Position numbers and translations under genes: made by a program. Positions 1-34,445 of a stretch of 34,445 bases of DNA are shown here, one piece after another (position 1 is the stretch's first letter; the number at the start of each line of letters is the position of its first letter). The notes under the pieces are model-generated. The model worked only from the letters and a program-made list of their open reading frames with translations. It was not told where the DNA came from and searched no databases. This DNA is from a virus, in the IMG/VR virus record IMGVR_UViG_3300025070_000122, positions 1 to 34,445 of that record, one strand, 5' to 3'.

Positions 1-1357
1 AGTCAACCAGTTGGGAAACTGTTCCACTGGGCTTGACACAAGTAATAGCAGTGCTATGAGGGATACCAAGACGGTCAGCCCACTCAGCGTTAGTAGAAAC
101 AGCCACATTTTTAAGATGCTCCAATGTATCAGCTAGGCCAGCATTAGCCGTAGTCATTAATTTGTTATCCATTATCCCTGTGAGTGACACACCGAGCAAG
201 CGTTCTGCTTCTGTGTTGGTAGCCCACACCTTTCGCAAGTAGGGGAACTTAGTGTATGTTGACTGAATGGTTCCAAGTACAGTTGCAAGACGGACTTTTC
301 TTGTAAGGTCTTCCAGACTATCGTTAGCACGGATGACAACTTCCGTAAGATTACAGAACTGATTCGGCCTAAGAATGATTTCCGAACATGGGTTAGTTCC
401 GAACTCATAGCAAGACTCCCTACGGCCATTTTTTGCAGCTTGTTTAACTGATGCTTCTCTGTTGAATATTCCTCGTTCTCCACTACCACTCTCCATTAGT
501 GCAGTCCATTCACGCATGAATGCCATGCTGTCTGGTTTCTCTGAATAAGATACCGAGTTATTAGCCAAGGCTCTATGCCCTGCATTCTCCCACCAGTTAC
601 CTGACTTGGCGTGACGCATACGATCATCAGACAGATTAGACAGACTGATCATAGCACTACGTCTTACACCACCTACCACTACCACCTCACCAATCTTACA
701 CATGAGGTCGTGGCACTCAAGGCTAGATAGTCTACGGCCCTGTGCACCCTTGAATGTTGTGACCGCAAAGTTAAACAAATCAACTAGAGGAGCAGGACCA
801 CTAGCCCTACCACCAAAAGTTTTTAGCCTTGCACCTGCAGGTCTAACTTTGGATACATCCCACTTAGGAATTTCACCAGCCCATAGGAGTGCCAGAACTT
901 GTCTCAAACCCTTAGCCCATCCTTCCTTGCTGTCCTTGATGACAACGCACGTTTCGCTATCGAAAAGAGGCGGAACATCAGGGAGTTTAGTGATGAATTG
1001 ACGCTCAACACTGAAACCAACCCCCGTCCCGCAAAGGAGGATGAACATCGCCTCATCGAAAGACTTAGGATCATCTACGGGTAGATAGCTACAGTTATAC
1101 ATACAGGTATTATCCCTGTCTGCCGCTTTTCCTGCAGTCATAAGTGACCGCATACTAGGCATAACCTCAAGGCTAAGTATGGCATCACGCATTTCATCTA
1201 GGTCAACAGGCTTGAGCCATGTCTTAGCTATGTTCTGCAAGTAACGCTCTACAGTTTCACCCCATGTTTCACGGCGTCCTTCGCCTTCAATCCAACGTGC
1301 ATAGCGGCTGGTTGCAATAAAGGTTTGGTAGTCACTTGGTAGATAATTGTTATTCAT
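1..1357 (-). CDS. nrdJ: Adenosylcobalamin-dependent ribonucleotide reductase (class II, monomeric NrdJ/RTPR type), 3' part beyond window
   Basis: Reduces ribonucleotides to deoxyribonucleotides using B12, supplying DNA precursors. The frame is open from ATG at 1357 to the window edge, giving 452 codons. The sequence resembles the Lactobacillus leichmannii RTPR type: an N-terminal SRYARWIEGEGRRETW stretch, the first redox cysteine in CMYNCSYLP (C89), GTGVGFSVER, FGGRASGPAPL, VVGGVRRSAMISL, then NPCSE at residues 322-326 carrying the thiyl-radical Cys324 and Glu326, and CVKPSGTVSQL at the cut end. The final C-terminal cysteines lie outside the window. First in the nucleotide-metabolism cluster with the MazG-like gene and thyX. 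Assignment to class II is by sequence pattern; no other class fits as well. Confidence 0.93.
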   Translation of the reverse strand, partial: MNNNYLPSDYQTFIATSRYARWIEGEGRRETWGETVERYLQNIAKTWLKPVDLDEMRDAILSLEVMPSMRSLMTAGKAADRDNTCMYNCSYLPVDDPKSFDEAMFILLCGTGVGFSVERQFITKLPDVPPLFDSETCVVIKDSKEGWAKGLRQVLALLWAGEIPKWDVSKVRPAGARLKTFGGRASGPAPLVDLFNFAVTTFKGAQGRRLSSLECHDLMCKIGEVVVVGGVRRSAMISLSNLSDDRMRHAKSGNWWENAGHRALANNSVSYSEKPDSMAFMREWTALMESGSGERGIFNREASVKQAAKNGRRESCYEFGTNPCSEIILRPNQFCNLTEVVIRANDSLEDLTRKVRLATVLGTIQSTYTKFPYLRKVWATNTEAERLLGVSLTGIMDNKLMTTANAGLADTLEHLKNVAVSTNAEWADRLGIPHSTAITCVKPSGTVSQLVD

Positions 1358-1368
1358 ACTTTATTTCC

Positions 1369-1797
1369 TTATACTAAGTCAGACAGGTCAGGTTTCCAGT
1401 AGTTTGAACCTTTTAACACTTTACCATCAGGGCGTTTAAGTGGCTTACCTCTTGGGCCTAGCTTAGACATATTAGATGCGTGTACCCTACGGAAAGCTTC
1501 GTCTAAGTCCCACCCATAAGTAGCTGCATAGCCATACGTAACGTACACCAAGTCAGCTAACTCTTTAAGTAGTTCCTGTGGCCCATCTGCATCACGAACT
1601 TCATTGTACTCTTCTTTGAGAAGTAACCAACGCAGACCCTCTAGCTTTCTACTGTAGCCGTACTTTTCTCCAAGTGGGTGATCCATTGCTGTAGCAAACT
1701 CTTTGACCATATCAAGAGGTGTACAGTCTTTGAGGTTATTAATCATATCCTCTCTGTCGTACTCAGCGAAGTCATCTATTTCTTGTTGTGTAATCAT
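1369..1797 (-). CDS. MazG/HisE-like nucleoside (phospho)pyrophosphohydrolase
   Basis: A 142-residue all-alpha NTP pyrophosphohydrolase candidate. The metal-binding pattern is visible as EEYNE (62-66) followed by ELAD (79-82), and the C-terminal DLDEAFRRVHASNMSKLG stretch is typical of phosphoribosyl-ATP pyrophosphohydrolase-like phage proteins. Such enzymes hydrolyse (d)NTPs to monophosphates, cleansing or recycling the nucleotide pool; some phage MazG proteins are proposed to act on alarmones. Its start overlaps the stop of the small gene 1794-1967 in an ATGA junction and it precedes nrdJ by a few bases, so the two are probably cotranscribed. Substrate cannot be read from sequence. Confidence 0.85.
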   Translation of the reverse strand: MITQQEIDDFAEYDREDMINNLKDCTPLDMVKEFATAMDHPLGEKYGYSRKLEGLRWLLLKEEYNEVRDADGPQELLKELADLVYVTYGYAATYGWDLDEAFRRVHASNMSKLGPRGKPLKRPDGKVLKGSNYWKPDLSDLV

Positions 1798-1967
1798 CCG
1801 TGTTCCCTCACGTTAATGTTGTATATGGTAACGTCATCTATATCAAAGACTAAGTTCTCAAGCAAGTCCCTGATATCTTCATTGTGGTGTACATCATGAG
1901 AAGATAGTATATTGTTTTCTTTATCTACCTCAAGAACAAACGTAGCACTAAACTTTCTAGTCTTCAT
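1794..1967 (-). CDS. Small hypothetical protein, 57 aa
   Basis: Found by reading the 166-bp gap between the MazG-like and DUF3310 genes. ATG at 1967 opens a frame of 57 codons (starts MKTRKFSATFVLEVDKEN) ending in TGA at 1794-1796. Both ends make ATGA overlaps: its start with the stop of the DUF3310 gene and its stop with the start of the MazG-like gene. This tight double coupling is strong evidence that it is translated. The product is acidic in its second half (NEDIRDLLENLVFDIDDVT) and has no membrane segment or motif that I recognise. Confidence 0.72.
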   Translation of the reverse strand: MKTRKFSATFVLEVDKENNILSSHDVHHNEDIRDLLENLVFDIDDVTIYNINVREHG

Positions 1968-2203
1968 TGTTTCTCTACCTTTGCTATTAGTCTAGCACCA
2001 TACCACTCAGCTTTCTTCAAGTCCTCTATACCGTTCTTGTATCGCCACCTGTGTAGGTACTTAGCTATGTTACCTCTTAGGTATCCTATATACTCTTCAT
2101 CAGTTAGAAAGTCTTCTATGTACTCTATACACTCTATAGACCCTGTGCCGTAGTGAGGTGGGCTATTTACCATATCCGTGTCTACTTCTTTCCACTTAGC
2201 CAT
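1964..2203 (-). CDS. DUF3310 family protein
   Basis: A 79-residue protein with the hallmark VNSPPHYGTGSIECIEYIED segment at its N-terminus and the LRGNIAKYLHRWRYKNGIEDLKKAEWY stretch that define DUF3310, a family widespread in phages, sometimes annotated as nucleotide kinase-like but without a proven activity. It sits one base from the upstream gene and overlaps the next small gene by ATGA. Its position among nucleotide-metabolism genes suggests a role there, but this is inference. Confidence 0.85.
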   Translation of the reverse strand: MAKWKEVDTDMVNSPPHYGTGSIECIEYIEDFLTDEEYIGYLRGNIAKYLHRWRYKNGIEDLKKAEWYGARLIAKVEKQ

Positions 2204-2204
2204 G

Positions 2205-2540
2205 TTAGCAGCTACCCTTTGTTTTCGTGAACCTGTTTATCTTTAAGATATTACCATCTGAAGTATAGATTGGCTTCTCTTGTTCTCTCTCCATTGAATC
2301 ATTCATAATCTCTTGTATCTTGGACTCAACCCTAGCCTTTAGACCCTCTAAAAGATCAGACTCCTCATCTAGTGCTAACTCAAACAAAGCATTCATAGTT
2401 AATGCTACATCAAGAGCTATCTCTAAGGCGTCATCATCCAAGTAGTTATCGGGCGATTTGTATATACAAGTCTCTATGCGCCCATCTCCTAGAGGCTTTA
2501 TCAATATCGCAACTTCACCCTCACCTATATCACTAGACAT
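2205..2540 (-). CDS. Hypothetical acidic protein, 111 aa
   Basis: Not recognised. The protein is acidic (YLDDDALEIALD, LALDEESDLLEG) with a likely helical middle and a basic C-terminal tail (KINRFTKTKGSC). It begins where the endonuclease gene 2540-2983 stops (one shared base) and ends one base before DUF3310, so it is firmly embedded in the replication operon. No membrane segment or metal motif is visible. An accessory role in recombination or nucleotide metabolism is suggested only by position. Confidence 0.7.
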   Translation of the reverse strand: MSSDIGEGEVAILIKPLGDGRIETCIYKSPDNYLDDDALEIALDVALTMNALFELALDEESDLLEGLKARVESKIQEIMNDSMEREQEKPIYTSDGNILKINRFTKTKGSC

Positions 2541-2983
2541 TAATCTTTCCTTTTTGTTTTGAGAGGTATTATTTTAGCCGTAACACATGCGCCGGGAGAT
2601 GTCAACCATTCATTTGGTATCAACCTATGAGCATATAAGAAGTCATTCTTCTCGCACCAATCACCATACGTAGTCTTGGAACCTTTATATAGCTTACCCT
2701 TAGAGTTACTAAAGACAAACCTTATGTCTAACTCAGGATGCTGCTTCCTTACTTGTATATGCTTGTACCTGTCTTCACTATCAAAGATACCTTTAGTTTC
2801 AATAAAGATACCATTGTCTAACTGAAAGTCAGGAGTGTAAGTACGGTAACGCAAGTCCTCCCATTCTATTTTAAGTAACTCATACCTTACCTTTTTCTGG
2901 CACTCAGACAAAACAAGAGCAGTCTGTTTTTCAAGACCACTCCTGTACTTGGCTTTAAGGTGTTGCCTCTTAGGTTTAGGCAT
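2540..2983 (-). CDS. T7 endonuclease I-like Holliday-junction resolvase
   Basis: Resolves branched DNA (Holliday junctions, replication forks) before packaging. The 147-residue protein matches the phage T7 endonuclease I pattern throughout: YRSGLEKQ with Glu18, YTPDFQLDNGIFIETKG with Asp52, Glu62 and Lys64 (the D-(x)n-ExK PD-(D/E)XK triad), DRYKH, LDIRFVFSN, KLYKGSKTTYGDWCEKN and a closing PNEWL. Length equals the T7 enzyme closely. It overlaps the upstream exonuclease gene by 8 bp. All four active-site residues known from T7 (E, D, E, K) are present. Confidence 0.93.
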   Translation of the reverse strand: MPKPKRQHLKAKYRSGLEKQTALVLSECQKKVRYELLKIEWEDLRYRTYTPDFQLDNGIFIETKGIFDSEDRYKHIQVRKQHPELDIRFVFSNSKGKLYKGSKTTYGDWCEKNDFLYAHRLIPNEWLTSPGACVTAKIIPLKTKRKD

Positions 2984-3845
2984 CTGTCTTTAGCTTAGTA
3001 TATGCCACGTTAGGTGGCGTTAGTTTACCTTGATAGGTTCTTGATGGTAGTTCTTGATAGTCAGGCCAACAAGCTTTCTTAAATGAACAGAAGCTACACT
3101 CTCTGCATAGTATCCTATTGCCTGACTCCTTCTTACGGTAAGTCTCTGCAACATCTGTGTACTGTCGCTCAAGTGGCTCATCGTTCTCTAGGTAGTCATA
3201 GGTATCACGCATCTTATCTAAGACAGCCTCAACGTCAACGTGCTTGGCTGAAACGTACTTGTGATGACCGTTAGCTTTGTTGACTACCCACCAGCCACCA
3301 ACCTTCTTACCTGCTGCTGTAGCGTAGCCTACAAGCTGTGCTACGTATCCAAAAGGGTCACTAGCCTGTAGTGTCTCAAGGTCAACAAACTTTTTAGTGT
3401 AGGAATAATCAGATGCAGACTTTATGTCATCTACTCTGCCTTCCATAACTAAGTCATACTCTCCTCTGATTGGGCGTCTACCACCACCTAAGTCTAAGTT
3501 CACAACATCATTATCTTTAAACTTGACTCCTGCTGTACGCAGTACACCTTTGAATACCGCCTCAACTATATCACCTAGCATCATGTTCATCATGAACTGA
3601 TCAGGTAGTGGTGACTTCTCCTCTGGTTTATTCTTCTCAAACCATAGTTGACATTTAGGGCGTCCAATGTTTGACATTCTAAGTTTAAACTTATCACGTG
3701 GACCCCCGTTGAACTGCTTGTCTAAGCCTTCTTTGACATCAGAGGCAACCTTATCAATGATTGCCTCCGACATACTGGACTTGCCTAGAGTAGCATCCCG
3801 CATCAACTTCTTAATAGGAAGTTCAGCAGCATGGTTCATATCCAT
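2976..3845 (-). CDS. Cas4/AddB-like PD-(D/E)XK exonuclease with Fe-S cluster motif
   Basis: A 289-residue nuclease. The catalytic core is GDIVEAVF (Glu95), IRGEYDLVMEG (Asp131) and VDDIKSAS (Asp140, Lys142), with a downstream QLVGYA motif (Gln170), as in RecB-family nucleases. Cys65 in RPKCQLWFEK together with C250-x2-C253-x5-C259 reproduces the C-(n)-CxxCx5C cluster signature of AddB and Cas4. It probably resects DNA ends for recombination or degrades DNA, next to the endonuclease I-like resolvase and the 291-residue acidic protein, forming a recombination module. No CRISPR genes accompany it. Start ATG 3845 lies just downstream of the preceding stop. Confidence 0.86.
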   Translation of the reverse strand: MDMNHAAELPIKKLMRDATLGKSSMSEAIIDKVASDVKEGLDKQFNGGPRDKFKLRMSNIGRPKCQLWFEKNKPEEKSPLPDQFMMNMMLGDIVEAVFKGVLRTAGVKFKDNDVVNLDLGGGRRPIRGEYDLVMEGRVDDIKSASDYSYTKKFVDLETLQASDPFGYVAQLVGYATAAGKKVGGWWVVNKANGHHKYVSAKHVDVEAVLDKMRDTYDYLENDEPLERQYTDVAETYRKKESGNRILCRECSFCSFKKACWPDYQELPSRTYQGKLTPPNVAYTKLKTDA

Positions 3846-3846
3846 A

Positions 3847-4722
3847 TTAGTATGGAGCCTCCTCTACTTGTACGATAGCATCAAGCACATCAGGTGAGAT
3901 AGCTACATCAGGCTTGTTCAACTTCTTCCACTCACTAAGAATGTAATCATTAGAGTTGTCTATGTAGTCAACAAAAGAACGAAGTGTATCTTGATCATCT
4001 TCCTTCATAGATACCTTAGACCCCAGTGATGCCACCACAGTAGCGTAACTATTAGTAGACATCTTTTCTTTCTTAGATGTAAGCTTGATAGTATGCTCAA
4101 TAGGTAACAACTTCTTAGCGGTTATCTCCTGTAGTGCAGCGTCCATAGACTTCTTGCTTTGGAAGTTCTTAACGTAATACACAAAGTCAATCTCACCATC
4201 GTAGCCCTGCATAGGATTACCTTCAGCATCAAAAGGCTTGTTAAGTGTAACCTTACCAAACAGTACTTTGGAGTTCTTCACACTACTTTGTCGTGCCTTG
4301 TAGTCTTCATCTAAAGCAGCCCATTCTTCTGGCGTCCTGTACTTACTATCTCGGCCTAGATTAAATGTACCTCTACTATCCTTCAAGTCACCCTTAAGTT
4401 TAGTAACCATGACTGTGCTATGTGACCTACCTATATCAGTGTCGAACTGCGTCCACTGCTGCCGCTGTGCAAATAAACGGATGGATACAGATCGACTATA
4501 CACCTCGTTACCTTCACCATCTTTGAGCTTGTATGCTCCAAGTGGTACTACAACCTTCTCTTCTACCTCGTCATCGACAACATGTTCAACCATGATAGGT
4601 GCTTGCACCTGATTCAACATTGGTATCTTTGGTGCAGAAGAAGTAGACGTATCCATTTCTCCGAAACCCATTGCCGCTGCCAAGTCTGATCCAGCGAAGT
4701 TAGTACTCAACTCATTGCTCAT
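3847..4722 (-). CDS. Hypothetical protein, candidate ssDNA-binding/recombination partner, 291 aa
   Basis: Not recognised by motif. The 291-residue protein has a flexible Ser/Ala/Met-rich N-terminus, then a mixed alpha/beta region (SVSIRLFAQRQQWTQFDTD, KVLFGKVTL, GEIDFVYYVKNFQSKKSM) and a C-terminus ending QVEEAPY. Its place between DNA polymerase and the exonuclease is where many phages keep an ssDNA-binding or annealing protein, so that role is proposed from context only. A TTGACA-N17-TATAAC promoter (4756-4784) lies directly upstream, and the SD AGAAAGGA precedes the ATG at 4722. Confidence 0.6.
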   Translation of the reverse strand: MSNELSTNFAGSDLAAAMGFGEMDTSTSSAPKIPMLNQVQAPIMVEHVVDDEVEEKVVVPLGAYKLKDGEGNEVYSRSVSIRLFAQRQQWTQFDTDIGRSHSTVMVTKLKGDLKDSRGTFNLGRDSKYRTPEEWAALDEDYKARQSSVKNSKVLFGKVTLNKPFDAEGNPMQGYDGEIDFVYYVKNFQSKKSMDAALQEITAKKLLPIEHTIKLTSKKEKMSTNSYATVVASLGSKVSMKEDDQDTLRSFVDYIDNSNDYILSEWKKLNKPDVAISPDVLDAIVQVEEAPY

Positions 4723-4755
4723 TATATATCCTTTCTGAGCTTTAAACGAACCGTA

Positions 4756-4784
4756 GTTATACCATTATACATCAACAGTGTCAA
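4756..4784 (-). promoter_or_regulatory. Sigma70-like promoter driving the recombination module
   Basis: On the minus strand TTGACA (4779-4784) and TATAAC (4756-4761) are separated by exactly 17 bp, with the polA stop codon inside the spacer. It would launch transcription about 30 bp upstream of the 291-residue gene. The element shares TTGACACT and GGTATAACTA with the capsid promoter at 32947-32974. Confidence 0.7.
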
Positions 4785-6846
4785 GCCAATTCGGTCCTAT
4801 CTTGGCTTCTAAAAGTAGAGGTACATTCATTTCTACCCCATAGTATCTGTTAATTATTGCATCTAGGTTTTTATTAACATCATCAATAACACCTAGCACC
4901 TCCTTCTCTTCTTGTGGGTGTATATCTATCACCGCTGAGTCATGAACACTGTTCACCAGCCGTGACCGTAAACCTTTGAGCCTGTTATCTATCTCAAGTA
5001 ATACAACAGGTACAACATCACCAGTAGCAAACCCCTGCACTGGATAGTTCTTAATCCTAGTGAAGTTAGTAGGTGTGCCATTGGCTCTGCGATGTGTGCC
5101 GGGAAATGCATACTGCCTACCTGACACATTAGTTATCTTTTGCAGTCGTATAGCCTCACTACCTAGCTTCTTGTGCCACTTACCTATACCCTCGTACTTC
5201 TCAAGAAAATGATGGTAGTATGCAGCTTCAGCCTTAGTTCTACCGAACCCTGTCGCACCAAAGAGAGGAGCGAAAGTATGTTCTTTAGCTGCTTGCCTAG
5301 TTGTAGGCTGTCCTGCATCAGTGATGATCTGTGCAGTGTAAGAGTGTACATCAAAGCCTGTATTGATCTCTTCCATAGCTATAGGGTCTTGTGACAAGAA
5401 TGCTGCAGCCCTAAACTCTAGCTGTGCAAAGTCTGCTTCCATAACCTTTCCACCTTCCCATCGTGATATGAATACACGTTTTACAGGGAACGTACCGCCT
5501 CTAGGCATGTTCTGCATGTTAGGCTCACGCCCACTGAACCTGCCAGTAGACGTAATGTGTTGCGTTAATGACACATGTAGTATGTCATCTGGCTTGGTGT
5601 AGGTTTCAATACCGTCAACAAAACTTGACAGGTAACTAGATACAGCATTGAGTCTTTTTAAGTCTTCAAGAAACTTAACAGCTACATCCATGTTGTTATC
5701 TATCGCTGTTGCCCTAAGAATATCTAGTACGTCTTTTCCTGTAGAGAAGCCACTAGCACTAACCCAAGAAGCATTAGGAGGGAAGAACCCAAATCCAGCC
5801 ATACGAGACTGCTTCTTAAGTTGATATCCTCTGGCATCACAGTCCTTACATTTGTTGGGTCTTGCATACTTACTCCCATCTTTCTTTACTTTGTACGTTT
5901 CTGCATTACCTTCACAAGTGGGACAAGTGAACGCCTCAGTGCGATACAGAAGATCACTGTTAGCATTGATTATTTCCTTTAGTTCGCTTAACTTCTTGCA
6001 GTTATCAAACAGATTAGGCCAATCATCTTTTGAGTGAGGCTTACGACTAAAGATTACCTGAGACATCTGCTCTGGACTGTTCAAGTTAACAGGTGTGTCA
6101 CCCATAACCTCACGTACCTGCATCTGTAAGCGTGATTGTATAGCACCTCGCTCTTCTTCGTACTCTTTACGCACTGCATCAAGAGCCTTACGATCTACCT
6201 TCATACCTGTCTGCTTCATACGGGTGAGTAGCTTACATACATTGAATGTAATGTCTCTCACTTTGATAAGGCTTGCTGACTCAGGAGCAGCAAAGTCTGC
6301 AACCTGTGCGTGAAACAGTTCAGCAGTGGTGTTACAATCAGCCTCAAGATAAAAAGTCAATTCTGATAATGGTATCTCATCTGTATTGTACCCGTCCTTG
6401 AAGTACTTCTTTAGGGTGTCATCTTTTTGAAACTCAAGATTTCTACGGATAGCTGTATTACCTAAAGACATAGATATCTTTTTAGCTACACCATTGGGTG
6501 TGATCTCTAGGTTGTTTCCTCTGAGTAATATACTCTCAGCTAACATGGTATCCCATATAGGCCCATCATATTTGAAGCCGCACTCCCACAGCCAAGCTAA
6601 GTCATGCTGTGCATTGTGCATGATGAGCAAGGTAGTGTGGTCTAGTATCTTCTGTATACGTCTAGCTTCAATTCCTGACTGATCAACGTATTCCTTGTGC
6701 TGAAGATCAAACGTTTGTGTCTCATCTCCATCATCCACATCACGTACACCCACATTAACTAAGAAGTTGTCAGGCTCCCAAGGGTCTAGGAATAACTTGT
6801 TGTTCCTCTTCTGTGTTGTATTCTCAACATCTAATACAAACCGCAT
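4765..6846 (-). CDS. polA: DNA polymerase I (family A) with 3'-5' exonuclease and inserted DnaJ-like zinc module
   Basis: Replicative polymerase, 693 aa. Exonuclease motifs are present: DVE (D6, E8), HNAQHD (N78, D82) and YLEAD (Y166, D170). The polymerase half has TSTGRFSGREPNMQNMPRG (432-450), motif A ADFAQLE (D472), motif B R517-x3-K521-x3-F525-x3-F529 and motif C VHD (H635, D636). Between the two halves, CPTC (308-311) and CKDC (333-336) form a CxxC...CxxC zinc-binding module resembling part of the DnaJ central domain, as I recall from HMO-2011-type phage polymerases. Motif B carries Phe529 where E. coli Pol I has Tyr766; Phe525 matches Phe762. SD AAAGGA precedes the ATG. Confidence 0.95.
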   Translation of the reverse strand: MRFVLDVENTTQKRNNKLFLDPWEPDNFLVNVGVRDVDDGDETQTFDLQHKEYVDQSGIEARRIQKILDHTTLLIMHNAQHDLAWLWECGFKYDGPIWDTMLAESILLRGNNLEITPNGVAKKISMSLGNTAIRRNLEFQKDDTLKKYFKDGYNTDEIPLSELTFYLEADCNTTAELFHAQVADFAAPESASLIKVRDITFNVCKLLTRMKQTGMKVDRKALDAVRKEYEEERGAIQSRLQMQVREVMGDTPVNLNSPEQMSQVIFSRKPHSKDDWPNLFDNCKKLSELKEIINANSDLLYRTEAFTCPTCEGNAETYKVKKDGSKYARPNKCKDCDARGYQLKKQSRMAGFGFFPPNASWVSASGFSTGKDVLDILRATAIDNNMDVAVKFLEDLKRLNAVSSYLSSFVDGIETYTKPDDILHVSLTQHITSTGRFSGREPNMQNMPRGGTFPVKRVFISRWEGGKVMEADFAQLEFRAAAFLSQDPIAMEEINTGFDVHSYTAQIITDAGQPTTRQAAKEHTFAPLFGATGFGRTKAEAAYYHHFLEKYEGIGKWHKKLGSEAIRLQKITNVSGRQYAFPGTHRRANGTPTNFTRIKNYPVQGFATGDVVPVVLLEIDNRLKGLRSRLVNSVHDSAVIDIHPQEEKEVLGVIDDVNKNLDAIINRYYGVEMNVPLLLEAKIGPNWLDTVDV

Positions 6847-6859
6847 TGTATTCCTTTCA

Positions 6860-8083
6860 TTAGGCTAGGTACTGTGACCTGCCCCCATCTAACTCACAAT
6901 GGACAACCCCATGCCATCCACCTTTTAATTTGTTCTTAGCTACATTGATGTGTCGCTGGTTGTCATCGTCATCACCCTCAGTAACTTGGTTCTTAGCAAT
7001 CAACAACATCAGGTCTGCCTCTGCTGCCTTGCCTGTCTTACTCCCCTCTAACATAGATTGATCTAAGTAAACTTTATCTTGTGCATCAGCAGACAACTGA
7101 CTCATCCATATGATAGCGCAATTATACTTCTTAGCTATATTACGCGCATGAATAGCAGCAGTTTTGAGATACACATCTGACTTGTCACTGCTCTTTACAG
7201 CAAACTTATCACCCATGTCAAGTACAACTATGTCGGGCTTGCTATGCTTAATGATGTTCTCTACCCAACCTAAGTCTTTACCTGTGCTATCAAACATACT
7301 TATCTGATCACGTACCTTCTTGTACCTAGCTGCAGCTAACGCATAGTTAGACTTGATCTCGTCTGTATCCATACTGGCAGCAGCGCACAGGTAGCGTTCA
7401 GCTACACGTACATACTCTTCCTCATTACACAACACCATACACTTAGCACCCTGCTCTGCAAATCCACTAGGCGAGGCAATAGTAGACGCATGGAAGCTTG
7501 TCTTACCTGTGTTAGGTCTAGCACCCACAATGATAAAGTGTCCACTACTAATTCCTTCTATGCGCCCGGCGAGGCTAGGTATGTTCCACTTCCACTGTGA
7601 CTGTTTAGTACCAGCCTCTAAGATGGTATCTATATCAATGTCAGCCCACTCAACATTCATGTTAGGCATGAAGTTATCCTCATGTGCCTCTAGCACTTGG
7701 CGTAGTGGCTCAAGGGACGTAAGCTTACCGTTAACGTAGTCAAACCCTAAGTTAGCTACTTGCTCCCCTACGTGCTGCCTAAACATCCTAGACAGTACAT
7801 CAGAGGCTACCTCCCTAGACATAGGAACCTCTTTGCGTAGCTTGGCAAACAGACCCTCATACAGAACCTTGTTAGCTGTGGTCATGGTACTATACTCAGA
7901 GAAGAACAAAGCCTCTAACTCAGAAGTAGATATATTACAGTCATACTTTTCCATAGCGTTGTCCAACACACGTTTGATCTTGCGTACATCTTTAGTGAAC
8001 AACTTGTCAGGGCATTTAATACCCTTGTGATCCTCATAGAACTCCTGATCGTGTAGGGTTCTAATTAAAGATAGCTCCATCAT
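6860..8083 (-). CDS. DnaB/RecA-fold replicative helicase
   Basis: Unwinds DNA ahead of the fork. The 407-residue protein has a helical N-terminal region, then a RecA-type ATPase core with Walker A GARPNTGKTS (187-196), Walker B PDIVVLDMGDKF (around 284-293) and an IIWMSQLS sensor strand typical of DnaB and T7 gp4 C-terminal helicase domains. Unlike T7 gp4, the primase is a separate gene (10516-11289). The start overlaps the stop of thyX by 4 bp, so translation is likely coupled. The N-terminal 170 residues show no zinc finger and may serve as a loading or oligomerisation domain. Confidence 0.9.
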   Translation of the reverse strand: MMELSLIRTLHDQEFYEDHKGIKCPDKLFTKDVRKIKRVLDNAMEKYDCNISTSELEALFFSEYSTMTTANKVLYEGLFAKLRKEVPMSREVASDVLSRMFRQHVGEQVANLGFDYVNGKLTSLEPLRQVLEAHEDNFMPNMNVEWADIDIDTILEAGTKQSQWKWNIPSLAGRIEGISSGHFIIVGARPNTGKTSFHASTIASPSGFAEQGAKCMVLCNEEEYVRVAERYLCAAASMDTDEIKSNYALAAARYKKVRDQISMFDSTGKDLGWVENIIKHSKPDIVVLDMGDKFAVKSSDKSDVYLKTAAIHARNIAKKYNCAIIWMSQLSADAQDKVYLDQSMLEGSKTGKAAEADLMLLIAKNQVTEGDDDDNQRHINVAKNKLKGGWHGVVHCELDGGRSQYLA

Positions 8084-8763
8084 CTTCTTAATGCCTCCAC
8101 TGATACTGGAAATAAGGTAATCATTTCACTCAGTATATATTCTGCAACTAACCTAGTCTCGTACTGAGTGTCAAGCTTACATCTTAAATTGCACATATCC
8201 ATGAAGGCGTCAAGACTACCTGACCAATACCATTCAGTCATGGTGCTTTGTGGCAACACTATACGTGCTTGCTCTGGGCATACTCCTGCTGTCACCATGT
8301 CACGATATAAATCGAGGCTATGCATTTGATGTTTAAAAGACCCATCGTGTACTGATTGTTCTCCAAACCCCTGCATACGAAGAAACTCTACAACTGTGTC
8401 GGATGATCCTTGTTTTTTATCATCAGACCTACCACGCCATTTATTAGGTACATAGAACTCAGGTTCATCATCTACATACCTACGACTAATCTCATTCCAA
8501 CGTAGGAACTTATGCTTGACCAGTTGTCTAGCTACAAAGATAGGAGCCTTGACATGGAAGCTGGCAAAGGCATGACCAAATGGTGACATATGTTTATGCT
8601 TGGCTAGATACTTGATAAGTTTAGCATCCTTGTCTTTTAGTTTAGGTGGCCCCCATTGGTCACTCATATCCATCTTACTACTCTTACCAAAGGATACACG
8701 TGCTGCATTGACTACACTCAGGTCACTACCCATGTGGTCTATGTATGTTACATTAATCATCAT
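8080..8763 (-). CDS. thyX: Flavin-dependent thymidylate synthase ThyX
   Basis: Makes dTMP from dUMP with FAD and methylenetetrahydrofolate. The 227-residue sequence has the family backbone: AARVSFGKS near the N-terminus, VARQLVKHKFLRWNEISRRY (77-96), ARIVLPQSTMTEWYWSGSL and LRCKLDTQYETRLVAEYI. The diagnostic RHRx7S motif appears as KHKx7S (83-93): both arginines are lysine while His84 and Ser93 remain, and the usual middle Ser is Arg88. Such conservative change may still bind FAD/dUMP, but differs from cellular ThyX. Start overlaps the stop region of the small gene 8753-8938. Confidence 0.93.
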   Translation of the reverse strand: MMINVTYIDHMGSDLSVVNAARVSFGKSSKMDMSDQWGPPKLKDKDAKLIKYLAKHKHMSPFGHAFASFHVKAPIFVARQLVKHKFLRWNEISRRYVDDEPEFYVPNKWRGRSDDKKQGSSDTVVEFLRMQGFGEQSVHDGSFKHQMHSLDLYRDMVTAGVCPEQARIVLPQSTMTEWYWSGSLDAFMDMCNLRCKLDTQYETRLVAEYILSEMITLFPVSVEALRR

Positions 8764-8938
8764 TATTCTCCCTGATCCATCTTTCTAGCTTAACCTTGCT
8801 TCGGACCACAAGCTCAAAGGCTTCATCAAGAGTTTCATCAGTAAAATCTCCTGCGTCACATAACTCTAACAGCGCCCTGTATATTGCGTTTAAGGCTTGT
8901 TCCACGTTCCTTGTTTTATCCACATCAGTCATCTTCAT
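8753..8938 (-). CDS. Small hypothetical protein, 61 aa, paralogue of the next gene upstream
   Basis: Not recognised. Sequence MTDVDKTRNVEQALNAIY with ALLELCDAGDFTDETLDEAFELV is clearly related to its neighbour 8935-9129 (TDVSKTRN, QALNGIYRALIELHDA, KTLDEAF), so the pair arose by tandem duplication. The two overlap by 4 bp, and this gene overlaps thyX by 11 bp. Predicted short helical, acidic, soluble protein; the tails diverge (here SKVKLERWIRENNDD). Confidence 0.7.
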   Translation of the reverse strand: MKMTDVDKTRNVEQALNAIYRALLELCDAGDFTDETLDEAFELVVRSKVKLERWIRENNDD

Positions 8939-9129
8939 GCTCCCTGTTCTTTACGTGTGATTGCACAACATAGAAAACGTGTATACAAACTTTCGGCCAC
9001 ATGCTTAAAGGCTTCATCAAGAGTTTTATCAGGAACCTCTCTTGTCGCATCATGTAACTCTATTAGCGCCCTGTAGATTCCATTTAAGGCTTGTTTCACA
9101 TGGTTCCTTGTTTTACTCACATCAGTCAT
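8935..9129 (-). CDS. Small hypothetical protein, 64 aa, tandem paralogue
   Basis: Upstream copy of a tandem pair with 8753-8938. The shared core covers about 45 residues (TDVxKTRN...QALNxIYRALxELxDA...DxTLDEAF). The C-terminus differs: ESLYTRFLCCAITRKEQGA replaces the charged tail of its partner, possibly after frame drift at the duplication joint. SD AAAGGAG lies upstream of the ATG at 9129. Function unknown. Confidence 0.68.
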   Translation of the reverse strand: MTDVSKTRNHVKQALNGIYRALIELHDATREVPDKTLDEAFKHVAESLYTRFLCCAITRKEQGA

Positions 9130-9177
9130 TCTACTCTCCTTTTCGGATATTAACGGATATATTTTCTCTCCACCAAC

Positions 9178-9609
9178 TCATCCTACTCTCCCAACATACT
9201 TAGCTATGTGATTTACAAATGGCAACAGACTTAGTGCCATCAAAAGATTAACGCCAGTGTGTATCATGGCTATGCGTAACGTGTCACCCCTTGGCATACC
9301 GTCAGACACTAACAGTCCTGCCAGCCATATAGTCCCTGTAGTTCCTATGTTAGCTCCTAGTACAGCAGCCACAGCAGCAGGTAAGGGTAGCACACCCGAT
9401 GCAACCAAGGCAATGATAGCCGTAGTGGATAAGCTACTACTCTGCCACGCCAATGTCATAACGATTGACCCAAAGAACATATAGATAGGGTTGCCCAAGA
9501 ACCAAGTCAAGTGGTCTATGTTACCCATACTTTTCATGCCACCACTAAACATCTTGAGGCCAATGTAGAATACCACAAGTCCAATGGCTGTATATACATA
9601 GTTGTTCAC
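9178..9609 (-). CDS. Half-length Na+/phosphate cotransporter (NptA/PF02690-like) membrane protein
   Basis: A hydrophobic 143-residue protein with the two signatures of type II Na/Pi cotransporters, QSSS (WQSSSLSTTAI) and GANIGTT, within about five predicted membrane segments. Cellular NptA-type proteins contain two inverted copies of this unit; here only one is present, so a working carrier would need dimerisation. I prefer GTG at 9609, which makes a GTGA overlap with the stop of 9606-9749 and has GGAAAGG as SD; ATG at 9627 would add six residues. It may boost phosphate uptake during infection in a phosphate-poor ocean, an inference from family function. Confidence 0.82.
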   Translation of the reverse strand: MNNYVYTAIGLVVFYIGLKMFSGGMKSMGNIDHLTWFLGNPIYMFFGSIVMTLAWQSSSLSTTAIIALVASGVLPLPAAVAAVLGANIGTTGTIWLAGLLVSDGMPRGDTLRIAMIHTGVNLLMALSLLPFVNHIAKYVGRVG

Positions 9610-9749
9610 GGTGCTGTGCCTTTCCATAAAGACAATTCAGCTTTTAACTTTTTGCTACGCTCTTGTATAGTATAGGCTTGTTGTTTCCAATACTCTACTT
9701 CTTTCTTCAACTCACCAATCTCTTTTAGTAGTTCCTCTCTAGCTTTCAT
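9606..9749 (-). CDS. Small coiled-coil protein, 47 aa
   Basis: Read from the gap between the Na/Pi and GIY-YIG genes. ATG at 9749 lies inside the end of the GIY-YIG gene and the TGA at 9606-9608 overlaps the GTG start of the transporter gene. The sequence (MKAREELLKEIGELKKEVEY... ending LSLWKGTAP) is almost wholly heptad-like helix rich in Lys/Glu. The YW..QA and L..WKG.A pattern also occurs in the 81-residue coiled-coil protein 10271-10516 on the other side of the endonuclease, suggesting a duplicated pair. Confidence 0.6.
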   Translation of the reverse strand: MKAREELLKEIGELKKEVEYWKQQAYTIQERSKKLKAELSLWKGTAP

Positions 9750-10284
9750 CTGTTGTATCCTTCAACACTTGTATCGCTTGTTCATTTGTTAAATAAAACC
9801 ACTCACCGTTTGTACCTTTATCCCAAGGCTTTGATGTTCTATTAGATGCAAGAGAGTGAGCATTACGCTCCGCTGTACTACGGTCTTTAAAGTATACAGA
9901 GTGTATCAACGTGTAGTCTCTCATGGGTGAGCTTGTTTGATAGCCACTAAGCCTATCGTCTGCATCTATAGCCTTGCCTATCTTTACCCAATCAGGCCAC
10001 GCAGGATTACTAATTACATACACGTACCCTTCTTTAATAGTGTTGTAATTTTCTAAGCTACTAAATGCTAACTCACCAAATGATTCATACCTTCCCGGTT
10101 TGTGTAATGGGTGTGATCTCTTTATGTATTTACCATTAACAAACATGCGATCAGGATTGTTTCTTCTGTTGCTTGGAGTCTGTAGTTTTAAATGACAAGG
10201 TATGCAGCAGTAATGTTTATTCTCTTTCATAGTCGCATACCAGTTGTCATTGGTTAGTTCTACACTGCAATTATTGCATATCAT
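9739..10284 (-). CDS. GIY-YIG (T5orf172/MUG113-type) endonuclease with N-terminal zinc finger
   Basis: A 181-residue nuclease candidate. N-terminal Cys3-x2-Cys6 and Cys27-x2-Cys30 form a likely zinc finger. A GIY-YIG-like domain follows: GYVYVI (86-91), VKIGKAID (100-107), catalytic Arg111 in DDRLSGYQ, Glu139 in STAERNAH, and GEWFYL (160-165). Domains of this kind occur in free-standing homing endonucleases and phage accessory nucleases. It lies between two related coiled-coil genes inside the replication cluster, consistent with a mobile intruder. No intron or split gene is seen next to it, so homing is inference. Confidence 0.82.
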   Translation of the reverse strand: MICNNCSVELTNDNWYATMKENKHYCCIPCHLKLQTPSNRRNNPDRMFVNGKYIKRSHPLHKPGRYESFGELAFSSLENYNTIKEGYVYVISNPAWPDWVKIGKAIDADDRLSGYQTSSPMRDYTLIHSVYFKDRSTAERNAHSLASNRTSKPWDKGTNGEWFYLTNEQAIQVLKDTTDES

Positions 10285-10516
10285 TTGCCTTACCTTTCCA
10301 TATTTTAAGTTGGGCTTCTAACTGCATGTAATCTTTCTCCAATTCAATACGTTTTTTCTCAGACTTTTCAGCTTGAGAATGCCAATAGTTTGCATCACGT
10401 TGTAGCATATCAATCTGATTACGTAACTGATAGTTTTCTTTTTGTATACGCTTCAGTCTACTCACACTTACCTCGTACTCTACTCTTAACTTGTCGTACA
10501 AATCACGCTGTATCAT
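10271..10516 (-). CDS. Coiled-coil protein, 81 aa
   Basis: Nearly continuous helix with heptad repeats (LRVEYEVSVSRLKRIQKENY, EKKRIELEKDYMQLEAQL) and no recognised domain. Start overlaps the stop of the primase gene by one base and its end overlaps the GIY-YIG gene start by 14 bp. Its C-terminal LKIWKGKA resembles LSLWKGTA of the 47-residue protein 9606-9749. It could act as an oligomerisation or adaptor factor for the primase; this rests on position alone. Confidence 0.65.
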   Translation of the reverse strand: MIQRDLYDKLRVEYEVSVSRLKRIQKENYQLRNQIDMLQRDANYWHSQAEKSEKKRIELEKDYMQLEAQLKIWKGKANDMQ

Positions 10517-11289
10517 TACAAGAACTCCGCTAACGTTTTGAGCTTCTGAATATCCGATTCTACCCGATACTTGATGTCATCGTCAAGCCTTAATGCAATG
10601 GTGGCTACACCTGTCCACGCCTCTATCTCTTGTCTAAAACGCAAGGTCTTGTGTGCAGCGTCAGGGTCTAACGCTACGATAACCTGAGAATAGTTACCCA
10701 ACTGTTCCATATGTGCAACACTCAAAGATGTACCAAGGATAGCCATACCAGTAAAGCCAAGCTTGGCTACAGTGATAGCACTGATAACATCCTCAACTAC
10801 AACTACAGTCTTGCCTGTACCTCCAATGAAGTAGTTAGCCTTGCCAGTGTAGCGCAACCACTTAGGTTCTGCACCAGCTAAAGCCCTACCTACAGCATCA
10901 ATTAGAACATTGTCTATAAAGATAGGAAACACTGCGCGTCTATCTTTAAGGTCATACATCAAGCCTTGATCCCATAAGTCCCACTTGTCTCTGAATGCAT
11001 CAAGCCCACTGCCACTACGCACAACGTACTCAGGTAATTCCATAATCTCAACCTTTGGTTTGGGTTTATCTTGTTCTACTTCCTGCATCCTAGCTTGTAT
11101 GTCAGCAGCAGTCATACCTACAGTGTGAACACCACTGATCTTACAGCCTAGCTTGTAGCAGTTATACAATACAGCACCGCCTGTCTTACTTGCAGTAAAT
11201 GTATTCTTACTACCACAGTCAGGGCAGTAACCTCTGACAGTCTCTCCCTCTCCTAAGTCTAAGTCATCTATAAATTTATCCATGTCCAT
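10516..11289 (-). CDS. DNA primase, zinc-finger plus TOPRIM, stand-alone
   Basis: Primes lagging-strand synthesis. The 257-residue protein resembles the primase half of T7 gp4: Cys22-x2-Cys25 and Cys44-x4-Cys49 make a zinc-binding domain, and the TOPRIM fold shows the glutamate motif VVVVEDVIS (Glu166) and the DPD motif VIVALDPDAAHK (Asp208, Asp210). It ends after about 50 further residues without a helicase domain, which is supplied by the separate gene 6860-8083. The start adjoins the integrase stop (shared base at 11289). Confident on domain order and catalytic residues. Confidence 0.9.
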   Translation of the reverse strand: MDMDKFIDDLDLGEGETVRGYCPDCGSKNTFTASKTGGAVLYNCYKLGCKISGVHTVGMTAADIQARMQEVEQDKPKPKVEIMELPEYVVRSGSGLDAFRDKWDLWDQGLMYDLKDRRAVFPIFIDNVLIDAVGRALAGAEPKWLRYTGKANYFIGGTGKTVVVVEDVISAITVAKLGFTGMAILGTSLSVAHMEQLGNYSQVIVALDPDAAHKTLRFRQEIEAWTGVATIALRLDDDIKYRVESDIQKLKTLAEFL

Positions 11290-12215
11290 TATATCAAGTC
11301 CTCTTCTCTGTTAGACAATGCCTCGGTAGCACCTGCCAATGTATTGACCAAGTAAGGCTTAACGCTTTGAGGGTTAGCGTGACCACTCACTTGCATGATC
11401 CCTACCACATCAACACCACGCTCTACCATCTGCGTAATGGCAGTACGCCTCAAGTCCATAGCTGTCAACTCTTTAGGTAGGCCAGCCTGACTTTTAACTT
11501 GGTTAACTAGCACGTGTATCTCATCGTCATCGTAGGGTGTGTACGCCCCTGCTCTAGGCTCTACTCTAGGTGCTACGTAATCTTGAAACCCAAAGTCGTT
11601 CTGTTGTTGGCGTAACATGTCAATCAAGCCACCTTGTATAGGTAAGAATACATCCTCACCACGTTTGCTTTGCTCTAGTTCTAACGTGTTGTTAACAAGG
11701 TCAAGGCTAGTCCACTTAAGCATACGCATATCTCCTATACGCTGCGCCCAGTTGAATGCCATGTGCACAATCAAGCCAATGCTACGCCATCTCCATTGAC
11801 TGTACGCAGTGTCAAGAAAACATTTAACTTGAGGTGTAGTCCATCTAACCTTACGAGGTTTAGTCTTTGACCTCTGTATTAGAGATACAGGATTACTGAA
11901 CAATGCCTGATGACGTATAGATGTATTCAGTACAATACTCAGGGCAGTGGCTATGTAGTTTGCACTCCTCACACCTATGTCACGCTCCCAAGTATCATAG
12001 GCTACTGTAACGTTAGCAAAACGTAGGTCTTTTAATCTTATGTTTCCAAGGTTTTTACCTCTTTGTACTGCTGTATTACAGGCCGTCATCAGATGCCTTT
12101 CGTAGTCTCTTTGTGTCTTACCCGCTAGGCTGGCAAACTTAGGGGTATTCATATAAAAAGCACAGGCTTTCTGTACTGTATCAGAAGCCTTAAGTTCACC
12201 AATCTTACGAGCCAT
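11289..12215 (-). CDS. int: Tyrosine recombinase / integrase
   Basis: Site-specific recombinase, 308 aa from ATG 12215, chosen because AAAGGAGG lies upstream; a longer frame to 12287 has no such site. Core-binding domain to about residue 110, catalytic domain after it with Arg159 (AQRIGDMRM), Lys184 (EQSKRGED), Arg256 in MDLRRTAIT, His279 in VSGHANPQS and Tyr288 in VKPYL. The usual first His of HxxR is Met253. It suggests a temperate lifestyle or at least an inherited capacity to integrate. No attP or tRNA fragment is evident beside it. The gene sits at the junction of the replication and small-gene blocks. Confidence 0.9.
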   Translation of the reverse strand: MARKIGELKASDTVQKACAFYMNTPKFASLAGKTQRDYERHLMTACNTAVQRGKNLGNIRLKDLRFANVTVAYDTWERDIGVRSANYIATALSIVLNTSIRHQALFSNPVSLIQRSKTKPRKVRWTTPQVKCFLDTAYSQWRWRSIGLIVHMAFNWAQRIGDMRMLKWTSLDLVNNTLELEQSKRGEDVFLPIQGGLIDMLRQQQNDFGFQDYVAPRVEPRAGAYTPYDDDEIHVLVNQVKSQAGLPKELTAMDLRRTAITQMVERGVDVVGIMQVSGHANPQSVKPYLVNTLAGATEALSNREEDLI

Positions 12216-12226
12216 GTGGTCCTCCT

Positions 12227-12316
12227 TTATACTAAGCCTAATCCAAGACTTACAAAAACTATAGCAACAATAACACACACTGTCCAATACAAAAGTGTAT
12301 TAAAATAGTGGAACAT
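12227..12316 (-). CDS. Possible 29-aa single-pass membrane peptide
   Basis: ATG at 12316 opens a 29-codon frame ending TAA at 12227-12229. The product has a short N-terminus (MFHYFNTLLYW) and a continuous hydrophobic segment (VCVIVAIVFVSLGLGLV), as expected of one membrane helix. It fills the gap before the integrase, whose SD begins at its stop codon, and overlaps the end of the preceding gene by 17 bp. SD is weak (AAGGCG). Many phages carry such peptides, but coding status is uncertain. Confidence 0.35.
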   Translation of the reverse strand: MFHYFNTLLYWTVCVIVAIVFVSLGLGLV

Positions 12317-12485
12317 ATAGTTCGCCTTTGGATATACAGGTATTGATATACTCTAGTTCTAACTCAGCCGAGTCACTCTGATCAAAGTCACCCTGCCACT
12401 GTGCCTCTTCGACAGCATCCATAAGACGCTGCCGTTCCTCTGATAAGGGAGTGAGGTGTTGCAGATTAGGCTCACCTCTACTCAT
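12300..12485 (-). CDS. Small hypothetical protein, 61 aa
   Basis: Not recognised. I choose ATG at 12485, where the start overlaps the stop (TAG 12478-12480) of the preceding gene; a longer frame to 12575 would overlap that gene by almost 100 bp. The 61-residue product (MSRGEPNLQHLTPLSEERQR...) is acidic and helical with a hydrophobic C-terminus (ELYVPLF). No motif identified. Confidence 0.5.
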   Translation of the reverse strand: MSRGEPNLQHLTPLSEERQRLMDAVEEAQWQGDFDQSDSAELELEYINTCISKGELYVPLF

Positions 12486-12852
12486 TGATACATGCCCTAC
12501 GCATAGTCCAACTGATGCTGATCTCTCCATCAGGATATGAAGCATAAGCTTTCTGTAAGGCATCAACAGTCTCAAGAACTACCTTGATCTTATCAGCCTC
12601 AGTCAGGTTATCACTGTAGTCAAAGTGCAAAGGCACTACAGCAATAGCCTCTTCCCAATGGTTGTACTTGTAGTAATGCTCAGAGCCATCAGCGTGTACT
12701 GTAGGAGAAGGTGTATGACCCCACTTGTTAGGCTTGGTAGGTGGATCAATCTCAGTACGACTGTAAAGAGACTCAGTCACAGTAATGACTGCATCATGAA
12801 ACGAGTAGGTCTGTATCTTGTACAGCTTGTCGTGATCTATCTTGGTTCCCAT
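12478..12852 (-). CDS. Hypothetical protein, 124 aa, preceded by palindrome cassette
   Basis: Not recognised. ATG 12852 is favoured over an upstream frame because AAGGAG lies 8 nt before it and the 17-bp palindrome 12874-12890 ends exactly 21 nt upstream, as for other genes in the block. The product (MGTKIDHDKLYKIQTYSFHD...) is a mixed alpha/beta soluble protein with many Asp, His and Tyr residues; TPSPTVHADGSEHYYKYNHW may be a loop region. The preceding methyltransferase-like gene reads into it by about 59 bp. Confidence 0.65.
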   Translation of the reverse strand: MGTKIDHDKLYKIQTYSFHDAVITVTESLYSRTEIDPPTKPNKWGHTPSPTVHADGSEHYYKYNHWEEAIAVVPLHFDYSDNLTEADKIKVVLETVDALQKAYASYPDGEISISWTMRRACINE

Positions 12853-13594
12853 TTGTATTCTCCTTGAGGTTAGTGACGGATGGTCCGTCAGTTGTATTAG
12901 CCAGCATAACTGCTCTGGCAAAGCCACGGGGTGTAGCTGATCGTATGTTCTTAGTCTTAGCAGACTTACCACCTAGCTTCAAGTGCTGTCTGCTGTGTCC
13001 TGTCTCAGGCTCAACAGCTACCTTGCTAGGCATCACAAAGCCATTGCCTGTCCACAAGCATGTCTTCTTAGGGTAGGCGTCACGGTCTGCAATGTAGTCA
13101 GGCCAACGTGGATGCCGTGCATTGTTCTTTGCAATGTAACCACCGTATTCGTAAGGGTGAAACGTATGGTCAGGCTTGCGCCAAAGAGTTGATAGCACAG
13201 ATACAGGGTTCTCAATGAAGTAAGGACAACCAAGATCATTAAACAGACCCGCACAATCAATGGCGTGTTGTGCAGCCCTCTGTTGAAACAAGGGGTCAGC
13301 CTCTGCTTTTTTCTTGAACCACGCTGCACCTGATACAGCCAGATCAGTACAGACAGGGAAGGCCATACCAAATGCTACCTTGCGACCATTGAAACGAAAG
13401 AACAGATCACTGTGAGTGCTAAAGTCATGCAGGTCAGCATGACAATAATGAATAGAACCACCACCAGAATAATGTGTAACATTCTCAACCTTGTCATGCT
13501 GAATGTCAAAGGCATGGCAGGTATACCCTGCCTCTGCCCAAGGCTTGAGAGCCTCTCCTGTGTAGTCATACAGACTGATAACTATTTGTTGCAT
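12794..13594 (-). CDS. Cytosine-5 DNA methyltransferase-like protein
   Basis: A 266-residue protein with a Rossmann-like start (IVISLYDYTGEALKPWAEAGYTCHAFDI), a catalytic-loop candidate FPVCTDLAVSGAAW (Cys82), and ENP (128-130) in place of ENV, followed by PKKTCLWTGNGFVMP and ATPRGFARAVMLAN. This arrangement matches a phage family usually annotated as DNA cytosine methyltransferase; the PVC for PPC change is unusual. No restriction enzyme is nearby, so it may protect phage DNA. After FARAVMLAN, where relatives would be expected to end, the 17-bp palindrome is read in frame as DGPSV and the frame continues about 30 residues into the next gene. Start ATG 13594 follows SD GAGG. Confidence 0.72.
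   Translation of the reverse strand: MQQIVISLYDYTGEALKPWAEAGYTCHAFDIQHDKVENVTHYSGGGSIHYCHADLHDFSTHSDLFFRFNGRKVAFGMAFPVCTDLAVSGAAWFKKKAEADPLFQQRAAQHAIDCAGLFNDLGCPYFIENPVSVLSTLWRKPDHTFHPYEYGGYIAKNNARHPRWPDYIADRDAYPKKTCLWTGNGFVMPSKVAVEPETGHSRQHLKLGGKSAKTKNIRSATPRGFARAVMLANTTDGPSVTNLKENTNGNQDRSRQAVQDTDLLVS
12874..12890. repeat. 17-bp palindrome copy 1 (centre TGG)
   Basis: TGACGGATGGTCCGTCA: perfect 7-bp arms around a 3-bp centre. It lies 21 nt upstream of the ATG at 12852 and inside the C-terminal coding end of the methyltransferase-like gene, where it encodes Asp-Gly-Pro-Ser-Val. On minus-strand mRNA it would form a 7-bp hairpin just upstream of the SD. Confidence 0.9.
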
Positions 13595-13845
13595 CACGCT
13601 GCCTCAATCATTGCAAAGGGTACGTTGTAGATACCACCAAGCATCCTCACCTGTGCTTTCTTTTGGTTTATCTTCTCAATGATACCTGCAGTACGCTTGG
13701 TCTTTTGTACTACCCAAACGTCCTGACCTACCTTGAGGTTAGTCCTACCCTTGAGGGTCTTTAAGTCATGCGCCAAGTCAATGATCTCATTGAGATCATC
13801 AGTGTCTAATGCAAGCATTGCTTGTTTGATGTCAGTCAATTCCAT
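13594..13845 (-). CDS. Small hypothetical protein, 83 aa
   Basis: Not recognised. Start ATG 13845 (MELTDIKQAML) is preferred to the longer frame from 13890 because AGGAG lies 8-9 nt upstream and a TTGACA-N17-TATACA promoter at 13892-13920 would start transcription between the two. The N-terminal half is helical; the C-terminal half (LKVGQDVWVVQKTKRTAGIIEKINQKKAQV, NVPFAMIEAA) looks like a small KOW/SH3-like beta barrel, a fold often seen in nucleic-acid binding proteins. The stop overlaps the ATG of the methyltransferase-like gene as TGATG. Confidence 0.68.
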   Translation of the reverse strand: MELTDIKQAMLALDTDDLNEIIDLAHDLKTLKGRTNLKVGQDVWVVQKTKRTAGIIEKINQKKAQVRMLGGIYNVPFAMIEAA

Positions 13846-13880
13846 GATGTAGTCTCCTATGTATATGTGTGGGGTGTATC

Positions 13881-13920
13881 CCCCTGCCACCTGTATAGCA
13901 GCAGGGGTAGGCTATGTCAA
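13881..13920 (-). promoter_or_regulatory. Promoter TTGACA-N17-TATACA with inverted repeat around the -10
   Basis: Minus strand TTGACA (13915-13920), 17-bp spacer, TATACA (13892-13897). CCCCTG in the spacer (13902-13907) and CAGGGG downstream (13881-13886) form an inverted repeat bracketing the -10 box. It lies directly after the stop of 13924-14157 and drives 13594-13845. Confidence 0.72.
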
Positions 13921-13923
13921 CAA

Positions 13924-14157
13924 TCAGCCAGCGAAGTGACGCAAGCGGCGAGGGTTAGCCACATGACGGTTAGGCTTTGTTTCAACATAGATGCTACGCT
14001 TGAAGAAGTGGAACGCAGTCATGCAGCCCTTACGATCAAGGCTAATACCACGGCTCTTGAACTTGCGGCGGCGGGTCAGACCCTTGATGCCAAGGACATT
14101 GAAGCGACAGCCGTAAGTGCTGTCATTGAGGGGCTTAGTAGCGATAAGTGCAAACAT
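13924..14157 (-). CDS. Small basic hypothetical protein, 77 aa
   Basis: Not recognised. Strongly basic (KGLTRRRKFKSRGISLDRKG, RHVANPRRLRHFAG), suggesting nucleic-acid or ribosome contact. SD GGAAGG lies 8 nt upstream of ATG 14157, at the end of the small gene 14159-14290. Its stop is followed within 10 bp by the promoter at 13881-13920. Pattern of Arg/Lys clusters with scattered aromatics is seen in many small early phage proteins that bind host polymerase or nucleoid, but that is only a suggestion. Confidence 0.65.
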   Translation of the reverse strand: MFALIATKPLNDSTYGCRFNVLGIKGLTRRRKFKSRGISLDRKGCMTAFHFFKRSIYVETKPNRHVANPRRLRHFAG

Positions 14158-14158
14158 A

Positions 14159-14290
14159 TTATTTACCTTCCAGTTGGGTACGGATTTCAGTTAGTAGTGA
14201 TGCGAGTTCTTTGTTGTTTCGCATAGTAGTATTTGGCAGTAGTTTCTCACACATGTCAAGTACTTTTAGTTCTAGTGTTGTTGCTTTCAT
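14159..14290 (-). CDS. Small hypothetical protein, 43 aa
   Basis: Read from the gap between 14157 and 14290. ATG at 14288-14290 shares a base with the TAA stop of the preceding gene (TAATG), with a strong GGAGGT SD, and the frame runs 43 codons to TAA at 14159. The product (MKATTLELKVLDMCEKLLPN...) is probably helical, with an LLTEIRTQLEGK end. No motif. The SD and junction make translation likely. Confidence 0.6.
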   Translation of the reverse strand: MKATTLELKVLDMCEKLLPNTTMRNNKELASLLTEIRTQLEGK

Positions 14291-14559
14291 TATGTCTTAC
14301 CTCCATCGACTACAAAGAGTGTAGCCTTACGTTGTTTAGGTTGTGTCAGGGCATGGCGTAGTGTGTTGTAGTGGTCAACGTCATAGTCCCTGTAGTGTAG
14401 TGACGGACGATCCGTCAGTAGGTCAAAGGCTGCATTAGGGAATGCCTCAGATAATTTACTACACGCTATTGAGCCACTCTCAAAAGAGTTACACCGCATG
14501 ATTTCATAGGTGTCTTGCTCGTCAACATATAGTTCACATAGGTAGTGTGCTTCACTCAT
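14290..14559 (-). CDS. Hypothetical protein with in-gene palindrome, 89 aa
   Basis: Not recognised. An 89-residue protein beginning MSEAHYLCELYVDEQDTYEI, with SD GGAG before ATG 14559. The 17-bp palindrome 14401-14417 (centre CGA) lies inside it and is read in a different frame from the other in-gene copies, giving Thr-Asp-Arg-Pro-Ser-Leu after FDLL. The C-terminal KQRKATLFVVDGGKT looks like a beta strand. Tight junction with the downstream 43-residue gene. Confidence 0.65.
   Translation of the reverse strand: MSEAHYLCELYVDEQDTYEIMRCNSFESGSIACSKLSEAFPNAAFDLLTDRPSLHYRDYDVDHYNTLRHALTQPKQRKATLFVVDGGKT
14401..14417. repeat. 17-bp palindrome copy 2 (centre CGA)
   Basis: TGACGGACGATCCGTCA within 14290-14559, in the frame that yields Thr-Asp-Arg-Pro-Ser-Leu. 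Both arms are identical to the other copies; only the 3-bp centre differs. Confidence 0.9.
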
Positions 14560-14582
14560 AGTTGTACTCCGTTACAGTTACG

Positions 14583-14765
14583 TTAATAATAGTCACCCTC
14601 ATAAGGGTCATAGTAGTCAGGCTCAGAAGGAACGTAAGGTTTACATGAATACCTATATCTCCAATCAGGGTACTTGTCAATCAAGTCACCAATCTCAGTG
14701 ACGTCAGGGTTGTACTCTATTACTGCTATGGTTCCACACTCATCCCAAAATATAGCTTCCAGCAT
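14583..14765 (-). CDS. Small acidic Tyr-rich protein, 60 aa
   Basis: Not recognised. Begins MLEAIFWDECGTIAVIEYNP and ends in a Pro/Asp/Tyr-rich tail (PSEPDYYDPYEGDYY) that is strongly acidic. SD GGAG precedes ATG 14765; the start overlaps the end of 14740-15120 by 26 bp. Acidic Tyr-rich tails of this kind could mimic nucleic acid, but there is no direct evidence. Confidence 0.6.
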   Translation of the reverse strand: MLEAIFWDECGTIAVIEYNPDVTEIGDLIDKYPDWRYRYSCKPYVPSEPDYYDPYEGDYY

Positions 14766-15120
14766 TAGCTCTCTCCATTGCTGTTATGTAGGGCTTACCA
14801 CTTACTCCCAAGTCAAGGCAAGCTATGTCACTGTTATACATTGCTTCACCTTCACTGTCAACAAAGGTAGCCGCCTTGTAAGGGTTATAAGATACGTAGT
14901 CCTCTTTGTAGATACCAGCATCAAAGCCATCAACTAACTCACCACGTACAAATGCGTGAACATTCTTTTTCTTATCACGTAATACCCTCGCCCGGCCAGC
15001 AGGTTGCACAACATAGGATGCATCTTTGAGGATAGCTTTGCAAACATGTGCAATCACCTTGCCTTTGTGCCGCATAGAGAAAACTTTCTTGTGCAAGTTA
15101 AAGTATATCTCAACTCTCAT
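14740..15120 (-). CDS. Conserved phage hypothetical protein, 126 aa
   Basis: I recognise the pattern EIYFNLHKKVFSMRHKGKVIAHV with RARVLRDKKKNVHAFVRGEL as a phage family of unknown function that recurs in several phage groups. ATG 15120 is chosen because GAGG lies 6 nt upstream; a start at 15135 would place the SD inside the gene. The N-terminus overlaps the 3' end of the gene 15110-15319 by 11 bp. The basic, aromatic sequence suggests nucleic-acid or protein binding rather than catalysis. Confidence 0.72.
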   Translation of the reverse strand: MRVEIYFNLHKKVFSMRHKGKVIAHVCKAILKDASYVVQPAGRARVLRDKKKNVHAFVRGELVDGFDAGIYKEDYVSYNPYKAATFVDSEGEAMYNSDIACLDLGVSGKPYITAMERANAGSYILG

Positions 15121-15319
15121 CTTCTTCCTCCCCAAACATGGCAGTCCAATCGGACTCAGTACACCCTGTCATGATGAACTCTCGCTCACTAGGGGAAGCG
15201 TCAGGGAAAGCATTTTGTGCAAGCTCACCCCGTTCCCATGCTGCAATCTGTGCAGCCGTTACATCTATCTCCATAGTGTTCACTTCACCTGTAAGTGATG
15301 ATCTTCTTTTGATCTGCAT
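15110..15319 (-). CDS. Conserved small phage protein, 69 aa
   Basis: The pattern MQIKRRSSLTGEVNTMEIDV, QIAAWERGELAQNAFPD and SEREFIMTGCTESDW is one I recall from small hypothetical proteins of diverse phages; function unknown. The 17-bp palindrome 15341-15357 ends 21 nt upstream of ATG 15319, followed by AAGGAG. The acidic tail EEEDES overlaps the next start. Likely expressed from the same leader cassette as its neighbours. Confidence 0.72.
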   Translation of the reverse strand: MQIKRRSSLTGEVNTMEIDVTAAQIAAWERGELAQNAFPDASPSEREFIMTGCTESDWTAMFGEEEDES

Positions 15320-15340
15320 TGTATTACTCCTTGGTGTTAG

Positions 15341-15357
15341 TGACGGATGGTCCGTCA
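15341..15357. repeat. 17-bp palindrome copy 3 (centre TGG)
   Basis: TGACGGATGGTCCGTCA, 21 nt upstream of ATG 15319. The TGA at its minus-strand 5' end is the stop codon of the preceding gene 15355-16080. Confidence 0.92.
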
Positions 15358-16080
15358 GTGATCTTGTACGAAACCGCTAGTATCTTTCTTGGCTTTGCCC
15401 TTGGCATACAGGGATACTACATGTCCACCCTGCGGGTCAAGGAAACGCAAGTCATCCTTGTCTCCGTCAATGACAGGCAAGCCACGCCATGTGTCAGGGA
15501 TGATGTGTTGGCTACGGAAAACTACTGCTGCATTCATGCCATTGTCCAAAGCCTTTGTCAACATGGCAGAGTATTCAGGGCTGGCATCACTGAACGACCA
15601 CGTTAGGTGGTAGTTGCGGATATGAGAAGTCTTACGGTTGGCAATCTTGGTGTAGTCATACCAGACTACATCAGGAAACATCTCAAAGATGTTAGCAAAG
15701 CCGTCAACCTTGATAAGCTCCCAACGTATATCTGTTGTACCGTTAAGACGTATACAGGGTTGGATACCACGCTTGACACAGTAGCGTTGAAACTTGGTGA
15801 CATCTACTACAAGTTGAGCCATGAAGCTATCACGGTCACGATAGAACCACTCAGCCTTACGCTGACGGGCAGTCTGCACACTATTCATAGCACCACGCCC
15901 TGCAGTATTGAGGCAACCCTCAATGCAGCCAGCAAGTACAGCCATGCTACATGAGTTGAACAGGTTGCCATCAACCATGACTTGCCAAGGTGTCATGTAC
16001 AGGATGCCTGTCATGTATTCTGAGCCATCGCCCTTGATGGTCTTAGCGTTATTGCCAACGCCTATAAGCTTGTATGTCAT
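15355..16080 (-). CDS. Conserved phage protein of unknown function (DUF7227-like), 241 aa
   Basis: The pattern GRGAMNSVQTARQRKAEWFYRD, IRLNGTTDIRWE, NIFEMFPDVVWYDYTK, NYHLTWSFSD, LPVIDGDKDDLRFLDP and a KGKAKKDTSGFV ending belongs to a phage family I have seen in actinophages and others (DUF7227-like by memory); no activity is established. Conserved Asp, Arg and aromatic positions hint at an enzyme. The stop codon is formed by the palindrome at 15341-15357, and a full cassette (covarying hairpin, palindrome, SD) precedes its start at 16080. Confidence 0.72.
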   Translation of the reverse strand: MTYKLIGVGNNAKTIKGDGSEYMTGILYMTPWQVMVDGNLFNSCSMAVLAGCIEGCLNTAGRGAMNSVQTARQRKAEWFYRDRDSFMAQLVVDVTKFQRYCVKRGIQPCIRLNGTTDIRWELIKVDGFANIFEMFPDVVWYDYTKIANRKTSHIRNYHLTWSFSDASPEYSAMLTKALDNGMNAAVVFRSQHIIPDTWRGLPVIDGDKDDLRFLDPQGGHVVSLYAKGKAKKDTSGFVQDH

Positions 16081-16101
16081 ATCGTATCTCCTTGGTTGTA
16101 G

Positions 16102-16118
16102 TGACGGATGGTCCGTCA
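16102..16118. repeat. 17-bp palindrome copy 4 (centre TGG)
   Basis: TGACGGATGGTCCGTCA, exactly 21 nt upstream of ATG 16080. Palindrome, spacer and SD are shared almost base for base with copy 5 at 16607. Confidence 0.92.
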
Positions 16119-16136
16119 GTAAGGTTAATCCATAAC

Positions 16137-16177
16137 AACAGTCCCATTAGATAAACAGGACTGCTATTAGAAGTCAA
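16137..16177 (-). promoter_or_regulatory. TTGAC box plus inverted-repeat leader of gene 15355-16080
   Basis: Minus strand TTGACT (16172-16177) begins shortly after the stop of 16182-16457. Inverted arms AGCAGTCC (16158-16165) and GGACTGTT (16137-16144) would pair over 8 bp with one G-U. The arms differ from those at 17907 and 18257 by paired changes. A -10-like TTATCT lies 17 bp after TTGACT. Confidence 0.6.
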
Positions 16178-16181
16178 CCCC

Positions 16182-16457
16182 CTAGCTATATTGCTCCTTA
16201 TATTCAGGACTTGCATACGTTAATGTCAAGCCTAATGTTGCCTCACGAATGTATGAGTCACCCATATCATAGGAACCATAGGTCATGGGCGTCTTCACTG
16301 CTACGAACCAACGTGCATACTTGTTCTCCCTCTCTTTAGAGGGTATCTGATACGTCTTAAGTAAGAGCATCTCTGTCTCCCCAAAGGGGCCTTCACCCTT
16401 GAATACAGCATACGGGTTGTCTTGCTTGCGGCTCTTGCCGAGTAAGTTTTTAGCCAT
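16182..16457 (-). CDS. Hypothetical protein, 91 aa
   Basis: Not firmly recognised. Begins MAKNLLGKSRKQDNPYAVFK and contains ETEMLLLKTYQIPSKEREN, KYARWFVAVKTPMTYGSYD and YIREATLGLTLTYASPEYKE, a pattern seen in short phage hypothetical proteins. The mixed beta-rich sequence suggests a small globular fold. ATG 16457 follows an AGGAG SD and lies 2 nt after the stop of the 41-residue gene. Its stop is followed closely by the TTGAC element of the next gene. Confidence 0.68.
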   Translation of the reverse strand: MAKNLLGKSRKQDNPYAVFKGEGPFGETEMLLLKTYQIPSKERENKYARWFVAVKTPMTYGSYDMGDSYIREATLGLTLTYASPEYKEQYS

Positions 16458-16459
16458 GA

Positions 16460-16585
16460 TTACTTCTCCTCTTTGATATTATATTTGCTCATAAGCCATG
16501 CACAGAAGTACTCAGCTTCCCATAGACTCACATGCTTAGTGAGTTCCTCCATCACTTCTTTCTTGATACGTTGTGTACTATTCAT
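16460..16585 (-). CDS. Small hypothetical protein, 41 aa
   Basis: Read directly: ATG 16585, 41 codons, TAA at 16460-16462. It has AAGGAG upstream and the palindrome 16607-16623 ends exactly 21 nt before the ATG, the same geometry as four other genes. The product (MNSTQRIKKEVMEELTKHVS...LMSKYNIKEEK) is an amphipathic helical protein. It lies directly before 16182-16457. Confidence 0.66.
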   Translation of the reverse strand: MNSTQRIKKEVMEELTKHVSLWEAEYFCAWLMSKYNIKEEK

Positions 16586-16787
16586 ACTGTGTCTCCTTGG
16601 TTGTAGTGACGGATGGTCCGTCAGTAGTTGATTGGATTATAGATTGCACTGTATCCCTACCTTTGTCAACATCAGGTTTGTATCTACGTAAACAAAACTT
16701 GTGATACTCTGTCTGCCATGCCTTGTCAGGACGCCTAGCATCCCTATCCCTAGAGTGTATCACGCTATGACCACCCGCCAGAACCAT
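16578..16787 (-). CDS. Hypothetical protein containing an in-frame palindrome, about 69 aa
   Basis: Uncertain. ATG 16787 (an upstream TTG at 16793 is possible) opens a basic frame (IHSRDRDARRPDKAWQTEYH, KFCLRRYKPDVDKG) that overlaps the end of the 34-residue membrane peptide gene and runs through palindrome copy 5, encoding Thr-Asp-Gly-Pro-Ser-Val near its C-terminus, to a stop just inside the 41-residue gene. The body has plausible coding character, whereas the tail looks like leader sequence read through. SD is weak. Confidence 0.45.
   Translation of the reverse strand: MVLAGGHSVIHSRDRDARRPDKAWQTEYHKFCLRRYKPDVDKGRDTVQSIIQSTTDGPSVTTTKETQYE
16607..16623. repeat. 17-bp palindrome copy 5 (centre TGG)
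   Basis: TGACGGATGGTCCGTCA, exactly 21 nt upstream of ATG 16585, and read in frame as Asp-Gly-Pro-Ser-Val by 16578-16787. Confidence 0.92.
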
Positions 16788-16869
16788 ACACAAGGTATAT
16801 AGTACCTACAAAGATGACTATGATAGCCAATAGCTCACACACTCTATCAAAAATATCTTTCTTGTCCAT
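16765..16869 (-). CDS. Small single-pass membrane protein, 34 aa
   Basis: Read directly: ATG 16869 shortly after SD AAGGA, overlapping the stop of 16869-17123, and 34 codons to TAG at 16765-16767. A charged N-terminus (MDKKDIFDRVCE) precedes a clear membrane helix (LLAIIVIFVGTIYLVYG) and a short Gly/Trp/Ser end. The topology suggests an inner-membrane peptide. Tight coupling to the upstream gene supports translation. Function unknown. Confidence 0.55.
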   Translation of the reverse strand: MDKKDIFDRVCELLAIIVIFVGTIYLVYGSGGWS

Positions 16870-17123
16870 CATGTATAGTCCTTCTGAACGTCAAACCCAG
16901 CCGCTTCCGCATACCCTGCTAGGTATTCAGCTATCTCTACAGCAGACATACGGTCTTCCGTTACCTTAACCCCATGATACGTACCTTCAGGCCAAAAGTG
17001 AGGCTCTGGTTGGCGGCGATACCAGAAGTCTGCATTACCCCTATCAAAGGGGGAGCCGTGTGATTTATCTGTGATGACGGATGGTCCGTCAGTAACAATA
17101 TCAGTCCACTTTGTGATAGTCAT
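16869..17123 (-). CDS. Conserved phage protein (SPFDRG family) with palindrome-encoded N-terminal insert, 84 aa
   Basis: The core HGSPFDRGNADFWYRR, PHFWPEGTYHG and EIAEYLAGYAEA matches a phage family of unknown function that I recall as normally beginning near the SPFDRG segment. Here about 20 extra residues precede it and include palindrome copy 6, encoding Thr-Asp-Gly-Pro-Ser-Val. Translation from ATG 17123 is supported by AAGGAG and an ATGA overlap with the gene upstream, so the palindrome really is within coding sequence. Confidence 0.75.
   Translation of the reverse strand: MTITKWTDIVTDGPSVITDKSHGSPFDRGNADFWYRRQPEPHFWPEGTYHGVKVTEDRMSAVEIAEYLAGYAEAAGFDVQKDYT
17075..17091. repeat. 17-bp palindrome copy 6 (centre TGG), in gene
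   Basis: TGACGGATGGTCCGTCA inside the N-terminal coding region of 16869-17123, translated as Asp-Gly-Pro-Ser-Val following Val-Thr. Confidence 0.92.
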
Positions 17124-17362
17124 TTGCCTACTCCTTCCAAGTGTTTACCCAACGCAATGTACACCTTGGATATGTCAGGGTCCGAGAATACAAAGCTGTC
17201 ATTACACAGCAGCGTATTGTACCCATGACGTACCTCTATCGTGAACGCACCACAGTGTAAGTCGATGTCTACACGTTGGGTTGATTTACTTTCTTTTTCT
17301 TGAAGCCCCAACGCTTCGTTAATCTGAGCCAGTTCCTCATCACTATAAAATAGATTAGTCAT
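17120..17362 (-). CDS. Hypothetical protein, 80 aa
   Basis: Not recognised. Begins MTNLFYSDEELAQINEALGL; the middle (RVDIDLHCGAFTIEVRHGYN, FVFSDPDISKVYIALGKHLEG) suggests an alpha/beta fold. AAGGAG lies 8-9 nt before ATG 17362 and a TTGAC/inverted-repeat leader is found at 17397-17437, but without the 17-bp palindrome. The stop forms an ATGA overlap with 16869-17123. Confidence 0.65.
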   Translation of the reverse strand: MTNLFYSDEELAQINEALGLQEKESKSTQRVDIDLHCGAFTIEVRHGYNTLLCNDSFVFSDPDISKVYIALGKHLEGVGK

Positions 17363-17396
17363 TTGTATTCTCCTTGCTTACGTTGTTGTTGTTGTT

Positions 17397-17437
17397 GGCT
17401 ACCCTATCAATAAACAGGATAGCCAGATGTTTGTCAA
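17397..17437 (-). promoter_or_regulatory. TTGACA box and inverted repeat, leader of 17120-17362
   Basis: Minus strand TTGACA (17432-17437) contains the TGA stop of 17434-17838. Arms GGCTATCC (17417-17424) and GGGTAGCC (17397-17404) pair over 8 bp with a single U-G in RNA. The architecture matches 16137, 17907 and 18257, but the arm sequence is different. Confidence 0.58.
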
Positions 17438-17838
17438 TAGCATTTAGGATTCGCTGGCTCTAAAGACAATTCCATGTCAAGCACATGCCAGCCATGAGGC
17501 ATACATAGGTACACATCATCATCTAACAAGCTCACAGCTATGTCACCTACAGACATAGAGGGGTGATTACCCATAGATACCACGTTAACGCCCTCGCCAA
17601 TGTGATTGTTACCCGCATTAAAGACTTGCTCTAAGGTGACGGACCCTCCGTCAGTAGCACTGATTAACATGGTCCTCTGGTAGAGGCCAAGGTTCAAGGC
17701 AGCAGTGACGCGCTCTTGAGCGTTATCCGGGCTAGGGAATAGCAAACCCATGTAAGCTTTAGCAAAAGAGCTTTCAGGGTGTCTATTCACAGCGTCCACT
17801 TGCGCTGTGCTCATGGGACGCTGGTAGATCATAAACAT
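17434..17838 (-). CDS. Hypothetical protein with in-frame palindrome, 134 aa
   Basis: Not recognised. Begins MFMIYQRPMSTAQVDAVNRH with FAKAYMGLLFPSPDNAQERV, a helical N-terminal half, then SATDGGSVTLEQVF, where palindrome copy 7 (centre CCC) supplies Asp-Gly-Gly-Ser-Val, followed by VNVVSMGNHPSMSVGDIAVS and YLCMPHGWHVLDMEL. The second half resembles a small beta-rich phage domain. Cassette elements precede it: hairpin 17907-17945, palindrome 17863-17879, AAGGAG and ATG 17838. Its stop lies in the TTGACA of the next leader. Confidence 0.68.
   Translation of the reverse strand: MFMIYQRPMSTAQVDAVNRHPESSFAKAYMGLLFPSPDNAQERVTAALNLGLYQRTMLISATDGGSVTLEQVFNAGNNHIGEGVNVVSMGNHPSMSVGDIAVSLLDDDVYLCMPHGWHVLDMELSLEPANPKCY
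17637..17653. repeat. 17-bp palindrome copy 7 (centre CCC), in gene
   Basis: TGACGGACCCTCCGTCA inside 17434-17838, translated on the minus strand as Asp-Gly-Gly-Ser-Val. Arms conserved, centre changed. Confidence 0.9.
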
Positions 17839-17862
17839 GATGTAATCTCCTTGGTTGGTTGG

Positions 17863-17879
17863 TGACGGACAATCCGTCA
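17863..17879. repeat. 17-bp palindrome copy 8 (centre CAA)
   Basis: TGACGGACAATCCGTCA, 24 nt upstream of ATG 17838, one codon length longer than the 21-nt rule of the other leader copies. Confidence 0.9.
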
Positions 17880-17906
17880 GTAGCGGCTCTAATCTTGAAC
17901 CATAAC

Positions 17907-17945
17907 AACAACCCCATAAAGAGCAGGGTTGCTGATATAAGTCAA
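17907..17945 (-). promoter_or_regulatory. TTGACT box and inverted repeat, leader of 17434-17838
   Basis: Minus strand TTGACT (17940-17945) contains the TGA stop of 17942-18199. Arms AGCAACCC (17926-17933) and GGGTTGTT (17907-17914) pair over 8 bp with one G-U. Near-identical to the copy at 18257-18295; the interval around a possible -10 is less conserved (TTTATG). Confidence 0.6.
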
Positions 17946-18199
17946 GCTTTATCGGCGTAATCTTGTGCTTTCTTTAAAGTATTGGGCAAGCTTTCGGCGC
18001 TAACATAGCCTTGCACATCATCATGATAGTACGAATCTTCGTAAGCCCACTTATCATGTAGCCAAAAGCCTGTATTAACGAACTGGTCATCCTTGAATAG
18101 GGCAACCTCGACATGATGCATGTATGCACTACCCGCACCTACATCTTGTGACATAGAAAACGTGTAACCGTTACCTAATGTTAGTTTAATATTCCGCAT
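17942..18199 (-). CDS. Hypothetical protein, 85 aa
   Basis: Not recognised. MRNIKLTLGNGYTFSMSQDV suggests an N-terminal beta strand; SAYMHHVEVALFKDDQFVNTGFWL and AYEDSYYHDDVQGYVSAESL indicate an alpha/beta fold rich in His and aromatic residues. A full cassette lies upstream: hairpin 18257-18295, palindrome 18221-18237 ending 21 nt before ATG 18199, and AAGGAG. The product resembles its neighbours in size and acidity, consistent with a host-takeover set. Confidence 0.66.
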   Translation of the reverse strand: MRNIKLTLGNGYTFSMSQDVGAGSAYMHHVEVALFKDDQFVNTGFWLHDKWAYEDSYYHDDVQGYVSAESLPNTLKKAQDYADKA

Positions 18200-18220
18200 T
18201 GCCTTACTCCTTGGTTGTAG

Positions 18221-18237
18221 TGACGGACCGTCCGTCA
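18221..18237. repeat. 17-bp palindrome copy 9 (centre CCG)
   Basis: TGACGGACCGTCCGTCA, exactly 21 nt upstream of ATG 18199. Confidence 0.92.
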
Positions 18238-18256
18238 GTTAAAGTTAATCCATAAC

Positions 18257-18295
18257 AACAACCCCATATAAAACAGGGTTGCTGATATAAGTCAA
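18257..18295 (-). promoter_or_regulatory. TTGACT box and inverted repeat, leader of 17942-18199
   Basis: Minus strand TTGACT (18290-18295) contains the TGA stop of 18292-18540. Arms AGCAACCC (18276-18283) and GGGTTGTT (18257-18264) pair over 8 bp. TTTATA lies 17 bp after TTGACT, so it may also be a sigma70-like promoter. Confidence 0.62.
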
Positions 18296-18540
18296 CCTTT
18301 ATAGTCGAAAAACTCCTCAACGTCATCCGTTATGTTAACGGGGTATATTTCATGCTCGGCCTTGTATATGTAAGGCTCCTTGCCTTCAGGGTATCCGTCA
18401 GACGCCCAATCGTGGCGGCAGTCAAGATAGTCCGATGTAGCCGCGAACTTGTTATCATATTCACGTGTATCCTCGAAATCTTGATGATACATTACAACGT
18501 GATACGTGGTTTTCGTTATGCGATTTTTAACTGTAGACAT
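18292..18540 (-). CDS. Hypothetical protein, 82 aa
   Basis: Not recognised. MSTVKNRITKTTYHVVMYHQDF, then FAATSDYLDCRHDWASDGYP and HEIYPVNITDDVEEFFDYKG; acidic with many aromatics. AAGGAG precedes ATG 18540. Its leader lacks the 17-bp palindrome but carries a perfect parS site (18567-18582) about 26 bp upstream of the start codon, downstream of the terminator at 18607-18624. ParB bound there could influence its transcription. Confidence 0.66.
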   Translation of the reverse strand: MSTVKNRITKTTYHVVMYHQDFEDTREYDNKFAATSDYLDCRHDWASDGYPEGKEPYIYKAEHEIYPVNITDDVEEFFDYKG

Positions 18541-18566
18541 GTGTACTCTCCTTGGTACGGGTTGAA

Positions 18567-18582
18567 TGTTTCACGTGAAACA
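18567..18582. promoter_or_regulatory. Perfect parS site 1 (ParB-binding palindrome)
   Basis: TGTTTCACGTGAAACA equals the 16-bp consensus of chromosomal parS in bacteria including Caulobacter. It lies in the leader of 18292-18540. An extra half-site GTGAAACA is present immediately beside it. No parB is seen in the window. Confidence 0.88.
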
Positions 18583-18606
18583 ATGTGTGAAACAAGAGGT
18601 TAATAA

Positions 18607-18624
18607 CAAGCCCCGAAGGGCTTG
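18607..18624 (-). terminator. Rho-independent terminator after 18642-19250
   Basis: Minus-strand CAAGCCC-TTCG-GGGCTTG: 7-bp GC-rich stem capped by a UUCG tetraloop, followed by TTATT, 18 bp beyond the stop codon. It separates the first leftward gene from the parS-bearing leader of the next. Confidence 0.75.
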
Positions 18625-18641
18625 CAGTTAACTCCTCGCTT

Positions 18642-19250
18642 TTAGGCTTTGCCTTTGTTCTGGCTACGCAATTCCTTAGCGAATGTGTCCTTGTCTAAGC
18701 CGTGGACGGCGATCATGTCGAGTACATATGCAGCCAGTTCCGCTTCCGTCATGGCCTCGGCAAACGGGTGATTTTCAGTGACGGATGGTCCGTCAGCAGC
18801 AGCAGCAGACTTGGCCTTGCCTTTTCCTTTGGAAACATTGCCAGCCGATGCCGCTTTGCCCTCGTTTTTGGCTTTCTTGTTTTCGTTCCGAAAGCGCTTC
18901 ACAATCGCTGAGTTCTTAAGATCGACTTTCCAATCGTCCCGCTTTCTGAGGCGAAGGATTGCAGGGAAATTAGAGGCGATCACCATCATGTCATTACGAT
19001 CACGGCGATCGACATTGCCCAAACCCGTTTTCATGATTTCGGTGTGAAAGATTTGATCGGATTTGTGAAGTGAACGGATGCCAAGAAATATCGAGCCAAG
19101 CTCATTGTATCCGTCAAGCATGGACTCAGCCTGAAGGCACAGTGTGTCAAATACGGCTTCACCGTGGGCTACAGCTTGGGCTTGGGTAAACTGTGTGCCG
19201 TTGAATGTGAAAGTGCCAGTGACCGTTGCAGTTGCTGTGTTGTTAGTCAT
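18642..19250 (-). CDS. Hypothetical protein, first gene of the leftward arm, 202 aa
   Basis: Not recognised. Thr/Ala-rich N-terminus, a helical middle (GYNELGSIFLGIRSLHKSDQ, MMVIASNFPAILRLRKRDD), then a flexible Lys/Ala-rich linker (NENKKAKNEGKAAS, GKGKAKSAAAADGPSVTE) and a C-terminal helix pair (EAELAAYVLDMIAVHGLDKD). The linker contains palindrome copy 10 in frame (Asp-Gly-Pro-Ser-Val). As the first gene of the early arm, with its own terminator, it is a candidate regulator or host-interaction protein; the basic middle would fit DNA binding. AAGGAG precedes ATG 19250. Confidence 0.72.
   Translation of the reverse strand: MTNNTATATVTGTFTFNGTQFTQAQAVAHGEAVFDTLCLQAESMLDGYNELGSIFLGIRSLHKSDQIFHTEIMKTGLGNVDRRDRNDMMVIASNFPAILRLRKRDDWKVDLKNSAIVKRFRNENKKAKNEGKAASAGNVSKGKGKAKSAAAADGPSVTENHPFAEAMTEAELAAYVLDMIAVHGLDKDTFAKELRSQNKGKA
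18779..18795. repeat. 17-bp palindrome copy 10 (centre TGG), in gene
   Basis: TGACGGATGGTCCGTCA in the linker-coding part of 18642-19250, translated as Asp-Gly-Pro-Ser-Val after an Ala run. Confidence 0.92.
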
Positions 19251-19367
19251 GTCGAAAACTCCTTGTTTGTGGCGTTGTTGCCGTTTCGATGTCTTAACTT
19301 CTGCCCGATGGTCCGAAAAAGGTCAAGCTCTTTTCCCGTGCATTATGCGAAAGAAAAAGGAGGATGG

Positions 19368-19384
19368 TGACGGACGGTCCGTCA
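19368..19384. repeat. 17-bp palindrome copy 11 (centre CGG)
   Basis: TGACGGACGGTCCGTCA in the leader region of the leftward arm, 117 bp upstream of ATG 19250, so it does not follow the 21-nt rule. A plus-strand SD-like AAGGAGG adjoins it. Confidence 0.9.
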
Positions 19385-19396
19385 GAAGCCGATTTT

Positions 19397-19441
19397 AGTG
19401 AGAACGAATTAGCAACACCAGTGAGAACGAATTAGCAACAC
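19397..19441. repeat. Tandem direct repeat, 22 bp x 2, period 23
   Basis: AGTGAGAACGAATTAGCAAC plus AC occurs at 19397-19418 and again at 19420-19441 without mismatch. Such paired iterons often bind replication or regulatory proteins; here function is unknown. Confidence 0.85.
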
Positions 19442-19802
19442 TGCCTCGCGTGACGTTATGTGATGACACATGATGTAGGCGTTATGCGCTAGGGGTAGGC
19501 ATTATGTGACGTCATGTCATACGTTACATGCATAAATCTGCCTGTTCTATGCGTCGGGCGTATGATCACATGTAATACGCGCATATGTAAGCATGTAATG
19601 ATACCTAATCAGTAGGAAAACCTATAGAAAACAACAGCTTAGGCTCATATATGCCCACATTATGCGTCCAAGCGCACATGATGACCCGCACAGACGGGTA
19701 CGGGCGAGGGCCACCCCCCCGTTAGGCGTTACGTATGTATGTACACTGCAACACACGGGGTTTTTCAATAGCACACGCTTACGTTGTAGAGCACATTTAT
19801 GC

Positions 19803-19831
19803 TTGACTCGGTAGTAAATCTCCTGTATCAT
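19803..19831 (+). promoter_or_regulatory. Rightward promoter TTGACT-N17-TATCAT
   Basis: TTGACT (19803-19808) and TATCAT (19826-19831) at the optimal 17-bp spacing. Transcription would start near 19838, placing the parS at 19859 in the initially transcribed region. Confidence 0.6.
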
Positions 19832-19858
19832 ACTTTTATGTACACTGAGATAGCTAAT

Positions 19859-19874
19859 TGTTTCACGTGAAACA
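19859..19874. promoter_or_regulatory. Perfect parS site 2
   Basis: TGTTTCACGTGAAACA, identical to site 1 and to the consensus, about 30 bp downstream of the rightward -10 box at 19826-19831. Confidence 0.88.
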
Positions 19875-19923
19875 TTAAGAAGACATAGAAGTTTCCTATA
19901 CGAAACATATAGTGGAGACATTT

Positions 19924-19977
19924 ATGGTACATATATCATTATTCCTACAGATCAGCCAAAAGAGAGGCTTGACATAG
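19924..19977 (+). CDS. Possible 17-aa leader peptide
   Basis: ATG 19924 follows GGAG at 19914-19917 with good spacing and gives MVHISLFLQISQKRGLT before TAG at 19975. The stop lies just past the TTGACA of the next promoter. Could be a leader peptide or chance; there is no further support. Confidence 0.25.
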   Translation: MVHISLFLQISQKRGLT

Positions 19978-19996
19978 GGTAATATCTGTGTAAAAC
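19969..19996 (+). promoter_or_regulatory. Rightward promoter TTGACA-N16-TAAAAC
   Basis: TTGACA (19969-19974), 16-bp spacer, TAAAAC (19991-19996). About 165 bp upstream of the first gene of the rightward arm; the intervening leader is AT-rich and contains the GTATAC repeats. Confidence 0.5.
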
Positions 19997-20160
19997 TACG
20001 TAGTAGTAGTAGCCTATGTATACATTTAAAGTATACAGTTATGTATAAACCAAAAAATAGTATACTACTCTTTAAATCAGCCTAAGAATAGTTCACATTA
20101 ATGTATACATACACTAACAATCCTTTTTATTTTAACCTTAATTAAAAATAGTAGTTGACA

Positions 20161-20430
20161 ATGTCTAAAAAAAGAGTAAAACTTACTGCAAGTGAGAATG
20201 TAATAGAAGAGTATTACAAAGCTCTTGTATCAAACAACCCTCGTTCTGTATTACAAGTACACATTCCTAAGTCAGACGTCTTTTATGTACGTAAAGCCAT
20301 AGAAGAAGCGACAGGGGAAAGATATACTTTAGACCATGTAGAACGTTCTATGTATTTAGAGGGCCATTTATCTCGTAATGAGGTATTAGACCCGGATAGA
20401 CCTAGAGGATACTGTAGTTACGATGCCTAG
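20161..20430 (+). CDS. Hypothetical protein, first gene of the rightward arm, 89 aa
   Basis: Not recognised as a named family. ATG 20161 is chosen over a TTG two codons upstream; SD is weak. Basic N-terminus MSKKRVKLTASENVIEEYYK, then VLQVHIPKSDVFYVRKAIEEATGERYTLDHVERSMYLEG, a compact helical pattern I associate with small proteins of marine podoviruses and cyanophages. As the first rightward gene it may be regulatory. Its stop overlaps the ATG of the holin-like gene. Confidence 0.6.
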   Translation: MSKKRVKLTASENVIEEYYKALVSNNPRSVLQVHIPKSDVFYVRKAIEEATGERYTLDHVERSMYLEGHLSRNEVLDPDRPRGYCSYDA

Positions 20431-20614
20431 ACAACACTTTGATGATTGGAAAGTAATGCCACGGCTAATGATGCTTGTGGTTACGCTGTTAACTTACCAA
20501 GTTACACATTGGTACATGGGTTTACCTGATCCTACCATACAGCAGAGTGGACTTGTATCAGTTGTAATGGGTGCATTAACTGGTTGTTTTGCAATATGGA
20601 TGGGTAAAGAATAA
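20423..20614 (+). CDS. Holin-like membrane protein, 63 aa
   Basis: Two hydrophobic segments (MPRLMMLVVTLLTYQVTHWYM and SGLVSVVMGALTGCFAIWMG) separated by a short polar turn, with a charged tail, giving a class II holin-like topology. It directly precedes a GTA-type 3TM holin gene (shared base at 20614) and the M15 endopeptidase, forming a lysis cassette. It could be a holin or antiholin of the pair. Short length and absence of motifs limit certainty. Confidence 0.68.
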   Translation: MPRQHFDDWKVMPRLMMLVVTLLTYQVTHWYMGLPDPTIQQSGLVSVVMGALTGCFAIWMGKE

Positions 20615-20967
20615 TGATAGGACAACTCATAGGTAGCCTTACAGGTTTAGCCACAAGTATCATTGATGGTAAGACCCAGATTAAACTCACAGAAGCTGAG
20701 ATAAAAAAGAAACAGCTTACAGGTGAGTTAGATTGGGACTTGGAAGCTATGAGGGCTACTGAGAACTCATGGAAGGATGAATGGATTACTTTGTTGTTTA
20801 GCATTCCGCTTATCTTAGCTTTCTGTGGTGATTGGGGTAACGACATAGTAGCACGTGGGTTTGCAGCGTTGGAGGTTATGCCTCAGTGGTATCAGATTGC
20901 GTTAGGTGGTATTGTAAGTGCATCCATAGGAATGCGTTCAGTGAGTAAGTTCTTTGGAAAGAAATAA
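20614..20967 (+). CDS. GTA holin/3TM holin family protein (PF11351-like), 117 aa
   Basis: Begins MIGQLIGSLTGLATSIIDGK, then a charged amphipathic helix (TQIKLTEAEIKKKQLTGELD), WKDEWITLLFSIPLILAFCG and a C-terminal membrane segment MPQWYQIALGGIVSASIGMRSVSK. This order (N-terminal helix, charged middle, WKDE before a membrane helix) is typical of the 3TM holin family found in gene-transfer agents and phages of alphaproteobacteria. Forms pores releasing the endopeptidase. Upstream neighbour is another membrane protein. Confidence 0.84.
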   Translation: MIGQLIGSLTGLATSIIDGKTQIKLTEAEIKKKQLTGELDWDLEAMRATENSWKDEWITLLFSIPLILAFCGDWGNDIVARGFAALEVMPQWYQIALGGIVSASIGMRSVSKFFGKK

Positions 20968-20980
20968 CAATGTCCTAAAA

Positions 20981-21088
20981 ATGCCACAGTTAAGCGACAT
21001 AGACAGGCAGTTTATTACATTAGAAAAACAACAGCAAGAAATACGAGAGCAAGCAAAGCTCATAGAGGAGAAACGAAATGGGGTTTAA
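20981..21088 (+). CDS. Small coiled-coil protein in lysis cassette, 35 aa
   Basis: Read directly: ATG 20981, 35 codons, TAA at 21086-21088, overlapping the start of the endopeptidase gene (21078). The sequence MPQLSDIDRQFITLEKQQQE... is a charged helix. It has no good SD, but its 3' end contains the SD (AGGAG) of the endopeptidase gene, so translation could be coupled. Position between holin and endolysin is where spanin or control peptides occur, but no lipobox or membrane segment is present. Confidence 0.45.
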   Translation: MPQLSDIDRQFITLEKQQQEIREQAKLIEEKRNGV

Positions 21089-21530
21089 GTTATCATCACG
21101 TAGTATTAGTAGGCTTGAGGGTGTTGATTCAGGACTAATAACTGTAGTTAATGCAGCTATAGACATGACTAAAGTTGACTTTGGTGTAACTTGTGGTATG
21201 CGTACAGTAGCCGAGCAGGAAGCTTTGGTTGCAAAGGGTGCATCACAAACTATGAAAAGCAAACACTTAGAGGGTCGTGCAGTAGACCTTGTAGCTTACG
21301 TTGGTCCTAACGTTACGTGGGCTTTGAATATGTATGACGATATAGCTGACGCTATGGCTGACGCTGCACGTATTCACGGTGTAGCTATTAAGTGGGGAGC
21401 AGCTTGGAGTGTAGGCAACATTGCTGAGTGGGACGGTTCTATGGAGGATGCAATGAATGCATACGTAGACCTTCGCCGTTCACAAGGTCGTAGGCCCTTT
21501 ATTGATGCTCCCCATTTTGAACTTATGTAA
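21078..21530 (+). CDS. Peptidoglycan endopeptidase, peptidase M15 (L-alanyl-D-glutamate/D-Ala-D-Ala type)
   Basis: Endolysin candidate, 150 aa. Zinc ligands in the order of M15 peptidases: His63 in MKSKHLEGRAVDLVAY, Asp70 in the same motif, and His146 in IDAPHFEL, with Asp143 a likely catalytic acid position and WGAAW at 106-110. The FGVTCGMRTVAEQEALVAKGAS region is typical of phage M15 enzymes. Cleaves the peptide stem of the cell wall after holin opening. AGGAG precedes ATG 21078. Confidence 0.92.
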   Translation: MGFKLSSRSISRLEGVDSGLITVVNAAIDMTKVDFGVTCGMRTVAEQEALVAKGASQTMKSKHLEGRAVDLVAYVGPNVTWALNMYDDIADAMADAARIHGVAIKWGAAWSVGNIAEWDGSMEDAMNAYVDLRRSQGRRPFIDAPHFELM

Positions 21531-21535
21531 GCAGT

Positions 21536-21727
21536 ATGTACACGTTTGTTCTTATGGTGTATCTAGGTACAACTAGAGAACTAATAGAGGATACGATGGT
21601 GTTTAACAATATAGAGCATTGTAACTACTACGCTAGAGAGATAACTAAGAGATACAGCACACACGGTATAGCTCCTGAAGATAGGGTTGTAGCTTATTGT
21701 TTACCTAAAGTCAGGGAGCTAAAATGA
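21536..21727 (+). CDS. Hypothetical protein, 63 aa
   Basis: Begins MYTFVLMVYLGTTRELIEDT with FNNIEHCNYYAREITKRY and a CLPKV ending. I recall similar short proteins in marine podoviruses following the lysis genes; no function known. The N-terminal hydrophobic run is too short for a confident membrane helix. Its stop overlaps the next ATG by 4 bp, supporting translation. Confidence 0.6.
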   Translation: MYTFVLMVYLGTTRELIEDTMVFNNIEHCNYYAREITKRYSTHGIAPEDRVVAYCLPKVRELK

Positions 21728-22002
21728 GTATTACATATAGAGGTGAAAAGTTTGCAGGTTATAACAAGCCGAAGCGTACCCCTGATCACCCGAAAAAAAG
21801 TCATGCCGTACTTGCAAAAGAAGGTAAGACCATCAAGCTCATCAGGTTCGGTGAACAGGGAGCGAAGACCGCCGGGAAACCAAAGTCAGGTGAAACGGAC
21901 AAGATGAAAAAGAAACGTGCATCCTTTAAAGCAAGACACGGTAAGAACATTAAAAAAGGTAAACTAAGTGCAGCATATTGGGCTGATAAAGTAAAATGGT
22001 AG
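21724..22002 (+). CDS. Conserved small basic phage protein, 92 aa
   Basis: Pattern TIKLIRFGEQGAKTAGKPKS, KMKKKRASFKARHGKNIKKG and KLSAAYWADKVKW is shared with small basic proteins of cyanophages and other marine phages. It is very basic and may bind DNA or act as an internal virion protein. ATGA overlap with the preceding gene. Function unknown. Confidence 0.72.
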   Translation: MSITYRGEKFAGYNKPKRTPDHPKKSHAVLAKEGKTIKLIRFGEQGAKTAGKPKSGETDKMKKKRASFKARHGKNIKKGKLSAAYWADKVKW

Positions 22003-22038
22003 CACGTATGTGTACTGCCTCTATTTGGAGATAAATTA

Positions 22039-22902
22039 ATGATGAATAAAAAGAAAGCTGGTGCCTATATGGGTGGTGGCATGGCTAAAAAGAAAAAACC
22101 TATGGCGGCAACAGGTTACAAAGAGGGTGGTGACACTAAGAAAAAAGAAACTTTTGGTCAGGCGTTTAAACGTAGCCGTAAAAAGTTTATAAATAGTGGC
22201 AGTGCTGCAGACTACACCTTTAAACACAATGGAAAGTCTTACAACATTCTTCAAAAGGGTGAGACTAAAGCTGGTGTAATGAAAAAGTTCTCTGCACCTA
22301 AGACATCTGTACGTCCTAAGACACGGCCTAGTGCAGGTATCTCTGCTAATACTAAGAAGAAGATTGAAGAGACAGTTAGAAAAGTAGCTACTCCTTCTGC
22401 AACTACTTCTAAAGACAAAGGTAGTTCATATGAAGAAAGGCAAAAGCAATTACGTAAGGATAAAGCAGCCGCTGCAAAGCGCAGAGGTATAGGCGCAGGT
22501 TCTTTTGCAGGTAAGGGTGCAGGTAAAGATAAACCTAAAGCCAAACCTACACGTAAAGCTGATGGTGTTCCCGCTAGGTTGCGTGAAAAAACAACTGATG
22601 GACTTCCTAAAGGTATTGGAGGGATGCTTAATCGTAAAGATGAGCCGGGCGCACCTTTCTTAGGATCAAAGGGTGGTAAATCTGCTAAAGCAAAAGCTGC
22701 TAACAGTGCAAAAGTTGCTGCAGGACAAGCTAAGTATAGAGATAGAGGAACACCTGTACAGCTTACTCTTTCACGAAGAAACTTGCGTAAGTTTAAAAAA
22801 GACCCGTCTTCTTTGACTAAGATAGAAAAAGATCGTTTATTTAAAACTTTAAAGCGTCAAGGTGTTGCTATTCCTAAAGGTCTTTCTGGAAACAATCGGT
22901 AG
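22039..22902 (+). CDS. Lys/Ala-rich protein with Gly-Gly motifs, 287 aa
   Basis: Strongly basic, low-complexity protein: MNKKKAGAYMGGGMAKKKKP, GYKEGGDTKKK, then alternating Lys/Ser/Ala stretches and Pro-rich linkers (KDKPKAKPTRKADGVPARL). The short Gly-Gly motifs recur in neighbouring small proteins (23118, 23496) and in 28193-29755 and 29942-32044. It may be DNA-condensing or a virion-internal protein; no enzyme motif. ATG 22039 and the next codon ATG are both possible starts; AGATAAATTA upstream lacks a clear SD, but GGAG lies at 22027-22030. Confidence 0.65.
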   Translation: MMNKKKAGAYMGGGMAKKKKPMAATGYKEGGDTKKKETFGQAFKRSRKKFINSGSAADYTFKHNGKSYNILQKGETKAGVMKKFSAPKTSVRPKTRPSAGISANTKKKIEETVRKVATPSATTSKDKGSSYEERQKQLRKDKAAAAKRRGIGAGSFAGKGAGKDKPKAKPTRKADGVPARLREKTTDGLPKGIGGMLNRKDEPGAPFLGSKGGKSAKAKAANSAKVAAGQAKYRDRGTPVQLTLSRRNLRKFKKDPSSLTKIEKDRLFKTLKRQGVAIPKGLSGNNR

Positions 22903-22963
22903 GACTTAATAAATAAATTGCATAACGGGGTTGCAATCTTGTATGTAGTCCTGTAACATAAAG

Positions 22964-23008
22964 CATGGTATAACTATCTCTGGTAATACATAGAGGAGTT
23001 ATACCATG
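22964..23008 (+). promoter_or_regulatory. 12-bp perfect inverted repeat covering the DUF1127 start codon
   Basis: CATGGTATAACT (22964-22975) and AGTTATACCATG (22997-23008) are exact reverse complements with a 21-nt loop. The 3' arm ends with the ATG of the DUF1127 gene and touches its GAGGAG SD, so an RNA hairpin would mask the start codon. The first arm also contains TATAAC. Confidence 0.8.
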
Positions 23009-23158
23009 TTTAAGAAATTTATCAAAGTACTACAAGAGAGCCAACAGCGCAGAGTACAATACTGGCAGTTACACAATATGTCAGATGCCTCTCTTAAAGA
23101 CATTGGAGTCACACGTGGTGAAATCAAGCAGAAGTTCTACGGCAAAGACTGTATCTAA
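23006..23158 (+). CDS. DUF1127 family small protein, 50 aa
   Basis: Read directly: ATG 23006, SD GAGGAG, 50 codons, TAA at 23156. The core QRRVQYWQLHNMSDASLKDIGVTRGEIKQKF matches the DUF1127 pattern (basic/aromatic start, LSDxxLxDIGLTRxxI), a small Arg-rich family typical of alphaproteobacteria that has been linked to RNA turnover in Agrobacterium and Rhodobacter. In a phage it may redirect host RNA metabolism. Its start lies in a hairpin. The following gene 23118-23357 overlaps it in another frame. Confidence 0.8.
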   Translation: MFKKFIKVLQESQQRRVQYWQLHNMSDASLKDIGVTRGEIKQKFYGKDCI

Positions 23159-23357
23159 AGCGAAACCTAAGAGAGGCTACGCTAAGGGTGGGTCAACAGT
23201 AAATGCGGCAGGTAATTATACTAAGCCTAGTATGCGTAAGTCTCTTGTCGCATCCGTTAAGGCTGGCGGCAAAGGAGGAAAGCCCGGCCAGTGGTCGGCT
23301 CGTAAAGCTCAAATGGTTGCCAAGCAATACAAAGCAAAAGGTGGAGGGTACACGTAA
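23118..23357 (+). CDS. Basic Gly-Gly-motif protein, 79 aa
   Basis: The frame is open from an ATG at 23085, but GTG 23118 (or 23115) fits better: GGAG at 23105-23108 and the overlap with DUF1127 is shorter. The product runs SRSSTAKTVSKAKPKRGYAK, GGSTVNAAGNY, GGKGGKPGQWSARKAQMVAK, ending KAKGGGYT; the KPGQWSARKAQ pattern is one I recall from DUF5872-like basic phage proteins. Its stop shares a base with the next ATG (TAATG). Confidence 0.68.
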   Translation: MKSSRSSTAKTVSKAKPKRGYAKGGSTVNAAGNYTKPSMRKSLVASVKAGGKGGKPGQWSARKAQMVAKQYKAKGGGYT

Positions 23358-23512
23358 TGAAAGTAGACGCACCTAAAGGTTATCATTGGATGAAACAAAA
23401 AGATGGCAGCTTAAAACTAATGAAGCATGACGGTAAGTTTGTTCCTCACAAGGGGGCAAGCCTTACTGCTAACTTTGCTGTACAGAAAAAACACAATGCC
23501 AAACAAAAGTAA
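23357..23512 (+). CDS. Small basic protein, 51 aa
   Basis: Read directly: ATG 23357 (TAATG junction with the previous stop), 51 codons, TAA at 23510. MKVDAPKGYHWMKQKDGSLK with LMKHDGKFVPHKGASLTANF is a pattern recalled from marine podoviruses. Basic and His-rich, probably a virion or DNA-associated protein. The next gene starts inside it at 23496. Confidence 0.65.
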   Translation: MKVDAPKGYHWMKQKDGSLKLMKHDGKFVPHKGASLTANFAVQKKHNAKQK

Positions 23513-23816
23513 AACAACTAAAGCAAAGAAAAAGCCAACCGCCAAGATGAACTCTGGCGGTTTAGCTTCAAGTCAAAAGAGCCTTAAGTCGTGGACTAAG
23601 CAGGATTGGAGAACTAAAAGTGGTAAACCTTCTACGCAAGGTCCAAAGGCTACAGGAGAACGTTACTTGCCAGCTAGTGCTATTAAGGCTATGGGTGCTG
23701 GTACGTATGCTGCGTCTTCAGCAAAAAAGAGAGCAGATACAGCAAAAGGTAAACAGTTCTCTAAGCAGCCTAAGAAAGCGGCTAAAGCGTCTAGGGCGCA
23801 CAGGAGAATAACGTGA
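23496..23816 (+). CDS. Conserved basic phage protein (DUF6321-like), 106 aa
   Basis: ATG 23496 is preferred over the longer frame from 23427, which would overlap the previous gene. KSLKSWTKQDWRTKSGKPST, GPKATGERYLPASAIKAMG and KKRADTAKGKQFSKQPKKA match a conserved small protein of cyanophages and T4-like phages (DUF6321-like, by memory). Very basic; contains one NSGGLAS Gly-Gly motif. The end overlaps the terS start by 4 bp. Confidence 0.72.
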   Translation: MPNKSKTTKAKKKPTAKMNSGGLASSQKSLKSWTKQDWRTKSGKPSTQGPKATGERYLPASAIKAMGAGTYAASSAKKRADTAKGKQFSKQPKKAAKASRAHRRIT

Positions 23817-24181
23817 GCAAAAAGTTAAATGAAAAGCAACAACTCTTTATGCAGGTCTTGTTTGATGAGGCCCAAGGAGATGTTGTACAAGCTAAGAAGT
23901 TAGCAGGTTACTCAGATGGTACTGCTACACGTATAATAGTTGAAGCTTTAAAGGATGAAATCTTTGAGGCTACTAAAACTTATATGTCTAGGCTTGGCCC
24001 TAAAGCTGCTGTAGCTTACGGTAGTGCACTTATGGACCCTACACAGTTAGGCATTAAAGAGAAAATGGTAGCAGCAGGGCAGATACTAGATCGTGCTGGT
24101 GTTGTTAAAACTGAAAAGGTTGCTGTTGAGTCTAGTGGTGGATTGTTTATCTTACCACCTAAAGAGGGCAGTGATGCCTGA
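23813..24181 (+). CDS. terS: Terminase small subunit-like protein, 122 aa
   Basis: Recognises phage DNA for packaging. N-terminal LNEKQQLFMQVLFDEAQGDVVQAKKLAGYSDGTATR is the helix-turn-helix start found in many phage small terminases, followed by a helical oligomerisation region (KEKMVAAGQILDRAGVV) and a flexible tail ending LPPKEGSDA. GTG 23813 is the start, overlapping the previous gene by 4 bp. The large terminase follows after one intervening gene. Confidence 0.78.
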   Translation: MSKKLNEKQQLFMQVLFDEAQGDVVQAKKLAGYSDGTATRIIVEALKDEIFEATKTYMSRLGPKAAVAYGSALMDPTQLGIKEKMVAAGQILDRAGVVKTEKVAVESSGGLFILPPKEGSDA

Positions 24182-24584
24182 CTTCTTTGCTGAAAACGAC
24201 TTAGGCTTTTGGATGTTACCTAAGCCTGACAAGATGAAGAAGTGGGAAAGAATACCAAGGTTAGTCAAACCTGTGCCTTGGGGTTACGAGATAGACCCTG
24301 ATAACAAAGAATGGTTAAATCCTATCGTTAGAGAACTAGAACTATTAGAGCTTGCAAAGAAACATTTAAAGCAGTATAGTTATAGAGAAGTTTCTGCTTG
24401 GTTAACTACACAGTCAGGTAGAAGTATATCTCACATGGGTTTAAAGAAAAGAGTAGACATTGAGCGAAAACGTAAAACAGTTGCTAGAATTAAACGTGAG
24501 CTTGCCAAAAGGCTCCAAAAAGCCATCTCGCATTACGAAACGCTTGAAAAAGAAAGGGTCGGCTACTACACCCAAGCCAACTAA
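24174..24584 (+). CDS. HTH-containing packaging-region protein, 136 aa
   Basis: Start ATG 24174 (MPDFFAENDLGFWMLPKPDK) overlaps the terS stop. Central YSYREVSAWLTTQSGRSISHMGLKKR looks like a helix-turn-helix of the resolvase/sigma type, and the C-terminus is a long basic helix (KRKTVARIKRELAKRLQKAI). Similar proteins precede terL in marine podoviruses by memory; role unknown, possibly a second DNA-recognition subunit. Its last 125 bp overlap the start of terL. Confidence 0.66.
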   Translation: MPDFFAENDLGFWMLPKPDKMKKWERIPRLVKPVPWGYEIDPDNKEWLNPIVRELELLELAKKHLKQYSYREVSAWLTTQSGRSISHMGLKKRVDIERKRKTVARIKRELAKRLQKAISHYETLEKERVGYYTQAN

Positions 24585-26049
24585 AAAAGTTTCACGTGAA
24601 ACAAAACAGAAGGTTCCTGCTACTCCTATAGCTCAACCCTTTGATGTAGAGGAAGCGCAGAACATTGTCTTCAAACCTAACGCAGGGCCACAGACAGACT
24701 ACTTAGCTTCTAGTGAACGTGAGGTTTTATATGGCGGGGCAGCGGGTGGAGGTAAGAGTTACGCTACACTAGCAGACCCTTTACGCAGTCTTAACCATAA
24801 AGACTTCAGTGGGTTACTTGTACGGCATACTACAGAAGAACTTAGGGAGCTTATACAGAAAAGTCAAGAGTTGTACCCTAAAGCAATTCCCGGTATTAAG
24901 TGGTCAGAGCGTAAGTCACAATGGGTTACACCTAGAGGTGGGCGCATTTGGATGAGTTACCTAGACAAAGACCAAGACGTTATGCGCTACCAAGGACAGG
25001 CGTTTAACTACATTGCATTTGATGAGTTAACACAATGGGCTACACCGTTTGCGTGGAACTATATGCGCTCACGCTTACGTAGCTCCGCACCTGAGTTAGG
25101 CTTGTATATGAGAGCTACAACTAACCCCGGTTCTATTGGGCATCAATGGGTAAAGAAGATGTTTATTGATCCTTCTAAACCTAACAAGCCTTTCTGGGCT
25201 ACTGATATTGAAACAGGGGAACGCTTAGAGTACCCTAAAGGCCACACTAAAGCAGGACAACCTTTGTTTAAACGTAGGTTTATACCTGCCAGTTTGTTTG
25301 ATAATCCTTATCTAGCTGACAGTGGTGACTACGAAACTATGCTTTTATCTATGCCAGAGCATCAACGCAAACAACTATTAGAAGGAAACTGGGATGTCAA
25401 TGAGGGTGCAGCGTTCCCTGAGTTCAACAGAAAAATACATGTTGTTGACCCTTATGACATACCTAATAGCTGGACGAAGTTCAGAGCTTGCGATTACGGC
25501 TACGGCAGTTGGACAGGTGTTGTGTGGTTTGCTGTGTCTCCCTCAGAGCAACTGGTAATATACAGAGAGATGTATGTCACCAGAGTTACAGCTACAGACT
25601 TAGCTGATATGATCTTAGAGGCAGAGGCAGACGATGGCACCATAAGATACGGCGTGTTGGACTCGTCCCTCTGGCATAAAAGAGGTGACACTGGGCCTAG
25701 CCTAGCTGAACAAATGATTATGAGGGGCTGTCGCTGGAGGCCGTCTGATCGTTCAAAAGGGTCTAGGGTTTCAGGTAAAAATGAGATACACCGCCGTTTG
25801 CAGGTAGATGAGTTTACTGAGGAACCCCAACTCGTATTCTTTTCTACCTGCACCAACTCTATAGCGCAACTACCTAGTCTACCGTTAGACAAACGCAATC
25901 CAGAAGATGTTGATACAAATGCAGAAGACCACTTGTATGATGCTATACGTTACGGTATAATGACTAGACCACGAAGCTCCCTATGGGATTTTAATCCTGC
26001 AACACAGAGAAGCGGCTTTCAAGCTGCTGATCCTACATTTGGATATTAA
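24460..26049 (+). CDS. terL: Terminase large subunit
   Basis: Packages DNA into proheads. The 529-residue frame starts at TTG 24460 (no in-frame ATG before the ATPase; a GTG at 24493-24499 is an alternative). Walker A GGAAGGGKS (92-100), Walker B YIAFDE (184-189), coupling region RATTNPG, and the nuclease aspartates Asp345 (RACDYGYGSW), Asp401 (YGVLDSS) and Asp490/494 (EDHLYDAIRYG). The first 60 residues are a basic, low-complexity extension that contains VSRET, encoded by the parS-like site 24588-24603. Downstream portal starts two bases after the stop. Confidence 0.94.
   Translation: MSENVKQLLELNVSLPKGSKKPSRITKRLKKKGSATTPKPTKKVSRETKQKVPATPIAQPFDVEEAQNIVFKPNAGPQTDYLASSEREVLYGGAAGGGKSYATLADPLRSLNHKDFSGLLVRHTTEELRELIQKSQELYPKAIPGIKWSERKSQWVTPRGGRIWMSYLDKDQDVMRYQGQAFNYIAFDELTQWATPFAWNYMRSRLRSSAPELGLYMRATTNPGSIGHQWVKKMFIDPSKPNKPFWATDIETGERLEYPKGHTKAGQPLFKRRFIPASLFDNPYLADSGDYETMLLSMPEHQRKQLLEGNWDVNEGAAFPEFNRKIHVVDPYDIPNSWTKFRACDYGYGSWTGVVWFAVSPSEQLVIYREMYVTRVTATDLADMILEAEADDGTIRYGVLDSSLWHKRGDTGPSLAEQMIMRGCRWRPSDRSKGSRVSGKNEIHRRLQVDEFTEEPQLVFFSTCTNSIAQLPSLPLDKRNPEDVDTNAEDHLYDAIRYGIMTRPRSSLWDFNPATQRSGFQAADPTFGY
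24588..24603. promoter_or_regulatory. parS-like site 3 (15/16 match) inside terL
   Basis: AGTTTCACGTGAAACA differs from the parS consensus only at its first base; the 14-bp core GTTTCACGTGAAAC is perfect. It lies in codons for VSRET in the N-terminal extension of terL. Confidence 0.8.
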
Positions 26050-26051
26050 GT

Positions 26052-28196
26052 ATGGACCCTGAAGATTTTACAAACGACTTTGAACAGAACTTAGAATCTG
26101 CAGAATCGGCACACATTAAAGATGTTACTACTCAAGCTATGTCTGATCCTAAAGCAGGACACATTATTGAGTTAGTTATGAGTAAGTTTAAGAAAGCTGA
26201 AGATGCAAGGTATATTGATGAACAGCGATGGATGGGTGCCTATCGTAACTATAGGGGTATATACAATACTGAAGTACAATTTACTGAGGCTGAAAAGTCA
26301 AGAGTATTTGTAAAGGTTACTAAGACTAAAACACTAGCTGCTTATGGTCAAGTAGTTGATGTATTGTTTGGTAACAAAAAGTTTCCTCTTGCTATTGATC
26401 CTACTACACTACCAGAGGGTATTCAAGACTCAGTGCACTTTGATACCAACCCTCAAGCAGAACAAGGTGCAAGTGAGTTAAAAGAAGCCTTTGATCCTGT
26501 ACCTTTGTTTAATAGTGATACTGTACTTGAGCCGGGAGATACTGTTGTATCTTTGCGTGAGCGTGTTGGTGGTATGTTTAAAAAGTTACAACCTGTTGAA
26601 GATAAACTAATAGATGGTCCCGGCACTGGTCCTACTGCAGTAACGTTTAGCCCTGCTATGATTGCAGCAAAGAAGATGCAAAAGAAAATACACGATCAAC
26701 TAGAAGAGTCAGGTGCTAACAAACAGTTACGCTTAAGTTCTTTTGAGTTGGCATTGTTTGGCACAGGTATCATGAAGGGTCCATTTGCTGTCAACAAAGA
26801 GTATCCTAATTGGAATGAGGAAGGTGAGTATCAGCCTACAATCAAGACTGTGCCTTCTACTAGCCATGTATCTATATGGAACTTCTACCCTGACCCTGAT
26901 GCAGCTAACATGGATGAGGCTGAGTACATTGTTGAACGTCACAAGTTGTCACGCTCACAAGTACGTGCACTTAAAGGTCGGCCTTTCTTTCGTGATAACG
27001 CCATTGAAAAGTCTCTTAACATGGGTGAGTCCTATGAAAAGAAGTGGTGGGAACAAGCTATGGAAGATGACTCTCAAGAGTCAAAAGCAGAGCGTTATGA
27101 GTTGTTTGAGTTTTGGGGATACGTAGATACAGACATCCTTAAAGAACACGATATTGACATTCCTAAAGAACTAAAAGATTTAGAGCAGTTGAGTGTTAAC
27201 ATTTGGGTGTGTAACAATCACGTTATCCGTTTAGTTATGAACCCATTTAAACCTGCACTTATTCCTTACTACGCTGTACCCTATGAGCTTAACCCTTATA
27301 GCTTCTTTGGTGTAGGTATAGCTGAGAATATGGATGATACACAGACTCTTATGAATGGGTTTATGCGTATGGCTGTAGACAATGCGGTTATGTCGGGTAA
27401 CCTTTTGATAGAGATTGATGAAACCAACTTAGTTCCCGGCCAAGATTTATCTCTGTATCCCGGAAAAGTCTTTAGAAGACAAGGGGGTGCGCCCGGACAA
27501 GCTATTTTTGGTACTAAGTTTCCGAATGTTGCTGGCGAGAATATGCAACTATTCGATAAGGCTCGTACATTAGCAGACGAGAGTACAGGCTTTCCTAGCT
27601 TTGCTCATGGTCAGACAGGAGTACAAGGTGTCGGACGTACAGCTTCTGGCATTAGTATGCTCATGTCTGCTGCTAATGGTTCTATACGGAATGTAATTAA
27701 GAACGTAGATGATTACATGCTTGCCCCTTTAGGTAAGGCATTCTTTAACTTTAACATGCAGTTCGACTTTGATCCTTCTATTAAAGGTGACTTGGAAGTA
27801 CGCGCACAGGGTACTGAAAGCTTGATGGCTAACGAAGTACGTAGCCAACGTTTGATGCAGTTCTTGCAAGTAGCACAGAACCCAACACTAGCACCGTTTG
27901 CTAAGATGGATTACATCATTCGTGAGATTGCTGTGAGCATGGACCTTGACCCTGATAAGGTAACTAATAGTCTACAAGACGCTGCAATACAAGCGGAGAT
28001 ACTCAAGAAGTTCGCACAGCCTCTACCAGAAGCACCACAAGGTGCAGTTCCTCAGTCGGGTGGTCAAGCCCCTGCACCACAAGGACAAGCTCCTACAGGC
28101 CCACAAGACGCCTCTGGCGGTGGAGGGGGTAACATAGGTACAGGCTCCGCACCTGCTCCGGGTGAGCAAGGCTTTACAGGGACACAACAACAATGA
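26052..28196 (+). CDS. Portal (head-tail connector) protein
   Basis: The 714-residue protein directly after terL with a portal-like course: an acidic helical N-terminus (EDFTNDFEQNLESAESAHIK), KAEDARYIDEQRWMGAYRNY, WNFYPDPDAANMDEAEYIVE, PYYAVPYELNPYSFFGVGIA and DYMLAPLGKAFFNFNMQFDF, and a disordered Pro/Gln/Gly-rich tail (QSGGQAPAPQGQAPTG). Length is in the range of podovirus portals. Forms the dodecameric ring through which DNA is packaged. Supported by position and pattern rather than a single motif. Confidence 0.86.
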   Translation: MDPEDFTNDFEQNLESAESAHIKDVTTQAMSDPKAGHIIELVMSKFKKAEDARYIDEQRWMGAYRNYRGIYNTEVQFTEAEKSRVFVKVTKTKTLAAYGQVVDVLFGNKKFPLAIDPTTLPEGIQDSVHFDTNPQAEQGASELKEAFDPVPLFNSDTVLEPGDTVVSLRERVGGMFKKLQPVEDKLIDGPGTGPTAVTFSPAMIAAKKMQKKIHDQLEESGANKQLRLSSFELALFGTGIMKGPFAVNKEYPNWNEEGEYQPTIKTVPSTSHVSIWNFYPDPDAANMDEAEYIVERHKLSRSQVRALKGRPFFRDNAIEKSLNMGESYEKKWWEQAMEDDSQESKAERYELFEFWGYVDTDILKEHDIDIPKELKDLEQLSVNIWVCNNHVIRLVMNPFKPALIPYYAVPYELNPYSFFGVGIAENMDDTQTLMNGFMRMAVDNAVMSGNLLIEIDETNLVPGQDLSLYPGKVFRRQGGAPGQAIFGTKFPNVAGENMQLFDKARTLADESTGFPSFAHGQTGVQGVGRTASGISMLMSAANGSIRNVIKNVDDYMLAPLGKAFFNFNMQFDFDPSIKGDLEVRAQGTESLMANEVRSQRLMQFLQVAQNPTLAPFAKMDYIIREIAVSMDLDPDKVTNSLQDAAIQAEILKKFAQPLPEAPQGAVPQSGGQAPAPQGQAPTGPQDASGGGGGNIGTGSAPAPGEQGFTGTQQQ

Positions 28197-29755
28197 GTGC
28201 GCTAACAAGGTTTATCTCCAAAGAACTCAAGGAAGCTTTCGGGGCTACGGATAACCCTAAGTTTAATCCTATGTTTAAAGAGACAGGTGGTATGCTTGAT
28301 GATGTATCGGACCCTGATACAGATACTGTTGCTGAGTTCTACAGTCCTATGGAGTCTGCTATTGAGAATGCTCCTATAAGTAAAGCCGGTACTAGAGGAA
28401 GAAACATTGAGGCGTTTGTACGTAAACGTGCACCTAAAGTAACCAAGGGTGAGTTAGACTATAGAGAGTTTAGTTTAGACCCTGAGAGAAGGTACACTAG
28501 AGGTAGCAACAGTAATGTCCTTGATTATGCAGATGAGTACTCTATTGATACCGAGGCTGTAGATATTGGGTCTTTAAACATTAAGGCTTTAAAAAAGAAT
28601 CCTTTGTATCGTAACACTCAAAGACAAAGTAATTTAACAGACCCAGAGGTAGGCTATCAAGAACTAGGCATTGATGTTGCAGGTGAAGATTTAGGTTTAA
28701 TGACACATCATGGTGGTTCTAACTTAGCACACACTCGTTATAGTTTAAGGCAAAACTTGCTTGATCCTAAAGCAGATAAAAAGGCTCCTTATTATGAGAG
28801 AACTCCTGAAGAGGGACCAGATTACATTTTAATAGAAGAACTGCAGTCTGACGTAATACAAAATATGTCAGATAATCCTAGTAAAGTTATTGGTGAGGCT
28901 ACAGCAGAGTACCGAAAAGAGTTTAAGTCTGCTATGGAAGACATAGCTTTTAAACCTGAGTTTGATATGCCGGGAACTCTATTTGAAGACTTTGAAGACT
29001 TTGTGTTTAACAAGTACTTACCTATAAGAACTAATAAAAAACTTAGTGACTCTGAAGCAGATAAAGCTATTCAAAAGATATTTGAGGACGCAGACTTACT
29101 GCCTTTTGCGTCAAAACCTAGAGCTAACTTGATAGCTATAAAACAATACTTTGAGGCAATGGCACAAAAGAAGCTTAACGTATATGATTTCTCAGGCAAA
29201 GATAATATATTAGGTCTTGTTATGGATGAGGCAAATGATGTTATAGGTAAGGCTCTGATGACTACAAGTAAAAAAGAAACACCTATTCCTAAATTGACTG
29301 ACTCTGTACGAGTACTATTGCAGTCTATTATTGCTGACGCTAAGTCTAAGGGTATTGATGAGATCGTATTACCACCTATTGAGAAACTTGCAGCAAAACG
29401 ATTTAGTGCAACTTCAAAAGAATACAAAGCGTCTATAGCCAAGGGTTCAGGGTTTCACAATACTTATGTAGTTGCCTTTGAAAAAGCTCTTAAACAATTA
29501 AAGGGTGAATTGGGTAGTCAAGTAAAGATAGGTAAGAAAGATTTAGTTTATAGATCAGATATTTCTGTTAATGATAGGCGAATGGCAGAAAGATTTCCTA
29601 GAGGGGATATTGCTAAACGAGTTGCGGAAGCTGATGCCGCAGGTAATGTAAAAGTACAAGGTACATCTATCAACATTAAAGACTTGAAGCTAGACCCAAA
29701 GAAAGCTAAACTACGTCTAAACAAAGGTGGATTAGTACAGAGGCCCAGCGCATGA
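28193..29755 (+). CDS. Large putative virion protein with polyvalent-protein-like domain, 520 aa
   Basis: Not an annotated family I can name with certainty. The central LAHTRYSLRQN, then ILIEELQSDVIQNM, resembles the HTR...(I/F)IEE(I/L)QSD signature of domains in large phage polyvalent proteins. Later DEIVLPPIEKLAAKRFS, FHNTYVVAFEKALKQL and VKIGKKDLVYR fit the same relatives. The C-terminus ends RLNKGGLVQRPSA, a Gly-Gly motif shared with the next large protein. Between portal and capsid genes, an ejected protein is plausible. Start ATG 28193 overlaps the portal stop by 4 bp. Confidence 0.62.
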   Translation: MSALTRFISKELKEAFGATDNPKFNPMFKETGGMLDDVSDPDTDTVAEFYSPMESAIENAPISKAGTRGRNIEAFVRKRAPKVTKGELDYREFSLDPERRYTRGSNSNVLDYADEYSIDTEAVDIGSLNIKALKKNPLYRNTQRQSNLTDPEVGYQELGIDVAGEDLGLMTHHGGSNLAHTRYSLRQNLLDPKADKKAPYYERTPEEGPDYILIEELQSDVIQNMSDNPSKVIGEATAEYRKEFKSAMEDIAFKPEFDMPGTLFEDFEDFVFNKYLPIRTNKKLSDSEADKAIQKIFEDADLLPFASKPRANLIAIKQYFEAMAQKKLNVYDFSGKDNILGLVMDEANDVIGKALMTTSKKETPIPKLTDSVRVLLQSIIADAKSKGIDEIVLPPIEKLAAKRFSATSKEYKASIAKGSGFHNTYVVAFEKALKQLKGELGSQVKIGKKDLVYRSDISVNDRRMAERFPRGDIAKRVAEADAAGNVKVQGTSINIKDLKLDPKKAKLRLNKGGLVQRPSA

Positions 29756-29949
29756 GTAAGTTAAAGAAGTTAGTTAATGACAAGCCTTTATGGGATTCTT
29801 TCTGTATTATGCTTGACAACAAAATTAATATGGTGCATACTAACATGGAACAAGCTGAAGATCAAAAAGCTTTATTTAGGTTCCAAGGTCAGGCCAGTGC
29901 CTTACGCAAATTAAAAACATTGAGAGAAGAGGTTAACGCAGATGGCTGA
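29752..29949 (+). CDS. Small hypothetical protein, 65 aa
   Basis: Helical: MSKLKKLVNDKPLWDSFCIM, LDNKINMVHTNMEQAEDQKA and LFRFQGQASALRKLKTLREE. The pattern (LWDxF...LExA...RxQG...L..LREEV) resembles short proteins encoded near portal genes of podoviruses, of unknown function. Overlaps both neighbours by 4-8 bp, so it belongs to the structural operon. Confidence 0.65.
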   Translation: MSKLKKLVNDKPLWDSFCIMLDNKINMVHTNMEQAEDQKALFRFQGQASALRKLKTLREEVNADG

Positions 29950-32044
29950 AGATCAAACACGTATGGCGTTCATGAGCGATGCAGATGAAAAGGTTGACCC
30001 TGTATCGGGTAACGATGTACCTCCGGGTTCTTTGCCTGAAGAGGTACGGGATGACATTGATGCTAAACTAAGTGAAGGCGAGTATGTTGTACCTGCTGAT
30101 GTTGTACGTTTCTTTGGTGTTAAGCTTTTTGAAGACCTACGCATGGAAGCCAAGAGGGGTCTTGCTGCTATGGATGAAGATGGGCGCATTGGTGGTGAGC
30201 CTGTACCTGAAGAAGTTTACAATGACGATGAGGTTGTTACAGATGAAGACCTTGAGAAACTAAAAGGTATGCTAACTACGGGCATGGCTGATGGTGGCTT
30301 GATAGATAAAATCGTTAATGCAGCCAAAACAGACCCTACAGTTAACAAGGTGTTGAATGCTCAAGGAGTTACTGTAGGCATGGCTGAAGGGGGTGTAGTT
30401 AAACGCTACGCTAACGGAGGTTACGAAGAAGGTAAAGTAGCGGAAGCACTAAAAGGTGTTATGGGTTTAGTAAAAACTAATCCTAAGTTACAAGAAATGT
30501 TAGCTACTAAGGGTCTTAAGATTAATACTACAGGTGCTGACAAGACTGCTGAAGCTATGGAAAAAGCTAATAAGCCTAACGTAACAACAGAGCCTATCAT
30601 GGATGAGAAACAAGTTACTGTAGGCATGGCTGAAGGCGGTATGGTTGCAGGTGATCCTTTTGACTTTGAAGAGAAAGCACGTGCATCTGCAGCAGAAGGG
30701 GATAATGTTACACCTGCACAGATGAAACAGGTCTTAGCTGACTTTGATGCTTTGCCTCAATTCAAAGGTGTATACAATGAGGATATTAAATATTTAGCGG
30801 ATGCGGGTTCACTTGTGACTGCACCAAACTCTACCTTTAACTTTCAAGATTGGATGACTGTAGGTTTTACTCCTGCAACGGACATGTTTAGTTTTCTGGC
30901 AAATAACACAGAAGGCTTAAAGATGATTAAGTACGTCAATGCAGACGGGCGTATTTTAGAACTTGCAGAAGGCGTTGCACCACCAGCAGGTTTTGAGTTG
31001 TATACACCTCCTGCTGCGACTGCGCCTACAGCACAGGCTACTAATCAGCCTGTAGAAAAAAAAGAACGACAAACTGGTGATGACTCTAGGGTTGGCCCCG
31101 AACCTAAAGGAGACACGGAGCCTACCCCTCCACCAAACTTTAGTGTGATGACTACTGATGAACTAAAAGCTGCTATGGATAGTGCTGCCACGGTAAACAA
31201 GTTTTCTAATTTAGGAATGTTGCTTGGGCCTATAGGCGCACTAGGGGGTATTGCAATTCAAGCCACTATGAGGTCAAGAGGTATTCAAATTGGTAAGGCT
31301 GCTGAAGAGAAACTAAAAAAGACGGACAAGAATAGTGCTGAATATGCAAAACTTGTAGAATTAGTAAAACGAGGTGGCATTGCAAGTTCAGGACCAACAG
31401 GTTGGATTGCAGGTAAGCTGGCTAAAAAGGCACAAGAGAATGCTACTGCTGCTGCAAAAGAGGGGGGCGTAGACGGTACTCCTACAATTACTGCAAAGGT
31501 AAGTAGTGCAGACATTACTAAAACGTCTTCAAGCAGCAGTCTTAATAAAGCTGCACGATTAAAAGCATCTAAGGAAAGACTAGACGCTCGTATTGAGCAG
31601 GAAAGAAAAGACGCTGCAGAAGCTGCAGAAAAAGCAAGACAACAAGCAGCAGCCTTTGCCGCCGCTTCTCGTCCAGTAAAGGGTGGAAGTGGCAATGGCG
31701 GCAATGGCGGTGGCGGCAATGGCGGTGGCGGTACAGGCGGTGGCGGTACAGGCGGTGTAGGTGCTGGCACTACAGGTGCTGGTACAGATGGTAGTTCTAG
31801 TAGTGGTCCCGGTAAAAAATCGGGTGGCGGTATAAAAAGTGGACCTACAAAAGGTAACCTATCTTCAGAGAGAAGTAAAAATGAAGCGGCAGGTGGTTAT
31901 AGTGGGGGCGGTAAGTATGGGGGTTTTAACAAAGGTGGCTTAATAAATAAACCAAAGACTAAGAGTTACGCTAACGGGGGATACGTAACTGCAAACGAAC
32001 CAGCGAAGAAGAAGAAACGAAAAGGCTTAGGTACTAGGCCGTAA
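29942..32044 (+). CDS. Large Gly-rich virion-associated protein with repeated GMAEGG/YANGG motifs, 700 aa
   Basis: Acidic N-terminus (LSEGEYVVPADVVRFFGVKL is a segment I recall from marine phage structural proteins), then short repeats: GMADGGLIDK, GMAEGGVVKRYANGGYEEGK and GMAEGGMVAG. The middle includes a folded region (FSVMTTDELKAAMDSAATVN) with a hydrophobic GMLLGPIGALGGIAIQ helix, a Lys/Ala-rich coiled coil, a long Gly/Ser linker from GGC-type tandem repeats (31690-31760), and a C-terminal KGGLINK...YANGGYVT ending. May be an internal or head-associated protein. Confidence 0.65.
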   Translation: MAEDQTRMAFMSDADEKVDPVSGNDVPPGSLPEEVRDDIDAKLSEGEYVVPADVVRFFGVKLFEDLRMEAKRGLAAMDEDGRIGGEPVPEEVYNDDEVVTDEDLEKLKGMLTTGMADGGLIDKIVNAAKTDPTVNKVLNAQGVTVGMAEGGVVKRYANGGYEEGKVAEALKGVMGLVKTNPKLQEMLATKGLKINTTGADKTAEAMEKANKPNVTTEPIMDEKQVTVGMAEGGMVAGDPFDFEEKARASAAEGDNVTPAQMKQVLADFDALPQFKGVYNEDIKYLADAGSLVTAPNSTFNFQDWMTVGFTPATDMFSFLANNTEGLKMIKYVNADGRILELAEGVAPPAGFELYTPPAATAPTAQATNQPVEKKERQTGDDSRVGPEPKGDTEPTPPPNFSVMTTDELKAAMDSAATVNKFSNLGMLLGPIGALGGIAIQATMRSRGIQIGKAAEEKLKKTDKNSAEYAKLVELVKRGGIASSGPTGWIAGKLAKKAQENATAAAKEGGVDGTPTITAKVSSADITKTSSSSSLNKAARLKASKERLDARIEQERKDAAEAAEKARQQAAAFAAASRPVKGGSGNGGNGGGGNGGGGTGGGGTGGVGAGTTGAGTDGSSSSGPGKKSGGGIKSGPTKGNLSSERSKNEAAGGYSGGGKYGGFNKGGLINKPKTKSYANGGYVTANEPAKKKKRKGLGTRP
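31690..31760 (+). repeat. GGCGGT/GGCAAT tandem repeats encoding a poly-Gly linker
   Basis: Short direct repeats of GGCAATGGCGGT and GGTACAGGCGGTGGC give a Gly/Asn/Thr linker in 29942-32044. Likely to vary in length by slippage. Confidence 0.8.
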
Positions 32045-32059
32045 CACAAGGAACTAAAA

Positions 32060-32929
32060 ATGCCAGCAGAAATGACAACAATAGAAAAGCCTAAAGTAGC
32101 GGGTTTTGTAGATTCAAAACATATTAACGCTAACTCACGGCGTATTGCAGAAGCAGAGGCTGAACTAGAAAAACTTGATTCCAAGCAAGAAGAGGTAGAA
32201 GAACAAGCAGAGCCTGTGGAAGCAAAAGAAGAAAAGGCTCCTGATACAGGTGAAGAACGCACTTATAAGAAACGCTATGATGATCTACGTAAGATGCAAC
32301 AACGTCAAGCTGAAGAACTAAAGACTATTAAGTTACAGCTAGAGAACGCTAAAGAGCAAGGTGTTGTGCGTCCTCCTAAGTCGGATGAAGACATTCAAGC
32401 GTGGGCTGATAAGTACCCTGATGTAGCTGCTATTGTTGAGACTATCGCTGAGAAGAAAGCTCAAGAGAAGTTTAGCTACGCAGAGGATCGTCTTCAACAG
32501 ATTGATGAGATGACTGCTGAAGCAGATCGTAACAAATCTCTTGATAGTATTCGTACTGCACACAGTGACTTTGATGATCTTAAAGAGAGTGATGAGTTTC
32601 ATGATTGGGCAGGGGAACAGCCTAAGTGGGTACAAGACGCTTTGTATGAAAACCAAGATGATCCACGTTCTGTTATTCGTGTTATTGATCTTTACAAGTC
32701 AGACAAAGGTATGGACACTAAGTCTCGTAAGAAAGCCACCAAAGATGCAGCTAAGGCAGTAGTCAACAAACGTGCTACTAAACCTGACACTGTAGATACA
32801 GAAGGGACTTTTAGTGAGTCTCAAGTTAAGAAGATGAATGATAAAGAGTTTGAAAGTAATATGGATGCAATCATTGAGTCCCAACGTACTGGCAAATTTG
32901 TTTATGATCTCTCTGGTGGTGCAAGATAA
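32060..32929 (+). CDS. Scaffolding protein
   Basis: Placed directly upstream of the major capsid gene, 289 aa, acidic and helical: EAEAELEKLDSKQEEVEEQA, YKKRYDDLRKMQQRQAEELK, and a long coiled coil up to EAQxEKF-type ends (EKKAQEKFSYAEDRLQQIDE). The C-terminus (ESNMDAIIESQRTGKFVYDL) would contact the coat protein. Features match podovirus scaffolds, which guide prohead assembly and leave before maturation. SD AAGGAA precedes ATG 32060. Confidence 0.84.
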   Translation: MPAEMTTIEKPKVAGFVDSKHINANSRRIAEAEAELEKLDSKQEEVEEQAEPVEAKEEKAPDTGEERTYKKRYDDLRKMQQRQAEELKTIKLQLENAKEQGVVRPPKSDEDIQAWADKYPDVAAIVETIAEKKAQEKFSYAEDRLQQIDEMTAEADRNKSLDSIRTAHSDFDDLKESDEFHDWAGEQPKWVQDALYENQDDPRSVIRVIDLYKSDKGMDTKSRKKATKDAAKAVVNKRATKPDTVDTEGTFSESQVKKMNDKEFESNMDAIIESQRTGKFVYDLSGGAR

Positions 32930-32946
32930 ATAATTAAAATAAATAC

Positions 32947-32984
32947 TTGACACTCATGGTTTAATAGGTATAACTATGGGTGTC
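32947..32984 (+). promoter_or_regulatory. Capsid gene promoter TTGACA-N16-TATAAC with inverted repeat
   Basis: TTGACA (32947-32952) and TATAAC (32969-32974). Arms GACACTCAT (32949-32957) and ATGGGTGTC (32976-32984) pair over 9 bp with one wobble, bracketing the -10 box. The leader to ATG 33183 is about 200 bp and shows no gene. Shares TTGACACT and GGTATAACTA with the promoter at 4756. Confidence 0.7.
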
Positions 32985-33182
32985 ATTATAAATACTATAT
33001 AAAAGCCCTACATACATAAGTAGCTACCTTTTACTTTAGTATACTCTAAGCAACAACATATTAGTTAAGACCTACCTGAATTTACAGGCCCGTTATCATA
33101 ACGCTACCCTTCAAAATGCAGCCTCTTCAACTTGTGTTAAGCTTACTTAAACCTAAGCCAAACATTCAATGGAGGATTCATT

Positions 33183-34256
33183 ATGGCTTTTACAACAGCA
33201 TCAGGTTATGGGAATTTACCAAACGGTAATTTTAGCCCTGTAATCTATTCAAAAAAAGTACAGCTTGCATTCCGCAAGAGTACTGTATGTGGTGATATCA
33301 CTAATTCAGACTACTTTGGCGAAATTGCTGCCCAAGGTGATACCGTTAAAATCATCAAAGAACCAGAAATTTCTGTCTCAGAGTATGCACGTGGCACGAA
33401 TGTCACAGCACAAGATTTGCAAGACGAAGATTTTTCATTGGTCATTGACAAAGCTAACTACTTTGCTTTCAAAATGGATGACATTGAAGAAGCTCACAGC
33501 CACGTCAACTTCATGGACCTTGCAACTAACCGTGCTGCATATCGTCTTGCTGACCAACATGACCAAGAAGTTCTTGGCTACATGGCTGGTTACAAACAGT
33601 CTTCTTTGCACAGCAAAGCTGATGCACTGAATACTACCGTAAACGGTACTAAAGCAGTATCAACTGCTGGTTCTAACGAACTGCTTTCTTCTATGCAACT
33701 GAAGAAAGGTGACTTCGGTAACATCACAACAGGCTCCGCAGGGGATCACTCTATTCCTCTGGTGGCACGTTTGCCCGGTGCTACCGCACTTCCAACAGCT
33801 TCTGCTTCACCAGCAATGGTTGTAGCACGTATGAAGCGTTTGCTTGATCAACAGCAAGTTGACACTCAAGGACGTTGGTTGGTAGTTGATCCAGTATTTA
33901 TGGAAATTCTTGCTGATGAAGATTCACGCTTCATGAATGCAGACTTCGGTGAATCGGGTGGACTGCGTAATGGTCTTGTTCTCAATAACTTCCACGGCTT
34001 CCGTGTGTATTCCTCTTCTAATCTGCCAGCGGTAGGTACTGGGGCAGGAACATCTGGTGCTGCTAACCAAAACTCTAACTTTGGTGTTATTGTTGCTGGA
34101 CATGATTCTGCTGTAGCAACTGCGGAGCAGATCAATAAGACAGAAACATATCGTGACCCTGACAGCTTTGCTGACATTGTTCGTGGTATGCATCTATATG
34201 GTAGAAAGATTCTTCGTCCTGAAGCAATCGTTACTGCCAAATATAACGCAGCGTAA
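33183..34256 (+). CDS. Major capsid protein
   Basis: The 357-residue protein after the scaffold gene, with its own promoter and a strong GGAGG SD, as expected for the most abundant virion protein. The sequence (MAFTTASGYGNLPNGNFSPV, KIIKEPEISVSEYARGTNV, MDDIEEAHSHVNFMDLATNR, RWLVVDPVFMEILADEDSRF, MHLYGRKILRPEAIVTAKYN) fits the HK97-fold coat proteins of marine podoviruses of the P22-like or HMO-2011-type branch. Multiple copies form the shell. Confidence 0.92.
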   Translation: MAFTTASGYGNLPNGNFSPVIYSKKVQLAFRKSTVCGDITNSDYFGEIAAQGDTVKIIKEPEISVSEYARGTNVTAQDLQDEDFSLVIDKANYFAFKMDDIEEAHSHVNFMDLATNRAAYRLADQHDQEVLGYMAGYKQSSLHSKADALNTTVNGTKAVSTAGSNELLSSMQLKKGDFGNITTGSAGDHSIPLVARLPGATALPTASASPAMVVARMKRLLDQQQVDTQGRWLVVDPVFMEILADEDSRFMNADFGESGGLRNGLVLNNFHGFRVYSSSNLPAVGTGAGTSGAANQNSNFGVIVAGHDSAVATAEQINKTETYRDPDSFADIVRGMHLYGRKILRPEAIVTAKYNAA

Positions 34257-34268
34257 GGGGGATATAAC

Positions 34269-34445
34269 ATGGCTACTTATGATATGACTTCCAGTGATAC
34301 TGCTGGTGTTGGGGCAAATGTTCTTGCTGTCCCAACAAATGTTGGTAACTCTGTACGCACCATTGAAGCAATCCTAGATATTGATGCAATGGTTACTGCT
34401 GGTTACTCTGGCGCAAACGGTGATGTTTTCCAGCTTTTGGAAATC
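34269..34445 (+). CDS. Probable structural protein, N-terminal part only (59 codons in window)
   Basis: ATG 34269 with SD GGGGGA, 59 codons open to the window edge. Begins MATYDMTSSDTAGVGANVLA and contains SVRTIEAILDIDAMVTAGYS. Directly follows the capsid gene, where decoration or head-completion proteins usually lie. Identity cannot be decided from the fragment. Confidence 0.7.
   Translation, partial: MATYDMTSSDTAGVGANVLAVPTNVGNSVRTIEAILDIDAMVTAGYSGANGDVFQLLEI

Follow-up and report, generated by a model that had tools for sequence, protein, structure and literature searches.

The window, by which we mean the whole stretch of DNA analyzed, is a linear virus record of 34,445 bases whose genes run in two directions. 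The leftward set, between 19,250 and 1, comprises early genes and genes for replication and nucleotide metabolism; the rightward set, starting at 20,155, encodes a 91-aa ORF, endolysin, TerS, TerL, portal, and coat. Family matches, together with comparison with the CRP-603 and CRP-2 annotation, identify the rightward genes as the late unit, with the endolysin marking it as lysis/late. Three copies of the 14-bp parS core GTTTCACGTGAAAC are present, two of them as perfect 16-mers TGTTTCACGTGAAACA (sites 1 and 2, 1.3 kb apart) and the third in terL (site 3). Site 1 is preceded by a stem-loop that separates it from the upstream gene and is followed by the AAGGAG Shine-Dalgarno sequence and ATG of an 82-aa gene, which gave no Pfam or PHROG match. 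Site 2 begins 27 nt past the -10 hexamer of the putative late promoter (Table 1).

Table 1. Features of the window and their positions
Feature	Position	Strand	Remarks
Tyrosine integrase	11289..12287	-	family match
Palindrome TGACGGA-N3-TCCGTCA	12874..19384		span of 11 copies
82-aa early leftward gene	18292..18540	-	leader contains parS site 1
parS site 1	18567..18582		perfect 16-mer; leader of leftward early gene, ~27 nt upstream of gene start
Strong stem-loop	18590..18640	-	terminator- or processing-like; -24.5 kcal/mol, z = -5.7
202-aa first leftward early gene	18642..19250	-	no family match
Sigma-70-like promoter of rightward late unit	19803..19831	+	TTGACT-17-TATCAT; consensus match only
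parS site 2	19859..19874		perfect 16-mer; initially transcribed region of rightward promoter
91-aa ORF	20155..20430	+	first of rightward unit
Endolysin	21078..21530	+	peptidase M15-like
Terminase large subunit (terL)	24460..26049	+	start codon uncertain
parS site 3	24588..24603		AGTTTCACGTGAAACA; 15/16, core 14/14; 5′ part of terL, codons V-S-R-E-T

A sequence-only reading of this DNA had reported perfect copies at 18567 and 19859 and a 15/16 copy at 24588, and both the copies and their locations proved right. Judged by their 16-bp consensus and intact 14-bp core, they are parS sites of the chromosomal type. No other match with three or fewer mismatches to the 16-mer occurs in the window, there is none with four, and the next best has five (all matches with up to five were listed). 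The same reading held that the sites are not due to chance, which our controls bore out: base composition predicts ~0.00015 exact cores in the window, and shuffled windows contained a mean of 0.19 matches with three or fewer mismatches, with 0 of 100 shuffles reaching three. We rejected by reasoning the idea that parS is the integrase attachment site, as the sites lie >6 kb from the integrase and are multi-copy.

To place the phage, we compared its proteins with those of isolates. The DNA polymerase is 53-65% identical (full-length tblastn) to those of HMO-2011, CRP-1, CRP-2, CRP-207, CRP-345, and CRP-603, and TerL is 82% identical to that of CRP-2 and 74% to that of HMO-2011. A CxxC-rich insert is seen in the translated polymerase; the HMO-2011 type is recognized by a DnaJ-like zinc-finger insert. 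By polymerase and TerL, the window is thus a fragment of an HMO-2011-type marine phage. Isolates of this type have roseobacters, SAR116, and SAR11 as hosts. A scan of genome contigs for a host-revealing prophage returned contigs in bins of unrelated phyla, which are most likely mis-binned phage, and we therefore took the host from related isolates only; on this basis, Rhodobacterales is the likely host order. A tyrosine integrase occurs in most members of subgroups I and III (PMC9038755), and its presence in the window makes a temperate life style possible.

The 16-mer TGTTTCACGTGAAACA occurs exactly in 58 of 61 Rhodobacterales genomes, mostly as two copies ~1.9 kb apart, so the earlier statement that the phage sites match chromosomal parS, including that of alphaproteobacteria, holds. 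In one Rhodobacteraceae bin, a copy lies just downstream of an mnmE-like gene (name read by eye). In a Pelagibacter bin, AGTTTCACGTGAAACA, the variant found in the terL of the window, lies inside an rsmG-like gene, where it likewise encodes VSRET, and this gene adjoins parA (names again read by eye).

We asked whether the phage encodes a reader of its own. Neither PF02195 (ParB_N domain) nor TIGR00180 (parB_part), both of which detect ParB in most control genomes, matched anything in the window, in agreement with the earlier claim that no ParB is encoded there, and we recognized no ParA by eye in its ORF list. A ParB encoded elsewhere in the genome would mean that the sites are not orphans. 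We rejected this on the basis of a complete relative, G007 (locus L229; IMG/VR), which is ParB-negative by both profiles, as are other relatives. Its record of 57,846 bp can be taken as complete because its two ends share an exact 112-bp overlap inside thyX, and the two records are collinear (DNA polymerase 87% and TerL 91% identical). ParB on the same genome, which characterizes phage-encoded ParABS of the phage-plasmid type, was thus not found, and by these profiles the window sites are orphans, without a phage ParB. Perfect sites in G007 number exactly three: one at the late promoter, one in terL at its 5′ end, and one (G007:48059), directly after a visible hairpin, in the convergent junction where the end of the rightward unit meets the leftward unit. 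As the equivalent of the junction site would fall outside the window, the genome studied here may have a fourth site.

The sites are kept in close relatives, whose lack of them would have spoken against a function. Among 80 TerL relatives, every one of the 11 with at least 93% identity has the terL site; the other 69 lack any site, except for a two-mismatch match in L143 that lies far from terL. A tree of 120 TerL proteins unites the 11 distinct carriers in a single clade with support 99, and parS state requires one change, compared to 10.7 for shuffled labels. The codons of the terL site (GTT-TCA-CGT-GAA-ACA) are invariant in 12 of 12 loci compared, while invariant codons number 0 of 12 before and 0 of 20 after it and indels surround it. 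Elsewhere in terL, 83 of 243 (34%) degenerate codons with an invariant amino acid are invariant as codons. Invariant codons between hypervariable flanks indicate that the terL site is under constraint at the DNA level.

In relatives, 275-352 nt separate the late-promoter site from the 91-aa ORF downstream, and the promoter sequence around the site has diverged; in L208, L228, and L238, which are diverged relatives, promoter-like sequence likewise precedes the site. Site 1 recurs in L123 and L207. The late-promoter site is also carried by L208 and L209, whose TerL proteins branch outside the clade of terL-site carriers, and in L257 and L258 a site lies ~0.9-1 kb upstream; parS was therefore gained or exchanged more than once. 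As none of 14 related HMO-2011-type genomes (13 isolates and one uncultured record) has the site, parS is a trait of a subclade and no general feature of the type. Together, these patterns of conservation indicate that the parS sites are under selection.

Other palindromes in the window behave differently. Several of the 11 copies of TGACGGA-N3-TCCGTCA lie in early-gene leaders, in the order palindrome, short gap, AAGGAG, ATG, and site 1 occupies this typical slot before one early gene. This palindrome is absent from G007 and from a second relative, G011, where GTCGGAT-N1-ATCCGAC replaces it (9 and 10 copies, respectively, allowing two mismatches), largely in leaders. These phage-specific palindromes are presumably operators that vary as immunity-type operators do. 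Since the operator-like palindromes change between relatives and parS is invariant, the simplest reading is that the reader of parS is not phage-encoded. Thus, the contrast between the palindromes points to a host-encoded reader.

We determined how widely such sites occur. The perfect 16-mer is present in 286 of 50,697 phage records (824 strand-wise places, or ~412 sites, with a masked query), and two composition-matched scrambled palindromes gave 0 and 0. Since many records are near-copies (87 are from Listeria), independent lineages are far fewer than 286. A scan of IMG/VR recovered at least 119 stretches with parS, compared to 0 and 10 for control palindromes; among the matches listed, 43% of sites were non-coding, compared to 9% of random positions. 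ParB exceeded the cut-off in 1 of 50 contigs, many of which are fragments. None of the complete site-bearing phages examined has a recognizable ParB; multi-site records negative by TIGR00180 include Roseobacter phage DSS3P8 (three perfect sites), Gordonia phage Woes, Bacillus phage vB_BcoS-136 (four sites), Vibrio phage phi 3, and an inovirus. Perfect 16-mers also occur in the phi29-type phages B103, Goe1, BSP11, and Chedec 11. Thus, the suggestion that the phenomenon is special to this phage has to be narrowed: the site occurs in hundreds of phage records, and phi29 with Spo0J offers a precedent, but for this phage group a search of open-access literature yielded no description, as had been supposed.

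Chance is ruled out by the expected number, the shuffles, and the scrambled palindromes. We give next to no credence to chance or neutral carry-over of host DNA combined, as only ~0.00015 cores are expected per window and conservation is clade-wide against diverging flanks; in favor there is nothing beyond the general possibility that host DNA is captured. It is also highly improbable that the palindrome is read by a phage DNA-binding protein or acts as a leader RNA stem-loop, its likeness to parS being coincidental. Sites 1 and 2 do lie in leaders, where other phage palindromes occur, and site 1 RNA can form a 6-bp hairpin. However, 16/16 identity to host parS recurs in many unrelated phages in which matched palindromes are absent or rare, and there are no compensatory parS variants, whereas the phage's own palindromes vary.

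A model that accommodates these data is that host chromosomal ParB, a reader absent from the phage genome, binds the sites. We consider this binding, a prediction with strong sequence support, to be very probable. Our analysis shows the sites, their conservation, their placement at control elements, their identity with host parS, and the absence of ParB; spreading, repression, titration, and tethering are the further steps that we propose. Each site would serve as a loading point for ParB dimers, which as CTP clamps would then slide across 1-2 kb of adjoining DNA. The first early gene and the late promoter lie between sites 1 and 2, so this divergent control region would come to be covered by ParB. 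At low phage copy number, this nucleoprotein would brake late (lysis and packaging) transcription, and the phage genome would be tied to the host origin/ParA machinery, a holding state resembling lytic deferment or a carrier state. As replication raised the parS copies above the available ParB, the brake would be released. We favor this account tentatively, holding it to be nearly but not quite probable. ParB represses promoters beside parS (PMC5521831), and Caulobacter ParB spreads at most 2 kb around individual parS sites (PMC5815017). A titratable brake is favored by local repression and short-range spreading of this kind, together with the 1.3-kb spacing of a late-promoter and an early-leader site. 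Isolated HMO-2011-type phages do without the sites, which counts against it.

The main rival, which does not exclude the brake, is retention: host ParABS (perhaps with SMC) would hold an extrachromosomal, non-lytic phage genome and distribute it to the daughter cells, and promoter placement would be incidental. The terL site and G007:48059 lie away from promoters and therefore fit loading or tethering better than repression, and the spread of G007 sites over divergent, convergent, and terL positions argues the same way. Moreover, parS mimics stabilize SGI1 (PMC10954446), phi29 spore entrapment is mediated by Spo0J (Meijer et al. 2005, as reviewed in PMC9437464), and the integrase suggests that a non-lytic state exists. 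Yet an integrating phage has no need of a partition system, parS added to a chromosome can, depending on where it sits, be harmful (PMC5815017), site 1 is in a leader and site 2 at a promoter, and small phages such as the inovirus carry sites too. We regard retention with incidental placement as rather unlikely. That replicated copies act as a decoy, titrating ParB off the host origin so that the phage profits from disturbed host segregation or a disturbed cell cycle, is improbable. The sites are orphan and multi-copy, with four in vB_BcoS-136, but two to three per genome are few for a sink; since a sink needs no conserved positions and the terL and late-promoter positions are nonetheless kept, a pure decoy is the less likely.

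If host ParB reads the sites, a conserved chromosome-segregation protein doubles as a regulator or tether of phages, and viral development in abundant ocean bacteria would be coupled to the cycle in which the host replicates and segregates its chromosome. Because the sites are enriched across unrelated phages, such reading is directly testable in laboratory phage-host pairs in which they are already present (e.g., Ruegeria pomeroyi DSS-3 with DSS3P8). Host centromere sequence in viral control regions may even be a widespread, convergently evolved strategy in which ParB brakes or tethers incoming genomes according to copy number, extending from phages of Alphaproteobacteria, Actinobacteria, and Firmicutes to small inoviruses, a generalization that we offer with hesitation.

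Parts of this arrangement have counterparts in known systems. Extrachromosomal mycobacteriophage prophages, unlike the window phage, encode their own partition proteins. They resemble it in having partition sites on the phage genome (PMC7157519). Phage use of host cell-cycle and segregation proteins is already known from phi29 and CtrA (PMC9437464), as is parS mimicry from SGI1 (PMC10954446); the open-access literature yielded no account of orphan parS in HMO-2011-type phages, nor a general one in phages. SGI1, which exploits the ParABS of an IncC plasmid, is similar in that its parS mimics use another replicon's ParB (PMC10954446), but it is an integrative mobilizable element and the ParB is that of a plasmid, not a chromosome. 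At parS3/parS4 of P. aeruginosa, intergenic parS lies beside genes whose transcription ParB lowers (PMC5521831); unlike the phage sites, this is a native chromosomal locus. In phages of Alphaproteobacteria regulated by CtrA (lytic deferment), promoters of uncharacterized genes contain sites recognized by a host regulator, a placement that evolved independently in several lineages (PMC9437464). CtrA, of which the window has no full sites, is a response regulator rather than a centromere-binding clamp, and the CtrA model is without copy-number titration. There is also a likeness to phi29, in which host chromosomal ParB (Spo0J) serves a phage without ParB and a host factor represses phage promoters (Meijer et al. 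2005, reviewed in PMC9437464). There the host is a sporulating Gram-positive and the repressor is Spo0A, not ParB (PMC9437464); here, no spore is known and the sites lie at a late promoter, in an early leader, and in terL.

At two loci from relatives (L208 and L209), the 91-aa ORF that opens the rightward late unit is 89-92% identical to that of the window and has a parS site at -275, whereas the TerL proteins belong to a different clade from the window's, near HMO-2011. The control module has likely been swapped between subgroups.

Several of the 11 copies of the TGACGGA-N3-TCCGTCA palindrome in the window lie in early-gene leaders. In two relatives, G007 and G011, GTCGGAT-N1-ATCCGAC takes its place. 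The palindrome resembles a stoperator-like element specific to its lineage, either an operator or a stem-loop of leaders.

Across the whole window, GANTC occurs 52 times, below the 101 expected from dinucleotides and the 78 expected from trinucleotides. Such scarcity might be expected for phages whose hosts use CcrM-type methylation. Na/Pi cotransporter-type genes have been described in eight subgroup I genomes (PMC9038755).

Positions of additional features in the window
Feature	Position	Strand	Remark
TGACGGA-N3-TCCGTCA palindrome	12874, 14401, 15341, 16102, 16607, 17075, 17637, 17863, 18221, 18779, 19368		11 copies
149-aa ORF	9178-9627	minus	resembles a Na/Pi cotransporter fragment by eye
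Exact 22-bp duplication, AGTGAGAACGAATTAGCAACAC	19397-19441		in the divergent intergenic region

Perfect parS sites also occur in other phages. The T5-like Vibrio phage phi 3 (L286) carries a perfect parS at 2001-2016, between the A1 and A2 genes and inside the terminal repeat, with a one-mismatch copy nearby; the same pair recurs close to the other genome end. In the 5.8-kb genome of the inovirus bajarodino virus 69 (L308), perfect parS occurs at 10 strand-wise places, which corresponds to approximately five sites.
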